In this document: positions 1 to 64,000 of the stretch, one piece after another
Position numbering within the stretch: the first letter of the stretch is position 1
How the letters are laid out: each line of letters starts with the position of its first letter
Assembly: GCF_902506555.1 (NCBI RefSeq)
Contig: NZ_LR732707.1
Span: forward strand, 2,131,290 to 2,195,289
DNA length: 64,000 bases
DNA from: Sphingorhabdus sp. 109
Lineage (GTDB): Bacteria; Pseudomonadota; Alphaproteobacteria; Sphingomonadales; Sphingomonadaceae
Reading direction: 5' to 3'
Position numbers and translations under genes: made by a program
The notes under the pieces: generated by a model
The model's input: the letters and a program-made list of their open reading frames with translations, nothing else
What the model was told of the DNA's origin: nothing
Databases searched by the model: none

Positions 1-9
1 TTACCCATG
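1..9 (-). CDS. Start of a gene running off the left edge
   Basis: On the minus strand an ATG at position 9 follows a strong purine-rich ribosome binding site (GGGAGAGGAAAAC) at the right distance, about 50 bases after the PepSY gene stops. Only two to three codons are visible, so the product cannot be named. The spacing suggests it belongs to the same minus-strand copper operon. Confidence 0.4.
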   Translation of the reverse strand, partial: HG

Positions 10-59
10 TTTTCCTCTCCCTATTTTTATCAGGCGCAAGTGTTTTTAATACGGCCAGA

Positions 60-788
60 CTACGCGTGAGTAGTGTGAAGGTTCCGGCCCTTACGACTTC
101 GCCGAAACGGCCATCGCTTAATGATGAGTAACAATCCAGAAAGAGCCATAGTCAGGCCGCCCAATGCAAAAATGACGAGCCACCAGCTGTTGAAATTCTC
201 ATGGTTTTTCCAGTCCATGATATGCAGACCCCAGAAGAAATCATAAACACGCCAAGTTGTGCTACGCACCGCTGCAATCTCGCCAGTCGATAGCGGAATA
301 TAGACAGAAACGTCATCCTCGGTATCAACTCGCCAAGCAGGAAGCGCGCCTCGATATTCTGTGGAGCCGGTCACAACCTTTTCGACGGCCGCAATATTGG
401 GGCGACCGGTTATCCAAGCGCGAGACGTTATTAACCCGGCTTCTTTTGACGTTATTTGGCTACGTTTGATGCCCGTTTTGGCATCGTAAAGGAATGTCTC
501 GCCTCGCCCATTTTCAAGTTCAGCAACAGGCCTGCCTAAGACACTACGGTATCGCAAGGAAACCACGTTCCCCGATATTTCGCGACCCAAATTTTCAGGT
601 GTCACTAGCCCAACAAGGCTATTGAGTTGTTCAGGCTCTCGCGCGACAAGATGTTCGCTGCGGACCGTCTCGATTGGCACAACGCTCATAATAACGCCGC
701 TTGCAAACCAGAGCAGCAACTGTGCACCGATAAAGAGCGCGAGCCATTTATGAATTTTACTCGCCCGTATATGGGTCTTTTGTGTCAC
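60..788 (-). CDS. PepSY-domain membrane protein
   Basis: About 242 residues. One membrane segment near residues 15-35 is followed by a roughly 165-residue periplasmic stretch with PepSY character (a strand rich in YDAKTG-type motifs) and a second membrane segment near residues 205-230, then a basic cytoplasmic tail. This is the usual build of PepSY-associated TM proteins found beside iron or copper genes; their biochemical role is not settled. I chose the GTG at 788 because a GGAGG sits 7-8 bases upstream; the longer reading from TTG at 803 would place that GGAGG inside the gene. It lies 47 bases downstream of the NTF2-like gene and is probably the last complete gene of the cop operon in view. 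Confidence 0.75.
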   Translation of the reverse strand: MTQKTHIRASKIHKWLALFIGAQLLLWFASGVIMSVVPIETVRSEHLVAREPEQLNSLVGLVTPENLGREISGNVVSLRYRSVLGRPVAELENGRGETFLYDAKTGIKRSQITSKEAGLITSRAWITGRPNIAAVEKVVTGSTEYRGALPAWRVDTEDDVSVYIPLSTGEIAAVRSTTWRVYDFFWGLHIMDWKNHENFNSWWLVIFALGGLTMALSGLLLIIKRWPFRRSRKGRNLHTTHA

Positions 789-835
789 GCTATCTCCTCC
801 CAAAAAGGCATCGGTTTTATTGCTGTCTTGCCATG

Positions 836-1309
836 CTATTTCTTGGGCGTGCGGGAAGATGAGTGATATTGAGCAATTTTCCAGCTTTCGTCTCGTTTCA
901 CGAGAACCGCAGTGGCAACGCCTTGCCTTTCGATAATCCGGCCATCCTTTAGCACTATCGTATATGTATAGGTTTCCCAGGCGATTGCTGTTTCACCTAT
1001 GACAGATATATCGATAGTCTCATTGTTGAATGTAAAGCTCTCAAACTCTTTGAGTTCAGGACTGAGATGATGGGCAAGATAATTGCTAAAGCTGCCCTCC
1101 GCTTTTCCATTTTCAAATACCAGCGCGTCATCCGTGAATAGGCGGGGCATATTGGTATCATCGAGACTTTCTATGCCGCTTCGATATGCTTCGAGCGTGC
1201 TTTCAGGTGTCCCCATCATAGATGCAGATTCTGCGTCTTTATCGTGCGCCACAGCTTGATAAGAAATTGTAGAAAGCGTCAAAATTAGCGCCAAACCAAT
1301 ATATTCCAT
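836..1309 (-). CDS. Exported NTF2-like (SnoaL/DUF4440-type) protein
   Basis: 157 residues: an N-terminal signal peptide (about residues 1-21, ending QAVA before HDKDAES) and one NTF2-fold domain with the typical N-terminal helix, a TDDALVFENG segment and a closing strand WKIAQYHSSSRTP. Such domains bind small molecules or act as adaptors; no catalytic residues can be assigned. The gene lies 20 bases downstream of copB. Its ribosome binding site is embedded in a run of nine G on the coding strand (positions 1313-1321), only three bases from the ATG, which could make expression sensitive to slippage. A copper-linked periplasmic role is inferred only from position. Confidence 0.7.
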   Translation of the reverse strand: MEYIGLALILTLSTISYQAVAHDKDAESASMMGTPESTLEAYRSGIESLDDTNMPRLFTDDALVFENGKAEGSFSNYLAHHLSPELKEFESFTFNNETIDISVIGETAIAWETYTYTIVLKDGRIIERQGVATAVLVKRDESWKIAQYHSSSRTPKK

Positions 1310-1329
1310 ACTCCCCCCCCCTAAAAATA

Positions 1330-2487
1330 TTAGAACCAGAATCTAATCCCGATAACATAATTGGTGACGCTGGGATCTTCTCCGCCCGCCCGCGCGTATC
1401 TGGCGCTTTGCCCAACTTTCCATTCCTGTTCGATGCCGATATAGGGCGCAAACTCGCGGGCAAATTCATATCGTAAGCGTATTCCCAGTTCAGCAGCATC
1501 GATCCCCGCGCCAATCCCCAATTCAGGAACATCCTGCGCCGCAAGATTGAGTTCTGCGCGGGGTTGCAGGATCAGTCGCTGCGTTATGCGCTGGTCATAT
1601 TCAGCCTCGAAGCGCGCAGTCAAATCGCCCCGGTCAGACAAAAATGCTGCCCCATCGATTTCGAACAGGTAAGGCGCAAGACCCTGTATTCCAATAACTG
1701 CATAGGTCCGGTCGCGCGGCGCAAAATCCTGCCTCACGCCCGCTTGCAAATCGAAAAATGGTGCAATGGCATGGCTCCATAGCGCCTGCACCTCTGCGCT
1801 TTCTATCTTTTCGCCGAAATTGCCTTCGCCTTCGCTCTTGAACCAGAATTTGTCGATATCGCCGCCATAATAGCCCTGACCGTCCCACAAGTAGCCGTTC
1901 TTGCCATCTCGCACACGATATTCAGCGCGATCAGCCATCACCCAAAGCGTTTTCATGCCGCCATTTTCCGCCGCCAGCTGCTTCCTGGAGCCGCTCATAG
2001 CGTCAGCTCCCCATATCGCATCGGCAGCACGCGCAGGCCCTCTACCAGCTTCGGGAGGAGGTGTTTCGTCAGCCATGGGCGCCGTCATATCGGCCATGTC
2101 ATTACCTGGCATATCCATAGCTTCATGATCCATCTGGCCATGATCCATTGTCGAATGATCCATATCCGCCATCGCTGGCTGCTCGTCCATTTGACTATGA
2201 TCCATGCTACCATGGTCCATCACCATTGGCGCTTCGGTGGGGACCGTGTTGGGAGGGCCGGGCTGAATTTTTGCAGGCTTGGCTTTTGGCGCAGCCTTGG
2301 CTTGTGGTTTGGCAAGCGCGGGCTTCGGCGCAACAGACGCAGGCTTGGGTTTTAGCGTTGGCTTTGGTTCGGGCTTTGCTTTTGGCGCGGGCATTGTCAT
2401 CCCTGGCATGCTCATGTCATGGCCTTGATGTTGCGCCATTGCAGGTGCGGATACACCGACCGCGAGAATGATTATCAGCGATTTCAT
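1330..2487 (-). CDS. copB: Copper resistance protein B (outer-membrane)
   Basis: 385 residues. Signal peptide (residues 1-18, cleaved after AMA), then a low-complexity region to about residue 160. This region is rich in Met, His, Pro, Ala and Lys, with MDHS/MDHG repeats expected to bind copper. The remaining roughly 220 residues form the CopB beta-barrel domain, ending in aromatic FWF as outer-membrane proteins do. CopB/PcoB works with the multicopper oxidase CopA in periplasmic copper sequestration. Start and stop overlap by four bases (ATGA) with copA upstream, so the two are translationally coupled. Confidence 0.92.
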   Translation of the reverse strand: MKSLIIILAVGVSAPAMAQHQGHDMSMPGMTMPAPKAKPEPKPTLKPKPASVAPKPALAKPQAKAAPKAKPAKIQPGPPNTVPTEAPMVMDHGSMDHSQMDEQPAMADMDHSTMDHGQMDHEAMDMPGNDMADMTAPMADETPPPEAGRGPARAADAIWGADAMSGSRKQLAAENGGMKTLWVMADRAEYRVRDGKNGYLWDGQGYYGGDIDKFWFKSEGEGNFGEKIESAEVQALWSHAIAPFFDLQAGVRQDFAPRDRTYAVIGIQGLAPYLFEIDGAAFLSDRGDLTARFEAEYDQRITQRLILQPRAELNLAAQDVPELGIGAGIDAAELGIRLRYEFAREFAPYIGIEQEWKVGQSARYARAGGEDPSVTNYVIGIRFWF

Positions 2488-4307
2488 GCGTCCGCTCCCG
2501 ATTGTGAGGCAACCGTGACAATCTGGAACATCCCTGCGTGCATGTGATAAAGCAAATGACAGTGAAACGCCCAGTCGCCCGGTTCATCGGCGGTCAGGTC
2601 AAAACTGGCGCTGCCGCCCGGTTGAACAATCACGGTATGCTTGAGCGGTTGGTTCTTTTGACCATTGACCAGTTCAAAGAAATGTCCGTGCAGATGGATC
2701 GGGTGCGCCATCATCGTGTCGTTGACGAGTTTCACCCGAACGCGCTCATTATAGGCGAAGCGGATTGGTTCATCGGAGACGGCTGAGAATTTCTGGCCGT
2801 CGAACGACCACATATAGCGTTCCATGCTGCCGGTTAGATGGATTTCCATGTTGCGCGAGGCCTTGCGGTGGTCCGTGCTCGGGATCAGAGCCGCGAGCTG
2901 CTTGTAATTGAGGACACGGTGATCGACTTTGTCGAGTCCGATTCCGGGATCGCCCATGCGGTCCGCCGCATTCATTGAAACCATGTCTAGGCCAGGACCG
3001 ACTTTTACATCGGACGGCAGCATCGACGTGTCGCGCATTTTCATACCGCTCATGTCCACACCGGCCATGCCATCACCGCCGCTCATATCCATCCCGGGCA
3101 TATCCATCTTGGCCATCTCATCAGCGCTCATCTTGCTGTGATCCATTTGCGAATGGTCCATGCCGCTTGCTGGCGCACCACCCGATGCTCCATGATCCAT
3201 GCCCGCCATCCCCATGTCAGCCATCGTCAGTATTGGCGGATCGCGCAGGGCCGGGACTTCGGCGCGCATTCCTGCACGGGGAACCAAGGTAGCAACGCCC
3301 ATGCCCGAGCGGTCCATAGATTCTGCTACGAAGGTGAAGGCCTTGTCCGCGGTTGGCTGGACAACGACGTCATAGGTTTCTGCAACCCCGATCTGTAATT
3401 CATCGGTTTCTACTGGCATGACATTTTGGCCATCGGCCTGCACCACCGTCATCGGCAGGCCTGGGATCCGCAGATTAAAGAAGGTCATTGCGCTGCCATT
3501 GATAATCCTAAGCCGCACCCTTTCTCCAGGGTTGAAAAGCAGTTCTAGATTATCGGCAGGGCCGTGCCCGTTGATAAGATAAGTATAAGTTGCCGCCGAC
3601 ACATCAAGTATGTCGGTGGGTGACATCCGCATTTTGCCCCACATTCGGCGTTCTTTGCCGCTCAATTTGCGATCATCAGTGGCAGTGGTTTTCTGATAGT
3701 CAAAATAGCCATCAGCATGTTTCAGCTTCTTCATGATGACATGTGGGTGCATCGGCGTAAATTCGCTGAGAAGGATGATATATTCGCGATCAAAAGCTAC
3801 CGGGTCTGACCCTGCAGGATCGACGATGATTGGGCCATAATGCCCCATCTGTTCCTGCAGCCCCGAATGGCTGTGCCACCAATAGGTGCCGCTCTGGCGC
3901 ACCTTGAAGGGCGCTGTGAAGGTCTCGCCGGGCTTGATACCGGGAAAGGACACGCCCGGAACACCATCAAACTGGAAGGGAAGCAATATGCCGTGCCAGT
4001 GAATTGAGCTATCCTCATCGAGGTTGTTGGTAACATTCAGTCGGACATCCTGCCCCTCGCGTAACCTTACCAGCGGCCCCGGCACGGTGCCGTTCACCGC
4101 GATTGCATGACCGCTGCGTCCGCCCGTTGAAAATTGACCGCGTCCGATGGCAAGATCAATGCTTGAGCCTGAAACTTCGTCAATGCCCTTACGCACCGAA
4201 CCTGCCATTGCTCCGCGTGCCCAAGCAGGCATGGAAGAGGAAAATCCGACCGCGCCGCCAGCAAGCAGAGCAGATGAAAGGAAGCGGCGACGGGGAAGAG
4301 AAAGCAT
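2484..4307 (-). CDS. copA: Copper resistance multicopper oxidase CopA/PcoA
   Basis: 607 residues, normal for the CopA/PcoA family. A twin-arginine signal (LPRRRFLSSALLAGGAVGF) exports the folded enzyme to the periplasm. Cupredoxin copper ligands are visible: HWHG and HSH in the first domain, HPIHLHGH and HCHLLYHMHAGM in the last, giving the type 1 and trinuclear sites. Between domains 2 and 3 is a Met-rich insert with MDHSQMDHSKM and MDMPGMDMS repeats typical of copper-resistance oxidases. It oxidises Cu(I) to the less toxic Cu(II). It starts 52 bases after the ECF sigma gene, with AGGATC as ribosome binding site, and overlaps copB, so it is probably part of a sigma-controlled operon. Confidence 0.95.
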   Translation of the reverse strand: MLSLPRRRFLSSALLAGGAVGFSSSMPAWARGAMAGSVRKGIDEVSGSSIDLAIGRGQFSTGGRSGHAIAVNGTVPGPLVRLREGQDVRLNVTNNLDEDSSIHWHGILLPFQFDGVPGVSFPGIKPGETFTAPFKVRQSGTYWWHSHSGLQEQMGHYGPIIVDPAGSDPVAFDREYIILLSEFTPMHPHVIMKKLKHADGYFDYQKTTATDDRKLSGKERRMWGKMRMSPTDILDVSAATYTYLINGHGPADNLELLFNPGERVRLRIINGSAMTFFNLRIPGLPMTVVQADGQNVMPVETDELQIGVAETYDVVVQPTADKAFTFVAESMDRSGMGVATLVPRAGMRAEVPALRDPPILTMADMGMAGMDHGASGGAPASGMDHSQMDHSKMSADEMAKMDMPGMDMSGGDGMAGVDMSGMKMRDTSMLPSDVKVGPGLDMVSMNAADRMGDPGIGLDKVDHRVLNYKQLAALIPSTDHRKASRNMEIHLTGSMERYMWSFDGQKFSAVSDEPIRFAYNERVRVKLVNDTMMAHPIHLHGHFFELVNGQKNQPLKHTVIVQPGGSASFDLTADEPGDWAFHCHLLYHMHAGMFQIVTVASQSGADA

Positions 4308-4359
4308 ATGTGATCCTGATTACTAAACCGATATGCTTCTCAATACGGAGGAGACTCCT

Positions 4360-4938
4360 TCACCCCTCAAATTTTTCAGAAATTTCTCGCAGGCGATTGC
4401 GGGCACGGTAAATTCGCGTTTCGACGGCTTTCTCAGATATTCCGAGAATATGCGCCGCCTCGGCTTGGCTATTCTCGCCAAAAGTGACCAGAACAAACGG
4501 CTCACGCAATGTCGCTGGCAAGCGAGTGATCTCTTTTTGCATGACTTCAAGCGCCTGACGCGCCTGCAATTCTGCACTTGGGTCAGGTGCATCGTCAGCT
4601 ACTATCATGCCAGCTTCATTGTCGCTGTGAAATTCAAAAAACTGCCTGATCCGACGTTTACGCAAAAGATCGCGGCATTTATTGACTGTAATCCGGGTGA
4701 GCCACGGAGAAATGGGTCGCGACAAATCAAAGCTGGCGAGCTTGAACCAAGCAGCTGCCAGCGCCTCCTGAACGGCATCTTCGGCATCTGAACTGTTGCC
4801 CATCATTCTCAGGGCGATATTTTGCAGCCGGGGCGCTTGCTGGTTCATCACACGGTTGAATGCAGTTTTGCTACCTTTTGCAGCCTCTGCGATGAGCGCA
4901 TTTTCCGGAACTTGCGCGTCAGACTGCGACTTTTGCAC
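4360..4938 (-). CDS. ECF sigma factor, CnrH-like
   Basis: 192 residues with sigma-70 region 2 (about residues 25-95, including SDAEDAVQEALAAAWFKL and the PWLTRITVNKCRDLLRKRR segment) and region 4 (about residues 130-185, LPATLREPFVLVTFGENSQAEAAHILGISEKAVETRIYRARNRL split over a helix-turn-helix). It starts with GTG directly after the stop codon of the metal sensor. Length and neighbours match CnrH of Cupriavidus (191 residues), whose activity is held by CnrY and CnrX. Here the downstream genes are copAB rather than a Ni/Co efflux pump, so copper is the likely signal (inference). Confidence 0.88.
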   Translation of the reverse strand: MQKSQSDAQVPENALIAEAAKGSKTAFNRVMNQQAPRLQNIALRMMGNSSDAEDAVQEALAAAWFKLASFDLSRPISPWLTRITVNKCRDLLRKRRIRQFFEFHSDNEAGMIVADDAPDPSAELQARQALEVMQKEITRLPATLREPFVLVTFGENSQAEAAHILGISEKAVETRIYRARNRLREISEKFEG

Positions 4939-5376
4939 TTAATACCCTGCGGTCAGCGAGTTTGATACCCGCTCGTCAAACGCCCTTTGCTGGTCGGGAT
5001 TTAACAAAGCGCGCATCTTGAAGAGATGTTCGACAGTGACTTTTTGTAACAATCCCATTTGAACATGCACCGCTTCAATCGCGGTAGAAACCTTGGGGCC
5101 GTATTGATGTTCTTCTTCGATGGCAGCGGCAAGATCGGCATTGGCCGATCGCAGCGCGAGGTCCAGTGCCTGCCGCCTGATCCCGAAATCACTTTCCAGC
5201 TCTGCAAGCTGCTTCTCTTGTGCCTTATCAAGATCAAGCTCTTCGTGAACGAAGCTGTGGACCCCAACATTTTGGTCGTCGCTTTGGCTCCAGTGTTTGG
5301 CACCGAGGGAACCGATCCAGCCTGCGCCAAGCGCCAGCAGGACGAGAAGGATAATTTGTATTGGTCCGAATTTCAT
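4939..5376 (-). CDS. Periplasmic heavy-metal sensor, CnrX-like
   Basis: 145 residues, close to the 148 of CnrX. One N-terminal membrane anchor (about residues 4-24) and a helical periplasmic domain with HSFVHEELDLDKAQEKQLAEL and a closing LLNPDQQRAFDERV, the pattern of the metal-resistance (CnrX/ZraP/Spy) family. The two His plus acidic residues near the domain start are candidate metal ligands. The ATG at 5376 preceded by GGTGAT is preferred over the longer reading from 5439, which would run into the anti-sigma gene. It would relay periplasmic metal status to the membrane anti-sigma protein encoded just upstream. Confidence 0.8.
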   Translation of the reverse strand: MKFGPIQIILLVLLALGAGWIGSLGAKHWSQSDDQNVGVHSFVHEELDLDKAQEKQLAELESDFGIRRQALDLALRSANADLAAAIEEEHQYGPKVSTAIEAVHVQMGLLQKVTVEHLFKMRALLNPDQQRAFDERVSNSLTAGY

Positions 5377-5389
5377 ATGCTCATCACCG

Positions 5390-5686
5390 TCACTGTGAAA
5401 CGTGAAGAAGGTTGGCGGGCGAGTAATCCGCACCGCCAATCAAAGGGCTGGTTTGGTTCATCGCCAGCGCAGGCTGATCGGCCGTTCCAAACCCAGCGCC
5501 CAGCGCGGTCACGAACATCAGCGCCGCCAGTAGACTTTTCTGGCGCGAAAGCCGGCTGCTATTCATTTCGCCGACACGGAGCCAGACATCATTGTGGAAA
5601 CCATCATCGCTTGCCAGCGCCTCGGTTGATTGATCGGCCCGCAAGCTTGCAAGCATCGCATCAAGTTTAGTGTCAGATAGCGGCAT
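5390..5686 (-). CDS. Membrane anti-sigma protein, CnrY-like
   Basis: 98 residues (CnrY is 95). A cytoplasmic N-terminal half of about 48 residues contains helices suited to wrap a sigma factor (LSDTKLDAMLASLRAD). A single membrane segment (about residues 50-68) and a short periplasmic tail follow. It is the first gene of the minus-strand anti-sigma/sensor/sigma/copAB run and lies 13 bases from the sensor gene. Sequence similarity to named anti-sigma families is weak; the call rests mainly on size, topology and gene order. Confidence 0.65.
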   Translation of the reverse strand: MPLSDTKLDAMLASLRADQSTEALASDDGFHNDVWLRVGEMNSSRLSRQKSLLAALMFVTALGAGFGTADQPALAMNQTSPLIGGADYSPANLLHVSQ

Positions 5687-5741
5687 TGATATTATCCCAT
5701 TTCGTCGTTTCTGTTCTTTATACGCATGCTGGACAGCTTTG

Positions 5742-5764
5742 CCCTCGAAATTATTTTTGAGGGG
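5742..5764. promoter_or_regulatory. Imperfect palindrome in the divergent cop promoter region
   Basis: CCCTCGAAAT and TTTTTGAGGG face each other around a short AT centre, in the 164-base space between the anti-sigma gene (minus) and the DUF2231 gene (plus). It could be a regulator site for either direction. I could not assign ECF -35 and -10 boxes with confidence. Confidence 0.3.
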
Positions 5765-5850
5765 TGGCCATTATCGCTGCGTATTATTGGTTAGCGGTCA
5801 TCAAGGACACGGCAATGCGCGACCTCAAATTTTTTACAGGAAGGGCTGAG

Positions 5851-6612
5851 ATGCCAATTAAGAAGTTTCGCAAATTTATGATGTGCATTGCAATTGGTCT
5901 CAGTTCGCTCAGCGTTCCTGCTCTTGCGCACGGCGATCCGACCGAGATGGGCGCTGGTCCGGGAACTGGCGCAGACCATCATGAAAAAGCTAACGGAGCC
6001 GGTGAAGCTGCGCAGAACGCCGATATGCAGGATATGATGGATGATGGCACGATGCCGATGATACCCGATGGATCAGCCCCCGTGGCGCCGGAAGGCAACC
6101 ACTTAGAAGGTATGGGTGACGGCCATGGAGGCATGATGGATCATAGCGAAGCGGCAGATAATAGTAATAAGAGCTTTGGTGAGCGCCTGTTCATCTGGCT
6201 GGGCAAACTTCATACGGTTGTCATCCATTTTCCAATTGCCATGATTGTTGCCGCGTTTGCAGCCGAAGCGTTTGGTGTTGCGCGCGGTAAGCCTGACTGG
6301 CGTTCGGCAGCGCGAATTATGCTCGTCATTGGTGCCCTGGGCGCAGTAGCCGCAGCGTTTTTTGGCTGGTTTGCTGGTGGTTTCTATCTTTATGACCGCA
6401 ACCTGATCCTCACCACGCATCGCTATCTAGGAATGACCGTCGCAATCGGATCGGTGCTGTTGGCATGGGCCGGGCTACGCCGTTTTCACCACAATCGCAG
6501 CGAAGAAATACTGTTCGCCGTCTTGCTGGGCCTATTGACGATCGGCGTGCTGATTCAAGCGTTTCTGGGCGGCACATTCATGCATGGCGGCATGAATCAT
6601 ATGAATTTCTAA
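5851..6612 (+). CDS. DUF2231-type membrane protein with metal-binding N-terminus
   Basis: 253 residues from the ATG at 5851, which has AGGAAGGG eight bases upstream and gives a clean signal peptide ending VPALA before HGDP. A Met/His/Asp-rich periplasmic stretch (about residues 25-105, motifs MQDMMDDGTMPM and HGGMMDHS) precedes four membrane segments (about residues 115-250) with His residues (LHTVVIHFPIAM, TTHRYLGM), the DUF2231 pattern. It is divergent from the cnr-like/cop operon and followed by other copper genes. A role in periplasmic or membrane copper handling is inferred. Confidence 0.75.
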   Translation: MPIKKFRKFMMCIAIGLSSLSVPALAHGDPTEMGAGPGTGADHHEKANGAGEAAQNADMQDMMDDGTMPMIPDGSAPVAPEGNHLEGMGDGHGGMMDHSEAADNSNKSFGERLFIWLGKLHTVVIHFPIAMIVAAFAAEAFGVARGKPDWRSAARIMLVIGALGAVAAAFFGWFAGGFYLYDRNLILTTHRYLGMTVAIGSVLLAWAGLRRFHHNRSEEILFAVLLGLLTIGVLIQAFLGGTFMHGGMNHMNF

Positions 6613-6667
6613 ACACGCCAAGCTCCAAATCGAGCAGATGGCTCGTTATTACCCGAAGGAAAGATAG

Positions 6668-7135
6668 ATGTTCAATCACATCCGCAAACTGAAGAAAAAC
6701 CCGCTTTTGGCATCGGTGCTCTTTGGCTTGCTCGCTGCCTGCACCAGCGCCGCTCAAGCTGCCCCGCTTGTGATGTTCCGCGACCCGGGCTGCGGCTGCT
6801 GCGAAAAATGGGCCGAGCATATTGAAACGAATATGAAACAGGATGTGGAAACACGGAACAGCCTAAATATGAGCGCTGTCAAAGACGCGAACGCAGTGCC
6901 GGAAACGTTGCGATCCTGTCATACCATGATTGTTGAGGGATATGTTATCGAAGGGCATGTGCCCGCCGATGCTATTGCCAAATTACTGCGGGAAAAACCT
7001 ACTGGAGTGAAGGGCCTTGCCGTCGCTGGAATGCCGGTCGGCTCGCCTGGAATGGAATATCAAAACCAAACCCAGCCTTATCAAGTTATAGCGTTTGGCG
7101 ACAGCGGCCAACGCGTTTTCGCTAGTTACAATTGA
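6668..7135 (+). CDS. DUF411 metal-binding protein (CopG-like)
   Basis: 155 residues. Signal sequence (about residues 1-31, with LAACTSAAQAA; a lipobox-like LAAC is present), then the DUF411 domain with the conserved Cys cluster DPGCGCCEKWAEHIE, later CHTMIVEGYVIEGHVPADAI and GMPVGSPGME. DUF411 proteins accompany bacterial copper resistance loci and are thought to bind copper in the periplasm. The gene is 55 bases after the DUF2231 gene and 25 before the Met/His-rich protein, so probably the middle of a three-gene operon. Confidence 0.88.
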   Translation: MFNHIRKLKKNPLLASVLFGLLAACTSAAQAAPLVMFRDPGCGCCEKWAEHIETNMKQDVETRNSLNMSAVKDANAVPETLRSCHTMIVEGYVIEGHVPADAIAKLLREKPTGVKGLAVAGMPVGSPGMEYQNQTQPYQVIAFGDSGQRVFASYN

Positions 7136-7160
7136 AATTTAAACCAAGAAAGGAAATATC

Positions 7161-7502
7161 ATGAAAAAGCTTACACTATTTTTGGGAGCCATGGCTCTGA
7201 CGTCTGGCGGGGCGGTATTGGCTCATGACCATACGGCACCGAAAGCCGGCGCGCCTGCGATGCAGAAATGCGAAATGATGAAAGACGGTATGAAAATGCC
7301 GGGCATGATGATGAAGGGTGCCGATGGCAAAATGTCCTGCCAGATGATGGATCACTCGAAGATGGACCACAGCAAAATGGATCACTCTAAAATGTCAGCC
7401 CCGGATGCGAGTGACAAAGCGCAACCAGCTATGGATCCGAAGATGGACCATTCGAAGATGGATCATAGCATGATGGAGCCCAAAAAAGACGCGCCTGAAT
7501 AA
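7161..7502 (+). CDS. Periplasmic Met/His-rich copper-binding protein
   Basis: 113 residues: signal peptide (about residues 1-21, ending VLA before HDH) followed by a disordered segment. That segment is dominated by Met, His, Lys and Asp, with four to five MDHSKM units and a CEMMKDGMKMPGMMM stretch. The composition fits a low-affinity Cu(I) or Ag(I) sponge or chaperone; there is no recognisable fold. The same MDHSKM unit is found in copA and copB here, suggesting repeat sharing or convergent selection. Well-placed ribosome binding site AAGGAAAT. Confidence 0.75.
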   Translation: MKKLTLFLGAMALTSGGAVLAHDHTAPKAGAPAMQKCEMMKDGMKMPGMMMKGADGKMSCQMMDHSKMDHSKMDHSKMSAPDASDKAQPAMDPKMDHSKMDHSMMEPKKDAPE

Positions 7503-7505
7503 GAG

Positions 7506-7554
7506 AATAGTCTGGCTCGGAGCTCCGCTTTACGATTCTTCGGGCCAGACTATT
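7506..7554. terminator. Hairpin between convergent genes
   Basis: An 11-base perfect inverted repeat (AATAGTCTGGC / GCCAGACTATT) separates the Met/His-rich gene from csoR and overlaps the csoR stop codon. It is followed by TTT on the plus strand and by a short T-containing stretch on the other, so it may terminate both transcripts. Confidence 0.6.
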
Positions 7555-7822
7555 TCCCCATCTTGCCGAACAGGTTCACCAATTCCGCAACTTTCTCTTT
7601 CTGGTCAGCTTTGCTGCCCGAGGTCAAAGCTTCCTCGACGCAATGATTGGTATGGATTTCCAGAATTTTCATTTTGGTAGAGCGCAGGGCGGCTTCCATC
7701 GCGGAGAATTGCTGGAGGATATCGATACAATAGCGATCATCTTCCATCATTTTAGCTATTCCGCGCGCCTGACCCTCGATCTTTCGCATGCGCACGATTT
7801 CTTTGGTGAATTTGTCTGTCAT
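7550..7822 (-). CDS. csoR: CsoR-family copper-sensing repressor
   Basis: 90 residues, the DUF156 all-helical fold. The Cu(I) ligand set of CsoR is present: Cys32 (DRYCIDIL), His57 and Cys61 (IHTNHCVEE), matching the Cys-His-Cys pattern and not the Ni/Co pattern of RcnR. The protein represses until Cu(I) binds. The gene is divergent from the small-membrane-protein/P-type ATPase operon; a G-tract palindrome in the gap (7901-7920) is its likely operator. Confidence 0.9.
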   Translation of the reverse strand: MTDKFTKEIVRMRKIEGQARGIAKMMEDDRYCIDILQQFSAMEAALRSTKMKILEIHTNHCVEEALTSGSKADQKEKVAELVNLFGKMGK

Positions 7823-7880
7823 GATGCCCTTATGCCAAATTTTGGAGCGTGATCAATCTAAAGAAGCGGCGGCATCAACC

Positions 7881-7909
7881 TTGACACTTCGCCGCCTTAC
7901 TACTATACC
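7881..7909 (+). promoter_or_regulatory. Sigma-70 promoter of the Cu-ATPase operon
   Basis: TTGACA (7881-7886), a 17-base spacer, then TATACC (7904-7909) give a near-consensus promoter about 40 bases before the start of the downstream small membrane protein. The -10 box lies within the CsoR-like palindrome. Confidence 0.75.
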
Positions 7910-7920
7910 CCCCTATAGTA
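7901..7920. promoter_or_regulatory. CsoR-like operator
   Basis: TACTATACCCCCCTATAGTA: inverted arms ACTATA/TATAGT around a run of six C (six G on the other strand), the arrangement known for CsoR/RcnR-family operators. It covers the -10 box, so binding would block RNA polymerase. Confidence 0.8.
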
Positions 7921-7950
7921 TATTTTGTTAATGATCAAGAGGAGCTAGAA

Positions 7951-8238
7951 ATGACGCATGTTTCAAACCGCAAACAAATCCTCATATGGGGCTGGACCCT
8001 GAGCCTGTTTTTGCTTTTCAGCTACCTCATCTGCATTGGCTTTGGTCTTTTAGCGCCGCAGTCAATGCATATGCATGAGTCTTGGGCGCCGTTGCTGCCC
8101 GGATTTGAGTGGCTGACTTTGCAAGGTTTTCTTGCAGGCGCGGTCGGTAGCTTTCTCTATGGATGGTATATTGCATTGTTGGTTATCCCGCTGCGCGCGT
8201 GGATAGGCCGCAAGGTTGCAGGTGCTGATCATGTCTGA
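7951..8238 (+). CDS. Small membrane protein of a copper ATPase operon (DUF5676-like)
   Basis: 95 residues with two membrane segments (about residues 12-35 and 55-82) and a Met/His loop between them ([11 protein letters not shown]). The same layout recurs in the 85-residue protein encoded at 10703-10960, directly after the ATPase. Ribosome binding site AGGAG. It overlaps the ATPase gene by eight bases. Function is unknown; a helper in handing copper to or from the ATPase is a guess from position. Confidence 0.65.
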
Positions 8239-10597
8239 GAATGATAGTGAGACCGCCAAATCGTGCTGCTGCAAAGACAAAGAGACTGCTGTAGGGACTG
8301 TAAAAGACCCCGTATGCGGTATGGATGTTGATCCGAGCAAGAGCGAGCATCATGCGCATCATGCGGCTCGGGATTATCATTTCTGTTCAGCCGGATGCAA
8401 AACCAAATTTATCGCCGACCCAGCGCATTACCTCACTGGAAAGCACCGCGAAGTATCAGAAAATGTTCCAGCGGGCACGATCTACACCTGCCCGATGCAT
8501 CCAGAAATTAGGCAAGAAGGACCGGGTTCCTGTCCGATCTGTGGGATGGCACTTGAACCCGAGACCTTTAGTCTCGATACTGGCCCCGATCCCGAATATC
8601 TCGATATGCGCAAGCGCTTCTGGGTCAGTGCGTTGTTTTCCATCCCGCTTTTTATTTACGCGATGGGCGACCTTATTCCGGGCAGGCCGTTTGAAGGTTT
8701 ATTTGAGCCGGGAGTATCGCAATGGTTGCAGCTTTTGCTGGCATCGCCAGTAGTTCTGTGGGGCGCGTGGCCGTTCTTTGTGCGCGGCGTGAATTCGCTT
8801 AAAACCATGAACCTCAATATGTTCACGCTGATTGGTCTAGGCGTGGCAGTTGCCTATGGCTTCAGTCTGGTTGCGACGCTGTTTCCTAGCATTTTCCCGG
8901 CAGCATTCCGCGGCCATGATGGGGGCGTGGCTGTCTATTACGAAGCAGCGGCTGTCATCACGACCCTGGTGTTATTGGGGCAAGTGTTGGAACTGAAAGC
9001 GCGCGGACAGACATCAAGTGCGTTGCGCGCGTTGCTTGAACTGGCACCGCCAGTTGCGCTGCGCGTTGGCGCGGATGGCTCGGAAGAGGAAATATCTCTC
9101 GACCTGGTGCAGAGCGGCGACAGCTTGCGCGTCCGTCCGGGCGATAAAGTTCCCGTTGATGGCACCATTGCCAAGGGGTCCAGCACGATTGATCAATCAA
9201 TGATTACGGGGGAACCAATACCGGTTGCGAAAGCTGAAGGTGATGTTGTCACCGGCGGCACGGTCAACCAGACTGGCAGCTTTATCATGACCGCCGAACG
9301 CGTTGGTAAGGATACGCTTCTCGCCAAGATCGTCCAGATGGTCGCCGAAGCACAGCGCAGCCGTGCTCCTATCCAGAAACTGGCTGATACGGTTGCTGGC
9401 CTGTTTGTGCCCGCGGTGGTTCTGATCGCTATTGCCACTTTCATTATATGGTCCATTTGGGGGCCAGAACCGGCGCTGGCCTATGGCTTAGTCAACGCGG
9501 TCGCGGTCCTTATCATCGCTTGTCCTTGTGCGCTTGGCCTTGCCACGCCGATGTCGATCATGGTTGGCACCGGCAAGGGCGCGCAAAACGGTATTTTGAT
9601 CAAAAATGCCGAGGCGCTCGAAACTCTCGAGAAGATTGACACAATCGTGGTCGATAAAACCGGCACGCTCACCGAGGGCAAGCCTAAACTGGTTTCGGTC
9701 GAACCGGAAAAGGGTTTTGACAGCGACGAAATGCTTGCGCTTGTGGCCGCAATCGAAATGGCGAGTGAACATCCGCTGGCAGCCGCAATTGTAACCGGCG
9801 CAAAGGAAAAGGGGCTTTCGTTTGATGCGGCAACCGATTTTCAGTCGGTGACCGGCGAAGGGGTTGAAGCCAGCGCACGCGGTAAGCGCGTCGCCATCGG
9901 CAATGAAAAAATGATGGACCGGCTCGGTGCCGAGAGCGCGGACCTGATTGCCAAGGCGCAGGACGGCCGATCACAAGGGCAAACCGTTATGTTTGTGGCC
10001 GTCGATGGCAAACCGGCGGGTCTTATCGGTGTCGCCGATCCGATCAAACCGACCACGGCAGAAGCGATCAAAGCGCTGCACAAAGCCAATATCCGCGTGG
10101 TCATGTTAACCGGAGATGCCGAAGCCACCGCGCAAGCCGTTGGCAAGATGATAGGGATCGATGAAATCCACGCCAATGTGTCACCCGAAGACAAACACCG
10201 GGTCATCAGCGAGCTTCAAGCGGCGGGTAAAATAGTCGCAATGGCAGGAGACGGCATCAATGACGCTCCCGCTCTCGCCAAGGCCGATGTGGGAATTGCG
10301 ATGGGCACTGGCACCGATGTGGCGATGGAAAGCGCGGGTATCACGCTGGTCAAGGGTGATTTGGGTGGCATAGCCAAGGCACGCCACCTCAGTCAGCTAA
10401 CAATGGGTAATATCCGACAGAACTTGTTCTTTGCGTTTATCTATAACGGGCTTGGTGTGCCGGTTGCGGCAGGCATTCTCTATCCGTGGTTCGGCATCTT
10501 ACTCAGCCCGATGATCGCGGCGGCGGCGATGAGCCTATCGTCTGTTTCGGTAATCGCTAACGCCTTGCGCTTGCGCCGCAAAGCGCTGGCTCAGTAA
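8231..10597 (+). CDS. Copper-exporting P1B-type ATPase
   Basis: 788 residues from the ATG at 8231. An N-terminal Cys cluster (SCCCKDKE) is followed by a YHS-type domain ([23 protein letters not shown]) and a heavy-metal-binding domain ([26 protein letters not shown]). The P-type core carries the actuator loop TGEP, the transmembrane CPC in [11 protein letters not shown], phosphorylation motif [15 protein letters not shown], and [10 protein letters not shown] at the hinge. CPC with this N-terminus is the Cu(I)/Ag(I) class. It exports cytosolic Cu(I) across the inner membrane and is expected to be CsoR-controlled. Products of this class are also called CopA; no symbol is given here to avoid confusion with the oxidase. 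Confidence 0.95.
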
Positions 10598-10702
10598 TAT
10601 TACCTATGAGCGTAGAAGGGATGGCCTGTTATTGTCAGTTGGTAACTGGTTGCAAGATGTCTCCGATTTTCGGGGCGGCTGGTTTTCAATCAGGAGAGCG
10701 AA

Positions 10703-10960
10703 ATGAAGTTCGATGCCATTAAGCTTGGTTTAGCCACTGCAATTATCTTCGGAGTTGCGTGGATATTATGCAGTCTTTTTGTCATCTTGGCCCCTGGCGG
10801 TATGATGCAAATGAGCGGTCATATGGTCCACTCGAATTTTGAGGGTATGGGCTGGTCATTGCATTGGACAGGCTTTTTTGTCGGGCTTGTCACGTGGAGT
10901 GTTTTCTCCGGGCTATTCGTCTGGGCGATTACCGCTACCTATAATCGCTTGCTTGCTTAG
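10703..10960 (+). CDS. Small membrane protein, DUF5676 family
   Basis: 85 residues, two membrane segments (about 8-30 and 52-80) flanking a Met/His loop (APGGMMQMSGHMVHSNFEGM). It resembles the 95-residue protein upstream of the ATPase in layout (first helix ending LAP, then a Met-rich loop). Strong ribosome binding site AGGAG. It is probably cotranscribed with the ATPase, 105 bases upstream. Confidence 0.75.
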   Translation: MKFDAIKLGLATAIIFGVAWILCSLFVILAPGGMMQMSGHMVHSNFEGMGWSLHWTGFFVGLVTWSVFSGLFVWAITATYNRLLA

Positions 10961-11156
10961 CGACGACGGATCGAGGTGCCAATCATGCGAGATGTCGCCT
11001 GTAATCCAAACCATAATACATGATCAAACGCGCTGATTGACGAGCAGAAGTTCGAGCGAATAATTCCTCTGACCCCAGTATTTACTGGTGAAAATATAAT
11101 GTCGCGCCGCCGATTTCGTCCTCCATGAGGGCAACTACACAAAAAGGAAATTATAC

Positions 11157-11612
11157 ATGAGAACTCCCTACCTTGCCACCGTCGCTGTTTTCACCATGCT
11201 GACCGGCTGTGCGGCCTACGCAGCGCCCCCGGAACCGAAGCCCGCCATGCAGAGTCATGCCATGCCGATGGGCGATCATTCCGCGCATCAACAGATGATG
11301 GAGCGAGCCCAGAACGCCAAGACGCCTGCAGAGCGAGAAAAGCTCATGACCGAAAACATGGCCATGATGAAAGCCCATATGGCGTCTATGAAGGCCAAGA
11401 TGGCCGAAGGCGGTATGATGGCACAGGGAAAGAAGCCAATGGCGATGGACCCGGCACATAAAGAAAAAATGAAGGCCAAGATCGCCGAGGGTGGCATGAT
11501 GAAGATGGACCCAGCACATATGGAGAAAATGAAGCAGCATATGGGTATGATGCATGAGATGATGGAAAGCCTGATGATGCAGCAGGAACTGATGATGCCG
11601 CCAAAAAAATAG
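11157..11612 (+). CDS. Met-rich exported lipoprotein, probable copper sponge
   Basis: 151 residues. The signal sequence ends in a lipobox-like LTGC (Cys at about residue 17), pointing to a lipoprotein. The mature part is helical and very rich in Met, Lys and His, with two similar units (MKAKMAEGGMM and MKAKIAEGGMMKMDPAHMEKM) and ends MMHEMMESLMMQQELMMPPKK. Such Met arrays bind Cu(I) or Ag(I). No named family is recognised. It follows the ATPase and small membrane protein, with its own ribosome binding site AAGGAAAT. Confidence 0.7.
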   Translation: MRTPYLATVAVFTMLTGCAAYAAPPEPKPAMQSHAMPMGDHSAHQQMMERAQNAKTPAEREKLMTENMAMMKAHMASMKAKMAEGGMMAQGKKPMAMDPAHKEKMKAKIAEGGMMKMDPAHMEKMKQHMGMMHEMMESLMMQQELMMPPKK

Positions 11613-11637
11613 CGCAAAGGACCGCGGTCAATTAAGC

Positions 11638-11676
11638 GGGAAGAAGCCAAGCTAGTGAACAAGCCGGGTTCTTCCC
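11638..11676 (+). terminator. Hairpin after the Met-rich lipoprotein
   Basis: GGGAAGAA and TTCTTCCC form an eight-base stem around a 23-base loop, about 25 bases after the stop codon. Only a weak T-rich tail follows, so termination is likely but not certain. Confidence 0.4.
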
Positions 11677-11781
11677 ACTTTCTATGCACTATTCCCGCAT
11701 TGAATAGTTTGCCGCCGAGCTTCCCGTTGCACATTGGTAATAGCGGCTGGTGGTTATCAGCCTTTCAGAAAGACAGTCGCA

Positions 11782-12471
11782 ATGCCAACCGCTCAAATTG
11801 ACCATTTTTCAGATATACTTTGCGTATGGGCCTATGCCTCCCAGAGCAATTTTGATCGGCTTACAGCAGAGTTTGGTGATCGGATAACTATCAACATCCA
11901 TTTCTGCTCTGTATTCCCGGATACATGGACAAAAATCGCGTCTCAATGGACAGACCGGGGCGGTTTTGATGGTTATGCGAACCATGTCCAAGGCATCGCC
12001 GGGAAATTCGAGAATTTGCCGATTCACAGCGATACCTGGGCAAAGACACGGCCGCGCTCATCGGCGAGCCCACATCTGTTCATCAAGGCGGTGGAATTGA
12101 TCGAGCAAGAGGGCTTCATATCCAAAGCCCCTGTTGCTGAACGACCATCCATCCTCGCCGCGCGGGAACTGCGCTCTGCCTTTTTTACAAGAGCAGAGGA
12201 TGTCTCGGATTGGGATGTGCAACGAGAAATAGCAGGGCTCTTGCATGTCGATTTTGACAATATATTGAATAAATTCAAAACCGGTGAAGCCATTGCAAAG
12301 CTCACAAAGGATTATGACCTTGCTCAGCTACACGGGATCGAGGGCAGTCCAACATATGTGATCAACGAAGGCCGCCAGAAGCTGTTCGGAAATGTCAGTT
12401 ACGGTGTGATTGCAGCAAATGTGAACGAAATGTTGGCCAGTCAAGGTGTGGATGCAGCGAGCCTGTGCTGA
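11782..12471 (+). CDS. DsbA-family thioredoxin-fold protein (HCCA isomerase/FrnE-like)
   Basis: 229 residues from the ATG at 11782. The N-terminus IDHFSDILCVWAYASQSNFDRL matches the first strand and active-site loop of DsbA-like proteins with an inserted helical domain. Only one Cys is present (C-V-W-A where thiol oxidoreductases have CxxC), which points towards the GST-kappa/2-hydroxychromene-2-carboxylate isomerase branch. GSPTYVINEG is the cis-Pro loop. No signal peptide, so cytoplasmic. Its place between copper modules suggests glutathione- or thiol-linked metal chemistry, but this is inference. Confidence 0.75.
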   Translation: MPTAQIDHFSDILCVWAYASQSNFDRLTAEFGDRITINIHFCSVFPDTWTKIASQWTDRGGFDGYANHVQGIAGKFENLPIHSDTWAKTRPRSSASPHLFIKAVELIEQEGFISKAPVAERPSILAARELRSAFFTRAEDVSDWDVQREIAGLLHVDFDNILNKFKTGEAIAKLTKDYDLAQLHGIEGSPTYVINEGRQKLFGNVSYGVIAANVNEMLASQGVDAASLC

Positions 12472-12563
12472 TGAACCGCACGAGGTTGGCGTAGGTCCGC
12501 GAACAACAAGGTTCTGTAAGGTAATAGGTTATTCCGGTTATTCGCCTAGAAAGGGCATTGTCA

Positions 12564-13052
12564 ATGTGGCTTCAGTATCGCGAAAGTGGGCAATTCACAT
12601 TACCGTGGGACAGTGGCGCAAAGACTTGCCTCACCGCCATCATCTCGGTCAAAGATTGGGTTGACGGGGATCGGAAAACACCGGACACTCGGTTCGTGTT
12701 TAAACAGCTCTTTCTATTCGTTCTTCTTGGACTTGCCTTAGCTGGACAGGGAATCGCCAGTCCGATGTCCTGCCTATCCCTAGCGAAAAGCGATGCTGGT
12801 AGTGTGGAAATGTCCCATTGCAGCGAACCGGGTATGAATGAAACGTCCACAAACGGCAATGAATCCAAGGATTGTTGTGGGTCAGATTGCGCGGCGATGC
12901 TGCAATGTTCTCAGACAACTACGACTTTTCTAGCTAGCCCAGCTTTCGCCGAAACAATCGCCGTTAAAGCTATGTCCCACACGCGCCGTCTGTTTGGAAA
13001 CCCAACTGGCATGCATAGCATTCCCGAGATAAAGCCTCCCATTATTGCTTGA
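12564..13052 (+). CDS. Small exported Cys-containing protein preceding cusCBA
   Basis: 162 residues from the ATG at 12564 (AAAGGG nine bases upstream). An alternative GTG at 12696 would give a 118-residue protein that starts exactly with a signal peptide (FKQLFLFVLLGLALAGQGIAS); I cannot decide between them. The mature part has a Cys cluster (CCGSDCAAMLQCS) and His residues, and ends IPEIKPPIIA. Proteins of this size and pattern often precede Cus/Czc-type RND operons. No family assigned; metal binding is an inference. Confidence 0.55.
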   Translation: MWLQYRESGQFTLPWDSGAKTCLTAIISVKDWVDGDRKTPDTRFVFKQLFLFVLLGLALAGQGIASPMSCLSLAKSDAGSVEMSHCSEPGMNETSTNGNESKDCCGSDCAAMLQCSQTTTTFLASPAFAETIAVKAMSHTRRLFGNPTGMHSIPEIKPPIIA

Positions 13053-13242
13053 ACGCAGATCGCGAATACCGCCTTTTTTAGGGTGACGATATTCTTGCGA
13101 TCTCTGTCCGATTTCTGTGAAATTGCTCTGGCATACCGGCGAGAAGCAAGCCCGCAAACTTTCGAACATCTAACCTCCAAGGTTAAAAATTGCCGCCACC
13201 GATGACGGCATGTTCGCCCTACTATTTTAGTGAGCAAGCATA

Positions 13243-14520
13243 ATGAAATATCGACCGAAAACCCGCCAGGCAAGATCCCGGCGCCCATTGTTGGCATTGC
13301 CGGCCTTAGCGCTATATGTCCCCGTCTTTTCCCTTCAAGCCGAACCACTCACGTTCGCAGAAGCGGTCGAACTGGCAGAGACAGCGACGCCAGCAATAGA
13401 GGCCCGGTCGCTCGTTGTTGAAGCGGCGCAGAGCGCCGCGATTGCGGCCGATCAACTTCCAGATCCGAAACTCAGCGTCGACATAATGGATCGGAGAATT
13501 GCTGGCCCATTCGAGATTTCTCCGCGGCCGGGTCGTGACGGATTTCCCAGGCAAAGGATCGGTATCAGCCAGGATATTCCCAATGGCGCAAAAAGACGCG
13601 CCCGGGCAGGTCAGGCGATGGCGGACATAACAGTGGCTAGAGCCAATAAGGAAACTTTGGTTCAGGATGTGCAGCTTTATTCTGCGCTTTCCTGGATCGA
13701 TCTCTATTACGCCCAGCGGCGGCTCCAAATACTGGAAGTTTTGCAGCAAAGCCTCAATGAAGTGTCGGCAACGGTTGGCGCGCGCCTTGAATCAGGGACC
13801 ACACGTCCAGCTCAAGCGTTCGAGCCGGAACGGCTGATCGCGAAACTAGCTGACCGGCGCTCGCTGCGTGCCGCTGATATTGAAAAGGCACGGGCAATGC
13901 TCGCTCGGTGGACCGGCGTCGAAAGCCCCGAAACCGAAGGGACGCTCCCTGAATTCACCATTGACCGGGATGCTCTTGTCAGCACGATCAAGGAGCTACC
14001 CATTCTGGACATTCAGGATGCGAAAGTCGAACGGGCCGACGCCGACGTGGAACTGGCGCGGGCGAACAAGCGACCCGACTTCAGTGTGAATGCCTCTTAT
14101 GTGCATCGCCGGCCGGAATATGGCGAATATGTCTCGGTTGGTGTAACGATCGATCTACCGTTATTTGCAAAAAAGCGGCAAAACCCGATCATCGACGCGC
14201 GAATTTTGGAAGCCAGCGCAGCCCGGCTGGAAGCCAATGATCTGGAAAGGCAATTGCACGCAGAGCTCTCCAGCGATCTCGCTGCAAACCGGTCTTACCG
14301 GGAAAACTGGGAACGGTCCAAAAACACACTTTTACCCTTGGCCAAAAAACAGGCTGAACTGGAACGGGTTAGCTACGGCGCCGGCCGCGTTGATCTGGAC
14401 ACGGCGCTCAATGCAGCCGTGACCTTCGCAGAGGCGGAAATCGATCTGCTCGACCGGGAAGCCACGTTGGTTCGCGACACAGTTCGCATCAAATATACTT
14501 ATGAGAGGAACCAGCCATGA
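13243..14520 (+). CDS. cusC: TolC-family outer-membrane factor of Cu/Ag efflux (CusC-like)
   Basis: 425 residues: signal sequence (about 1-33), then two OEP repeats typical of TolC-family channels with long amphipathic helices (EAVELAETATPAIEARSLVVEAAQ and a second repeat from about residue 230). It forms the outer-membrane exit duct of the tripartite pump. It overlaps cusB by four bases (ATGA) and the start has only a weak ribosome binding site (GTGAGC). Confidence 0.88.
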   Translation: MKYRPKTRQARSRRPLLALPALALYVPVFSLQAEPLTFAEAVELAETATPAIEARSLVVEAAQSAAIAADQLPDPKLSVDIMDRRIAGPFEISPRPGRDGFPRQRIGISQDIPNGAKRRARAGQAMADITVARANKETLVQDVQLYSALSWIDLYYAQRRLQILEVLQQSLNEVSATVGARLESGTTRPAQAFEPERLIAKLADRRSLRAADIEKARAMLARWTGVESPETEGTLPEFTIDRDALVSTIKELPILDIQDAKVERADADVELARANKRPDFSVNASYVHRRPEYGEYVSVGVTIDLPLFAKKRQNPIIDARILEASAARLEANDLERQLHAELSSDLAANRSYRENWERSKNTLLPLAKKQAELERVSYGAGRVDLDTALNAAVTFAEAEIDLLDREATLVRDTVRIKYTYERNQP

Positions 14521-16007
14521 CGCTGACATCCATCCAAGACAATAAATGGCGCGTGCTTGTTCTTGCTACGGTTCTGGCCGCGGGCGGTGGCGGATATTGG
14601 CTCGGCACTGGCGGGGCGGGCGATAGCAGTAAAACCGCGACTACGCAGGGCGACGGGGATATCCTCTATTATTATGATCCGATGTTTCCCCAGCAAAAAT
14701 TTGACGCACCGGGCAAGTCTCCGTTCATGGATATGCAGCTTGTTCCCAAATATGCTGGCGAAGCCAGTGATGGGAATGCCAGCGAGCCGGGGATCACCAT
14801 TTCTCCGGATATTGCGCAAAATCTGGGTATCCGCACCGCTGAGGCGTTGGTTGGAAAAATTGAGTCCAAGCTCCGTGTAACGGGAACAATCGAGTTTAAC
14901 GAACGCGATATCGCCATTGTTCAGGCCAGGTCGGGCGGATTTGTCCAGCGCACCTATCGCCGTGCTCCCAGCGACATTGTGCCCGCTGGAGCTCCCTTGG
15001 CTGACATATTGGTGCCCGACTGGGGCGGCGCACAGGCAGAATATCTTGCGCTAGCACGAAGCGGCAATGACCACTTTGCCACAGCGGCAAAGGAACGGAT
15101 GCGGCTGCTGGGCATGCCAGACGATCTGATCCGCCGGGTAGAGCGAAGTGGAAGGCAGCAAAGCGTTTACACGGTGTCCGCGCCCATCGGCGGGGTGATC
15201 GAAAGCCTGAGCGTAAGAGAAGGTATGACCTTGGCTGAAGGCCAGCCGCTGGCACAGATTAACGGACTGAATACCGTATGGCTGAATGTTGCCATTCCCG
15301 AAGCAAGGGCCTCGGAAATACGGGTAGGGCAGCGCGCCGTTGCTGAACTGCAAAGCTTCCCCGATATGGAGTTTGCGGGCAAAGTCATTGCGATTTTGCC
15401 TTCCGTCGAAAGCGGCAGCAGAACGCTCACCGGACGGATCGAACTAGCCAATAAAGGCGGACGACTTCGTCCCGGCATGTTCGCTACCGTAGATATGGGT
15501 GACACGGGCAGTCCTGCTATTCTGGTCCCCACCGAAGCGATTATCGCAACCGGAACGCGCAACTTGGTAATGCTAGCGAATGGCAAGGGTCGCTATCGCC
15601 CGGCAGAGGTCAAAATAGGCCGCGAAGGCGGCGGACAGACGGAAATATTGGCCGGCCTATTACCAGGTGAAAAAGTAATTGTTTCTGGCCAGTTTCTGGT
15701 CGATTCAGAAGCGAGCCTTTCAGGGATCAAAGTGCGTCCGATTGAGGGTGAGCAGAAAAGCGCGCCCAAGAAAATGTCCGGCTATCAAACATCCGGCAGA
15801 ATTGAAGCGATCACAAGCGGCGCGGTCACCTTGTCGCACGAACCCGTGCCTGCCCTCAAATGGCCAGCCATGACGATGGACTTCAAACTCGCCAAACCGG
15901 GTTTGTTGCGCGGCTTTAAAAAAGGCGACCGCGTGACCTTCCGCTTCATGCAAATGGAAACCGGATCAACCATCACCAGCATTAGCCGCGCAGAGGCCAA
16001 CCAATGA
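14517..16007 (+). CDS. cusB: RND periplasmic adaptor CusB with fused CusF-like domain
   Basis: 496 residues. N-terminal membrane anchor (about 10-30), then a heavy-metal-binding motif ([29 protein letters not shown]) like that of CusB proteins. Lipoyl/barrel-sandwich and beta-barrel domains of a membrane fusion protein fill about residues 95-410. The last roughly 70 residues (from [17 protein letters not shown] to SISRAE) form a CusF-type OB domain with the Trp/Met copper-site pattern WPAMTMDF. CusF is a separate metallochaperone in E. coli; here it is fused. Overlaps both cusC and cusA by four bases. Confidence 0.93.
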
Positions 16008-19000
16008 TCGAAAAGGTCATACGGCTCAGCGTAAATGCGCGCATATTTGTCCTGCTCATAATGGCGGCATTGCTGGCGTCGGGTATCTGGGCCGTCAGAA
16101 CCATGCCGGTCGATGCCCTGCCGGACCTTTCCGATGTGCAGGTCATTATTCGCACCCCCTATCCCGGACAGGCTCCGCAGATCGTCGAAAATCAGGTTAC
16201 CTATCCCATCACAACCACAATGCTGTCGGTTCCGGGGTCACGCGCGGTGCGCGGCTATTCATTCAATGGAGACAGCTATGTCTATGTGCTGTTTGATGAC
16301 AGCACCGATCTCTATTGGGCACGTTCGCGGGTTCTGGAATATCTCAATCAGGTTCAAGCCGATCTGCCGACCGGCGTTGTCCCGACGCTGGGGCCAGACG
16401 CAACCGGTGTCGGCTGGATCTATGAATATGCCCTTGTCGACCGAACCGGGCGCAATGACCTGTCCCAGCTTCGCTCGTTGCAGGACTGGTTCCTCCGCTA
16501 TGAATTGCAGACCATTCCCGGCGTTGCGGAAGTCGCGTCCATTGGCGGTATGGTGAAACAATATCAGGTTGTGCTTGATCCTGACCGGATGGTGTCTCTG
16601 GGGATTGACCAAGACAGCGTGATCAAGGCGATCCAGAACGCAAATCAGGAAGTCGGCGGTTCGATCGTGGAACTGGCCGAACGCGAATATATCGTGAGGG
16701 CCAACGGCTATCTGGAAAATCTAAATGATTTCCGGGCCATTCCCTTAAAAACCGCGCGCGGCGGTATTCCCGTCACCTTGGGTGATATTGCGCGGATTCA
16801 AATAGGCCCCGAAATCAGACGCGGGATAGCAGAACTGAACGGTGAAGGCGAAGTGGCTGGCGGCGTCATCATCTTGCGCTCCGGTAAAAACGCCCGCGAG
16901 ACTATTGCCGGGGTGAAAGCGAAGCTTGCGACGCTCAAGCAGAGCCTGCCGCCCGGAGTCGAGGTTGTGACGACCTATGACCGTTCCGAACTGATCGACA
17001 AGGCGGTCGATAATCTCACCACGAAATTGCTCGAAGAATTTATCGTCGTTGCAATTGTGTGCGCATTGTTCCTTTGGCACGCGCGCTCTGCGCTCGTGGC
17101 TATTCTAACCCTACCGCTTGGTATATTGATCGCATTTCTGGTCATGCGCTTTCAGGGGATTAACGCTAATATCATGTCGCTTGGCGGAATTGCCATTGCC
17201 ATTGGCGCGATGGTCGATGCCGCCATTGTCATGATTGAGAATGCGCACAAGCATCTTGAAAAATGGCAGAATGACAACCCGGACGCCGAAATGCCGGGCG
17301 AAAAGCGATGGCAGCTGATCGTCGATGCAGCGGTTGAAGTTGGCCCGGCGCTTTTCCTCAGCCTGCTCATCATCACCTTTTCATTCCTGCCGATCTTTAC
17401 CCTGGAAGGGCAAGAAGGACGGCTATTCTCCCCACTGGCATTCACAAAAACCTACGCGATGGCGGGGGCTGCCATTCTCTCGATCACCTTGATACCGGTT
17501 TTGATGGGCTATTTCATTCGCGGAAAAATACCGTCCGAAGAGAAAAATCCGATCAGTCGCTTCCTCATGAAAATCTATAGGCCAGCACTCGACTGGTCGC
17601 TCAAAAGCCCGAAAAAACTGCTCGTGATCGCGCTGCTCATCTTTGCTACCAGCGCTTGGCCGATCAGCCAGCTTGGCGGCGAGTTCATGCCGCAAATGGA
17701 TGAAGGCGATTTGCTTTACATGCCCAATGCCCTGCCGGGGCTATCTCCGGCGAAAGCCTCAGAACTGCTTCAACAGACCAACCGATTGATAAAATCGGTG
17801 CCTGAAGTGGAAACAGTGTTCGGTAAGGCTGGGCGCGCCGATACAGCAACTGATCCTGCTCCGCTAACCATGTTCGAGACGACCATCCATTTCAAGCCGA
17901 AGGAAGAATGGCGCGCGGGCATGACGTCGGACAAGCTGATTGAGGAGCTCGACAAAGCGGTCAGGGTTCCCGGACTGGCCAATTTCTGGATTCCGCCGAT
18001 CCGCAACCGTATCGAAATGCTCTCGACGGGAATTAAAAGCCCGATCGGGATCAAGGTGTCGGGTGATAATCTCGATGCAATTGACAAGGTCGCCCAGAAA
18101 ATCGAGGCTGCTGCCAAAAAGGTTGAAGGTGTCAGTTCGGCCCTGGCGGAAAGACTGACCGGCGGAAGCTATATCGACATTGATATCGACCGCGCGGCTG
18201 CCGCCCGTTACGGACTCAATATTTCCGATGTCCAGTCTGTCGTATCGAGCGCAATCGGGGGCAAGAATGTTGGCGAAACCGTCGAAGGGCTCGCCCGCTA
18301 TCCGATAAGCGTCCGCTATCCGCGGGAGATACGTGATAGCCTGGAAAACCTGCGAAATCTTCCGGTTCTCACGCCATCCTTGCAGCAGATTACCTTGGGC
18401 ACGGTCGCCGACATTGACATCAGTTCCGGTCCGCCGATGCTGCGCAGTGAAAATGGGCGGCCATCAACCTGGATATACGTCGATACCAGGGGACGCGATC
18501 TGGTGTCGGTGGTTGCAGATTTGCAAGCGGCCATTGGCAAGGAGGTTGATCTGCCACCGGGTGTTAGCGTGGCTTATACCGGGCAGTTCGAGTATCTGCA
18601 ACGCGCAACCAATCGGCTGATGGTGGTCGTGCCCGCCACTTTGGCGATCATCTTCTTTCTGCTCTATCTGACCTTCCGCCGTTTTGATGAAGCGTTGCTG
18701 ATCATGGCAACATTGCCATTCGCATTCACCGGCGGATTATGGCTGCTCTATGCGATGGGCCTCAACCAGTCGATTGCAACTGCGGTTGGTTTTATCGCGC
18801 TTGCCGGCGTGTCAGCAGAGTTTGGCGTGGTGATGCTGATCTATCTGAAACAGGCACTGGAAGCGCGCGGCGAAAAGCCGGACGCAGAGCAGGTGAAACA
18901 GGCAGTGCGTGAAGGCGCATTGCTGCGAATACGGCCAAAGGCGATGACCGTAGCGGTGATCTTGGCAGGCCTTTTCCCGATCCTCATCGGCGAAGGCGCC

Positions 19001-19132
19001 GGGTCGGAAGTGATGCGCCGGATTGCCGCTCCGATGGTCGGCGGCATGCTGAGCGCGCCTTTGCTTTCGCTATTTGTTGTGCCCGCAGCATATTATCTGC
19101 TTCGCAGACGCGAGGCGGAAAAGCTGAAATGA
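16004..19132 (+). CDS. cusA: Cu(I)/Ag(I) RND efflux pump CusA
   Basis: 1042 residues, the normal size for heavy-metal RND pumps. The membrane motif [20 protein letters not shown] in TM4 is the monovalent-metal (CusA) type and differs from that of CzcA. The three Met residues of the CusA binding site fall at residues 573 (DLLYMPN), 623 (PLTMFETT) and 672 ([13 protein letters not shown]), identical to E. coli CusA numbering. [10 protein letters not shown] is also conserved. It takes Cu(I) or Ag(I) from periplasm or cytosol and drives it through CusB and CusC using the proton gradient. Confidence 0.96.
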
Positions 19133-19214
19133 TTTTGACCCAACTTCCTACATTGCACAGTTTCCCGACCGCAGCGGGTCCTGTTTCGCTATTCAAAACC
19201 GGAGTTGTCGTATC

Positions 19215-19676
19215 ATGAACTTTGACAAGCAACCTGAAGTGCACGTCGCGATTTTCGGCTTTATGACCTCCTTCATCTGGGAGTTTCTGCAGATGCCCTT
19301 TTTTGATGTCGGACAGGCAACCTATTGGGAGAGGACATTGGGCTGCACGCAAGCAAGTTTCGGCGATGCCGGGATCCTGCTCGTCGCCTATTCGCTCGTC
19401 TCTTTGCTCAAACGAAATAGATACTGGATGTTCGATCCAAAGATCTGGATGTTGGGGGTCTATTTGGGAACGGGTCTGACAATCACGCTAGTCATCGAAA
19501 TATTCGCGACGAAGGTGCCGCGCGACTGGGATTGGGGTTGGCGCTATAGCGACCTTATGCCGGTCATACCGTTTGTAGATGTCGGCCTGATCCCTATTGT
19601 GATGTGGATCGTTATACCTTCGATCACACTCTGGTTCGCGAGAAGGCAGCCCCAAGTAGACAGGAAAGATCCATGA
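19215..19676 (+). CDS. Unknown integral membrane protein after cusA
   Basis: 153 residues with four predicted membrane segments (about 10-28, 48-66, 78-98, 118-142) and notable Trp/Asp content (VPRDWDWGWRYSDLMP). Early residues include IWEFLQMPFFD. I do not recognise the family. It lies 82 bases after cusA and overlaps the next gene by four bases (ATGA), so the two are coupled and probably cotranscribed with the pump. Confidence 0.65.
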   Translation: MNFDKQPEVHVAIFGFMTSFIWEFLQMPFFDVGQATYWERTLGCTQASFGDAGILLVAYSLVSLLKRNRYWMFDPKIWMLGVYLGTGLTITLVIEIFATKVPRDWDWGWRYSDLMPVIPFVDVGLIPIVMWIVIPSITLWFARRQPQVDRKDP

Positions 19677-20020
19677 CTGATAAAAAAGACGCCGAGCTAT
19701 ATCGGGACCCTTATCGTGCGCTTTCCCGCTGGGACAATGAAGGTGGCGCACAAACCGAAGAGGATAACCGGACATCGGAATATCCGCACATAGGTAACGC
19801 CGAACTCGTCCAGCTTAGAGTTCGCGTTATTGCACTGGAGAATATCGTGTTGGCTCTGCTTTCGGAAAGCCCAGATAAAACCCATGAAAAAGTTCGTGCA
19901 TTGGCAGAACTTATTTCACCCAGGGAGGATGCGACACAACATCCTCTGACAACGGAAGCGGTATCGCATATGAACCGCTTTGCGGACCGGGCAGCGCGAT
20001 TTAGAAGTGAATGGCGATGA
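19673..20020 (+). CDS. Unknown small cytoplasmic protein
   Basis: 115 residues from the ATG at 19673, overlapping the preceding stop codon. Charged and soluble, with a helical middle (NAELVQLRVRVIALENIVLALL) that could be a short coiled coil. No known domain recognised. It also overlaps the start of the following permease, so three genes in a row are translationally coupled, which argues that it is expressed. Confidence 0.55.
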   Translation: MTDKKDAELYRDPYRALSRWDNEGGAQTEEDNRTSEYPHIGNAELVQLRVRVIALENIVLALLSESPDKTHEKVRALAELISPREDATQHPLTTEAVSHMNRFADRAARFRSEWR

Positions 20021-21384
20021 ACGACCACGGGAGCGCTGTGAAAACCGGTAAAAAAACCTCGTCCTACAAAGCGGGCAGCCTGACATTGGCGGGAACAGTG
20101 GCAATGGGCACCGGTGTTATGATCGGTGCGGGGATATTTGCTCTGACCGGGCAGGTTGCGGAATTATCCGGCCCATTATTCCCGCTGGCTTTCCTTATTG
20201 CCGCCGTGATCAGCGGATTTAGCGCTTATACCTATATCAAGGTGTCCAATAAATATCCTTCCGCTGGCGGCATCGCCATGATCCTGCAAAAGGCCTATGG
20301 ACCCGCGACAGTGACGGGAGCCGCTGCGCTAATGATGGCCTTCTCGATGATCATCAATGAAAGCCTCGTTGCCCGGACGTTCGGGACTTACACATTGCAA
20401 CTCTTCGACGTTGGCCGCGATTCCATCTTGGTGCCGATACTCGCTATCGGCCTGATCATTTTTGCCTTTCTCGTCAATATCGCAAGCAACAAGATTATCG
20501 GGTCGATTTCATCGGTCACTGCAATACTCAAAATCGGCGGCATATTGATATTCTCTCTCGCGATACTTTGGGCCGCTGGTTTCACCTTTGAATCTGCGCA
20601 AAGTGCGCCAGAAAGCGCGGCCTCTCCGACCGGATTTATCGCCGGGATTGCCCTCGCCATTCTTGCGTTCAAGGGCTTTACGACAATTACCAACAGCGGC
20701 GGAGAAGTTGTCCATCCTGAAAAGAACGTAGGTCGTGCGATCATGATCTCGCTGGCGATCTGTCTGCTCGTCTATATGGCGGTGGCCTTTGCGGTCGGCT
20801 CGACGCTTGGCATTGATGAAATTGCCGCGGCGAAGGACTATGCGCTCGCTGAAGCGGCCCGCCCGGCCTTTGGTGACTATGGTGTTTGGTTTACCGTTGC
20901 CATTGCCATTATTGCAACGGCATCGGGACTTCTTGCCAGTGTGTTTGCGGTCTCCCGCATGCTTGCGATGCTGACCGATATGGAGCTTATTCCGCACCGT
21001 CACTTTGGCATGCCTGGCGGCATTCAGACGCATACATTGGTTTATACCGTCATAGCAGCAGGCTTGCTGGCCGCATTTTTTGATCTGGGCCGTATCGCAT
21101 CGCTTGGCGCGATTTTCTATCTGGTGATGGACATCGTCATCCACTGGGGTGTGTTCAGATATTTACGTAAGGATGTAGGAGCCCAAGGATGGGTATTGCT
21201 GAGCGCGATATTTTTCGATGTCGTTGTGCTCGGCGCTTTCCTGATGATGAAAGCCAACAGTGATCCGTGGATTATAGTCATCGCATTTGTCGGCATCGTT
21301 ATCATCGTCGGGTTCGAGAAATATTATTTGTCAAACAAGCGAAGTTTAACCGACGCCAACACGCATGGAGGGCATGGCAATTGA
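20017..21384 (+). CDS. APC-superfamily amino acid/cation permease
   Basis: 455 residues (two more if ATG 20011 is used). About 12 membrane segments. The APC signature is seen in TM1 (GTGVMIGAGIFALTGQVAELSGP) and in the TM6 region (AFKGFTTITNSGGEVVHPEKNVGRAI). Substrate cannot be told. Start codon overlaps the preceding gene's stop (ATGA), placing it in the cus operon; a role in supplying a metal-chelating amino acid or in cation balance would be speculation. Confidence 0.85.
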   Translation: MNDHGSAVKTGKKTSSYKAGSLTLAGTVAMGTGVMIGAGIFALTGQVAELSGPLFPLAFLIAAVISGFSAYTYIKVSNKYPSAGGIAMILQKAYGPATVTGAAALMMAFSMIINESLVARTFGTYTLQLFDVGRDSILVPILAIGLIIFAFLVNIASNKIIGSISSVTAILKIGGILIFSLAILWAAGFTFESAQSAPESAASPTGFIAGIALAILAFKGFTTITNSGGEVVHPEKNVGRAIMISLAICLLVYMAVAFAVGSTLGIDEIAAAKDYALAEAARPAFGDYGVWFTVAIAIIATASGLLASVFAVSRMLAMLTDMELIPHRHFGMPGGIQTHTLVYTVIAAGLLAAFFDLGRIASLGAIFYLVMDIVIHWGVFRYLRKDVGAQGWVLLSAIFFDVVVLGAFLMMKANSDPWIIVIAFVGIVIIVGFEKYYLSNKRSLTDANTHGGHGN

Positions 21385-21431
21385 ATGTCGGCTTTTGGTC
21401 AAAATCAATTTTTGAGTAATGGTCTGTTCTT

Positions 21432-21540
21432 GGGCGCATTTCAGATCGTCTGCGATTGGGCCGATTGCCGACGGTCCGGTTCTGTGCAGCTGGTCCGACT
21501 AGCGGACAAAAACGCAGAGCGATTGCAATGTCAGCTTCCG
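21432..21540 (-). repeat. Dispersed intergenic repeat, copy 1 segment A (inverted)
   Basis: The reverse complement of this 109-base stretch matches 24822-24931 at roughly 80% identity by eye, sharing blocks such as CGGAAGCTGACATT, TGTCCGCTAGT, CAGAACCGGAC, CAATCGGCCCA and GAAATGCGCCC. No gene is credible across 21385-22004. Confidence 0.8.
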
Positions 21541-21646
21541 CACCAGTTTCGGTCATTAGAATTGATTGGATGGAACATAAAAGCGGCTGGTCGGCAAACG
21601 CCCCTTTTTGGAGACATTCGCAGCTGCCCGGCTTTATGTCCGCTTC

Positions 21647-21720
21647 GCGCCCAATTGTCGTCATTCCGAAGGCTGACGCTGGTTCCTGGAAGCTGTCATT
21701 GCCTGAAGTCGATGCAGTCG
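21647..21720 (+). repeat. Dispersed intergenic repeat, copy 1 segment B (direct)
   Basis: A 74-base stretch matching 24926-24999 in direct orientation and with the same length (shared GCGCCCAA, GTCATTCC, GACGCT, GTTCCT, GAAGCT, GCCTGAA). In the second copy segments A and B are contiguous; here A is inverted and 106 bases lie between them. Confidence 0.75.
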
Positions 21721-21847
21721 CACCATAATGGCAATAACTGGGTGGTGACCCGCGAGTCCATTTTATACAATTCAACCAGATGCCTGCGCGCTAGTATCAA
21801 CGATGGAACGACATTCGCGACCCGCCGTTCCAACGCCCCGTCGACCT

Positions 21848-21868
21848 CCCCGGTCGTCGGGGTTTTTT
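21848..21868 (+). terminator. Rho-independent terminator
   Basis: CCCCG GTCGT CGGGG followed by TTTTTT, the last clear structure in the 620-base space after the APC permease. It may end the long cus transcript. Just downstream GTCCGCTT (21882) and AAGCGGAC (21899) form another eight-base stem typical of the surrounding repeat family. Confidence 0.65.
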
Positions 21869-22004
21869 CTATAATGGAGATGTCCGCTTCTGGGTGGAAA
21901 GCGGACTGTCTGTTTTAAGAGCCACAATGCGTGAAGGCAGATGCTCCTTTATCGGTCGAAGGTGACTGTTTGCGCCAAATACTAACGGGCCTAGGCACCT
22001 TTTG

Positions 22005-22934
22005 TTATTGGTCTGAAATTCGTTGCCCGTTGATATCAATTTCATATTTTTTAGCGTGTTTTCCTCGCCAGAGAATGAACAGACCCGAAATCACAATCAA
22101 TGCTGATCCAACCATCATTGAATGGCTTAACTGTTCACCAAAGAGCGCAATGCCAAGGGCAATACCAAAAAGGAGCCGCGTATATCTGAACGGGGTAACG
22201 GCTGAGACCTCACCCGTTCGCATTGCTTTCATCAGACACGAATAAGCACAAACGCCCGCGAGGACTGCCCCCAATATATAGAGAGACATTTCGAAGTTAG
22301 GCTGGACATATAAAGTCGCTTGCCAAACGGACACCAAAACCCCGGCAAGAATGATCGACAAAAACCCGTATAATCCGAGAATCCACGTGCTCAGCGATGC
22401 CGGCGCGGCGCGGCTAGCCAAATCGCGACCCGCGAACCCTATCATTCCCACGACAGCCAAAATTGAAAGCATGGAAAAGCTATCGGTCCCTGGCTGGACG
22501 ATAATCACGATCCCGATCAATCCAAGGATGATTGCCGTCCATCTTCGCCATCCTACCTTTTCACCAAAGATCAATGCCGCCCCTGCCACGACAACAAGCG
22601 GCGTTGCCTGAAGGATCACGGTAGCGGCCGACAGTGGGATCAAAGCAATGGCTAGCACGTAGAACAATCGCCCGACGACCTCAAAGAAAACGCGGACGAG
22701 CATAGAGCGTGAAACGACTTCCCGGACAAAGAGAGGATCATCGTTGAGCTTGATCACACAGGCAAATATGAACGCCCCGCCTAAGCCAAACATGATGAGA
22801 ATCTGACCGACCGGTAGTGTAACAGCCGCCGCTTTGACAAATGCATCCTCTATCGCAAAAATGGCCATGCCAACGACCATCCAAATGCTACCAAACAAGT
22901 TTTCATTATGATCGCTTACGTTTTTGATGGTCAC
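22005..22934 (-). CDS. EamA/DMT-family transporter
   Basis: 309 residues, ten predicted membrane segments in two EamA repeats (about residues 14-145 and 160-295). The first repeat contains EDAFVKAAAVTLPVGQILIMFGL, the second SRAAPASLSTWILGLYGF. DMT exporters of this type move small metabolites out of the cell; the substrate is not visible. It stands alone between the repeat-bearing space and an AT-rich gap. Confidence 0.85.
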   Translation of the reverse strand: MTIKNVSDHNENLFGSIWMVVGMAIFAIEDAFVKAAAVTLPVGQILIMFGLGGAFIFACVIKLNDDPLFVREVVSRSMLVRVFFEVVGRLFYVLAIALIPLSAATVILQATPLVVVAGAALIFGEKVGWRRWTAIILGLIGIVIIVQPGTDSFSMLSILAVVGMIGFAGRDLASRAAPASLSTWILGLYGFLSIILAGVLVSVWQATLYVQPNFEMSLYILGAVLAGVCAYSCLMKAMRTGEVSAVTPFRYTRLLFGIALGIALFGEQLSHSMMVGSALIVISGLFILWRGKHAKKYEIDINGQRISDQ

Positions 22935-23278
22935 AGTTTGCCCAATTTAATATTTCGATTTGATGACAGGATCGACGATTGCCAATTGGCCGATTTCCGC
23001 CTGTTTCTCGATGGCTAAGCTTCCTGATCCAATCACAGTCTATGCCCACTAATGATTCATCTGTTATCCAGTTATGGGCTCGATGGCCAGTGTAGCGGCA
23101 TAAGCTATTGGACAGGATATTAATGACTATTTGTCACTAATGTCATGCTGCTTGCAATATAGGTGCAGGCCAATTCCATCTCTATATTACCACCGGCTGG
23201 AGATATCCCGCGACCTACAAATATGCTCAGATCGATGACGGGGCGTCAGCAAATATGTTATTTCATAAGGATACAAGC
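22935..23278. other. AT-rich intergenic region
   Basis: 344 bases between the divergent EamA and DUF983 genes. I see no credible gene. GATATTAATGACTATTTGTCACTAATGTCAT (23116-23146) contains short partly symmetric AT-rich blocks that may be promoter or operator sequence. Confidence 0.4.
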
Positions 23279-23650
23279 ATGCAACATGAGACTAGCGAGC
23301 TTATCAAATCAGGAATTAGGCTCAAGTGCGGGGCATGTGAAAAAGGAAGCTTATTCAGATCCTATCTAAAATTCTACGATAGCTGCCCAAACTGCGGATT
23401 AGATTTAACAGTTGCCGATACCGCCGACGGCCCAGCTTTTTTCGTTGGTTTCTTTACAATGATTGTGATCACACCGTTAATCCTTGTTGCAATCCTGTCA
23501 TTCGATAGCTGGATCGCCAAAGCAATCGCATTCATAATCGGTATTTTAACAGGGGTCATAGTTTGCTTACTTCTTCTTCCACCAGTTAAGGCAATATTGC
23601 TGAATTTACAGATTGAACATAATTCGGGTGAAGGATCTGTAGCAAGCTGA
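23279..23650 (+). CDS. DUF983 membrane protein with zinc-ribbon start
   Basis: 123 residues from ATG 23279 (an in-frame ATG at 23255 is possible). Two CxxC pairs (LKCGACEKG and DSCPNCGLD) form a zinc ribbon at residues 18-45, followed by a short conserved stretch (DGPAFFVGF) and two membrane segments (about 55-75 and 80-102). This is the DUF983 layout, common in Alphaproteobacteria; function unknown. It converges on the LysR-family gene. Confidence 0.8.
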   Translation: MQHETSELIKSGIRLKCGACEKGSLFRSYLKFYDSCPNCGLDLTVADTADGPAFFVGFFTMIVITPLILVAILSFDSWIAKAIAFIIGILTGVIVCLLLLPPVKAILLNLQIEHNSGEGSVAS

Positions 23651-23671
23651 CGGACGGGTTTTACGACAAGC

Positions 23672-24634
23672 TTATTTTGTCGCGCTATCGGGTTGCGGAC
23701 ACAATTTAGTATCATCGGTTTTCATTGTGGGAGCAGGCACAATCAATGTTTTTTCGATATAGTTCGACAATCCATCGATAAAAACCCGTGATTTCGAAGG
23801 TAAATGTTGGCGGTTTGGATAGACAGCAAATATAGCACGGTCGTCCTGAATGACATTGTTCATGAGCAGCGGCTTGAGCCGTCCTGCGGCTAAATCATCG
23901 CTAACCAGGAAATGCGCCAAACGCGCGACGCCCATTCCTTGCAATGCCGCTTTCTTAACTGTGAGGCCTATTCCTGAAAAATTGCTCTCGATAAATATCG
24001 TCTCAATTTTGCCATCAGTTCCAAATTTCCATTGGTCATTTGTGGTGCCTCTTGCGTGTATGGTTAGGCAGCGATGCTCAGACAGCTCGCTGGGCAAAGC
24101 TGGCGTGCCATGTTGCTCTAGGTAGTCAGGAGACGCGCAGACGACCCAAGGATCATCGATAAGCTTGCGGATAATGAATGAATTTTCGTCAGGCTTCGCA
24201 AAAAGAATAGCGACATCAATTCGTTCGCCGAGTAAATTAATCCCACCATCAGCCTGCATCAGGGTAATGGAAAGGTCTGGAAAGTTTTGAGAAAAGGTTT
24301 TCAAGAACGGGACAATAACGTGCATTGAGAATGCATCGGATGCAGCGACCCGCAATATTCCTCTTGGATTGCCACTTAAGTCGCGGACTGCGCTCTCAGC
24401 GTCATCGATAGATTGGAGTATCCCCTCACAGCGCTCGAACAATGCCTCACCGGCCTCAGTTAGAGACAAGGCTCTCGTTGTCCGGTTAAACAATCGGACA
24501 CCAAGCCGTTCCTCAAATCGGCTAATCTTTCTGCTTACACCAGAAGCGGTAAGTCCAAACCGCCGCGCTGCGCCAACGAAGCTTCCTGTTAGCACGACCT
24601 CAGCGAAAACCGACATTTCTCCAATGGAATCCAT
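23672..24634 (-). CDS. LysR-family transcriptional regulator
   Basis: 320 residues. N-terminal winged helix-turn-helix (residues 3-62, FAEVVLTGSFVGAARRFGLT, ASGVSRKISRFEERLG) and C-terminal effector-binding domain (about 90-295). The pattern is that of the CrgA/AaeR-like LysR subgroup, which often acts next to its own gene. There is no divergent partner gene within 700 bases, so its target is unclear. Confidence 0.88.
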   Translation of the reverse strand: MDSIGEMSVFAEVVLTGSFVGAARRFGLTASGVSRKISRFEERLGVRLFNRTTRALSLTEAGEALFERCEGILQSIDDAESAVRDLSGNPRGILRVAASDAFSMHVIVPFLKTFSQNFPDLSITLMQADGGINLLGERIDVAILFAKPDENSFIIRKLIDDPWVVCASPDYLEQHGTPALPSELSEHRCLTIHARGTTNDQWKFGTDGKIETIFIESNFSGIGLTVKKAALQGMGVARLAHFLVSDDLAAGRLKPLLMNNVIQDDRAIFAVYPNRQHLPSKSRVFIDGLSNYIEKTLIVPAPTMKTDDTKLCPQPDSATK

Positions 24635-24821
24635 ACAATAGCATGTTTACGTTTGATGATATTAAGTCAACAATCAAGTTTGGGCTAGCGGGGCCGGGAG
24701 ATCAGCGAGCAGACTAAGGATGAAATCGTAGCGGGTCTTGGACTTTTCTCACTTTGAACGCACGAAGATCGCGTCCACTTTCGAGCGGACGCAAACACCT
24801 CAGGAGTGGCCGGGATTGCGG

Positions 24822-24999
24822 CGGAAGCTGACATTACAATCGCTCCGCGTTTAATGTCCGCTAGTTGGGCTGGCTATCCAGAACCGGACAGTCCGCAATC
24901 GGCCCAACTACAGACGGAGCGAAATGCGCCCAAATGACGTCATTCCCAAGGTCGACGCTCGTTCCTAGAAGCTACCATCGCCTGAACTCAACGCGTCCG
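24822..24999 (+). repeat. Dispersed intergenic repeat, copy 2 (A and B contiguous)
   Basis: 178 bases combining segment A (24822-24931, inverted relative to 21432-21540) and segment B (24926-24999, direct relative to 21647-21720). No convincing reading frame. It lies beside an IS remnant and a broken methyltransferase gene, which supports a history of rearrangement. Confidence 0.75.
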
Positions 25000-25091
25000 G
25001 GAATTTGTCCCCCGTCAGCGTTCGATAGACAGATTGCGGTTCATTAACATGTGAGTGTTTTGGTATCATCGTAGTGACGCAAGGAACGAAG

Positions 25092-25229
25092 ATGAGACCA
25101 AAACAGAAAAATTCCAAAGCTAGTGCTGAACGAAACAACAGACTTTTAAAAAACGCCGCTTGCTTCACAGCAAGCTGGCAGCTTAATATCAACCAGATGG
25201 TGCCAAACACTCAACAAAGTGAATGACAC
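25092..25229 (+). pseudogene. IS3-family transposase orfA remnant (N-terminus)
   Basis: A 45-codon frame begins MRPKQKNSKASAER, which I recall as the start of orfA of a widespread alphaproteobacterial IS3-family element, then continues with unrelated residues and stops. A ribosome binding site-like AAGGAACGAAG precedes the ATG. Only the first 14 residues look genuine, so this is a truncated scar. The family assignment rests on memory of the N-terminal motif. Confidence 0.5.
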
Positions 25230-25771
25230 ATCTGTCTCAATTTATCTGACGACGGACAGACGCGCCGCTCGGCGGTGGCCCAATTTGGATTGTCTTGTAG
25301 CAGCGTCAAATACAGCCGATTGAGCCGGCTGGTCGCTCAAATGTCGAAGGAACTTTCGCGGATCTGCTTGACCGTAGTGATACCCGCGAGCGGCAGGAAA
25401 AAGCCGAAATGGTTCGGGAAATCAACATAGTCGCAGTCCACGGTTTCGCCACCGGTCAAGTCCTCGGCATGCAAAGTCTCGCCATCTGTGGCGAGAATGA
25501 ATTTGGCCTTGGCAGATTGCGTCTTCGGGCTTTCCCGCAGGGCTTTCAGCGTGCCGTCGACCGTGCCTGTGTCGCAAGTTGCAATATGGATATGATTGCG
25601 CTGTAAGACCGCGCCATCCATATTGCTCTGGTCGCTGTTACCGCTTTTCAGCTGCTTGATCGTGGTGGCTTTATTCCCGAACGCAGCCAGAAATTGATAG
25701 GAAAATTCAGCAGCATCAAAGGGCTGTTCGGCCAATTCCGATATGGCTTGTTCGATTTCAACTGCATTCAT
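25211..25771 (-). pseudogene. Truncated MmeI-type DNA methyltransferase (N-terminal domain)
   Basis: The 144-residue open frame (25337-25771) resembles the N-terminal domain of large class I SAM-dependent DNA methyltransferases of the MmeI/type IIL kind (motifs FLAAFGNKATTIKQL, IHIATC, KFILATDGETLHAEDL, PNHFGFFLPLAG, VKQIRESSFDI). After an in-frame TGA (25337-25339) the same frame goes on with family-like ATSRLNRLYLTLLQDNPNW, ATAERR, and then becomes unrelated. Full-length members have 800-1000 or more residues with catalytic NPPY; none of that is here. A CGA-to-TGA change plus loss of the 3' part explains it. Family assignment is from memory. Confidence 0.6.
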
Positions 25772-25918
25772 ATTGCAGCGCTAACTTGGAACGGCAACGG
25801 CTGGCAAGAAAGAACGGCTAGAGCATTCAATTATTCATACGTTGCTGGGTCGTGATTATCGAAAACAACAGTTTTATTTCGGGCGAATGCAAAATGTCAT
25901 CGTGCGAATTTGAGGATA

Positions 25919-28165
25919 TCAAGTTGTGCACAGGGCCTTGAGTCCCTGATAGTGAACGGGCGCCAACGTATCTATCATCTCTAACAAAAAGCTAATATTC
26001 TTTTTGGTTTCCGCTACAAGAGAAGGGTCGAAGCTTTTCCCGGTTGGGTGGGACTGGTCGTTCACAAACTTGTAAATTGCTGTTTTTTTGTGTTCATCAA
26101 AATGCACCCCCTCAAGCTTCCGATACGAGCTTTTTGAGGAGGGTGTGTAGAATTCGAGAAACGTCTCTAGCACTTTGCGAGCGATATTGGGCAGATGGTA
26201 TGCATTAGCGATAGTGCCATCGCACGTGTAGCTGTATAACTGCTTAAATAAGTAGTGATACTCAGTAGAATAGTCGCGAAGCAGAGGGTCGAGCGGGATG
26301 ATAATCGCGTTGCGGGCGTCGGTGTTATCGTTGCAACGGATCATATAGTGCCGAGCAGCCTTTTTGTTTTGATTGTGCCAATTCAGCAGTAGCCGAAGAA
26401 ACTCAAAGTTATGAGTGAGAATGAATACTTGTTTGGCATTCTTTACGCCGTTTTTCAGGAACGAAAATGCCTGATAGATGGCCGATGCGTCCAGACTGGA
26501 AATTGGATCGTCTATTACCACGACGCCTTCGCTCAAGTTGAAATCCTGATCGCCGAGTTGCACAAGAAAATACACGAACGCGATTGCAGTTTTTTCTCCC
26601 TCGCTCAATCGTTTAGCGGGCTTGCCGCTGCGCTCGACCCGGTAACCTTCAACATCGGACTCGAACTTAAGGTCACTGCGGCCCAAGAATGTGCGGACAT
26701 TGCTGGTCAGCTCGGCGCTTGCTGCGTGAGAACTAGAAACCTTAGCGCGCTTTTCTTCGAATGAGTCTTTGAGGTCGCTCAGACTTCGGGGATCGGCAAA
26801 GCCTATTGAACCATCGACTAGCTTCGTGATCTCATTTGTCACGATATCGATCTTGTCTTGCAGATCCTTCACTGGCACTTTTATGCTTGAGATATAATGT
26901 GCTTCGATGCGCTCACGTGCCGCAGCCAAGGTTTCGGCGAAGGCGTTGGTCTTGGCGTTGTTTTGGTCAACAAGGGAGCATAACGCATCGATCGCGGTGA
27001 ATAATTTCGAGCAATCTATACAAATATCGACCTCGTAAGAGACAGCGCGACGATCTAGCTTCTCAACCAAAATGTTCGTCAATTGAATAAGCTGTGCGCG
27101 AGCTTCGTTTGCAGCAGCCTCAAACATTGCAGCGGCACTATCTACTTGATCGCGAAGTTCCGAATAAAACGCCGGTTTTGGCGGGGGGTTCATGTCATCG
27201 ATGGCGCGCAGAATATGTCCGGTAAGAGCACGTATCGCCATTACATCGGCTTTTAGTCGCTGGTCCTCGACTCCGAAATGCTTTGCAAGCTGGCTTAAAC
27301 GATCCGGTGGAAGCTGCTGTGAGCAGAACTCGCACGAAGTCGACGCATGCTCGCGGTGGATAGACAAGCCTTCTTCCACCCATTTAGCGATAGCGGGCTG
27401 TTCACTCAAACGCGCAAGAGCGCTGCCTTGCGCGGAGCGCATCGTAAGGGATCGTGTCTGCTCGACGGCAATCTCTACCCATTCCGATAAAGGCCGGGCA
27501 CTATTATCAGAGAGTAATGCAACCACTGGTTGCCTAAAGGGTTTGATCAAGTCCTGTTGTTCTTGACGGACGCTCGTGCGATGAAGCTCCAGCTCTCTCT
27601 TTGACAGCGTTATTGGCTCTGTAATTTTATCAAATGCCTTTTCTGAATTTTGCTTACGATAGTTCCGCAATGCTGTTCCGCTCGTGGCCTCACTAATTGT
27701 TTTTGCGACCTCGGAAAATAGTTTTCCTTTGGAAACTTCATCCCTTTGGATAGTTTCTTTGAATTCCTTGATTTTCAGTTGGCGCGCATCAAATATCGCT
27801 TGTTCAGCTAAGGCTTCCTCCGCCAGAACCTTGTTTTCCTCTCCTACTATCAGAATGGGCCGGAGTGGGCCTTTAAACTGACCGATGTTTGCTTCAATGA
27901 AATCGGCATTGAAGACGCGGATCTTGCGGTTGTATGCAGTCCCTTGATTAAGTTTTCCCGTCTCGACCTTGATCTCGTATGTTAGTTCCGGATAATCGGG
28001 GTGGTGGGCTTGATTCAGGGCTCCCAGTAGCCGTGTCAGCGTAGTTTTCCCCGAAGCATTGTCGCCGTAAATACAATTGTAACGCGCAAAATCGGGAAGA
28101 TCGTTCGCAGCGATGAAGCTATCAAAAATACCGAGCTTCGTGATTTTTTTGATGGATTTTAGCAT
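25919..28165 (-). CDS. AAA_13 ATPase with zinc hook, RloC/PrrC-like anticodon nuclease candidate
   Basis: 748 residues. Walker A GDNASGKTT (34-42), a long central region with coiled-coil character interrupted by C278-E-F-C281 (a zinc-hook CxxC), then an ABC-type signature LSEGEKTAIAFVYFL, Walker B VVVIDDPISSLDAS and the switch LTHNFEFLR. This is the AAA_13 family of PrrC and RloC. In the C-terminal domain R663-KVL-E667 and H706 (NDQSHPTG) resemble the Arg-Glu-His triad of the tRNA anticodon nuclease domain. RloC-type proteins sense DNA damage or phage and cut tRNA. It starts at the base after the stop of the XRE gene. No type I restriction genes are adjacent, unlike PrrC loci. The nuclease role is inferred. 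Confidence 0.75.
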   Translation of the reverse strand: MLKSIKKITKLGIFDSFIAANDLPDFARYNCIYGDNASGKTTLTRLLGALNQAHHPDYPELTYEIKVETGKLNQGTAYNRKIRVFNADFIEANIGQFKGPLRPILIVGEENKVLAEEALAEQAIFDARQLKIKEFKETIQRDEVSKGKLFSEVAKTISEATSGTALRNYRKQNSEKAFDKITEPITLSKRELELHRTSVRQEQQDLIKPFRQPVVALLSDNSARPLSEWVEIAVEQTRSLTMRSAQGSALARLSEQPAIAKWVEEGLSIHREHASTSCEFCSQQLPPDRLSQLAKHFGVEDQRLKADVMAIRALTGHILRAIDDMNPPPKPAFYSELRDQVDSAAAMFEAAANEARAQLIQLTNILVEKLDRRAVSYEVDICIDCSKLFTAIDALCSLVDQNNAKTNAFAETLAAARERIEAHYISSIKVPVKDLQDKIDIVTNEITKLVDGSIGFADPRSLSDLKDSFEEKRAKVSSSHAASAELTSNVRTFLGRSDLKFESDVEGYRVERSGKPAKRLSEGEKTAIAFVYFLVQLGDQDFNLSEGVVVIDDPISSLDASAIYQAFSFLKNGVKNAKQVFILTHNFEFLRLLLNWHNQNKKAARHYMIRCNDNTDARNAIIIPLDPLLRDYSTEYHYLFKQLYSYTCDGTIANAYHLPNIARKVLETFLEFYTPSSKSSYRKLEGVHFDEHKKTAIYKFVNDQSHPTGKSFDPSLVAETKKNISFLLEMIDTLAPVHYQGLKALCTT

Positions 28166-28921
28166 CTAACTTACCTTCCCGTCTAACGCCGGAATGATGA
28201 AAGGCTGGCCGTGATCGACTTGCACCTCGATGCTAGTCTCGCCGTATTCTCCTGGGGCCGCGAGTGCAACAATGAACCGCGACGATAACTCACTTGGCTC
28301 GTTTTCCGGCGGAAGGGTGTGGCGCTCTGGCAATCTGCGGAAAAGGGTCGTGTGATAAATCCAGATATCGTTGCCACGCAATAGCACCATGAGCTGCTTT
28401 ACACGGCGACGCAGGATGATTTCCTCTGTGGACGTTATCGTATCCAAGATGCTGCGCTCACTCCAAGTCAATGAAGTGAGGGCCGCAATCAAATCCTCGG
28501 CGTATTGAGCCGTCATATCGGTGAGTGGAACCATGATTTCACAGACGAAGTCGTTGGATTGGTTCGCCGACTTGATTAGCAAACCCTCATCCATTGTCAC
28601 GGTTGCAAGGTCGTAATCGAAACGAGGGACAAGCTTCTCTTTACGAAAGTCGTTAAGGACGGCCTCAAATATATTGTGCTCGGAAGCTGGTAGAATGTTT
28701 GTAACGGGTTGGCTCATCGAAATCTGTTCGCGCCTTACACCCAGCTCTTTCGCCAATCGATCGAGCGTTTTTACTGATATCGGTGCGTTTTCATTTTCAA
28801 TTTGACGCAACTTCCGCTCACTGATGCAAATTGCGTATGACAGTTCTTTTTGTGTCGAGTTCTTCTCCAAGTTGGAGCGCAACTCTTTAATAAGATGACC
28901 ATTTGGTGTAACTTGTTTCAT
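28166..28921 (-). CDS. XRE-family regulator paired with the AAA_13 ATPase
   Basis: 251 residues from ATG 28921 (AGGA seven bases upstream; ATG 28927 is less well placed). A Cro/CI-type helix-turn-helix fills about residues 8-62 (LRSNLEKNSTQKELSYAI, ISERKLRQIENENAPISVKTLDRLAKEL). The remaining roughly 185 residues match no domain I know. Its stop codon TAG directly precedes the ATPase ATG, so the two are coupled. It probably represses its own promoter, where four CGGCA repeats lie in helical phase (28979-29015), and may restrain a toxic partner. Confidence 0.8.
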   Translation of the reverse strand: MKQVTPNGHLIKELRSNLEKNSTQKELSYAICISERKLRQIENENAPISVKTLDRLAKELGVRREQISMSQPVTNILPASEHNIFEAVLNDFRKEKLVPRFDYDLATVTMDEGLLIKSANQSNDFVCEIMVPLTDMTAQYAEDLIAALTSLTWSERSILDTITSTEEIILRRRVKQLMVLLRGNDIWIYHTTLFRRLPERHTLPPENEPSELSSRFIVALAAPGEYGETSIEVQVDHGQPFIIPALDGKVS

Positions 28922-28978
28922 GCACATTTCCTTTTAGTTCGTCTAAAAGCGCAATAGCAAGCTATTTGGGTGTATAGT

Positions 28979-29015
28979 CGGCATACCATCGGCAAAGACC
29001 GGCATGTAACCGGCA
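28979..29015. promoter_or_regulatory. Four phased CGGCA direct repeats upstream of the XRE gene
   Basis: CGGCA begins at 28979, 28990, 29000 and 29011, i.e. at 11, 10 and 11-base spacing, on one DNA face, 58 to 94 bases upstream of the XRE start. This is the form of an iteron-like operator for a cooperative repressor. Confidence 0.5.
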
Positions 29016-29603
29016 ACGGCTTGATCGGTGACCACCATGTGTTTGTGACCTCCTGAACGACATGCGTTCTGACGGTCGAAACATGATGGGTTTTATCAGG
29101 TGGCAGCAACTTCACTCTAACGGCAATTGTTGATTAATCGCGCAATCTCGAACAGTCATTCCACCGACTGCCAAATTTTGATCTTTTCCCAACCTATAAC
29201 CGAGCTGAATTATATGATTATAATATGAAAAACTCGAAACTTATTTGATATCCAAATTAGACATCATCCAAACCAAATCCATGGTGAGCTGTTCTACTCT
29301 CAGCGCTTGGCCGGCTATTGACCAGTAAATTATTTTTCAAATTTCCTTATCACGGTCCGAACCTGCGAAGGGCTCCATTCGCCACCTTGCGGAGCACGAC
29401 TAGGCCTTTGCAGTATGTCCCATAAATTATGTGGATAAATCAGTGGAAAAACGCAAAATCGCGGTTGCCGACTTGATTCGAAACGGCGCGCGAGTCATGG
29501 TGCAAAATCAGAGCCACGAGAGGGTGCCACGGCAGGGTGCCACGGGGTTTTGACTCGCAGAGAAACCAAAGGTTTTTCAGGCGCTTAGCTGTTAAACAAA
29601 AGT
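29016..29603. other. Gene-free space between the defence unit and tRNA-Gln
   Basis: About 590 AT-rich bases without a credible gene; frames here are short and of poor composition. A 13-base tandem repeat (AGGGTGCCACGGC type, 29521-29546) lies next to the tRNA. I saw no copy of the tRNA 3' end elsewhere in the window that would mark an attachment site. Confidence 0.4.
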
Positions 29604-29678
29604 TGGTTGGGGTGGCAGGATTCGAACCTGCGCATGGCGGCATCAAAAGCCGCTGCCTTACCACTTGGCGACACCCCA
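29604..29678 (-). tRNA. tRNA-Gln (TTG)
   Basis: 75 bases with encoded CCA. Acceptor arms TGGGGTG/CACCCCA pair fully. The anticodon stem GCGGC/GCCGC holds the loop TTTTGAT with anticodon TTG, and the T-arm has TTCGAAT. It marks the border between the accessory region to the left and housekeeping genes to the right, a common island insertion site. Confidence 0.95.
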
Positions 29679-29763
29679 ATATTGCCGGCCCCTTGCTGTC
29701 GGGCCACGCTGGTGAACGGGCCTATTATCCAGTTTGCCCGCAGGGGGCAAGAGGCAGTTACAA

Positions 29764-30867
29764 CTATGCGTCAAACAATCTTTTTACCCAGCCATGCTGG
29801 TCGGGGGCGACGCCGCGCTGGATATCGACAAGCCGCCGGCGCAATTTTTCGGTCAGCTGCCCCGGACCGCCGCTGCCGATGCTGAATTCCCCTTCGGCGG
29901 ACTTGACGGTGCCGACCGCCGTGACGACCGCTGCGGTACCGCAGGCAAAGGTTTCGACCAGCTTGCCGCTGGCTGCGTCGGCTTCCCATTGGTCAATGGA
30001 ATAAGGCTCTTCGACCACCGTCAGCCCTTCTTCACGGGCAAGGGTGATGATCGATTCCCGGGTGATGCCCGGTAGAATCGTTCCGCCCAGCGGCGGCGTG
30101 ACCAGCGTACCGTCGTCCATGACGAAGAATAGATTCATGCCGCCCAACTCTTCCACCCATTTATGCTCGGCTGCATCGAGGAACACCACCTGGTCGCACT
30201 GTTTCTCGATCGCTTCGGCCTGAGCGACCAGGCTGGCGGCGTAATTGCCGCCGCACTTGGCCGCCCCGGTGCCGCCCGGTGCGGCGCGGCTATATTGTTC
30301 GGAAACCCAGATGCTGATCGCCGACGCGCCGCTTTTGAAATAGCCACCCGCCGGTGACGCGATCACCAGATAGAGATATTCCTTCGCCGGGCGCACGCCG
30401 AGAAACACTTCGCTGGCGAACATGAACGGGCGCAGATACATCGAGCCACCTTCAACCGAGGGGAACCATTCGCGGTCGATATCGACCAGCGCCTCGACCG
30501 AATCGAGGAACAGCTTTTCCGGCAGTTCGGGCATCGCCATCCGCCGGGCCGACGCCTGAAAGCGCCGAGCGTTTTCCTCGGGGCGGAACAGCGCCGTCGC
30601 GCCATCGGCGAGGCGATAGGCCTTCATGCCCTCGAATATTTCCTGGGCATAATGCAGCACCGAGGAGGCGGGGTCCATCAGGATCGGCTCGCGCTTGGTA
30701 ATCCGCGCATCATGCCAGCCATCGGTTTCGCTATAGCGGATCATTGCCATATGATCGGTGAACAAAGTCCCGAAACCCGGGTTCTCCAGAAGCTTCGTCC
30801 GCTTGCTGGCGTGCAGGGGAGTCGCGCTGGGCTCGAGTTTGAATTCGAGGCTGTTTTTATCTGCCAT
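29764..30867 (-). CDS. ilvE: Branched-chain amino acid aminotransferase
   Basis: 367 residues, class IV PLP aminotransferase of the long BCAT type. Visible family motifs: LHYAQEIFEGMKAYR, YLRPFMFASEVFLGVRPA, the catalytic Lys segment AAKCGGNYAASL, EELGGMNLFFVM, and TPPLGGTILPGITRESI. It transfers the amino group between glutamate and the keto acids of Leu, Ile and Val in the cytoplasm. It is divergent from the MarR gene, about 100 bases away. Confidence 0.95.
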   Translation of the reverse strand: MADKNSLEFKLEPSATPLHASKRTKLLENPGFGTLFTDHMAMIRYSETDGWHDARITKREPILMDPASSVLHYAQEIFEGMKAYRLADGATALFRPEENARRFQASARRMAMPELPEKLFLDSVEALVDIDREWFPSVEGGSMYLRPFMFASEVFLGVRPAKEYLYLVIASPAGGYFKSGASAISIWVSEQYSRAAPGGTGAAKCGGNYAASLVAQAEAIEKQCDQVVFLDAAEHKWVEELGGMNLFFVMDDGTLVTPPLGGTILPGITRESIITLAREEGLTVVEEPYSIDQWEADAASGKLVETFACGTAAVVTAVGTVKSAEGEFSIGSGGPGQLTEKLRRRLVDIQRGVAPDQHGWVKRLFDA

Positions 30868-30956
30868 TTACTGCCGCTTTCGCTGTTGTTCATGCTGCCA
30901 TAGGAGGAATTGGAAGCAGGTTTCAATTGCCTTGCAATCCCCTAATCAGCCTGTCA

Positions 30957-30983
30957 AGATACGTCAACATGACTGACGTATCT
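30957..30983. promoter_or_regulatory. Palindrome across the MarR start codon
   Basis: AGATACGTCA and TGACGTATCT are perfect 10-base inverted arms separated by seven bases, and the ATG at 30969 lies in the spacer. The size suits a MarR dimer, suggesting autorepression. No clear ribosome binding site precedes the ATG, so the mRNA may be leaderless or nearly so. Confidence 0.55.
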
Positions 30984-31481
30984 CGCCCCAGCACATCCCC
31001 CGGAGCTTCGCCGCTTTTCCTGCGCGAAGACGAGGTCCGACGCGGTGTCGAGCTGTTGTATTTCGGCTATACAAGACTGACAAACGCGATCGATCAGGAG
31101 CTGGAAAAACAGGGTCTCGGCCGAGCCCACCACCGGGCGCTATATTTCATCGCGCGGCAGCCCGAACTGACCGTGGGCGAGCTGCTGAAACTGCTCGCGA
31201 TCACCAAACAGTCGCTCGGCCGGGTGCTGAAGGAATTGCAGGACCGGGGCTTTATTCTTACCTCGCCCGGCATCATTGACCGGCGGCAGAAATTGCTGCG
31301 CCTGACCGATAAGGGGGCAGCACTGGAGGCGGAATTGTTTCGGCAATTGCGCGAGAAGCTGTCGTCCGCCTATGTTTCCGCCGGTCAGGAATCGGTAACC
31401 GGATTCTGGCATGTTCTGGAAGGCCTGATACCCGAGACCGACCGCAAGATGGTGTTCGATCTGCGCAGAGACAATGGCTGA
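30969..31481 (+). CDS. MarR-family transcriptional regulator
   Basis: 170 residues. Winged helix-turn-helix of the MarR type: LEKQGLGRAHHRALYFIARQ, PELTVGELLKLLAITKQS, LGRVLKELQDRGFI and the wing SPGIIDRRQKLLRLTDKG. Similar to PetP-type regulators. The start at 30969 is chosen because the upstream in-frame residues do not look like family sequence. A 10-base palindrome covers this start, pointing to self-control. It is divergent from ilvE, but no link to branched-chain metabolism is shown. Confidence 0.88.
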   Translation: MTDVSRPSTSPGASPLFLREDEVRRGVELLYFGYTRLTNAIDQELEKQGLGRAHHRALYFIARQPELTVGELLKLLAITKQSLGRVLKELQDRGFILTSPGIIDRRQKLLRLTDKGAALEAELFRQLREKLSSAYVSAGQESVTGFWHVLEGLIPETDRKMVFDLRRDNG

Positions 31482-31553
31482 CCAGTGACCGGACGGGTCA
31501 GCCTGGCGACCATCCCCCGCACAGCTTTCGGATACGCCTGATCCGGGCCGTTC

Positions 31554-32060
31554 TCATGCTTCGCCAATCGTATCGACCATCGCATGCTCGATTGCATCTT
31601 TGGGGCTTTTGTCGCTCCACAGGACGAACTGGAAGACAGGATAGAAGCGTTCCCACTCCTCAATCGCCAGATCGACAATCGTCTGAGCCTGATCGAGCCC
31701 CAGCATGCCGCTGCCACCCAGCAAGGTCGCGTGGCGGAACAGCAGGACATTATTGTTCGACCAGAGATCGAAATGGCCGAGCCAGAGCTGTTCGTTGATC
31801 AGCCCGAGCGTTTCGTAAATGACGGTTGTTTTTTCTTGCGGCACCCGGATTTCCGGTAGCAGCAGAATTTGCAGGACATGATCTTCGTTTCGCCAGATCG
31901 CGCGCATCTGGTAGCTCGTCCAGTTGCCCTTTATCTCGACGGACAGTTCGTCATCGCCGACATGGTCCACCGCCCAGCCGCGGGCCTCGAAAAAGGCCGC
32001 CAGCATGTCCACGGGTGGCGCTTCATCTTGATCAAGCTCTTCCCATTGGTCGTCTAGCAT
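31554..32060 (-). CDS. YbjN-domain protein
   Basis: 168 residues of the YbjN fold (a type III secretion chaperone-like alpha/beta fold). Conserved pieces include DMLAAFFEARGWAVDHVGDDEL, LLPEIRVP, INEQLWLGHFDLW, VLLFRHATLLGG and the C-terminal helix VDLAIEEWERFYPVFQFVLW. Cytoplasmic; family function in stress or motility regulation is poorly defined. It is a regular neighbour of accessory and membrane genes in sphingomonads. Confidence 0.88.
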   Translation of the reverse strand: MLDDQWEELDQDEAPPVDMLAAFFEARGWAVDHVGDDELSVEIKGNWTSYQMRAIWRNEDHVLQILLLPEIRVPQEKTTVIYETLGLINEQLWLGHFDLWSNNNVLLFRHATLLGGSGMLGLDQAQTIVDLAIEEWERFYPVFQFVLWSDKSPKDAIEHAMVDTIGEA

Positions 32061-32200
32061 CGCGGTTCCAGATCCTTTTCAGATAAAAGTCTAGTGGCCC
32101 ACTCGCGGGATCAGGGCAAGGCAAGCGGAGGCCCGCCTTCACATTGATTGTGGGAACGCTGTGGATAATGAACCGCCTTCGAAAGCGGATCAGGCCGGGC

Positions 32201-32560
32201 TCAACTGTCGGTCTTGGGTGCCGCAGTCTTGCTGGCAGCCGCTTTTGGCGCTGCCGCTTTTCTGGTGGCAGGCTTGCGGGTGGTTGCGCGTTTAGCCGCC
32301 GGTTTCTTGGCAGGGCCAGAGGCCCCCTTTTCCAGCGCATCGAGGCGCTTCTTCAACGTGTCGGCTTCAGCGCGCGCCTTTGCCGCCATTTCCTTTACTG
32401 CCTCGAATTCCTCGCGCGAGACGAAATCCATTCCGCCGACCCATTCCTTGGCCCGCTCCCGGGCACTTGATTCCGCTTCGCGGCCCACTCCCGCCACGGT
32501 TCCGGCAAGGCCATTCAGGACTTTGGAAATATCATCGAAAAAGCGGTTTTGGCTCTGCAT
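32201..32560 (-). CDS. ubiK: UbiK-family ubiquinone biosynthesis accessory factor
   Basis: 119 residues. The N-terminal roughly 80 residues form the BMFP/UbiK helical hairpin (RFFDDISKVLNGLAGTVAG, then DFVSREEFEAVKEMAAKARAEADTLKKRL), followed by an Ala/Lys/Pro tail with KPAAKRATTRKPATRKAA repeats like a histone H1 tail. UbiK helps assemble the Ubi complex for coenzyme Q synthesis. The basic tail is longer than in enterobacterial UbiK. Confidence 0.82.
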   Translation of the reverse strand: MQSQNRFFDDISKVLNGLAGTVAGVGREAESSARERAKEWVGGMDFVSREEFEAVKEMAAKARAEADTLKKRLDALEKGASGPAKKPAAKRATTRKPATRKAAAPKAAASKTAAPKTDS

Positions 32561-32607
32561 GTCTCTTCACTCCGTGAGGGCCTGGTCCGGCCCGGGAAAA
32601 ATATTCT

Positions 32608-33156
32608 CTATATCTGGGTTCTCGCGGCCGGAACCACAAGGGTTTCCGCACCCGGATTCAACCATTCTATCTGCTTGTTGAGAACCGCGGCAAAACATAG
32701 CCATGCCAGATAGGGCACCATCAGCCACGCGGCGGCCTTGCGGACGCGGCCGAATACCAGCGTTGTGCCCAGAGCCAGCAGGAAGATGATGACCAGCAGC
32801 CAGAAGGCGGCACCGACCTGATGCATGCCGAAAAACAGCACCGGCCAGAACAGGTTCAACGCATATTGTAAAAGATAAAGGACGATTGCCGTACCGCGCA
32901 GGGGCGCGCCGCGAGCGTGCAGCACCATCGCAAAGGCAGTGCCCATCATCGCATAGAGCAAGGCCCACGCGCCGCCGAACACCGCTCCAGGCGGTTGCGC
33001 GTCCGGCTTGGTCAAAGCCTGGAACCAGCGGTTTTCCTCACCGGAATTTGCGAATTGGCTAAAGGCAAAGCCGAGCAGCACGGTAATCGGCACGACGAAC
33101 AATATCCAGCGCAGCAAAGACATTCGCAACTGGCCTTTTGAAGCAATCTGATTCAT
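32608..33156 (-). CDS. tspO: TspO/MBR-family membrane protein
   Basis: 182 residues, five membrane segments, with the family hallmark WFQALTKPDAQPPGAVFGGAWALLYAMMG and late LNLFWPVLFFG. TspO binds tetrapyrroles and is linked to stress and pigment control. ATG 33156 has GGTGAT six bases upstream and is preferred; a GTG at 33186 overlapping the previous stop codon would add ten residues and give direct translational coupling. Confidence 0.88.
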   Translation of the reverse strand: MNQIASKGQLRMSLLRWILFVVPITVLLGFAFSQFANSGEENRWFQALTKPDAQPPGAVFGGAWALLYAMMGTAFAMVLHARGAPLRGTAIVLYLLQYALNLFWPVLFFGMHQVGAAFWLLVIIFLLALGTTLVFGRVRKAAAWLMVPYLAWLCFAAVLNKQIEWLNPGAETLVVPAARTQI

Positions 33157-33182
33157 GCGCGCATCACCCTTGATCGAAAATT

Positions 33183-33332
33183 TCACGAATCGTCCGGGCC
33201 GCTTTCTACCCGAAGCCCTTTTGTTCTAACAATTTCCTGCCATTTGGCCAGCGCTAAGCCGCCGGTTTCCCGGAGCCGCGAATCCGCCGATTTGCTGGTC
33301 TTGCTCTTGGTATTCCGGTCCATGATCGCCAT
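33183..33332 (-). CDS. Small unknown basic protein
   Basis: 49 residues from an ATG preceded by GGTGA (an upstream in-frame ATG at 33416 would give 77 residues but would overlap the divergent ABC gene start). Sequence is basic then acidic, with MDRNTKSKTSKSADSRLRETGGL followed by ALAKWQEIVRTKGLRVESGPDDS. No family recognised. It lies directly upstream of tspO and probably shares its transcript. Confidence 0.5.
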   Translation of the reverse strand: MAIMDRNTKSKTSKSADSRLRETGGLALAKWQEIVRTKGLRVESGPDDS

Positions 33333-33414
33333 GTTCACCGGACGGCCGGTTTCACCTGCAAGCGGGCCAAAGCTTTGATTGTTAGAAATAGGACGGACTG
33401 CTAAGCGCTTTCTC

Positions 33415-35229
33415 ATGAACGATAAAACCAATTCCGTCGAAAAAGACACCCCTCCGGCACCGCTCAAAAAAATTGGAAATCTGCGGATGGTGTTCGATCG
33501 CGCCGTCGCTTATCCCAAGCAAATTGCCTTTGCGCTGCTGGCCCTGTTCGTGTCCGCCATGGCCACGCTGGCCATTCCCGCCGGCTTCAAGACGATCATC
33601 GACAAGGGCTTCATGGCTGGCAACGGGGACATCGCACCCTATTTTCAGGGCCTGCTGGGTATCGTCGCAATTCTGGCGGTAGCCACAGCCTTTCGCTTCT
33701 ATTTCGTCAGCTGGCTCGGCGAGCGGGTGGTCGCCGACCTCCGACTGGCAGTGCAAGCCAATCTGCTGCGCCTGGCTCCCGGCTTTTTCGAGGAGAACCG
33801 GCCATCGGAGATTGCCTCGCGGATGACATCCGATACCGCGATTATCGAGCAGGTCGTGGGAACCACAGTGTCCGTCGCCCTGCGCAATATCGTGATCGGG
33901 ATTGGCGGGATTGTTTATCTGTTCACACTGGCTCCGGCGCTGACCGCGGGTCTGCTGATTGCCATCCCGGTGATCATCCTGCCGATCGTGTTCATCGGCC
34001 GCAAGCTGACCAATGTCTCCCGCTCCAGCCAGGACCGGGTTGCCGATGTCGGCGCAATGATAGCCGAAACCCTGGGTGCCATGAAGATAGTTCAGGCCTT
34101 CGGACAGGAGAAGCGCGAGCATGAACGTTTTGGTGGCGCGGTCGAATCAACCTTCGAAACCGCCAAACGGCGGATCCGGCTGCGCGCGGCGATGACCGCC
34201 ATCGTTATCGGGCTGATCTTCACCGGTATCACGATGCTGATGTGGCGCGGCGCCATCGGCGTGGCAGAGGGCAGCATTTCCGGTGGTACCATTGCTGCCT
34301 TCGTTATCACCGGCGGCCTGGTTGCCGGAGCCTTTGGCGCGCTTACCGAAGTTTATGGCGATCTTTTGCGCGGCGCCGGCGCAGCAGGCCGGCTGGCGGA
34401 ATTGCTGTCGGAAAAACCCGGCATTGCAGCGCCAGAAAATCCAATCGCCCTGCCCGAACCATCGCGTGGGAAAATCGCCTTCGACAATGTTTCCTTCGCC
34501 TATCCGACACGCCCGGACACACAGGCGCTGAGCAATTTTTCCCTAACCGTATCACCCGGCGAAACGGTTGCCGTGGTCGGCCCCTCCGGAGCCGGCAAAT
34601 CCACCTTGTTCCAGCTTGCCCAGCGATTCTACGACCCTCAGAGCGGGTCTGTCCGCATCGACGGGGTCGCCCTGCCCTCAGCCGATCCAGCGGCAATCAG
34701 GCAGCGCATGGCACTGGTACCGCAAGAAACCGTATTATTTGCAGCGTCCGCCCGCGATAATCTTCGCTATGGCCAGTGGGACGCAACCGACGAGGAAATA
34801 TGGGCAGCGGCGCGGGCGGCCAATGCCGAAACATTTCTTCGCGCCCTCCCCGACGGGCTGGACAGCTTCATGGGCGAGGCGGGCACGCGGCTGTCCGGAG
34901 GCCAGCGGCAGCGTATCTCGATCGCCCGTGCCCTGCTGCGGAACACGCCAATCCTGCTACTCGATGAAGCCACATCCGCACTGGACGCGGAAAGCGAAAA
35001 GCTGGTGCAGGATGCACTTGATCACCTGATGGAAGACCGCACCACGATCGTCATCGCCCATCGTCTCGCAACTGTCCGGTCGGCGGATCGCATCATTGTG
35101 ATGGACGAGGGCAAGATCGTCGAGCAGGGCGACCACGACAGCCTGATCGCGAAAAATGGCCTCTATGCCCGGCTTGCCGACCTGCAATTCAGCAGCGCGG
35201 AAACGAGCCGGTCGACCATCACGTCCTGA
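33415..35229 (+). CDS. ABC exporter, MsbA-like (fused membrane and ATPase domains)
   Basis: 604 residues. Six membrane segments in the first roughly 330 residues, then the nucleotide-binding domain with Walker A GPSGAGKST, Q-loop LVPQETVLF, signature LSGGQRQR, Walker B ILLLDEATSALD and H-loop IVIAHRLATV. A half-transporter that works as a dimer; lipid A, lipid or drug export is typical. Start at ATG 33415 rather than the longer frame because it overlaps least with the divergent small gene. Confidence 0.9.
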   Translation: MNDKTNSVEKDTPPAPLKKIGNLRMVFDRAVAYPKQIAFALLALFVSAMATLAIPAGFKTIIDKGFMAGNGDIAPYFQGLLGIVAILAVATAFRFYFVSWLGERVVADLRLAVQANLLRLAPGFFEENRPSEIASRMTSDTAIIEQVVGTTVSVALRNIVIGIGGIVYLFTLAPALTAGLLIAIPVIILPIVFIGRKLTNVSRSSQDRVADVGAMIAETLGAMKIVQAFGQEKREHERFGGAVESTFETAKRRIRLRAAMTAIVIGLIFTGITMLMWRGAIGVAEGSISGGTIAAFVITGGLVAGAFGALTEVYGDLLRGAGAAGRLAELLSEKPGIAAPENPIALPEPSRGKIAFDNVSFAYPTRPDTQALSNFSLTVSPGETVAVVGPSGAGKSTLFQLAQRFYDPQSGSVRIDGVALPSADPAAIRQRMALVPQETVLFAASARDNLRYGQWDATDEEIWAAARAANAETFLRALPDGLDSFMGEAGTRLSGGQRQRISIARALLRNTPILLLDEATSALDAESEKLVQDALDHLMEDRTTIVIAHRLATVRSADRIIVMDEGKIVEQGDHDSLIAKNGLYARLADLQFSSAETSRSTITS

Positions 35230-35274
35230 TCCGATTCGCCGCTATGACAGCAGGCCTGAAAGGGTCAGCCGTGC

Positions 35275-35874
35275 TCAATCCGCCCGCCGCGACTTTCGGA
35301 GACGGCGCCAGAGAAAATAGGCGAACGGATTGATTACCAGCAGGCTGGAAAGCTACGGGAGGACGGCGGCTGCTCCGGTCCCTTCCCCCAATGCCAGGCT
35401 GACGATGATTTTCAGAACGGTTCCGGCGTTGATCACCAGCAGACCAAGCCAGGGATTGCGCTGCCAGAAGGCGTAAAACAGCGAGAACAGGAATATCAGG
35501 ACCGCGACGATCAACCCGAGGAGCGGCAACTTGCTTTTGTTCGAGAAAAAGAGGTCTGCCTCCCATTGCAGATATTCCCGGATCGCCGGATCAGTCGATG
35601 CAGGAGCGGCAAACCAGAAGAGACTGGTCGCGAGCAGCAGCATGAAACCGAGCACATGCCAGATTTTCCGGCGATAGGCATAATAAGCAGCGGGGATGAT
35701 GAACAAGGGACGCGAATACCAGGAAAAGAGATTCTGATGCCGATCCCAGACCCATGCGCCCATATCCGCTCCGGAGAAAAAGGCGGATGTGAAGATGATG
35801 GCGGAATAAACCAGGATCACCCCGATTATCCAGAGCAGAACCACGTCTATCTTCGCTGATGTGGTCTTTGTCAT
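35275..35874 (-). CDS. Unknown membrane protein, apparently cut short by an in-frame TAG
   Basis: The open frame (35353-35874) gives 173 residues with four membrane segments. After the TAG at 35353-35355 the same frame continues for 25 codons with a convincing end: LSSLLVINPFAYFLWRR then LRKSRRAD and TGA at 35275, i.e. a fifth membrane segment with a positive-inside tail. A single base change (for example TGG to TAG) would account for it. I do not recognise the family; residues such as WYSRPLFIIPAAYYAYRRK suggest a small integral membrane protein. Confidence 0.6.
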
Positions 35875-35995
35875 CGCTGGTCCTCGCCGCTACGGCTGCT
35901 TGGGGTAGAACCTGCGCGCGAATGCCTAGCGAGTTGCAATTTCCGCACCCCTTTCTTGCAGAACGAAAGCCCGGCTGGAATCGGATCCGCACCAT

Positions 35996-36029
35996 AAAAA
36001 AGGGCCGCGATATTGCTACCGCGACCCCT
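35996..36029 (-). terminator. Rho-independent terminator of the tonB-exb operon
   Basis: On the minus strand AGGGGTCGCGG, a nine-base loop and CGCGGCCCT are followed by TTTTTT, about 20 bases after the last exbD stop codon. Confidence 0.85.
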
Positions 36030-36049
36030 GTAAATGCATTGCGTCGAAC

Positions 36050-36502
36050 CTAGTTCGGCGGGCGGCTAGCCTTGTTGAAGCTGCCATATTGCTCGTTGCC
36101 GACAAAACCGAATTTGGAGACACCGCTATCCTTGATCACCGCCAATGTCCGGTCGGTGGTCAGGTAGGCGCTCAGAGGATCGGGCTGGAACTGCAGTTCC
36201 GGCTCCGGCACCATCGATTTGGTCTGCGCCAGATATTGTTTGACCTGATTCAGCGAAACTTCGCTGTCATTCCAGGTAATCTGGTTTGTCGCCGTGATCC
36301 CAAGGCGGTTTTTGACCGGATCTATGGGAGGTGGATTGGATGGATCGTTATCAGACACCGGCAAGTCGATTTTGACTGCGTGGGTCTGCACGGGGATCGT
36401 GATGATGAACATGATGAGAAGAACCAACAGGACGTCGATGAGCGGCGTCGTGTTCATCTCCATCATTGGCTCGCCATCATCTTTTCCGCCACTCATTGCC
36501 AT
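36050..36502 (-). CDS. exbD: ExbD/TolR-type biopolymer transport protein (second copy)
   Basis: 150 residues with one N-terminal membrane helix carrying the proton-channel Asp (EMNTTPLIDVLLVLLIMFI) and a periplasmic domain that departs from typical ExbD (SDNDPSNPPPIDPVKNRLGI). It is the last gene in the tonB-exbB-exbD-exbD order. Two different ExbD proteins in one operon is common in sphingomonads and xanthomonads, where TonB-dependent receptors are numerous. Confidence 0.9.
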   Translation of the reverse strand: MAMSGGKDDGEPMMEMNTTPLIDVLLVLLIMFIITIPVQTHAVKIDLPVSDNDPSNPPPIDPVKNRLGITATNQITWNDSEVSLNQVKQYLAQTKSMVPEPELQFQPDPLSAYLTTDRTLAVIKDSGVSKFGFVGNEQYGSFNKASRPPN

Positions 36503-36546
36503 TCGGGAGTCTCCTTAACCTTCAATAACTCTAGTCGCCGGTCGAA

Positions 36547-37068
36547 CTATTCGACTGCGATCGGTGTGGAAATAAAGCCTACTTTTGCAAAGCCGGCACG
36601 CTGCATCGAATAGATTGCACCGCCGATGCACTTATAAGGCGTATTGATGTCACCGCGGATGTGAACTTCCGGCATATCTTCCGGTGTCATATTCTCGACG
36701 CCTCCAAAGGATTCAATCTGGTCCTCCAGCTGCTTGACCGCTTTGCTGACCAGCTCGTTGGAATCAACCGGGCTGGTACCCCAGTATACACGGCAGTTTC
36801 CGCCCGGCGTGGCTCCTGAATATCCTTCTTCGCCCGGATCACGTCCTGCGGCGTCCGTCGTGGTGATAGACAGCAGCACATTCTCTTTCTTCGTCGTGGT
36901 AACTTCAAAAGGAAGCACCGGCAGCTCGAGTTCCACGGTCTGGATAACCACGGGAACAGCGATCAGAAAAATGATCAGCAGCACCAGCATAACGTCCACG
37001 AGTGGGGTGGTATTAATATCGGATAGAGGAGTTTCCTCGCCGCTATCGCCCCCAACATTCATCGCCAT
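36547..37068 (-). CDS. exbD: ExbD/TolR-type biopolymer transport protein (first copy)
   Basis: 173 residues. N-terminal helix with SDINTTPLVDVMLVLLIIF and a periplasmic domain with an extra insertion containing Cys (EEGYSGATPGGNCRVYWG) and a later Cys (YKCIGGAIYSM); a disulphide is possible. It works with ExbB to couple proton flow to TonB. 44 bases separate it from the second exbD. Confidence 0.9.
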   Translation of the reverse strand: MAMNVGGDSGEETPLSDINTTPLVDVMLVLLIIFLIAVPVVIQTVELELPVLPFEVTTTKKENVLLSITTTDAAGRDPGEEGYSGATPGGNCRVYWGTSPVDSNELVSKAVKQLEDQIESFGGVENMTPEDMPEVHIRGDINTPYKCIGGAIYSMQRAGFAKVGFISTPIAVE

Positions 37069-37174
37069 AGGATTTTATCCTCTCAAAACTAAACATCTGA
37101 AGGAAGCGAAGGCCTCCTTGTCGTGCGTTGGCCGGGTTGCTGCGTGATACACGGCGGGCAACCCGGCCTACGGC

Positions 37175-37933
37175 TTACTTCTTCGCGGCAGGCGCAGCTG
37201 GTTTCGCAGCAGGCTTGGCAGCAGCAGCGTTCGCAACTGGCTTAACGCCGCCGTCCGAAGCCATGTAGCCCAGAACGTCATTGGAGAATGCAGCCAGCTG
37301 TTCGGAGATGCGCTTGTTGCGTCCCTGCAGCCAGTTGTAGGCGAGAACGGCAGGAACAGCCACACCAAGACCCAGCGCGGTCATGATCAGGGCTTCACCA
37401 ACAGGACCAGCAACAGCGTCGATCGATGCCTGGCCGGCGATGCCGATCTTGATCAGGGCGCGATAGATGCCGATAACCGTACCGAACAGGCCGATGAACG
37501 GCGACGTTGCACCAACGGTAGCCAACCATGGAAGACCGGTAGCGAGCTTCGACTTGATCAGATCCTGCGACCGTTCGATCGAACCGTGCAGCCAGTCGTG
37601 CGCTTCAACCGGGTCGGTCAATTTGGCGTGATCAGCGTCTGCCTTGATCGCGTCGTCGACGATCTGGCGGTAGGCGGAATTCTTGTCGAGCTTGGCAGCG
37701 CCTTCCTTGAGGCTGCCTGCGCGCCAGAAAGTCGAGCGCATTGCAGCACCCTGCTTCATGACCTTGTTCTGCTCGAACAATTTCGAGAACAGGATGTAGA
37801 AAGACGATACCGACATGATGGTCAGAATTGCGAGAACAGACCATGCGATAACGCCGCCCTGTTCCATTGCTTCCCAAAAACCGAAAGCATTTTGTGGAGC
37901 CGCCGGTGCAGCGGCCAGAATTTCAATCAACAT
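37175..37933 (-). CDS. exbB: ExbB/TolQ-type proton channel
   Basis: 252 residues from the ATG at 37933, which has GAGGGGAA upstream. Three membrane segments; the MotA/TolQ/ExbB core is seen in LATVGATSPFIGLFGTVIGIYRALIKIG and EALIMTALGLGVAVPAVLAYNWL. A Lys/Ala/Pro C-terminal tail (AAKPAAKPAAPAAKK) is typical of this group. It powers TonB for the many receptors of this organism, including the two at 56.8-61.8 kb. Confidence 0.93.
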   Translation of the reverse strand: MLIEILAAAPAAPQNAFGFWEAMEQGGVIAWSVLAILTIMSVSSFYILFSKLFEQNKVMKQGAAMRSTFWRAGSLKEGAAKLDKNSAYRQIVDDAIKADADHAKLTDPVEAHDWLHGSIERSQDLIKSKLATGLPWLATVGATSPFIGLFGTVIGIYRALIKIGIAGQASIDAVAGPVGEALIMTALGLGVAVPAVLAYNWLQGRNKRISEQLAAFSNDVLGYMASDGGVKPVANAAAAKPAAKPAAPAAKK

Positions 37934-37978
37934 TTTAACATTCCCCTCAGGATAAACTAATTGCAATAAACTGTTGTT

Positions 37979-38007
37979 GGGAAGGGTTAGTTGGAGGAGC
38001 CCTTCCC
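37979..38007. other. Hairpin between tonB and exbB
   Basis: GGGAAGGG and CCCTTCCC form a perfect eight-base stem with a 13-base loop right after the tonB stop codon. No T run follows on the minus strand, so it may be an mRNA-processing or stability element and not a full terminator. Confidence 0.5.
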
Positions 38008-38014
38008 GATTACA

Positions 38015-38671
38015 TTATTCCGGTATCTGCCAACGTACGGCGTTGGCGTAATAACCGGTGGTAGGTTCACCGTTCGCGTCCAGAGAAGGTCTGAAGCGCG
38101 CACGCCGCGTCAGGTTTTTGCAGGCAGCCTGGTCAAGATCAGCATGGCCGCTAGAACCTGTGATCTGACAATCAGTTACCCGACCATTTGCTCCGACGGT
38201 TAGCCGGAAACGTGTGGTCCCTTCGCGTTCTTCACGCAGAGCCCGCGAAGGATAGTCATTCGCATTGGCCCAGTTCCCCGGATTACCGCGAGGCTCCGGA
38301 TTTGCGCGCTGTGGCGGTGGCGGAGGCGGTGGTGCCGGTGGAGCGGCAACAACCGGTGCCGGAGGTGGCGGCGCAGTCGGTACGGTCCGGATTACCGGCC
38401 GCGGTGCAACCACGGGAGCCACGATTGGCGGAGGCGACACTACGGGTGGCGGCTCGATCGGCTGGTCTGGCGGAGGTGGAGGTGGCTCCTCAGGTTCTTC
38501 CGGTGGTTCTTCCTCTTCAATGTCGATCATGTCCAGCTGCGTGGCAACCTTCTTGACGGCAGTATAGGCTAGCCCAGTGACCAGCGCATAGCCAAGTAAC
38601 AGGTGAATGATTACGACAAGAACGATCGATATGATCTTGTTCGAACTCATCTCTTGGTCAGCATAAGCCAT
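38015..38671 (-). CDS. tonB: TonB energy transducer
   Basis: 218 residues. One N-terminal membrane helix (about 10-32), a long Pro-rich periplasmic spacer (EEEEPPEEPEEPPPPPPDQP and further PPP runs, about 50-125) and a C-terminal TonB domain (NDYPSRALREEREGTTRFRL, VTDCQITGSSGHADLD, RARFRPSLDANG). It spans the periplasm to energise TonB-dependent receptors. First gene of the operon. Confidence 0.93.
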   Translation of the reverse strand: MAYADQEMSSNKIISIVLVVIIHLLLGYALVTGLAYTAVKKVATQLDMIDIEEEEPPEEPEEPPPPPPDQPIEPPPVVSPPPIVAPVVAPRPVIRTVPTAPPPPAPVVAAPPAPPPPPPPQRANPEPRGNPGNWANANDYPSRALREEREGTTRFRLTVGANGRVTDCQITGSSGHADLDQAACKNLTRRARFRPSLDANGEPTTGYYANAVRWQIPE

Positions 38672-38941
38672 TCAGAAATGTAACTCCTTTTTCCCCATCA
38701 CAAGGTATTATTCTCCATTGCTGAAGTTCCAGACAAAGAGCGAGAGGCTTGGAACAAACCGTCGCGACCCTTTTTATCCCCGTGACAACTTTTCGTTCGC
38801 TTGAAAGCCATCTTAAATTTGTTTTAACGTGCTAGTTCCACGCAGGCAATCGCTTTGTTGGTTCAGCAGCGATTAAGCTGTTAAAGGCCTAAAATACGGG
38901 CTAAAAACTGCCTATCATAAATGTTAAAACAAGGGAAAATC

Positions 38942-39778
38942 ATGCGCTTTTTCACGATGTTTGCGGTCACGCTGTTTTTCTCTCAAATTGCTGGCATTCC
39001 GGCTTTTTCACAGGTTTCGGGCGATGGTGACAGCCTGCAATATGCCGACATTGCAGACCTTAGCGAGAACGCTCCTATCATCGCCCATGTAACGGTTAAA
39101 AAAGCGATTGAAGTAGACCCCGAACGCGCGCCGAATGCGCCACCGAACACCCGGCGTTTTTATATAATTGCATCGACCAATGCCCTGATTCGCGGCGACG
39201 GAGGCATCGGTGAAACGATTCGTTATGTAACAGATTTGCCGCTGGACAATCGCGGGCGCGCTCCGAAAATCAAAAAGAAGCCCTTCATCATATTTGCCCG
39301 CCGCGCGCCCGGCAGCGGTGACAATGTGCAGTTGACCGCAAAGGACGGCCAGATCGCCTGGACAGCCAGTCGGGAACAGCGCATCCGTTCGCTGGTCCGC
39401 GAACTGGTTGCCCATGACGCACCGCCCGCGATTTCCCGGATCGCCAGCGCGTTTCACGTGCCGGGTACAATCATCGGTGAAGGGGAGACGCAGATTTTTC
39501 TGGAAACCGAAAGCGGTTCACCGATTTCGATTACCATATTGAAACGGGCTGGCCAGCAGCGGTTCTGGGCCGTCTCGCTGGGAGAGATTGTCGATGAAGC
39601 CGCCCGTGCTCCGATGAGAAACAGCCTGCTCTGGTACCGGCTGGCCTGTTTCCTCCCCCGTCAGTTGCCAGCCAGCGCATTGGCCGGCAATGCACCGGCC
39701 GATGCACGGCAAGCCAGCAGCGACTACCAGATGGTGCTCAACGATCTCGGCGACTGCCCGCGCTCACGCCAGCCCTGA
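38942..39778 (+). CDS. Unknown secreted protein of sphingomonads
   Basis: 278 residues from ATG 38942 (AGGGAAAA upstream). Signal peptide to about residue 20 (ending AFS). The mature protein has an SLQYADIADLSENAPIIAHVTV segment, mixed strands, a TRRFYIIASTNALI stretch, and two Cys near the C-terminus (RLACFLPR and LGDCPRSRQP) that could pair. I do not recognise a named domain. Divergent from tonB across a roughly 270-base AT-rich promoter space. Confidence 0.65.
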   Translation: MRFFTMFAVTLFFSQIAGIPAFSQVSGDGDSLQYADIADLSENAPIIAHVTVKKAIEVDPERAPNAPPNTRRFYIIASTNALIRGDGGIGETIRYVTDLPLDNRGRAPKIKKKPFIIFARRAPGSGDNVQLTAKDGQIAWTASREQRIRSLVRELVAHDAPPAISRIASAFHVPGTIIGEGETQIFLETESGSPISITILKRAGQQRFWAVSLGEIVDEAARAPMRNSLLWYRLACFLPRQLPASALAGNAPADARQASSDYQMVLNDLGDCPRSRQP

Positions 39779-39895
39779 GACTCTACCTACCTATATTGTC
39801 CAGCCGATAACGGCCAACTTATACTGGCATTCGTTCAGGGCGGCGCTAATAAGGCGCCAACCATCCCACCTGAATCGCAAAAAGGCTTATTCACC

Positions 39896-41194
39896 ATGAC
39901 TGCTCCGCTACGCATCGCGCTCGCCGGACTGGGTACCGTCGGCACCGGCGTTATCCGGCTGATAGAAGAAAATGGCGCCATGATCACGCAACGGGCCGGT
40001 CGTCCGATCGTGGTAACCGCTGTCTCGGCCCGTGACCGCAACCGAGACCGCGGCATCGACCTGACACCTTATTCCTGGTGCGACAGGACCGCAGATCTGG
40101 CGACCCATGATGATGTCGACTGCGTTGTCGAGCTGATCGGCGGTTCCGACGGGACCGCGCTGGAACTGGCGCGGCAGAGTCTGGCGGCCGGCAAGTCATT
40201 CGTTACTGCCAACAAGGCCATGATCGCCCATCACGGGATGGAATTGGCACAGGCTGCGGAAAATGCGAATCTCTCGCTTCGCTATGAAGCCGCAGTCGCC
40301 GGCGGGATACCCGTGATCAAGGGATTGCGCGACGGTGCCTCGGCCAACCGGATCGAGCGGGTCTATGGCATTCTTAATGGCACCTGCAATTATATCCTCA
40401 CGGCAATGGAAAAACACGGCCGCGACTTTGACGAAGTGCTGCAGGAAGCGCAGGAGATCGGCTATGCCGAAGCCGATCCCAGTTTCGACATTGACGGTGT
40501 CGATGCGGCCCACAAGCTCGCCATCCTGGCGGCACTGTCATTCGGCAAGGCGCTCGACTTCGACGGTGTCGAGATCGACGGCATCCGCCATATCATGGCG
40601 GCGGATATCGGTCAGGCCAAGGCCTTGGGCTATCGCATCCGCCTGCTCGGCATGGCCCGGATCGACAATGGGAAACTGTTCCAGCGGGTCAATCCCTATC
40701 TGGTACCGGAAAATCATCCGCTGGCCCATATCGAGGGTTCGACCAATGCCGTGGTTGCCGAGGGCAATTTTTCCGGCCGCCTGATGTTTCAGGGCGCCGG
40801 TGCCGGCGAAGGGCCGACGGCTTCGGCCGTCATGGCCGACCTGATCGATATCGCGCGCGGCGATGCCGGGACGGTCTTTGCCGCCCCTGCCAGCGCTATG
40901 GAGCCTTGCGAACGGGCCGAAAGCGGCAACCGGACCGGCAAAAGCTATGTTCGCTTCATCGTCGCCGACAAACCCGGTGTGCTCGCCGAAATCACCGCCG
41001 CCATGCGCGATGCAAATGTTTCGATCGAAAGCCTCATCCAGACCGCGAAAACCGATGAAGGGTCAGTGCTGATCTCCATGGTTACCCATGACAGCCGTGA
41101 GCGCAATGTCTCGGAAAGCCTGGAAGCCCTGTCCACCTCCACCAGCTTACAGGCTGTTCCCGTGGTGATGCATCTGCTGAGCGATCAGGACTGA
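39896..41194 (+). CDS. hom: Homoserine dehydrogenase
   Basis: 432 residues. N-terminal NAD(P)-binding fold (ALAGLGTVGTGVIRL), catalytic domain with FVTANKAMIAHHG, AAVAGGIPVIKGLRDG, GILNGTCNYIL and EADPSFDIDGVDAAHKLAIL, and a C-terminal ACT domain (RFIVADKPGVLAEITAAMRDANVSIESLIQ split over the fold) for feedback by threonine. It makes homoserine for Thr and Met. It is followed by glpX 128 bases on. Confidence 0.95.
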   Translation: MTAPLRIALAGLGTVGTGVIRLIEENGAMITQRAGRPIVVTAVSARDRNRDRGIDLTPYSWCDRTADLATHDDVDCVVELIGGSDGTALELARQSLAAGKSFVTANKAMIAHHGMELAQAAENANLSLRYEAAVAGGIPVIKGLRDGASANRIERVYGILNGTCNYILTAMEKHGRDFDEVLQEAQEIGYAEADPSFDIDGVDAAHKLAILAALSFGKALDFDGVEIDGIRHIMAADIGQAKALGYRIRLLGMARIDNGKLFQRVNPYLVPENHPLAHIEGSTNAVVAEGNFSGRLMFQGAGAGEGPTASAVMADLIDIARGDAGTVFAAPASAMEPCERAESGNRTGKSYVRFIVADKPGVLAEITAAMRDANVSIESLIQTAKTDEGSVLISMVTHDSRERNVSESLEALSTSTSLQAVPVVMHLLSDQD

Positions 41195-41322
41195 TTCCGC
41201 CTCCGGTTGCAGCCGCAGCCGGAGCTATCAACCGGGGATCGGGAAAAGCTGTCTCGACATTGCAATATCGCTCCCCTATCGAGAATTCGAAATTGCCCCT
41301 TACAGAAGGACTGATCGATAAT

Positions 41323-42297
41323 ATGCCACAAGCAAGCGACATATTGGACCGCGTACTGGTCATGGAAATGGTACGCGTTACCGAAGCAGCCGCCATATCG
41401 GCAGCCAATCTGATTGGCCGCGGCGACGAAAAAGCCGCCGATGCGGCTGCCGTCGAAGCGATGCGCGCCGCGCTTAACGAACTGGACATTTGCGGTACGG
41501 TCGTGATCGGCGAAGGCGAACGCGACGAAGCGCCGATGCTGTTTATCGGAGAAAAGGTCGGCCGCGGCTGCGAAGGCAAAGCCCCGGCAATCGATATTGC
41601 GCTTGACCCTCTGGAAGGCACAACCATCACCGCCAAGGCCGGTGCCAATGCTCTGGCCGTGCTGGCCATTGCGGAACAGGGCAATCTGCTGAACGCGCCT
41701 GATGTCTATATGGACAAGCTTGCGGTTGGTCCTGGCTATTCGCCAGACATTATCGATCTCAACAAGTCGGTCACCGAAAATGTCGCCGCCGTTGCCAAGG
41801 AAAAAGGGGTCGAGCCGGCCGAAATTATCGTCTGTGTTCTGGATCGTCCACGGCACGACAAGATCATCGCCGAATTGCGCGAAATCGGATGCGGCATCAT
41901 GCTGATCCCGGACGGAGATGTTGCCGGCGTGATCGCAACCACCGACGAAGATACAACGGTCGACATGTATATGGGCAGCGGCGGCGCGCCCGAAGGCGTG
42001 CTTGCAGCGGCCGCGCTGCGCTGCGTCGGCGGGCAGTTCAAGGGCCGCCTGCTGTTCCGCAATGACGACGAGCGCCAGCGCGCCTATAAATGGGGTATCG
42101 AGGATCTGGACAAGGTCTATGACCTGAAAGAACTGGCCAAGGGCGATGTTATCTTTGCCGCTACCGGCGTGACCCACGGTTCGCTGCTGGAAGGCGTCAA
42201 GAAATTGCGCGGTGGCAAAATGACCACGGAAAGCGTTGTCATGCGCGCTTCTTCCGGCACCGTACGCTGGGTCAAGAGCGAGCATCGCGAAAGCTGA
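41323..42297 (+). CDS. glpX: Class II fructose-1,6-bisphosphatase
   Basis: 324 residues from ATG 41323 (AAGGA upstream). Metal-binding motifs of GlpX: VVIGEGERDEAPMLF, DIALDPLEGTTITAKAG, LDRPRHDKIIAELREIG and GAPEGVLAAAALRCVGGQF. It hydrolyses fructose-1,6-bisphosphate in gluconeogenesis. Two bases separate it from the following hydrolase gene, so they may be cotranscribed. Confidence 0.95.
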   Translation: MPQASDILDRVLVMEMVRVTEAAAISAANLIGRGDEKAADAAAVEAMRAALNELDICGTVVIGEGERDEAPMLFIGEKVGRGCEGKAPAIDIALDPLEGTTITAKAGANALAVLAIAEQGNLLNAPDVYMDKLAVGPGYSPDIIDLNKSVTENVAAVAKEKGVEPAEIIVCVLDRPRHDKIIAELREIGCGIMLIPDGDVAGVIATTDEDTTVDMYMGSGGAPEGVLAAAALRCVGGQFKGRLLFRNDDERQRAYKWGIEDLDKVYDLKELAKGDVIFAATGVTHGSLLEGVKKLRGGKMTTESVVMRASSGTVRWVKSEHRES

Positions 42298-42299
42298 CA

Positions 42300-43541
42300 A
42301 TGGCCATCGCCAGCCTGCTGTCGCCCAACCATCTCGCATCCCGAGCCAGATGGGCGATTCTGGCTTTGCCCTGGCTGATAGCCGGATGCGTGACACCGGT
42401 TGACTATGGCAAGATCCGCCATTCCGACTATGTCGCCGCCGAACGGTGCAATCCCGAGCCGGATGCCGCGTTGGCACCAGATGCCGCTGAAAGGCCGTTT
42501 TTCTTTGTCACGAGCCGGCTGCCGGACTGCCTGACCGAGAATATCCGGCTGCTGCATCATCGAGGCGACAAGGTCCGCTACGGCCGTTTTGCCGGGCCGC
42601 AGGAGGTGGAACGCGAACCGGGAAAAACCACCCGTACCATCCCCCTCGCATTCTCCGATTCGCAGCAATGGTGGGCCAATCTTGCCGCTGGAATGCAAAA
42701 TGCGGATGGTCGCGTGTTGCTCTATGTCCACGGCTATCGGGAGACCTTTTTCACCAGTTCGCGCGACACCGACCAGATCATGCGACTGACCGGCTTTGCC
42801 GGCCCGGCGATCCAGTATAGCTGGCCCTCGCAGGGCGCCCTGCTGAAATATCCCGTCGATGAGACCAATATGTACTGGGACGAGCGCAATTTCCGCAAGT
42901 TCCTGATGCAGCTGGCTCAGCTCGAAACGACCAAGGAAATTGTGCTGATTTCCCATTCGCTCGGCGCGCGGCTGGTACTGCCGTCGGTGGAATATGTCGA
43001 CCGCAACGTACCCAATGGCGATTCGAGTGTCATTTCGAACATCATTCTGGTCTCGCCGGATGTCGATACCCAGGATTTCGAACGCGATATCGCCGAGGAA
43101 ATATTGTCCGAGCGGCGGGTGCGCAACGACCGGCGGATCACCGTATACGCATCGATCAAGGATCGCGCCCTGTCGCTGTCCGATGACATCCACGGCTATC
43201 CCCGGCTCGGCTACCCACGCTGTTTCAGTCCGTTCGAGGCTGCGGAACTCGAGGCCCGCGGCCTTCCCGAGCGTTGCTATGCGGCGCATCCGAAATATGC
43301 CGAAGCGATCGGCAAGGCGGCGCTGACCATCATCGACACGACCGCCGTCAGCCGGGGCCGCACCGGCCACAGCAACTATCTGCAAAGCGCACCGGCCTGC
43401 AGCGATTTCGCCGCGGTCGTCAGCGGCGAAAGAATGCCGGAAGGACGCGAACCAACCCATCTCGGGCATGTCTTCGTCCTGCCACCGATCGCCTCGGACG
43501 AGAAGCCCGATCATCTGGCGATCTGCCGCCGCAAGGAATGA
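42300..43541 (+). CDS. Alpha/beta-hydrolase lipoprotein (DUF900 type)
   Basis: 413 residues. The N-terminus WLIAGCVTP looks like a lipobox (Cys about residue 30). The catalytic domain has VLLYVHGYRETF (oxyanion region) and the nucleophile elbow ISHSLGAR, as in the DUF900 group of serine hydrolases; IILVSPDVDTQDFERDI follows. Substrate unknown. Its stop overlaps the next gene (ATGA). Confidence 0.82.
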   Translation: MAIASLLSPNHLASRARWAILALPWLIAGCVTPVDYGKIRHSDYVAAERCNPEPDAALAPDAAERPFFFVTSRLPDCLTENIRLLHHRGDKVRYGRFAGPQEVEREPGKTTRTIPLAFSDSQQWWANLAAGMQNADGRVLLYVHGYRETFFTSSRDTDQIMRLTGFAGPAIQYSWPSQGALLKYPVDETNMYWDERNFRKFLMQLAQLETTKEIVLISHSLGARLVLPSVEYVDRNVPNGDSSVISNIILVSPDVDTQDFERDIAEEILSERRVRNDRRITVYASIKDRALSLSDDIHGYPRLGYPRCFSPFEAAELEARGLPERCYAAHPKYAEAIGKAALTIIDTTAVSRGRTGHSNYLQSAPACSDFAAVVSGERMPEGREPTHLGHVFVLPPIASDEKPDHLAICRRKE

Positions 43542-44128
43542 CGAGCCGCCCACCCGACGCGCTGGCCGGCCTGCTGAACGAAATCCGGGCCTGCACGATC
43601 TGCACCGGTCTGCCGCTCGGCCCCAAACCCCTGGTACAGGCGGACAGCGCCGCGCGGATCCTGCTGGTCGGTCAGGCGCCGGGCAGCAAGACCCACGAGA
43701 AAGGCCGTCCGTTCGACGATGTCAGCGGCAAGCGGCTGCGCGACTGGCTGGGCGTGACCGAAGAGCAATTCTACGATCCGCGCCTGTTCGCGATCGTGCC
43801 GATGGGATTCTGCTTTCCCGGCAGCGGCAAGGGCGGAGACATGCCGCCACGACCGGAATGCGCGCCGGCCTGGCGCAAGCCGCTGCTCGAGGCCCTGCCC
43901 AATATCCGGCTGACGCTGGTTCTGGGCCAGCATGCGATGAACTGGCATCTGGGAGAGCGCAAATCCCGCACGCTTACCGAAACGGTGAAACGCTGGCGGG
44001 AGTTCTGGCCGGAGCTATTGCCCCTGCCCCACCCCAGCCCGCGCAATATCCGCTGGTTCAAGGCCAATCCCTGGTTCGAAGCGGATGTGATACCGGTCCT
44101 GCAGGACCGTGTGCGCGAGCTGATCTAG
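43538..44128 (+). CDS. Uracil-DNA glycosylase superfamily protein
   Basis: 196 residues from ATG 43538. Motif A region LLVGQAPGSKTHEKGRPF and motif B LPHPSPRNIRWFKANPWFE are present. Four Cys (CTIC near the N-terminus, GFCFPG and PECAPAW later) fit the Fe-S cluster of family 4-like glycosylases. It removes uracil or related bases from DNA. It overlaps the convergent flavodoxin-like gene by four bases. Confidence 0.82.
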   Translation: MTSRPPDALAGLLNEIRACTICTGLPLGPKPLVQADSAARILLVGQAPGSKTHEKGRPFDDVSGKRLRDWLGVTEEQFYDPRLFAIVPMGFCFPGSGKGGDMPPRPECAPAWRKPLLEALPNIRLTLVLGQHAMNWHLGERKSRTLTETVKRWREFWPELLPLPHPSPRNIRWFKANPWFEADVIPVLQDRVRELI

Positions 44129-44616
44129 AATATACCCATAGCGAGGCCCGCCGATATCGTGGCACCCGTCTCGGCACATCGCTGGCGGTCGGTTTCGGAA
44201 ATCGTTTTCGGTGCCAATATCTGCTTTTCAGTCTGCGCATGGGTGCAGACTATGAGGCTGTCGATGACTTTCTTGAGCCGCCAGCCGGTGGCGATCCGCT
44301 CCAGCTGTTTCTGCGCATTCTCGCCATCCGATCCGGCGCAGATCATTGCCGCATAGGAGCGGCCTTCGATCTTCCCAAGCAAGGGATAATAGCAGCGATC
44401 GAAAAAGGCTTTCATCACCCCGGCAATCGCCGCCAGATTTTCCGGCGTCGCAAAAATATAGCCGTCGGCGGACAGCATATGCTCCGGCTGGCAGTCTTCC
44501 GCGCGCAGGATGTCTATTTCGATGCCATGCTCAACCTGCCCTGCCCGGGCAGCGGCCTCGACCATCTGCGCGGTGCCGCCGGTATAGCTGTAATAGATGA
44601 TCAGAAGCTTTTTCAT
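44125..44616 (-). CDS. Flavodoxin-fold NAD(P)H oxidoreductase
   Basis: 163 residues from ATG 44616 with a strong GGGAGAAGG upstream. FMN-binding loop YYSYTGGTAQMVEAAARAG, then DGYIFATPENLAAIAGVMKAFFDRCYYPLLGKIEGR and AAMICAGSDGENAQ, as in the NADPH-dependent FMN reductase/WrbA-like group. It probably reduces flavin or quinone. Divergent from recJ, 65 bases away. Confidence 0.85.
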   Translation of the reverse strand: MKKLLIIYYSYTGGTAQMVEAAARAGQVEHGIEIDILRAEDCQPEHMLSADGYIFATPENLAAIAGVMKAFFDRCYYPLLGKIEGRSYAAMICAGSDGENAQKQLERIATGWRLKKVIDSLIVCTHAQTEKQILAPKTISETDRQRCAETGATISAGLAMGIF

Positions 44617-44681
44617 CGCCTTCTCCCTAGCAAGCAACAGACCGATTGTCAGCGCCGCTGCTTTGACGCATAGCACCGGCC

Positions 44682-46448
44682 ATGAGTGCAGTATTGAATG
44701 TAGAAAAATCCCTGTCCGGCCAGAGCTGGCGCTGGCGCAGCACCAGCGCCGACGCGCGCGATCCGGGTTTCCAGCCCGATGACCTGGTCACCCAGCTGCT
44801 GCTCGCCCGCGGCGCCAGCCGGGAAACGCTCGCGGTCAACCGCGAGCCGACAATCCGCGGTTTCATGCCCGATCCCTCGGTTTTTCAGGATATGGACAAG
44901 GCGGCGGAGCGCCTGGCCCTCGCCATCAAAAATCAGGAAAAGGTCACGATATTCGGCGATTATGACGTCGATGGCGCAACCAGTGCGGCGCTGCTGATCC
45001 GGCTGCTGCGTGACCTGGGGCTGGACGCGGGCTATTATATTCCCGACCGGCTGATGGAGGGCTACGGCCCCTCCGGCGAGGCCTTGGTCAAGCTGGGTGA
45101 ACAGGGTAGCAATCTGGTGGTCACCGTAGACTGTGGCGCGATGGCTTTCGATGCGCTCGACATGGCGCACCGGGCCGGGGTCGAAGTGATCGTCGTCGAC
45201 CATCACAAATGCGCGGTGGAATTGCCCAAGGCGATTGCGCTGGTCAATCCCAACCGGCTGGACGAAAGCGACGCCGGCGCCGAACATGGCCATCTCGCCG
45301 CCGTCGGCATGGCGTTCCTGCTTGGCGCGGCGCTGGTTCGCACGTTGCGCAACCAAGGCTTTTTCACGGACCGCGCCGAACCCAGATTATTGGAATTACT
45401 GGATATTGTCGCCCTCGGCACGGTTGCCGATGTCGCCCAGTTGCGCGGCCTCAACCGCGCCTTCGTCGCGCAAGGGATCAAGGTTCTGGCAGGGCGCCAG
45501 AATATCGGCCTCTCCGCGCTGATCGACGCCAGCCGGCTCAAACGCGCTCCAATCTGCTCCGATCTCGGCTTCGCGCTGGGGCCGCGAATCAATGCCGGCG
45601 GACGCGTCGGCAAATCGGATCTTGGCGTGCGGCTGCTGATCACCCGGGACCCGGAAGAAGCGCAGACAATCGCCGCCGAGCTGGATCATCTCAACCAGGA
45701 ACGGCGCGCGATCGAGGCCCATGTGCTGGAAGAGGCAGAAGCCATGTGCTCGGCCCAGCAAAACCAAGCGGTGGCGGTGCTTGCCGCCAAGGGGTGGCAC
45801 CCCGGCGTCATCGGTATTGTCGCCGGGCGGATCAAGGAGAAGTTGAACCGGCCGGCGATCATCATCGCGCTGGACGAAGAGGGCGTCGGCAAGGGCTCGG
45901 GCCGTTCGATCGGCGGCGTCGATCTGGGTGCCGCGATCATCGCGGCCAAGGACAGCGGCCTGCTGATCGCCGGCGGCGGCCATGCCATGGCTGCGGGCGT
46001 CACGGTCGCCGCGGACAAGGTCGATGCCTTCTCCGAATTTCTCAACGACCGGCTCGCCGGCAGCGTCGGCCAGGCGCAGGACGGCAAGGCGCTGCTGCTC
46101 GATGCGGTGCTGTCACCCAAGGGCGTCAATCCGACCATGGTCGAGGCCATGGACGGTGCCGGTCCCTATGGCATGGGCTGGCCCGCGCCGCGGATCGCCA
46201 CCGGACCGGTGCGAATCGTCAAATGTGATATTGTCGGCACCAACCATGTCCGGATGATCGTCAGCGGTGATGACGGAGCGTCGATCAAGACCATAGCCTT
46301 CCGGGCGGCAGAGAGCGATCTCGGCCAGACTTTGCTCAGCGCTCCCAGAGGACGCAAATTATGGATCGCCGGACGCGCCAAGATCGATGACTGGGGCAGC
46401 CGCCCGTCGGCAGAAATCCATCTGGAAGATGCCGCCTGGGCGGATTGA
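44682..46448 (+). CDS. recJ: Single-stranded-DNA-specific exonuclease RecJ
   Basis: 588 residues. DHH-family phosphoesterase motifs: FGDYDVDGATSAALL, VTVDCGA, VVDHHKC and LGTVADVAQL; DHHA1 part GWHPGVIGIVAGRIKEK and GKGSGRSIGGVDLGAAI with GGGHAMAAG. It digests single-stranded DNA 5' to 3' in recombination and mismatch repair. tRNA-Glu follows. Confidence 0.95.
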   Translation: MSAVLNVEKSLSGQSWRWRSTSADARDPGFQPDDLVTQLLLARGASRETLAVNREPTIRGFMPDPSVFQDMDKAAERLALAIKNQEKVTIFGDYDVDGATSAALLIRLLRDLGLDAGYYIPDRLMEGYGPSGEALVKLGEQGSNLVVTVDCGAMAFDALDMAHRAGVEVIVVDHHKCAVELPKAIALVNPNRLDESDAGAEHGHLAAVGMAFLLGAALVRTLRNQGFFTDRAEPRLLELLDIVALGTVADVAQLRGLNRAFVAQGIKVLAGRQNIGLSALIDASRLKRAPICSDLGFALGPRINAGGRVGKSDLGVRLLITRDPEEAQTIAAELDHLNQERRAIEAHVLEEAEAMCSAQQNQAVAVLAAKGWHPGVIGIVAGRIKEKLNRPAIIIALDEEGVGKGSGRSIGGVDLGAAIIAAKDSGLLIAGGGHAMAAGVTVAADKVDAFSEFLNDRLAGSVGQAQDGKALLLDAVLSPKGVNPTMVEAMDGAGPYGMGWPAPRIATGPVRIVKCDIVGTNHVRMIVSGDDGASIKTIAFRAAESDLGQTLLSAPRGRKLWIAGRAKIDDWGSRPSAEIHLEDAAWAD

Positions 46449-46628
46449 ACACGCGTTGAGACCAGACGCCGCTCCGGATCGAGGCCGCTGTTCCCGGGCC
46501 TGAAGACAAAGAGTTACGGGCGGTCCGGCGCGATGCGAAAAAAAAGCCCGATATTTCCGGTGAAAAGAGGGTTGACCAAAGCCGAGCACCCCCCTAATGG
46601 CCGTGGCTCGCCGACCGGCAAACGGTAT

Positions 46629-46703
46629 GGCCCCTTCGTCTAGCGGTTAGGACGCGGCCCTTTCACGGCTGAAACACGGGTTCGATTCCCGTAGGGGTCA
46701 CCA
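46629..46703 (+). tRNA. tRNA-Glu (TTC)
   Basis: 75 bases with encoded CCA. Acceptor GGCCCCT/AGGGGTC, anticodon loop CTTTCAC with anticodon TTC, T-arm GGTTCGATTCCC. Just after recJ. Confidence 0.96.
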
Positions 46704-46943
46704 TTTCCCAGAAATTCTGAATATGGCAGACGCCCGGAACTTGTGGCGGTTGTCGCGTGCTCGACCGGTGCCATCCGCTGCAATATATGAGACGGTTACG
46801 GAAGGCTTGCCTTGTGTTCTATGCCGGTCCAGCTGGCGCCAGACATGCGCACCAACGGCGTTCAACGCAATATAGCGGCTGCACTCCACATCCAGCATGA
46901 AAATCTGGCCATCCGTTTCTGCTTCTACAAGAGACGGATTTCG
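46698..46943 (-). pseudogene. Remnant of a PqqD-like protein gene
   Basis: The minus-strand frame reads RNPSLVEAETDGQIFMLDVE, CSRYIALNAVGAHVWRQL, close to the pattern of PqqD-family peptide chaperones (a strand with a ..DGE..MLD.E.GRY..LN.VG..IW.LL layout). The frame then becomes unrelated. An in-frame TAG (46944-46946) precedes it and there is no proper start or full-length domain, so it looks decayed. No peptide-maturation genes lie nearby. Confidence 0.4.
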
Positions 46944-46946
46944 CTA

Positions 46947-47377
46947 CATCTCCGGCAGATATGGTTACCAGACCATCGCCCCTGCGCCCGTCGGCACGCC
47001 GTTCGGGCAGGACGATATCGCTCTCGAATTAAAATCCGTAGGCGGAATATATATGCAATGAGGGGGGCTACTTTTAAGCGGGTACATCGTGACTGGCGAG
47101 ATATGGTTCCTGGTCACGCAGAAAGCCGCAAGCAAGGGAGCAGGGATTTTTCCATATGAGTGCCCATTTGATGAAGTCATCACCGTTGCGTGACTTTCTG
47201 CCATGCCGTTCAAAGCCATAGCTGACCGGTCCAAGCCAAGTGCGGCCTGGGCCTGTACCAGTGACGAGGGCCTATTCTGCGTCCGGTTCCCGACGGAAAG
47301 GCGATTGTGCGTCAGGGCACTGACGCCCCGTGGCTTGGCCGTGGACACTCACGCCCCCAGCCTTGCTGGCGTATCAT
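46947..47377. other. Gene-free space left of the FAD oxidase gene
   Basis: About 430 bases with no credible gene on either strand; open frames here have poor composition and no ribosome binding sites. It separates the housekeeping block from the palindrome-linked catabolic cluster. Confidence 0.4.
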
Positions 47378-48808
47378 TCAGAATATTTTCCCGGGGTTCA
47401 GCAGCCCCTTTGGATCGAGGGTTTTCTTCAATCCGTGCATGAGTGCCAGTTCGTCCTCTGACCGGCACAGATGCAGCCATGCGCGTTTTTCCAGTCCGAT
47501 ACCATGTTCGGCCGATATTGAACCGCCGATCGACTGGAGCGGAGCATAAACAATTTCTTCGAGCAAATGATGGGTGGCCTGATCATCCGCAGGGGGAGAT
47601 ATAAAAATATGCAGGTTGCCGTCACCGAGATGGCCAAAGACAATGATCCTCGCCGTATCTCCCCATTGGTCGGCAATATTTTTGCGCAGAACCGATATAT
47701 ATTGTTCCATTTCCCGTATCGGCATGCTGACGTCGAACATCACCAGTGGCTTCAGCACCCCTGCCAGCCCCTCGATATCTTCTCGTATGTCCCATATCGC
47801 CTGGCGCTGGCTTTTTGACGTTGATATCGCCGAATCCACGATCAGTCCGTCTTCCAGCGCCTCGCCGAGTATCTCGACAAAATGCTCGTTGTCGCGCCGG
47901 TGGTCCGCGCCGGTCGCCTCGACGATCACATAATAGGGTTGCCCCGCCGGCACCGGCGGAACGTGGCGCCCCGTTTCGGTTGTCAGCAATGCAAAATGGT
48001 CTCCCCACATCACTTCAAAGGCGGTCAGGCTGCCGGCCAGTTTCTGCCCCATCGAGCCGAACAGGGTCACCACGGATGCAAAATCGCCGACCGCAAGAAG
48101 CGCTGTATTCTCGCTCACCGGACGGGGACGCAGCCGCAGCACTGCACGGGTCACCAGACCGAGCGTCCCCTCGGCGCCAATGAACAATTGTTTCAGATCA
48201 TAGCCACTGTTGTTCTTGAGCAGACTGTTCATCGAGGAGACGATCGTGCCGTCGGCCAGCACAGCTTCAAGCCCGAGGATATTCTCGCGGGTCATGCCAT
48301 AGCGCAGCACCTGATTGCCGCCCGCGTTGGTCGAGATCGTGCCGCCAATCGTCGCGGAACCGCGCGCGCCCAGATCCACGGCATAGAGCAGATCGGCCGC
48401 CTCTGCTGCTTCCTGCGCCTTTTGCAAGGGAACCCCGGCCTGCACCACCATCGTCCTGCCGACCGCGTCGATCGACTCGATATCGGCCATCCGCTCGAAC
48501 GAGATCACAATGTCACCGGATGTCGGGCGCACGCCTTGGACCAGGCCGGTCAGGCCTCCCTCTGCGACAACGGACTGTCCCGCATCATGGCAAAGCTTCA
48601 TTACGGCAGACAGCTGCCCGGTATTTTGCGGTCGTATGACGGCCAGCGCCTGACAGCTGCCCTGGCCTTGCCAGTCTTCCGGGCGCAGCGCGACATCGGA
48701 ACCGGTAATGAGCCCGCCAGCGTCAACGACCCCGGCGATTTTTGCAATCAGGGCGTCCTTCGCCGCAGACTCTCCGTTTCCCGCAATTTTCATGTCATCC
48801 GCGTCCAT
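47378..48808 (-). CDS. FAD-linked oxidase of the D-lactate/D-2-hydroxyacid dehydrogenase type
   Basis: 476 residues from ATG 48808 (GGAG nine bases upstream). N-terminal PCMH FAD-binding domain (VVAEGGLTGLVQGVRPTSGD, AVDLGARGSATIGGTISTNAGG, LRYGMTRENILGLEAVLADG) and C-terminal FAD-oxidase cap ending SAEHGIGLEKRAWL and LDPKGLLNPGKIF. Members oxidise D-2-hydroxyacids in the cytoplasm. A perfect 16-base palindrome (48870-48885) lies 62 bases upstream, tying it to the downstream cluster. Confidence 0.9.
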   Translation of the reverse strand: MDADDMKIAGNGESAAKDALIAKIAGVVDAGGLITGSDVALRPEDWQGQGSCQALAVIRPQNTGQLSAVMKLCHDAGQSVVAEGGLTGLVQGVRPTSGDIVISFERMADIESIDAVGRTMVVQAGVPLQKAQEAAEAADLLYAVDLGARGSATIGGTISTNAGGNQVLRYGMTRENILGLEAVLADGTIVSSMNSLLKNNSGYDLKQLFIGAEGTLGLVTRAVLRLRPRPVSENTALLAVGDFASVVTLFGSMGQKLAGSLTAFEVMWGDHFALLTTETGRHVPPVPAGQPYYVIVEATGADHRRDNEHFVEILGEALEDGLIVDSAISTSKSQRQAIWDIREDIEGLAGVLKPLVMFDVSMPIREMEQYISVLRKNIADQWGDTARIIVFGHLGDGNLHIFISPPADDQATHHLLEEIVYAPLQSIGGSISAEHGIGLEKRAWLHLCRSEDELALMHGLKKTLDPKGLLNPGKIF

Positions 48809-48869
48809 ATAGAATTTCTCCGCAATCGATAAAAACACAATAAGCACCAGAAAAAACTTGTCGAGATTA

Positions 48870-48885
48870 ATTTGTCCGGACAAAT
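48870..48885. promoter_or_regulatory. Operator copy 1: ATTTGTCCGGACAAAT
   Basis: Perfect 16-base palindrome between the FAD oxidase gene (minus) and the DUF3598-like gene (plus); the most symmetric of the perfect copies of the shared TTGTCCGGACAA motif. Confidence 0.85.
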
Positions 48886-49076
48886 ATAGTCATGTTGTGA
48901 TAATCCGCCGATTCTCACCCTCCCTCCAACCGCAAGTCGTTGCAACAGGAAGAGCCGGTGAGAAAATGGAGAGATAATATTGCCCGCGTCGCCCAGGATA
49001 CTGGAGCGCCGGCGAATTGCGGCTCCCGCCGGATGCGAAAATGCATCGCTATGTGAACCATATGAAGGAAATGATC

Positions 49077-49568
49077 ATGGGAATTAAACAAGATATGCCT
49101 CTGCTGGCGCGTCATGAGGGCGTCTGGGATGGCACTTATACATATTTCAATGCGCAGAACGAAAAGATCGACGAACATGCCTCCCGCCTGTTGTGCCGTT
49201 TTCCCGACGACGGTCCGGTCCCCTATCACCAGACCAACTATTACACATGGTCGGACGGCAAGACCGAGAACCGGGAATTTCCTGCAGAATATCGAGACAA
49301 GCGGGTCTGGTGGGACAATGAACTGATCAAGGGTTGGGCTGCGGAAGTGCCGCTCGATGAATATAACCGGACCGTGATGCTATATTGGCAGCGGCAGGGC
49401 GATCCCTCGCTCTATCTCTATGAACAGATTCAGATTTCCGATGACGGCCAGAACCGTTGCCGGACATGGCACTGGATTCGCGATGGCGTGCTGGAAACGC
49501 GCACCGCCATCCAGGAAAAATTTGTCACCAGAGACTGGCGCAAAATCGATGCGGAGATGGGCAACTAG
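49077..49568 (+). CDS. Possible lipocalin-like DUF3598 protein
   Basis: 163 residues from ATG 49077 (AAGGAA six bases upstream). The sequence LARHEGVWDGTYTYFNAQNE, YTWSDGKTENREFPAEYRDK, RVWWDNELIKGWAAEVPLDE and RTWHWIRDGVLETRTAIQEK has the Trp/Tyr-rich strand pattern of lipocalin-like DUF3598 or related ligand-binding barrels. No signal peptide. A role in binding a small hydrophobic substrate or intermediate of the cluster is inferred; family assignment is moderate. Confidence 0.55.
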   Translation: MGIKQDMPLLARHEGVWDGTYTYFNAQNEKIDEHASRLLCRFPDDGPVPYHQTNYYTWSDGKTENREFPAEYRDKRVWWDNELIKGWAAEVPLDEYNRTVMLYWQRQGDPSLYLYEQIQISDDGQNRCRTWHWIRDGVLETRTAIQEKFVTRDWRKIDAEMGN

Positions 49569-49690
49569 AGCGGCAGAACCTGTCCTGACCGTCTAAAAAT
49601 ATCGATGGGCGCCCGGCAGCGACATATGAACGTCACCGCCGGGCCGCCATTTTCCGGTTTAGGGTCCAGAGCCGCGTTTATACCGTTGCC

Positions 49691-50500
49691 CTAGCCTCTG
49701 AAATTGTCCGGAGTCACTTCCGAGGAGCGCTCCGCTCCGACGATTGTGCAACTTGCCTGCATCCACCGCAGGTTCATTCCCACACGACTGGCATCGATAT
49801 CGGCCCAGCTGTAGCTGACCGCCTTGTCCGGATTTTCCGGCTTGTGCACATAGAGCACCATGCTCGGCCGGTTGGTGCTCGGTTTTGGCCAATATACCGC
49901 CCGCATCCGCAAGATCAGCGGATCCGTTCCCGTATCACCGCCGCCAACAAGGACCCGGCCGCCCTGGTCATGCAGGTCGAGCTTCTGGGCAAACAGCCAA
50001 TCGGCGCTACCATCAGCCTTGGGCGCAACCTTCTTCACCGCCGCCCAGCATTGGACCGGACGCGCCCGCTTGAGAAGCGTCTCCTCGCCATTGGCCAGCC
50101 GCAGAGTGATGCCATTGTGTGTGACGCGGGAAATCTGGTAATCCTGACGGCAGAGTTTCCTGTTCTGTACCGCTGCCAGTTTCCAGCCTTTTTCGCCCCG
50201 CTCAAAAAAGCGTTCGCAATCGCCGACGGACAGAATGTCACGATCCTTGCCATGCGCCACTGTGATCGGCTGTGGCGCGGCCTTTTCCTTTCCATAAGCA
50301 TCGATGCTTTGCAGCTTCATCCCGTCCTCGGCGCTGGAGATTCGAAAGGACATCCATGGCGGTGGCGTGCGGCCGGCATCGGCTTCGAAATAGGCATGCT
50401 CTTCGTTTGTGAAGGTTCCGGCGAGCAGATCCTCCAGCTTCTCCGGTTCTGCAGAACCGCTATCGATGGCAAGGGCAGACAGGGTGGCAAGCAAGAACAT
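49691..50500 (-). CDS. Unknown periplasmic protein of the palindrome-linked cluster
   Basis: 269 residues from the ATG at 50500, which gives a signal peptide (MFLLATLSALAIDSGSA) with GGAG nine bases upstream; an ATG at 50515 would lie only five bases from the operator with no ribosome binding site. Cys residues are spread in pairs (DCERFF, KLCRQDY, QCWAAV, ASCTIV). Strand-rich, no named domain recognised (a CpcT/CpeT-like barrel is possible). Divergent from the aminotransferase, each with its own operator copy. Confidence 0.55.
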   Translation of the reverse strand: MFLLATLSALAIDSGSAEPEKLEDLLAGTFTNEEHAYFEADAGRTPPPWMSFRISSAEDGMKLQSIDAYGKEKAAPQPITVAHGKDRDILSVGDCERFFERGEKGWKLAAVQNRKLCRQDYQISRVTHNGITLRLANGEETLLKRARPVQCWAAVKKVAPKADGSADWLFAQKLDLHDQGGRVLVGGGDTGTDPLILRMRAVYWPKPSTNRPSMVLYVHKPENPDKAVSYSWADIDASRVGMNLRWMQASCTIVGAERSSEVTPDNFRG

Positions 50501-50520
50501 GGTCAGATTCTCCATAATAT

Positions 50521-50532
50521 TTGTCCGGACAA
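50521..50532. promoter_or_regulatory. Operator copy 2: TTGTCCGGACAA
   Basis: Perfect 12-base core, 20 bases upstream of the start of the minus-strand secreted protein gene; binding here would overlap the ribosome-binding region or transcription start. Confidence 0.8.
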
Positions 50533-50681
50533 CTCTATCACGGGATCAAATAATCGCAACCGGGATGTTTTCCGTCAGAGCTCGGTCATTTTGGGATCTG
50601 ACCGACGGCGAACTTTTTCGTGCACCATAAGTGCCGGAAGCGGAAATGCGATTGCATTGAGACGGAAATTGCACGAGGCAT

Positions 50682-50693
50682 TTGTCCGGACAA
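50682..50693. promoter_or_regulatory. Operator copy 3: TTGTCCGGACAA
   Basis: Perfect 12-base core 34 bases upstream of the aminotransferase gene (plus). Confidence 0.8.
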
Positions 50694-50727
50694 GATTATG
50701 TTTCACAGATCATGAGAGCGGCGACCT

Positions 50728-51938
50728 ATGCATTGGGAAAATATTCTGGCAACTCGTGCATCGCGGCTCAAGGCTTCCGAGATACGGGAATTGCTGAAGC
50801 TGATAGGGCAGCCGGGTGTCATCTCCTTTGCAGGCGGCATTCCGGATGGCGCATTATTTCCGGTGGCGGAATTCCAGCGGGCCTTTGCGGCCATGTGCGA
50901 AGGCGAAAATGCCTCCGCCGCCTTGCAATATGCGACAAGCGAGGGGCATCTTCCCTTGCGGCAGTGGATCGTCGGGGAGATGGCAAAGCTGGGGATTCCT
51001 TGCGATAGCGGCAATATCATCATCACCTCCGGCTCCCAGCAAGCCCTTGATTATCTCGGCAAGCTGTTACTGTCGCCCGGTGACACCGCGCTGGTCCAGT
51101 GGCCCACCTATCTCGGGGCGTTGAGCGCTTTCAACGCCTATGAGCCAGTCTATGACCGCCTCGAAACCGGCGCCTTGCGCCCGGCAGAAAGCTACCGGCA
51201 GGCAGCCAGTGGCGGCCGCGTGAAATTCGCTTATCTGTCCTCCGAATTTTGCAACCCGACTGGCGAGAGCATCGACAGGGAGGCAAGAATACAGCTGCTC
51301 AATCTGGCCCGTGATCTGGATATCGCCATCATCGAGGACGCGGCCTATCAGTCGCTGCGCTATGATGGCGAAGTCATCCCGCCGATCCTCGCGCTGGACA
51401 TAGAACGCGAAGGCAGCATTGAAGCCACCCGAACGCTCTATTGCGGCAGCTTTTCCAAGACACTTTCGCCGGGATTGCGGGTCGGCTGGGTATGCGGCGC
51501 AAAATCCGTGATCTCCCGCCTTGTGTTGATGAAACAGGCATCAGATCTGCATTCCGGTGTCGTCAACCAGATGGCGGTGGCCGATGTTGCAACCAGAGCT
51601 TCGACAAGCAAATCGAAAAGATCCGGCCCGTCTATCGCCAGCGGCGCGATAGCATGCTGCAAGCCCTGTCCCGGGAAATGCCGGCCGGTATCAACTGGAC
51701 CCAGCCAGAAGGTGGCATGTTCATCTGGCTGACCCTCCCAGATTTTATGGATAGCGTGGACCTCTTGGCAGATTCGCTCAAATCAGAGAAAGTCGCCTTC
51801 ATTCCGGGCAGCGCCTTCTTCGCTGACCGATCGGGCGCGAACAGCCTGAGGCTGAGTTTCTCCAACAGTTCCGAAGAAAATATCGAACAAGGGATTGCGC
51901 GACTGGGCAGAGTGATCCGACAGGCGCTTGCATCCTGA
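50728..51938 (+). pseudogene. PLP aminotransferase class I/II, frameshifted
   Basis: The first frame (50728 to about 51590) encodes the N-terminal two thirds of a fold-type I aminotransferase of the 2-aminoadipate/MocR-domain type: GVISFAGGIPDGALFP, ITSGSQQALDYLGKLL, EFCNPTGESI, IIEDAAYQSLRYDGE and PLP-lysine region YCGSFSKTLSPGLRVGWV. Near 51588-51592 the proper sequence jumps to the -1 frame (NQSFDKQIEKIRPVYRQRRD ... PEGGMFIWL ... IPGSAFF, ending at 51938). A one-base deletion explains it. Either a real inactivation or an assembly error; joined, the product would be about 403 residues, normal for the family. Confidence 0.8.
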
Positions 51939-52022
51939 AACAGCGCTTTACCAATCAGGGCGTGAACGAGGTGACCGGGAGACCGACTGGCGCACCGCAA
52001 TCTGCCCCCGCCGACCAACCGC

Positions 52023-53075
52023 CTATCTAATGGTTGTCATATTTATCAGCTCGACTTGCGGGGTTAGATATCCGTCGCGGCAAGGCTCGGCCTTTGACAG
52101 GTCGGTCGAGAGATATTTTGCATTATTATCGGCAAATACCGTAGCCACAGCGCGGCATTGGCCGCTGGCGTCCGGTTGTTGCTGCAGCGCGACCTTGATC
52201 GCCGCCAGAAGATTGCAACCACTGGATATCCCGACTCCGAAACCGAGCACGCGGCTCAATTTCCGGGCCATGAGAATGGCGTCACCGTCGCATATGGCAA
52301 TCACCGGATCGAGATCGTCCAGCTTGACAATTTCGGGGATGAATTCGTCCGACACGCCCTGAATTCTGTGGTGTCCCACTTTATAGCCGGTCGACAATGT
52401 CGGGGACTCGGTCGGCTCAACCGGATGCACGGAAATGCTGGCATCCTGCTCTTTCAGATAGCGGCCGACACCCATGACCGTTCCGCCGGTTCCCACACCT
52501 GCCACAAAGCCGCCCAGACGTGCGCCATCGCTCGCAAGCTGCGCCCAAAGTTCGGGGGCAGTGGCTTCATAATGGGCGTCGCAATTGTCTTCATTCGAGA
52601 ACTGGCGAGGCAGGAAAGCCCCATCCCTGCGCCCCAGTTCTTCAGCCATCTCGATCGAGCCAAGAAAGCCGCCCTGTTCCTTGGACACAAGAACCAGATC
52701 AACGCCGTGACTGGTCAGAATGGCACGCCGTTCCACGCTCATCCAGTCGGGCATGAAGATTGTCACCGGATGGCCCAGCGCGGCGCCGATGGCGGCCAGG
52801 GCAATACCGGCATTGCCGCTGGTTGCCTCGGCGATGCGCTGCCCGGGCTTCAGGGCACCGCTCAGCGTCGCCTTCTCCAATATATTCAGCGCCATCCGGT
52901 CCTTGATACTGCCGGAGAAATTATACATTTCCGCTTTAGCATAAACCGTTATGTCACGATCTTCGACACGAACGTCTATCCGAGCCAATGGCGTATGGCC
53001 GATGAGGCCGCTTAACGCACAAAACCTGTCTTCTGTCTGACGCCCGACTTGATCCAGCACAAATATCTCCCTCAA
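52023..53075 (-). CDS. Cysteine-synthase-fold PLP enzyme
   Basis: 350 residues, fold-type II. PLP-lysine motif NFSGSIKDRMA, substrate loop EATSGNAGIALAAIGAALGH, Gly-rich phosphate loop GVGTGGTVMGVGRYL and SSGCNLLAA late. Family members include cysteine synthase and cystathionine beta-synthase; some in catabolic clusters act as beta-eliminating or beta-replacing enzymes on other amino acids. The acceptor site is not diagnostic by eye. No copy of the TTGTCCGGACAA palindrome precedes it, though it lies within the cluster. Confidence 0.85.
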   Translation of the reverse strand: MREIFVLDQVGRQTEDRFCALSGLIGHTPLARIDVRVEDRDITVYAKAEMYNFSGSIKDRMALNILEKATLSGALKPGQRIAEATSGNAGIALAAIGAALGHPVTIFMPDWMSVERRAILTSHGVDLVLVSKEQGGFLGSIEMAEELGRRDGAFLPRQFSNEDNCDAHYEATAPELWAQLASDGARLGGFVAGVGTGGTVMGVGRYLKEQDASISVHPVEPTESPTLSTGYKVGHHRIQGVSDEFIPEIVKLDDLDPVIAICDGDAILMARKLSRVLGFGVGISSGCNLLAAIKVALQQQPDASGQCRAVATVFADNNAKYLSTDLSKAEPCRDGYLTPQVELINMTTIR

Positions 53076-53262
53076 GGTTAAGCGGATAATATCGGCGCTG
53101 GCTTTCGCGGTATCATTATAAAAAGTGGCTGTTTTTCGTACTAGACCGGGATATTATTTTAGTAAAATCAATATTGTTCAAATTTTTTGATGGAATTGAC
53201 CATGGTTGCTCATCAGCCTTGGTAACCGGATATCTGCGCTGCGCGGGATGAAGACACAGCGC

Positions 53263-53304
53263 GCCCGTGCCGGAGACGGATCCGATCCCGGGACCGGCAC
53301 GGGC
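53263..53304. other. Strong intergenic hairpin
   Basis: GCCCGTGCCGG and CCGGCACGGGC make a perfect 11-base stem between two minus-strand genes. No T run follows, so it may halt RNA only partly or protect the upstream message. Confidence 0.5.
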
Positions 53305-53314
53305 CGTTCTCAGG

Positions 53315-54070
53315 CTATTCTGCCGGAGGTTCGAACAGTCCGGCATCGATTTCGCCATTGACCCGCGTATCCGTCCAGAACACCTCGTTCGACTTGCGCC
53401 CGTCATAATAAAGCGTGACATGCCGAGCCTGCAGCCAGCGGGGATTTTCCAGAGTGACGAAATCATCATAGGTCCGGTGGTGCCAGCCCTTGGGTGTGCG
53501 GAATCCCATCATGCGGATGGCGTGGCTTTGCTGGTCGATACCGAACAATGTCTCGCCTCCTTCGGGATCGGTGAGTTGAACCATGTAGAGCGCGTGGCCC
53601 GCGATCGCATCATCGGCCAGTCGGGTTGCCGTGAAGCCGGGCTTTCCGGCCTGACGGATGATCCCGAAGCCGAAATTGCTCGCCCAGAATTTTTCCGCCT
53701 CTGCCTTCGGAACGATGCCCCGCTCGGTCCAGGTCGTCTGCCCGTCAAAGCCGACCTCGAACAGTATCTTCGCGCCCGATCTGGCGATGATCCGCACCTT
53801 GCCATCGGCACCATGGAAAATCTTCCGATCGGGATCAAACACCCGCCACATCCGGTAATCGTCGGCAATCGAGCGGGGTTCATGCCCCTCGGGACCATAG
53901 AATATCGCACGACCTGAAAGGCTCAGGCTTTTCGCATTGGCCCAGCCATCTCCGCCCGCGGCTTCCCGTGCCAACGCCAATATCCCGCTGCCGGACAAAT
54001 CGCTTTGCGCCTGCAGGTCAACCGGGGACCAGATCAGGACCATCCACATCATTATCAGTAATCGATACAT
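53315..54070 (-). CDS. Unknown periplasmic LolA-like protein
   Basis: 251 residues. Signal peptide (about 1-22, ending LQAQ) and a strand-rich domain with alternating pieces such as LSLSGRAIFYGPEGHEPRS, ILFEVGFDGQTTWTERG and DDFVTLENPRWLQARHVTLY, a pattern like outer-membrane lipoprotein-carrier (LolA/LolB-like) folds. Precise family not recognised. AAGGAAAAG precedes the ATG, and operator copy 4 begins 14 bases upstream of the start. Confidence 0.6.
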   Translation of the reverse strand: MYRLLIMMWMVLIWSPVDLQAQSDLSGSGILALAREAAGGDGWANAKSLSLSGRAIFYGPEGHEPRSIADDYRMWRVFDPDRKIFHGADGKVRIIARSGAKILFEVGFDGQTTWTERGIVPKAEAEKFWASNFGFGIIRQAGKPGFTATRLADDAIAGHALYMVQLTDPEGGETLFGIDQQSHAIRMMGFRTPKGWHHRTYDDFVTLENPRWLQARHVTLYYDGRKSNEVFWTDTRVNGEIDAGLFEPPAE

Positions 54071-54084
54071 TCAAGCTTTTCCTT

Positions 54085-54098
54085 TTTGTCCGGACAAA
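54085..54098. promoter_or_regulatory. Operator copy 4: TTTGTCCGGACAAA
   Basis: Perfect 14-base palindrome in the short gap between the LolA-like gene (minus) and the flavin amine oxidase gene (plus), so one site could control both directions. Confidence 0.85.
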
Positions 54099-54124
54099 TT
54101 ATCCTTGCCCTGCGGAGGCTGATA

Positions 54125-55558
54125 TTGTCAATTCCCGCTATGGAAACCGAACATCGATTCGCCATGCCCCGCCGCGCCTTTGTCGGCGGCCTGAGCGCGT
54201 CGCTCATCTCATGCGCCGCGCCCCGCAGTTCGTGGAGCACAACGACCGCCGACGTCATCATCATCGGCGCCGGCCTTGCGGGGCTGCACGCCGCCCATTT
54301 GATCGAAAAGGCCGGATATAAGGCCATCCTTCTCGAAGCGAACAACCGGACCGGCGGGCGGCTGCATACATTGGATGACTTGCCCGGACGGCCGGATGCC
54401 GGCGGCATTCAGGTTGGTGCCGGCTATGACCGCTTCCGTGCTATCGCTGACCGACTGGGCGTCGAACGTTACGTCCCGCCCCCTTCTCCGCGCGGGTCGC
54501 TGTATAATATCGGCGGTCAAAGCCTGACCGCCGCCGACTGGCCCGTGTCGCCCGCGAATAATCTGGCTGCAACCGAAAAGTCGATCCATCCCGACGGCCT
54601 CCTTTTCTCCTATCTGGCGGCTCTGCCCGTCTTTGAAAATACAGGAGACTGGATGACAGCAGCGGCCCTGAAGCTGGACATCAGTTTGCGCGATTATCTG
54701 GTGGCACAGGGCGCATCTGCCGAAGCGTTGCGTCTAATTGGGGCGAACCTGAACGGCAACAGTCTTGACGAGCAGTCCGCGCTCCATATGGCGCGCAGCC
54801 TGGCGATATTCCGGGCAGGCGGAACTGGCCCGACCCGCTATGTCCGGGGCGGCTCCCAGCGGATGACCGATGCGATGACCAGCGCGCTCCGCAGCGACAT
54901 CATCCTCGACAGCAATGTCGTTGCGATCGCCGGAGATGGCAATGGCGCGGAAGTCACGCTGGCCGATGGCCGCAAATTTGGCGCGCGCCAGGCAATCAGC
55001 ACGATACCCTTTTCGGTGCTGCGTACGGTCCGGCTCAGTGCCCCGCTGCCGACCGCCGTTCAGAACAGTATCGCGCAGCTCGCTTATACCCGCGCCAGCT
55101 TCGCTTATCTGCTGGCCGACGACCCTTTCTGGAAACAGGACGGATTGCCGGAGACGATCTGGAGCGATGATCCGATACTGGGCCGGGTGTTCGTGCTCGG
55201 AGAAGACCCGCCGATGCTGAAAGTCTGGACCAACGGATCGGGCGCCGATCTGGTTGACGCGATGGATCCGGAAGCGGTCGGCGCTGCGATGATCGCCAAA
55301 ATCGAAAAGGCGCGTCCGTCCGCACGGGGCAAGCTGAAATTTCTCCGCTTCGTCAGCTGGCAGCAAAACCCGTTTGCCCGGGGCGTCTATCACCATATAG
55401 GAACCGGCCAGGGTGCTGCTCTTGCGGAAACAGTCGCGTTTCAAGGGGATCGCATCCACTTTGCCGGCGAGCATATGGCGCGTGTAGCATCGGGCATGGA
55501 AGGGGCTCTGGAAAGCGGCGAACGCGCCGCACTGCGGGCGCTCGCCGGATTATCGTAA
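54125..55558 (+). CDS. Exported flavin amine oxidase-like protein
   Basis: 477 residues from a TTG at 54125, chosen because GGAGG lies six bases upstream; later in-frame ATGs (54140, 54164) lack one. The N-terminus has a twin-arginine-like signal (MPRRAFVGGLSASLISCAA). FAD-binding Rossmann motif DVIIIGAGLAGLHAAHLIEKAG, the amine-oxidase GG motif EANNRTGGRLHTLDD and the C-terminal FAD strand IHFAGEHMARVASGMEGALESG are present. Monoamine-oxidase-type enzymes oxidise amines or amino acids; substrate unknown. Periplasmic location is inferred from the signal. Confidence 0.85.
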   Translation: MSIPAMETEHRFAMPRRAFVGGLSASLISCAAPRSSWSTTTADVIIIGAGLAGLHAAHLIEKAGYKAILLEANNRTGGRLHTLDDLPGRPDAGGIQVGAGYDRFRAIADRLGVERYVPPPSPRGSLYNIGGQSLTAADWPVSPANNLAATEKSIHPDGLLFSYLAALPVFENTGDWMTAAALKLDISLRDYLVAQGASAEALRLIGANLNGNSLDEQSALHMARSLAIFRAGGTGPTRYVRGGSQRMTDAMTSALRSDIILDSNVVAIAGDGNGAEVTLADGRKFGARQAISTIPFSVLRTVRLSAPLPTAVQNSIAQLAYTRASFAYLLADDPFWKQDGLPETIWSDDPILGRVFVLGEDPPMLKVWTNGSGADLVDAMDPEAVGAAMIAKIEKARPSARGKLKFLRFVSWQQNPFARGVYHHIGTGQGAALAETVAFQGDRIHFAGEHMARVASGMEGALESGERAALRALAGLS

Positions 55559-55580
55559 GGCAACAGCGCGTTCGCCCGCC

Positions 55581-56693
55581 CTATTCCGTCCAGCGACTGA
55601 CGCCTTCCATCATCGCCTTCATCTCCGGTCCGGTTTCGGGCAGTTGTTCGCGCGGCAGATCCATGTGGTTCAGGGGGAATTCCTGTACATATTGCCGGAA
55701 GACAGGCTGCACCATATCCAGCGCGTAATTGGGGATTTTCCGCCCTTTGCGAAATTCCGCGATCGGAATTTCGGCTTCGATGATCCCGTCCTGGTCGAGA
55801 CTCGGATCCTTGGCGAGAATATTGCCCTTGGGATCGACGATGATCGACTCACCGGCGCGATACTGGTCGGTGGACGGGAATGCGATATTCGTCATGGTCG
55901 AATAGAAATTGTTGATCCGCGCCATCGCAAGAACATCGTCCTCCGCGAACAGAGTGGCCGTACGGATCATGATCTCGGTGCCGCGCATCGCAAAGGCGGC
56001 AAAGATGAACGGGTCCATCTGCACCGTGCTGACCGCGATATTGCCATATTCGGTTTGCAGCACGGGGAATTCCTCTTCCGGTCCGTATAGCGCCCGATAT
56101 TTGTCGCGCACCGCTTCGATCGTGGTCGTGGTAATCTCGCGATCCGGATAGATGCGCTTGATATTGCGTGATTTCCAAAATGCTTTCACAAGCTTCCCGT
56201 CGCGTCCGATCACCGCGTTTATGCTCAATATATGGCCCGGCCAGTCGTCGTCGGTCGCATAGGTGCCGAAGATCAGATAGGTATCGCAATCCCTGGCGAT
56301 CTTGCCCAGCCGCTCGGTTTCCGGTCCCGGGACCTTCACGGTATATTTCAGCTTGTCGGTGCGGCTGCCGGCGGAATAGCCGGTCAGCGGGAATTCATGA
56401 TAGAGCAGGAAGTCGGGCTTTTTGCCGGTCGTGCAGGCCTTTTTGGCGATCGCTTCCATATGCGCCAGATTATGTTCGAGCCCGTCGGCTACCGTCGGGA
56501 AATCGGACAGCGAGTCGACGGTTGTCTGGAGCACTTTCACCACGACCTTGTCTTTCGCCAGCGGCACCGTCGGATAGCTGCCGTCCGGCTGCACCAGCAG
56601 CGGTTCAGCGGCGTCCACCCGGTCTGCAAGTCCGGCCGAAGCGGCCAGCGATACCGGCACGGCCAGCGCCATCATCATCTGTCTCATATTCAT
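55581..56693 (-). CDS. Periplasmic nitrilase-fold protein lacking the catalytic Cys
   Basis: 370 residues. Signal peptide (1-29, ending VDAA). The carbon-nitrogen hydrolase fold is clear: catalytic Glu100 (LLYHEFPLTGYS), Lys174 (AFWKSRNIKRIYP), YGNIAVSTVQ where the Cys strand should be, GESIIVDPKGNILAK late. At the Cys position (about residue 224) there is Val, and no Cys lies nearby; its only Cys are near residues 87 and 136. Normal amidase/nitrilase chemistry is therefore unlikely. It follows two TonB-dependent receptors but a strong terminator lies between. Confidence 0.8.
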   Translation of the reverse strand: MNMRQMMMALAVPVSLAASAGLADRVDAAEPLLVQPDGSYPTVPLAKDKVVVKVLQTTVDSLSDFPTVADGLEHNLAHMEAIAKKACTTGKKPDFLLYHEFPLTGYSAGSRTDKLKYTVKVPGPETERLGKIARDCDTYLIFGTYATDDDWPGHILSINAVIGRDGKLVKAFWKSRNIKRIYPDREITTTTIEAVRDKYRALYGPEEEFPVLQTEYGNIAVSTVQMDPFIFAAFAMRGTEIMIRTATLFAEDDVLAMARINNFYSTMTNIAFPSTDQYRAGESIIVDPKGNILAKDPSLDQDGIIEAEIPIAEFRKGRKIPNYALDMVQPVFRQYVQEFPLNHMDLPREQLPETGPEMKAMMEGVSRWTE

Positions 56694-56758
56694 TTCCGTC
56701 TCCTATAGTTTTTTGTGCAGATGCTCCCGACGGCCAGGTTCCGGTATTCTGCAGGCGC

Positions 56759-56792
56759 AAAAAAAAGAGGCTCCGGAAATCCCGGAACCTCT
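56759..56792 (-). terminator. Rho-independent terminator between receptor and nitrilase-fold genes
   Basis: On the minus strand AGAGGTTCCGG, five-base loop, CCGGAGCCTCT, then eight T, just after the stop of the downstream receptor gene. Confidence 0.85.
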
Positions 56793-56827
56793 GATTCTAA
56801 CGTTCATTTCTGGCGCATTATCCAGAT

Positions 56828-59272
56828 CTAATATTTGGCCGAAAATACCACACCGAAACGACGACCGGGCCGCAGGCCGGCGGTGAAGTTCCGCTTGAAG
56901 GAATCATTGCCGTCGGCGTAGCGCAAGATCTGCGCCACGGCATCCTCGTCGGTCAGGTTTTTGACATAGCCCTGAATCTTGAAATTCTCGTTCTCGACAC
57001 CGATGCGGAAGTCGGCAACGGCGGATCCGCCGGTCTTTGCCAGATTATGAACCTGGGCAAAGCTGGAAGAAACCACGCTGACATTGGCGCCGGTGAAGAA
57101 AGTCCAGTCACCCGCTCCTATCGGCATCCGATAGTCGATGTCAGCGAAAATCTGATGGACCGGCGCGCGCGGGATTTTCTTGCCCTCAATAGAACCGAAC
57201 AGAGACTGGCAACCGGCTTCGTCCGGGAACTCGTCTCCGGTGGAGCAATTGACCAGTCCGTCATCCAGCACGTCATTCAACACGCCCTGGTTCTCGTCAA
57301 AGCCGGACTTGAACTTGCTGTCCGCCAGCGCGTAATTGGCGGTGAATGTCAGATTGTCGCTGGGCCGGGCCACGACTTCCAGTTCCATGCCGATAACCCG
57401 TGCCTTGCCCGCATTGACCACTGCGGAAACAACGCTGGTCGGCGACTGGACATTCTGGGTCAGCTGATAGCCACTGATCGTGTTGTGAAAGGCCGCGAAA
57501 TTGACCGTCAGCGCGCGGTTGAGAAACTGGTTCTTCGAGCCGATTTCAAACGCGTCAACATCCTCTGCTTCATAAGACGGAACGCCGGCTTGAATCGCGG
57601 TCACGCCGTTGAAGCCACCGGGTTTCTGGCCCTGTGCGAAAGAGGCATAAAGCAGATTGTCCGGTGTCGCCTGCCAGCCAAGCAGAACGCGCGGCGAGAA
57701 TTTCTTGAAGGTGGTTCCGACGCTTACCGGGGTAGCCGGCGGATCACCGGCATTGCGGGCGATGGTCGTCTGTTCGACCTTCTCTTCGGCATAGCGCCCT
57801 TCCACACTCAATGTCAGAGTCTCGGTGAGATCGAAGCTGGCCGCACCGAATAATGCCCAGTTGCGAATGTCGTAATTATTCTGGTTACGCGGCACCACAA
57901 CAACGCCAGCCCCGGCCGGATCGGTTAGGAAGCTGAAGAAACAGCCCTCAGCAGGGGAGCAAAGTTCCGCCTGGCGCGCCTGCGAATTGGCCAGAGCCAG
58001 CGCGTTGGCATTGTCCGGCAGCTCGCGGATATCCCTGCTGTCCTGAGACTGGTCGAAATAATAGCCACCAACCATGATATCGAAGCGATCGCCGTCATAG
58101 GCGAGACGCAGTTCCTGCGACCAGTCTTCGGTCTCGCCTGCACTGGCGAACGAGAAGTCGGTCGGCCCCCCGTTCACAATGCCGAGAACACCAGGGCCGG
58201 CGGCGAATGTGGCAAAGGTCGAAGCCTGGAAGCTGCCCGGGCTATAGTCACCGTCGGTAACCAGACTGTCGTTGACCTTGTTGTAACCGGTCAGCGAGGT
58301 CAGCGTCAGTTGATCCGACAGTTCATATTCCATTTTCAGACTGGCGTTGAACGTTTTGACATCGAGACCGACATCTTCGCCATTATTGGCAAACTGTCGC
58401 GTATAGTCGGTGTTGATTTCGGCCGGCTTGATCGTGCCGCAGAAATAGCGCCCACCGCCGCCATAAAAGCTTCCGTTATCGAAATAGCAATTATTGTCGC
58501 TGGCGCTGGTCGAGAAAATCGCCGGCTGGCCGTCTTCTGTACGATTATAATATGTACGGAACTGAGCGGTAAACGGCCCCCCGTCGTCAAAAGCAAAGCC
58601 GCCAGAAAAGGAATAGGACTTCTGCTCGCCGATATTGCTGCCGTCATACTGGTTCGTATATTCGCCGTCATTGGTGAAATAACGACCGGAGGCAAATGCG
58701 GTGATTGAATCGGTCACGGGACCGCGGATATTGGCGGTCACATCGTAACGGTCATGCTCGGAGATATCGACCGACACGCTCCCGGTCAGACGGTCGGCCG
58801 AGGTTTTCGAAATGATATTTATCGCGCCGGCATAGGTATTCCGTCCGTAAAGCGCGCTCTGCGGGCCCTTGACGACTTCGATCCGCTCGATGTTGTCGAC
58901 ATCATAGTCGCCGACCGAACCGCTGAAATAGATGCCGTCGATAAAGATCGCGACACCCGACGTACCGAGAACATTCGCCTGGCCACGAATGACCGGGCGG
59001 TTGGCGTCGCGGCCAAGGCTGTCGTCAAACGTCAGGCCGGCGGTGGTTTTCGAAATATCGGCAACATTGTTGAGCGCAAGCCTGTCAATCGATTCCGAGG
59101 TCACGACAGCAACCGCGGTCGGGACTTCCTGCAGATTTTCAGAAACCTTGCGGGCCGTCACAATGATGGTATTCGGGTCTTCGGCACCCGCAGCAGGCGC
59201 TGCCTGGGCAAAGGCCGCGGCAGGTATGAATGCCGAAGCTGTCATCAGGCAGCTGATTATGGAACGTTTCAT
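56828..59272 (-). CDS. TonB-dependent receptor (second of tandem pair)
   Basis: 814 residues. Signal peptide (about 1-24, ending AQA), TonB-box/plug start NTIIVTARKVSENLQEVP, plug domain to about residue 160 with VEVVKGPQSALYGRNTYAGAINI, then a 22-strand-type barrel ending in aromatic RFGVVFSAKY. It resembles the large sphingomonad receptors of the CirA/iron-siderophore-like group that import many organic ligands. 62 bases after the first receptor, no operator in between, so cotranscribed. Confidence 0.93.
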   Translation of the reverse strand: MKRSIISCLMTASAFIPAAAFAQAAPAAGAEDPNTIIVTARKVSENLQEVPTAVAVVTSESIDRLALNNVADISKTTAGLTFDDSLGRDANRPVIRGQANVLGTSGVAIFIDGIYFSGSVGDYDVDNIERIEVVKGPQSALYGRNTYAGAINIISKTSADRLTGSVSVDISEHDRYDVTANIRGPVTDSITAFASGRYFTNDGEYTNQYDGSNIGEQKSYSFSGGFAFDDGGPFTAQFRTYYNRTEDGQPAIFSTSASDNNCYFDNGSFYGGGGRYFCGTIKPAEINTDYTRQFANNGEDVGLDVKTFNASLKMEYELSDQLTLTSLTGYNKVNDSLVTDGDYSPGSFQASTFATFAAGPGVLGIVNGGPTDFSFASAGETEDWSQELRLAYDGDRFDIMVGGYYFDQSQDSRDIRELPDNANALALANSQARQAELCSPAEGCFFSFLTDPAGAGVVVVPRNQNNYDIRNWALFGAASFDLTETLTLSVEGRYAEEKVEQTTIARNAGDPPATPVSVGTTFKKFSPRVLLGWQATPDNLLYASFAQGQKPGGFNGVTAIQAGVPSYEAEDVDAFEIGSKNQFLNRALTVNFAAFHNTISGYQLTQNVQSPTSVVSAVVNAGKARVIGMELEVVARPSDNLTFTANYALADSKFKSGFDENQGVLNDVLDDGLVNCSTGDEFPDEAGCQSLFGSIEGKKIPRAPVHQIFADIDYRMPIGAGDWTFFTGANVSVVSSSFAQVHNLAKTGGSAVADFRIGVENENFKIQGYVKNLTDEDAVAQILRYADGNDSFKRNFTAGLRPGRRFGVVFSAKY

Positions 59273-59333
59273 TATATGGTCTCCCTGTTTCCGGCGGGCA
59301 TGAAACCGGATTTTTCACCCTGATCGATTTGCC

Positions 59334-61835
59334 CTATTTGAATGTCGCGCTCAGACGGATGCCGAACTGCCGCTTGTCGCGCAGGCCGACACGTGACCCT
59401 TCCCGGCTGAAATCAAAGAAGCCACCGGGCAGCGTGCGTGTACCAAAGCTGGTATCGGCAAAATTCTGCGCCGTTGTCGGTGCTGTTTCGTTGAACAGAT
59501 TGGTAGCGAACAATTCGAGGCCATAGCTTTCACCCCGCAGGCCAAGCCGCAGATTGACATCGGTGGCCGGCTGGACCCGCGCCACGTTCGCGTTGCTCAC
59601 ATAATATTCACCGGTAAAGAAGAGGTCGGTGCGGAAGAACCAGCGGTCGAACATATCGCCAAATGCGTCGATATTATCCTCATAGGTCGTGCCGAGCGAT
59701 ATCGTTATAGGCGGAAAGCGTGGAGCTTCCTGACCTGCAACATCGGCCGCCGAGCCAAAGATATCGCCAAAGTCGCCCGTGCCGCCAATTTCCGGGAAGG
59801 ATGCGATGGTTGAATGGATGTAGGCAAATGAACCCTGCATCGAGAAATTCTCGCTGATGTTCAGGGCGGCATCAAACTCGATCCCGTAAATATCGCTGGT
59901 AGCGCCATTCGAGACGAAATTGACCGTTCTCAGCGGATTGGGTGCATTGGGAAGCGTGTCGGCAATCGTCACGATAGACGTGTAGATTTCGTCGCTCCGC
60001 TGCATGTAGAATGCCGCCATGTTGAATGCGAAAATACCATCGGGATGCTGCTGCTTCCAGCCGATCTCATAGTTGGTGAGCTTCTCTTCACCAAAAACAG
60101 GGCTGGCACCGGGAGCCTTGGATGTCAGTTCGGCAAGTTGCGCCGCATCCAGTTCTGCCACTTCAGGGTTGAAGCCACCAGGCAGGTTGCCTCGGCTGTA
60201 GGTGGCGTACAATGTGGTGTAGTTCGTCGGCTGGTAGCGCAAAGTCGCTCGCGGCAAAAAGGCCGTTATTTTTGCGGGGGAAATCGGAGTGGCGAGACCT
60301 GCGTTGACGTCGCCAGCACGAATTTCATCTTCCTGATAGCGCCCTTCGAGCGTGATCGAGAACTGATCGTTAAATTCATAGTCTATCGACCCGAAAATAC
60401 CGAGTGTCTTTGCGCCGGACGTGAACGGCGTGGAACGGAAAATATCGTCGAAGAAAATCGGGAAGGAAAAGAAATTCGCCACGCCGCCCAGTTCCGCAAT
60501 ATCGATGTCCACATAGCTGGCACCGGCGGAGATATTCAGACTGTCATCGAGGAACGAGCCGGAAAGCCGGCCTTCGATGGTATAATCTTCGGTCTCGCGG
60601 GCGGTAAATCCGGTGAAGGATGCATCGGGTGACGTATCAAAATCGGCGAAAAAGCCGAAATTTTCCTTGTTATACCCGCCAAGGAAACTGAACTCGATAT
60701 TGTCGGTGAGATCGACACTACCGGCGGCGCTCAGGCGCAGCGCGTCCAGATTCAGTCCGAACTCGTCGACATTGGTCGGATTATATTTGAAGTCGAAAAT
60801 GGCATCGGTCGGATCGTAACGGGCATCGTTCAGGAAACCGCGGAATGCCTGAATATCGGCAAAGGACGAGTTGAGCCCGATTTCGGCCGCCGTGGGCATT
60901 CTGATCTGGCCGCGATATACCGATTCCGTACGGGTACCGTCCAGCGGCGCCGGCTGAACACTGTCATTCAGGTCAACCGTTCCATCGGGATTGAGCAGAA
61001 AGCCGCCATAATTATGATAGGCGGTACCATAAGAGGCCACAGCAGCCGCCGGTCCGTCGTCGATTTCCTGGTAAGAAGCGCGCAATTTCAAACGAAAGCG
61101 ATCGCTCGGCTCGATCAGGAGAGTGCCGTTTATCGACCATTGCTGCTCGTCGCCCAGCCGTTGTCCGGCCACAGCCACATTGTCATAATGGCCCTGCTTG
61201 TCGCTGTAGCTGCCGCCCACGCGGAAAGACAGGCCATCCATGATCGGACCTTCGACACCAGCGGCGATGCTATACTCATCACGGGTAGCGGCGGTCGCGT
61301 TAAGATGGACGCGGAATTCCTTGCTGGGGTCCTTGGTGACATAGTTGATCGCACCGGCAAATGTATTACGACCGAAGAGCGCGGACTGCGGTCCCTTGAT
61401 GACTTCTACTCGCTGCAGTTCGTTGACGCCGATGGTTTCCACCCCGCCGCTGAGATAGACACCGTCGAGGAAGACACTTGCCGTTTGCTGCAGCGGATTG
61501 CCGCTCAAGACAGAGATGCCGCGAAAGCGCGGTGTGCTGTTAATCCGGGCAAAGCCATTGGTATTCTGGCCGCCGGCCTCGACAAACGCACCCGGCGTCA
61601 CTTTGGTAATTTCGGTAATGTCTGTAAAACCGGCCTGGTCGAGCTCCTGTTCGCCGACCACGGAAACAGCCAGCGGTGCATCCAGCAATGTTTCCTCTTT
61701 CTTACGGGCAGTGACGATGATGACATTTTCGTCAGCAGCAGCTTCATATCCGGCATCCGCCTGGCTCTGGGCATATAGAGGGGTTCCAGCCAGAGTGGTG
61801 GCAGCCAGCAATGAAATTTTCAGCACGGTCTTCAT
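59334..61835 (-). CDS. TonB-dependent receptor (first of tandem pair)
   Basis: 833 residues. Signal peptide (about 1-22, ending LYAQ), TonB-box region ENVIIVTARKKEETLLDAP, plug with VEVIKGPQSALFGRNTFAGAINYV, long barrel and C-terminal KRQFGIRLSATFK. Similar in kind to the second receptor but clearly different in sequence. Operator copy 5 (61904-61923) lies about 70 bases upstream, shared with the divergent alpha/beta-hydrolase. The pair probably imports the substrate that the cluster handles. Confidence 0.93.
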   Translation of the reverse strand: MKTVLKISLLAATTLAGTPLYAQSQADAGYEAAADENVIIVTARKKEETLLDAPLAVSVVGEQELDQAGFTDITEITKVTPGAFVEAGGQNTNGFARINSTPRFRGISVLSGNPLQQTASVFLDGVYLSGGVETIGVNELQRVEVIKGPQSALFGRNTFAGAINYVTKDPSKEFRVHLNATAATRDEYSIAAGVEGPIMDGLSFRVGGSYSDKQGHYDNVAVAGQRLGDEQQWSINGTLLIEPSDRFRLKLRASYQEIDDGPAAAVASYGTAYHNYGGFLLNPDGTVDLNDSVQPAPLDGTRTESVYRGQIRMPTAAEIGLNSSFADIQAFRGFLNDARYDPTDAIFDFKYNPTNVDEFGLNLDALRLSAAGSVDLTDNIEFSFLGGYNKENFGFFADFDTSPDASFTGFTARETEDYTIEGRLSGSFLDDSLNISAGASYVDIDIAELGGVANFFSFPIFFDDIFRSTPFTSGAKTLGIFGSIDYEFNDQFSITLEGRYQEDEIRAGDVNAGLATPISPAKITAFLPRATLRYQPTNYTTLYATYSRGNLPGGFNPEVAELDAAQLAELTSKAPGASPVFGEEKLTNYEIGWKQQHPDGIFAFNMAAFYMQRSDEIYTSIVTIADTLPNAPNPLRTVNFVSNGATSDIYGIEFDAALNISENFSMQGSFAYIHSTIASFPEIGGTGDFGDIFGSAADVAGQEAPRFPPITISLGTTYEDNIDAFGDMFDRWFFRTDLFFTGEYYVSNANVARVQPATDVNLRLGLRGESYGLELFATNLFNETAPTTAQNFADTSFGTRTLPGGFFDFSREGSRVGLRDKRQFGIRLSATFK

Positions 61836-61903
61836 AAAAACAATCTCCCTTGGCGAACGGATCGCACGCTAAATCTCCCAATTGCTAAATCCCAGTGCTC
61901 GGG

Positions 61904-61923
61904 AAATTTGTCCAGACAAATTT
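61904..61923. promoter_or_regulatory. Operator copy 5: AAATTTGTCCAGACAAATTT
   Basis: 20-base palindrome with a single central mismatch (CCAG instead of CCGG) between the receptor operon (minus) and the hydrolase gene (plus); the longest symmetric copy. Confidence 0.8.
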
Positions 61924-61996
61924 TGACATTCCGAAAATTCGTGCCAGATAGTGTCGCAAAAATATCACGAACCGGAACTAGATAAGGGTGATTTAT

Positions 61997-62932
61997 ATGA
62001 ATGGATTTCCTCGCTATGCCGCGATTATGCTGGCTTTCTGCTTTTCATCGACAGCCCAGTCAGCAGCAAATCCGAACGGTCAGGCTTCGCGCACCGCCAT
62101 TGCCCCCGTCATCGAAATCGAGCGGAAATTTGTCCAGGGTCCCTTTGGCCAGGTCCATATCCGGGTTGCGAATCCGGCAGGCGAGAGCGCACGAACGCCT
62201 CTCGTGCTGTTTCATCCGACGCCTTATTCCGGTGACTATTTCACTGCATTCATGAAAAATATGAGCAACGACCGCCAGGTGATCGCCATCGACACGCCCG
62301 GCTATGGCGATTCGGATGCACCGGACTCCCTGCCGACGATTCGCGATTACGCCGAGTCCGCTGCCGCAGTGCTGGATAGCCTTGGCTTCCACCCCGGAGA
62401 CGATCTCCAAATCGACGTTCTGGGCTATCATACAGGCAGCTTGATAGCAGCCGAACTTGCCTTGATCCGCCCGCAACTGGTGCGCCGGATTGTCCTTCCC
62501 GGACTGCCCTTCTTTACCGGTGACGGACGAAAGGCAGCTTATGACCGCAATGCCAAACCGGACGAGATTGCCCAAGATGGCTCGCATCTGATTGAAAAAT
62601 GGAAATTCTCTACCGGAGCGACCAGCGTCGGTCTCTCGCTCGCACGCGGACAAGAGCATTTCAATGATGCTATCCAATGCTATCCGGATTGCTGGAAAGC
62701 CTATCATGCCGTGTTCACCTATGAATCGGACAAGCAGCTCGTAAAAATTACCCAGCCGGTTTTGCTGATGACCAATGCAGGCAGCCTCAAGGAAGAAACC
62801 GAAGCAGCGCAAAAATATCTCAGAAGAGCGGAGCTGGTCGATTTTCCGGAAATCACTCTGGGCGGTTTTGACCTGCACACGGAGGCATTGGCTGACGCGG
62901 TCCGCGGGTTTCTGGACGACGGCTCAAAATAA
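61997..62932 (+). CDS. Exported alpha/beta-hydrolase-fold protein with His at the nucleophile elbow
   Basis: 311 residues from ATG 61997 (AAGG nine bases upstream; a GTG at 61988 is possible). Signal peptide to about residue 23. Fold landmarks: TPLVLFHPTPYSGDYF (oxyanion strand), VIAIDTPGYGDSDAPD, then the elbow VLGYHTGSLIA where G143-Y-H145-T-G147 replaces the usual GxSxG, and a late LGGFDLHTEALADAV with the family His. A Ser, Asp or Cys nucleophile is thus missing. It may act by another mechanism or only bind. Divergent from the receptors. Confidence 0.8.
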   Translation: MNGFPRYAAIMLAFCFSSTAQSAANPNGQASRTAIAPVIEIERKFVQGPFGQVHIRVANPAGESARTPLVLFHPTPYSGDYFTAFMKNMSNDRQVIAIDTPGYGDSDAPDSLPTIRDYAESAAAVLDSLGFHPGDDLQIDVLGYHTGSLIAAELALIRPQLVRRIVLPGLPFFTGDGRKAAYDRNAKPDEIAQDGSHLIEKWKFSTGATSVGLSLARGQEHFNDAIQCYPDCWKAYHAVFTYESDKQLVKITQPVLLMTNAGSLKEETEAAQKYLRRAELVDFPEITLGGFDLHTEALADAVRGFLDDGSK

Positions 62933-62976
62933 AATAGTCACAAATAGCGATTGCATTGTGACAGCGCATCGGTAAT

Positions 62977-62988
62977 TTGTCCGGACAA
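62977..62988. promoter_or_regulatory. Operator copy 6: TTGTCCGGACAA
   Basis: Perfect 12-base core 18 bases before the DUF1330 gene (plus), in the 74-base gap after the hydrolase gene. Confidence 0.8.
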
Positions 62989-63006
62989 CTTTGAGGAGAA
63001 TCGTTC

Positions 63007-63312
63007 ATGCCAGCCTATATGATCGTAACGGCCAAGATTAAGGACCGGGACGCGTTCATCTCCGGCTATGGCGCCGCCGCCGGCGCGCTGGTTGAAAAAT
63101 TCGGCGGAAAATATGTGCTGCGCGGCCCCGGTGCCCAGTTGCTCGAGGGTGACTTTGGCGACGGCGCGTCCATGGTGATTTCCGAATGGCCAGACAAAGA
63201 CGCCGCAATCGCGTTCTGGAACAGCCCCGAATATGCAGAAGCCAAAAAACTCCGCGAAGACATCGCGGATGTCCAAGTTCTTTTAATCGAAAGCCCGAAA
63301 ATCAATGACTGA
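63007..63312 (+). CDS. DUF1330 protein (dimeric alpha/beta-barrel)
   Basis: 101 residues. Ferredoxin-like dimeric alpha/beta-barrel of the DUF1330 family: PAYMIVTAKIKDRDAFISGY, LVEKFGGKYVLRGPG, SMVISEWPDKDAAIAFWNSPEY and a final strand VQVLLIES. Such proteins bind or isomerise small organic molecules; activity unknown. GAGGAG precedes the ATG. Overlaps the VOC gene by eight bases. Confidence 0.9.
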   Translation: MPAYMIVTAKIKDRDAFISGYGAAAGALVEKFGGKYVLRGPGAQLLEGDFGDGASMVISEWPDKDAAIAFWNSPEYAEAKKLREDIADVQVLLIESPKIND

Positions 63313-63778
63313 TATTATCAAACGTACTACCCTGATGGTCCGCGATGGCGACCGTGCATCGCACTGGTATGAAACCGTGCTCGGCATGACCAAATGGATG
63401 GACACGCCGTTCACCCTGTCGGGTACGCAACTGGCCGCCGGCAAAAAAGGCGACCAGACCCGGCTGATCATTCTCAAATGTCAGGACGATCTGGTCGGAA
63501 TGATCGGCCTGCTGGAATGGCTGGATCCGAAAATGGATGCGCCGGATGAATTGCCCACCGAGATCAAGTTCGGAACCCCTGTCTTTGTGGTTGCTTCGGA
63601 AGACGCGAAAGGCGCCCTGGAAAGAGCGCGCGAGCTTGGATCGCGGATTCACTGCGAACCGCGCGAGTGGACCGTCACCGGCGCTGACGGCAAGAAGAAA
63701 GATATGATCGGCTGTTCCTTCTGGGATCTTGACGGCTATTTCTTCGAGGTGAACCAGATCGTAAAGGTGCACGATTAA
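63305..63778 (+). CDS. VOC-superfamily (glyoxalase/dioxygenase-like) protein
   Basis: 157 residues with two beta-alpha-beta-beta-beta modules: KRTTLMVRDGDRASHWYETVLGM then ELPTEIKFGTPVFVVASEDAKGALERARELG and SFWDLDGYFFEVNQI. His and Glu positions fit a metal-binding VOC fold (glyoxalase I, extradiol dioxygenase or related). Enzymatic type cannot be told by eye. It overlaps the DUF1330 gene and directly precedes the oxidoreductase. Confidence 0.85.
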   Translation: MTDIIKRTTLMVRDGDRASHWYETVLGMTKWMDTPFTLSGTQLAAGKKGDQTRLIILKCQDDLVGMIGLLEWLDPKMDAPDELPTEIKFGTPVFVVASEDAKGALERARELGSRIHCEPREWTVTGADGKKKDMIGCSFWDLDGYFFEVNQIVKVHD

Positions 63779-64000
63779 GTGACCGCAGGCGGTATGGACG
63801 CTTTCGATCAGCTGGCTGCCGACAAGCGGATTGACGACAGCGCCAACTATCAGTGGCGCGTCGCTTCACGACCGGTCGGCAATGTGGTGCCATCCGATTT
63901 CGAATGGGCAGTTACCGACATTCCCGAACCGGCCGAGGGAGAGGTTCTGCTGAAAACGCATTATCTCGGCCTCGCACCGGTCATGCGTTTCTATATGCAG
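63779..64000 (+). CDS. MDR-family NAD(P)-dependent oxidoreductase, N-terminal part
   Basis: Runs off the right edge; 74 residues are visible. It starts with GTG next to the VOC stop (an ATG at 63794 with AGGCGGT upstream is equally likely). The sequence YQWRVASRPVGNVVPSDFEW, DIPEPAEGEVLLKTHYLGLA, PVMRFYMQ is the N-terminal domain of the YncB/prostaglandin-reductase-like MDR enzymes, which reduce enones or related double bonds with NADPH. Last visible member of the cluster's plus-strand operon. Confidence 0.8.
   Translation, partial: MTAGGMDAFDQLAADKRIDDSANYQWRVASRPVGNVVPSDFEWAVTDIPEPAEGEVLLKTHYLGLAPVMRFYMQ

Follow-up and report, generated by a model that had tools for sequence, protein, structure and literature searches.

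A palindromic motif and a candidate HutC-type regulator mark a putative uptake and breakdown regulon of about 50 genes in Sphingorhabdus sp. 109

The stretch of DNA analysed here (64,000 nucleotides, referred to below as the window) contains six operator-like palindromes at the left-hand end of a ∼50-gene cluster. The best explanation as a whole, to which we assign a probability of roughly 60%, is that the cluster is one uptake and breakdown regulon under the control of a single regulator, g30, with chemistry that would lead from imides to carboxylates. This reading is carried by the computed sites, their clustering, the association of regulator and motif, and conservation in relatives.

Five of the sites in the window are exact copies of TTGTCCGGACAA, and a pattern scan identified the sixth as TTGTCCAGACAA, with one mismatch. 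The site at 48872–48883, which reads ATTTGTCCGGACAAAT as a 16-mer, lies between g02 and g03, and the exact copies at 50521–50532 and 50682–50693 are located 5 bp and 34 bp upstream of the start codons of g04 and g05, respectively. The exact copy at 54086–54097 lies between the divergent genes g07 and g08, the one-mismatch site at 61908–61919 between the divergent genes g11 (TonB receptor) and g12, and the exact copy at 62977–62988 is 18 bp upstream of the g13 start codon. The original prediction of six identical palindromes was therefore correct in their number and in their placement upstream of gene starts in five intergenic regions, but not in their identity, and its coordinates were off by 0–4 bases. 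It had also described the rest of the window as free of copies, and beyond the six the window indeed contains no site with 0–1 mismatch and only three with two mismatches (3353, 24478 and 61161). At up to two mismatches the signal in the window is modest (9 sites found versus 2.67 expected, with 9 reached by 2 of 100 shuffles). From base composition, 0.004 exact copies would be expected in a window and 0.2 in the genome; the numbers found were five and nine.

In the 3.62-Mb genome, all nine exact copies fall within C2:2180161–2228475, a 48-kb segment whose right-hand 33 kb lie beyond the window, so the scan agrees with the expectation that the motif is not spread at random. The chance of so short a span under random placement of nine copies is ∼9e-15 (the span was picked post hoc), and a reversed-pattern control gave one exact copy in the same genome. 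Besides the exact copies, the cluster contains three one-mismatch sites (2193197, 2208523 and 2216072), and ten more are located elsewhere in the genome. Every site in the cluster lies within 94 bp of the start codon of a leader gene.

The cluster extends from C2:2178667 to about C2:2233953, i.e. from window position 47378 to 39 kb past the window, so its originally proposed extent was too small. At its left end, g02 (47378–48808, minus strand) encodes a FAD-linked oxidase (FAD_binding_4 and FAD-oxidase_C), and g04 (49691–50515, minus) and g07 (53315–54070, minus) encode proteins with signal-like N-termini that belong to no Pfam family. The class I/II aminotransferase gene g05 (50728–51938, plus) carries a frameshift near 51590, and g06 (52023–53060, minus), which has no site of its own, encodes a PLP-dependent (PALP) enzyme. 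The flavin amine oxidase family protein g08 (54140–55558, plus) is probably exported, judging from its signal-like N-terminus, and such an N-terminus is also present in the carbon-nitrogen hydrolase g09 (55581–56693, minus). These genes are followed by the TonB-dependent receptor g10 (56828–59272, minus), a second such receptor, g11 (59334–61835, minus), recognised by 26% identity to g10 over nearly its full length, and the alpha/beta hydrolase g12 (61988–62932, plus), which is probably exported. The DUF1330 gene g13 (63007–63312, plus) is the first of a same-strand run, g13–g20, that extends past the window and includes the VOC/glyoxalase-superfamily gene g14 (63305–63778, plus) and g15 (ADH_N_2/zinc-binding dehydrogenase, MDR), which starts at 63779–64000 (plus) and continues for 867 more bases.

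The neighbourhood of the regulator was compared in 22 relatives out of 31 other positive genomes, and, as predicted, the cluster genes share their sites there: much of the block g21–g54 recurs with exact sites inside it in 19 of the 22. Within this block, g24 and g26–g29 are present in 21 of 22 relatives, g31–g35 in 17–20, and g49–g52 in 12. The proposal of one local catabolic and uptake regulon thus holds in that sites and genes travel together, but not for all of its genes: g02 and g05 are accessory (homologues in 0/22 relatives' clusters each), and g06 (1/22) is probably outside the conserved regulon. When sites with at most one mismatch within 350 bp upstream of a homologue were scored, they turned up chiefly ahead of operon leaders and in divergent promoters shared with this cluster. 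They precede g35 in 17/17, g50 in 11/11, g37 in 15/17, g49 in 11/13, g36 in 15/20, g04 in 9/9 and g07 in 6/7 homologues, and g10 in 31 of 35 homologues in the relatives' clusters. Other leaders have a site less often (g13 7/11, g43 5/11, g30 6/19, g44 5/17, g29 5/18, g38 1/15), the mostly inner g41 has one in 5/15, and by the same scoring none was found upstream of inner genes such as g21–g28, g31–g33 and g51–g54. Among the relatives' genes, 167 of 832 called were accessory and without a match; clustering alone gave groups each common to at most six genomes and no clue to the substrate.

A regulator gene past the right edge of the window had been anticipated, and g30 (C2:2208523–2209275), 13 kb beyond it, fits this position. 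Its only Pfam matches are GntR (PF00392, 58.1 bits, cut-off 27) and UTRA (PF07702, 73.1 bits, cut-off 23.8), and by this domain composition it is assigned to the HutC subfamily of GntR regulators. Regulators of the FadR subfamily carry an FCD-type C-terminal domain, to which g30 has no Pfam match. According to the accessible part of PMC4494728, HutC operators mostly have the form GT-4 nt-AC and FadR operators a spacing of mostly 3 and some 2 nt; TTGTCCGGACAA reads GT-CCGG-AC and conforms to the HutC rule. On that source, as far as it was accessible, the 4-nt spacing, together with UTRA in place of FCD, rules out the FadR-type regulator of the original prediction. The score of g30 against the HutC orthologue model TIGR02018 is 86.2 bits (cut-off 220) and against the PhnF model 67 bits (cut-off 157). 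Autoregulation would be partial: a site with at most one mismatch lies near the start of 7 of 20 regulators, a count that leaves out G030, G004 and G047, and by position four further regulators have such a site (G030, G113, G173 and G219).

Binding and repression by g30, its effector, the chemistry and the substrate are proposed here from sequence. In the proposed mechanism, g30 would recognise the palindrome ATTTGTCCGGACAAAT in some twelve promoters; the most likely outcome would be repression of the ∼50 cluster genes, lasting until a pathway intermediate occupies the UTRA domain. The TonB receptors would import the compound and its breakdown would begin in the periplasm. Cyclic imide or amide bonds would be hydrolysed by g23/g47/g48, g49, the amidase g26 and the nitrilase-family proteins g09/g40 to give branched di- and tricarboxylic acids. 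Two modules may finish the degradation: g31–g35, which resembles itaconate degradation and consists of CoA transferases (g31/g32), an acyl-CoA dehydrogenase (g33), a RipB-like hydratase (g34) and a RipC-like lyase (g35), and g51–g54, with a LeuCD-like hydratase, a CoA transferase and an HMG-CoA-lyase-like protein, in which hydration would be followed by cleavage. This imide-to-carboxylate chemistry is given somewhat less than even odds, and the substrate, for which the original prediction gave no name, is a guess.

All of the enzyme assignments stop at the family level, and several scores are far below curated cut-offs. The sole NCBIfam match of g23, g47 and g48 at E ≤ 1e-10 is the allantoinase PuuE (TIGR03212), with 247.4, 93.5 and 111.2 bits, respectively, against a cut-off of 424.6. 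The best solved relative of the isochorismatase-family protein g49 is N-carbamoylsarcosine amidohydrolase (100 bits), and g49 also matches 4l07 and 3ot4/3uao (98.5 bits), which we take to be maleamate amidases. The best curated matches of g34 and g35 are RipB (242.1 bits, cut-off 340) and RipC (227.8 bits, cut-off 375). By subfamily models, g51 and g52 are classed as hydratase-type and g53 as lyase-type: g51 exceeds the cut-off of the 3-isopropylmalate dehydratase-type subfamily NF009116 (661.4 versus 531) and is below that of the leuC equivalog (525 versus 560), g52 exceeds that of NF002458 (214.8 versus 167), and g53 that of the hydroxymethylglutaryl-CoA lyase subfamily NF004283 (276.9 bits versus 246). 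PDB searches with g39, g08 and g41 returned broad families only, and the structure model of g36 (DUF1838; pLDDT 87.6) had no meaningful structure match. The membrane proteins g37/g43 keep H16, W23-L-G, R63, W152 and K156, residues that presumably recall HemJ/CopD proteins.

The same enzymes would permit a real regulon with other chemistry. The compound may be no cyclic imide at all and instead, for example, an alkylcitrate/itaconate-type natural product or an aromatic, in which case the hydrolases would have ordinary amide or ester substrates. The pair of MmgE/PrpD proteins, with cis-aconitate decarboxylases as the best solved relatives of g28, the RipB/RipC-like enzymes, and the PaaK-like ligase, SDR and VOC proteins of the cluster are in line with this possibility, which we nevertheless regard as doubtful, since the cluster encodes seven amidohydrolase-type enzymes (g09, g23, g26, g40, g47, g48 and g49), all except g09 present in at least 12 of the 22 relatives, and this suggests a substrate with C-N bonds. 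It is also conceivable, and in our view unlikely, that the cluster serves to degrade a nitrogen-rich compound such as a ureide or hydantoin, whose hydantoin ring would be opened by PuuE-like enzymes and whose carbamoyl groups would be stripped by isochorismatase and nitrilase-family proteins. The exclusive PuuE matches, the best solved relative of g49 and the resemblance of g40 to formamidase and N-carbamoylputrescine amidase agree with this, but all of these matches are far below equivalog cut-offs, and the alkylmalate/itaconate-type modules g31–g35 and g51–g54 are left unexplained. So are the DmdB- and PrpB-like genes that accompany the hydrolase trio elsewhere: of 14 loci from beyond the family, 6 have g47–g48, mostly with g49, near a LeuD/DmdB-type hydratase and a PrpB-like lyase, as does the sister cluster L174 of the same genome, and 1 has them near LeuCD, CoA transferase and HMG-CoA-lyase-like genes, as does the sister cluster L173.

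As to the substrate in the imide-to-carboxylate reading, a bold and rather improbable candidate is the residues of tetrapyrrole pigments (bilins and breakdown products of chlorophyll or haem), which the regulon would degrade completely and aerobically via maleimides. Maleimides such as hematinic acid would be opened by g47/g48(/g23) and g49, and the acid formed would by structure be a methyl-homoaconitate, which would suit the homoaconitase/LeuCD-like g51/g52 and the aconitate-type PrpD proteins g28/g29. This acid would then be cleaved by CoA-dependent lyases into central metabolites, while pyrrole units with a reduced ring would enter the succinate-type branch g31–g35, and the pigment would be held by barrels of the g03 family and imported by the site-bearing TonB receptors. 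The protein g03 (49041–49568, plus) is predicted to form a ten-stranded barrel with a DUF3598/CpcS-like fold. Its AlphaFold2 model (pLDDT 93.5) matched 2o62, 3bdr, 4tq2 and nitrobindins in Foldseek (query TM-scores ∼0.57–0.64; identity 12–13% and 9–12%, respectively), with de novo barrels, LolA and lipocalins also among the matches, so a phycobiliprotein-lyase/nitrobindin-like calycin barrel is predicted. PDB sequences gave no match to a profile of g03 relatives. In other genomes, relatives 78–91% identical to g03 are flanked by g50 and g51, and none of 20 g03 homologues has its own site.

The pairing of g30 with TTGTCCGGACAA as its operator is very probable and derives from co-occurrence across 249 genomes of the family (96 genera). 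Relatives of g30, counted at E ≤ 1e-30, are present in 32 of these genomes and 20 of the sampled genera. The 12-mer occurs in 32/32 genomes with g30 versus 16/217 without it, and the 16-mer ANTTGTCCGGACAANT in 31/32 versus 1/217. All 30 genomes with g27 (E ≤ 1e-100) have g30, and two (G022 and G132) have g30 and no g27 at this threshold; G132 has no 16-mer and a single 12-mer far off. A different transcription factor might bind the motif, with g30 only travelling with the cluster. This would accommodate the motif in G203 and G217, neither with a g30 relative, and the further HutC-type regulators encoded in the sister clusters L173 and L174 of the same genome. Such an arrangement is very unlikely given the 16-mer counts and the spacing of the motif, which fits HutC as far as the source above was accessible. 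G217 does contain the 16-mer. G203, of the same genus, has four 12-mers, which are treated as unrelated because none has A/T flanks on both sides and neither cluster genes at them nor a g30 relative (E ≤ 1e-8) was found. For the sister-cluster regulators, no perfect GT-N4-AC palindrome was found in L173, L174, L178 or L181.

In the five most distant positives (G030, G038, G113, G173 and G219), where g30 is 39–45% identical, the exact copies lie dispersed outside the cluster, which weakens the clustering for those genomes, and retention of the exact motif at the smallest clusters (G030 and G038) was ruled out, as these have only one-mismatch sites. In each of the five, a one-mismatch copy precedes g30 within 90 bp, which supports the g30–motif pairing and speaks against another factor. 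Outside the family, the 16-mer occurs in 16 of 285 sampled genomes, as a single copy in 15 of the 16; g30 relatives among these carriers were looked for in G421 and G516, and in G421, from another family, the exact motif is found ∼165 bp upstream of a HutC protein with 34% identity, which lies beside g26–g29 homologues, a further argument against a different factor. That the palindromes are a repeated structural element (terminator or REP-like) and no operators is extremely improbable: the 12-mer is scattered genome-wide in the five distant positives and in G072 (36 copies, 10 with flanks), but the sites of the cluster lie directly 5′ of start codons, and those of relatives mostly precede operon leaders and recur at the shared divergent promoters. 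The G072 copies are not one mobile repeat, as the flanks of the 15 of 36 inspected are unrelated to one another.

Among the papers listed in the literature searches, no description of the system was found and none connected bacterial catabolic clusters with hematinic acid or bilins; the only one for the motif string was an unrelated Drosophila paper, and DUF1838 appeared in one aurantimycin paper. Riboflavin catabolism, as described in the available part of PMC12746152, is a different pathway. The candidate regulator–operator pair marks a catabolic system of ∼50 genes, parts of which occur with the same motif in another family (G421), and genomes can readily be mined with the motif as a marker. 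Taken by itself, the hydrolase trio with its interchangeable hydratase–lyase pairs would already constitute a new catabolic module. If true, the maleimide reading would show how bacteria finish off chlorophyll and bilin pigments; chlorophyll turnover is on the scale of 10^12 kg a year (PMC7318184, available part).

Several known systems resemble parts of the cluster. With the HutC-subfamily regulators HutC, NagR/YvoA and PhnF, g30 shares the GntR and UTRA domains, the GT-4 nt-AC palindrome and putative operators close to start codons, but its scores are far below the cut-offs of the named families listed, and it accompanies an unrelated, large catabolic cluster. DasR is another HutC-subfamily GntR regulator with a local regulon. 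The module g31–g35 is similar to the itaconate module RipABC/Ict-Ich-Ccl in that g34 best matches RipB/Ich and g35 RipC/Ccl, adjoining the CoA transferases; it differs in equivalog scores below cut-off and in the extra g33, which suggests a saturated alkylsuccinate-type start. The cyclic-imide hydrolase of Pseudomonas putida (polysaccharide-deacetylase type) belongs to the PuuE-like family, and the likeness of g23/g47/g48 to it is by family, their curated match being PuuE, below cut-off. The maleamate amidohydrolases NicF/Ami of nicotinate and nicotine catabolism are, like g49, of the isochorismatase family, but the cluster showed no recognisable pyridine-ring enzyme. The predicted fold of g03 is that of bilin- and haem-binding proteins, namely S-type phycobiliprotein lyases CpcS/CpeS, DUF3598 and nitrobindin barrels, although identity is low and barrels of this kind bind many ligands. 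Nicotinate-fermenting Eubacterium has a pathway with dimethylmaleate hydratase DmdAB and 2,3-dimethylmalate lyase, and in L174 and the distant clusters g47–g48(–g49) have as neighbours a LeuD/DmdB-family hydratase and a lyase with 2,3-dimethylmalate lyase (3fa3) among its solved relatives. That lyase is closer to methylisocitrate lyases (180 versus 148 bits), and in the cluster that begins in the window LeuCD, CoA transferase and HMG-CoA-lyase-like genes take their place.

A pattern scan found exact copies of the palindrome TTGTCCGGACAA at window positions 48872, 50521, 50682, 54086 and 62977, and a copy with one mismatch at 61908. All six sites of the original prediction are therefore present, within 4 bases of the positions that it proposed, although only five are exact. 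When up to two mismatches were allowed, which is the laxest and a weaker control, the window contained nine sites (2.67 expected), a number reached by 2 of 100 shuffles. In the complete genome (3.62 Mb, five contigs), of which the window represents C2:2131290-2195289, nine exact copies were found (0.2 expected from base composition), every one in a single stretch, C2:2180161-2228475, which also holds three one-mismatch copies (2193197, 2208523 and 2216072); ten more of these lie elsewhere in the genome. The window covers just the left end of the system. A logo built on 79 exact sites from this cluster and the corresponding regions of 21 relatives (genome G072 excluded) extended the motif to A-T-TTGTCCGGACAA-A-T, with A at position -2 in 96%. 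G072 itself (L035, L142-L156) has 36 exact copies across its genome, ten with extended flanks, and the surroundings of the 15 inspected are otherwise unrelated.

The regulator had been expected to the right of the window, and a candidate gene, g30 (C2:2208523-2209275), indeed lies beyond the window end at 2195289. Its 250-aa product contains GntR and UTRA domains and, because of this combination, is placed by sequence in the HutC subfamily. According to PMC4494728, GT and AC are 4 nt apart in the majority of HutC sites, whereas FadR sites mostly have a distance of 3 nt, or of 2 nt in certain groups. The motif described here, GT-CCGG-AC, has the 4-nt gap, which, together with the domain composition of g30, argues against the FadR-type regulator considered originally. 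Among 249 genomes of the family, 32 encode g30 relatives (E≤1e-30), and the 12-bp palindrome occurs in all 32 (at least two copies in 30) versus 16 of the 217 others, fifteen of which have one copy and one (G203) four. The sequence ANTTGTCCGGACAANT is present in 31 of the 32 g30-positive genomes versus 1 of 217 g30-negative ones, and the cluster gene g27 occurs in 30 of the 249 genomes, always with g30. Outside the family, the palindrome with A/T flanks (16-mer) was found in 16 of 285 genomes, as a single copy in 15.

Within the cluster, each site lies at most 94 bp from the start codon of the nearer flanking leader gene, with gaps of at most 20 bp at g04, g07, g13, g38 and g50. At g30 the start codon itself is overlapped by a one-mismatch site. 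Such placement fits a repressor acting by blockage of the promoter or of early transcription. By analogy with the family, an inducer bound to the UTRA domain would free the promoter. Autoregulation of g30 is only partly supported.

Genes g01-g70 were called by codon usage on 74 kb of sequence. The site-bearing region begins at g02 (window 47378), ends at about g54 (C2:2233953) and is followed by genes for a LacI-type regulator and glucose-6-phosphate dehydrogenase. Pfam assigned FAD oxidases (g02, g39), an amine oxidase (g08), a TonB receptor (g10), MFS proteins (g17, g38), nitrilase-family proteins (g09, g40), an amidase (g26), PuuE-like, deacetylase-family proteins (g23, g47, g48), an isochorismatase-family protein (g49), alpha/beta hydrolases (g12, g18, g50), an MmgE/PrpD pair (g28, g29), a PaaK-like ligase (g27), HapK-like (g25), SDR (g24), VOC (g14, g16, g21), DUF1330 (g13), YCII (g19), CMD (g20) and DUF1838 (g36) proteins, an enoyl-CoA hydratase (g22), zinc-type dehydrogenases (g15, g45), CoA transferases (g31, g32), an acyl-CoA dehydrogenase (g33), a MaoC hydratase (g34), a CitE-like lyase (g35), a methyltransferase (g41), an aldehyde dehydrogenase (g46), LeuCD-like proteins (g51, g52) and an HMG-CoA-lyase-like protein (g53). 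On the basis of similarity, g11 was assigned as a TonB receptor and g54, which resembles g31 and g32, as a CoA transferase. The membrane proteins g37 and g43 (L018:1795-2478 and L018:8326-9018) match no Pfam family and have invariant H, W-L-G, R, W and K residues. The aminotransferase gene g05 (window 50728-51938) carries a frameshift near 51590, reflecting a pseudogene or an assembly error.

The cluster is conserved as a unit in part. Much of the g21-g54 block recurs in 19 of 22 relatives; the region read in each of these contains 1-7 exact sites, which frequently occupy the same divergent promoters. Homologues of g03, g04, g07, g10 and g13 were found in 12, 9, 8, 19 and 12 relatives, but g02, g05 and g06 in only 0, 0 and 1. 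When the 350 bp upstream of each gene were examined for sites with one mismatch or none, such sites preceded g35 (17/17), g36 (15/20), g37 (15/17), g49 (11/13), g50 (11/11), g04 (9/9) and g10-like TonB receptor genes (31/35). Carriage is less regular for g13 (7/11), g43 (5/11), g44 (5/17), g30 (6/19), g29 (5/18) and g38 (1/15), the last being separated from g37 by a g10-like TonB receptor gene in several relatives, and by the same measure no sites precede g21-g28, g31-g33 or g51-g54. G132 retains only remnants of the cluster and no sites, and in G030 and G038 the cluster is small, comprising g24-g29 with g30. These two genomes, together with G113, G173 and G219, are distant g30-positive relatives (g30 39-45% identical) in which the regulon, if one, is possibly dispersed, since each has its 2-4 exact copies at a great distance from the cluster. 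Even so, every one of the five carries a one-mismatch copy no more than 90 bp from g30, and the genome-wide number of sites with one mismatch or none is 6-10 versus 1-2 for the reversed control. In G421, from another family, both cluster pieces contain the exact palindrome: L179 encodes a HutC protein with 34% identity to g30 besides homologues of g26-g29, and L180 has homologues of g31-g36, g40 and g46-g49.

The pair g47-g48, usually with g49, is kept far outside the family: across 16 loci (two in this genome, 14 outside the family), g47 and g48 occur in all and g49 in 15. A LeuD/DmdB-type hydratase and a methylisocitrate-lyase-like gene accompany them in seven loci (six outside the family), LeuCD, CoA transferase and HMG-CoA-lyase-like genes in two (one outside), only a weaker lyase match in two, the g34/g35 module in one and none of these in four. 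The solved relatives of the associated lyase are methylisocitrate lyases first, with 2,3-dimethylmalate lyase also among them; for g49, N-carbamoylsarcosine amidohydrolase ranks ahead of 4l07 and 3ot4/3uao, which are maleamate amidases. The simplest common reading is that a cyclic imide would be opened to a half-amide and converted to an alkylmaleate or alkylsuccinate, followed by hydration and C-C cleavage. This genome also contains two sister clusters, L173 (C2:2386000-2405999) and L174 (C2:2492500-2512499), with g48 paralogues (78% and 55% identical), and each has its own HutC-type regulator and a counterpart of the pair formed by g41 and the small protein g42 (L018:6719-8310).

Our guess for the substrate is tetrapyrrole-derived maleimides, a candidate named before g03 was modeled. 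The predicted g03 structure (pLDDT 93.5) is a ten-stranded barrel; among solved structures it best matches DUF3598 (2o62), BFA1 (5yvf), the CpcS-like Ycf58 protein 3bdr, a de novo barrel and the phycobiliprotein lyase 4tq2, with nitrobindins ranked lower. The modeled fold lends modest support to the guess, because sequence identity to these matches is 9-13% and barrels of this type have many ligands. Counting against it, neither a haem oxygenase nor any known bilin enzyme was recognized among the scanned cluster genes, and the TonB receptors are at best candidate porphyrin receptors. One L173 protein (605 aa, L173:17603-19420) combines Oxidored_FMN and Rossmann domains, the layout of the gut bilirubin reductase BilR but also of many unrelated enzymes. 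According to PMC7318184, hematinic acid is obtained from chlorophyll and haem oxidation and is also present in leaves; that study refers to previous reports of maleimides from lake sediments and senescent leaves, but itself detected none.

No description of the present regulon, motif or pathway was found in the papers searched. Compared with itaconate degradation, g34 and g35 have RipB and RipC, respectively, as their best matches, with scores below the cut-off. As a probable HutC-type regulon, the system is of an already known kind.
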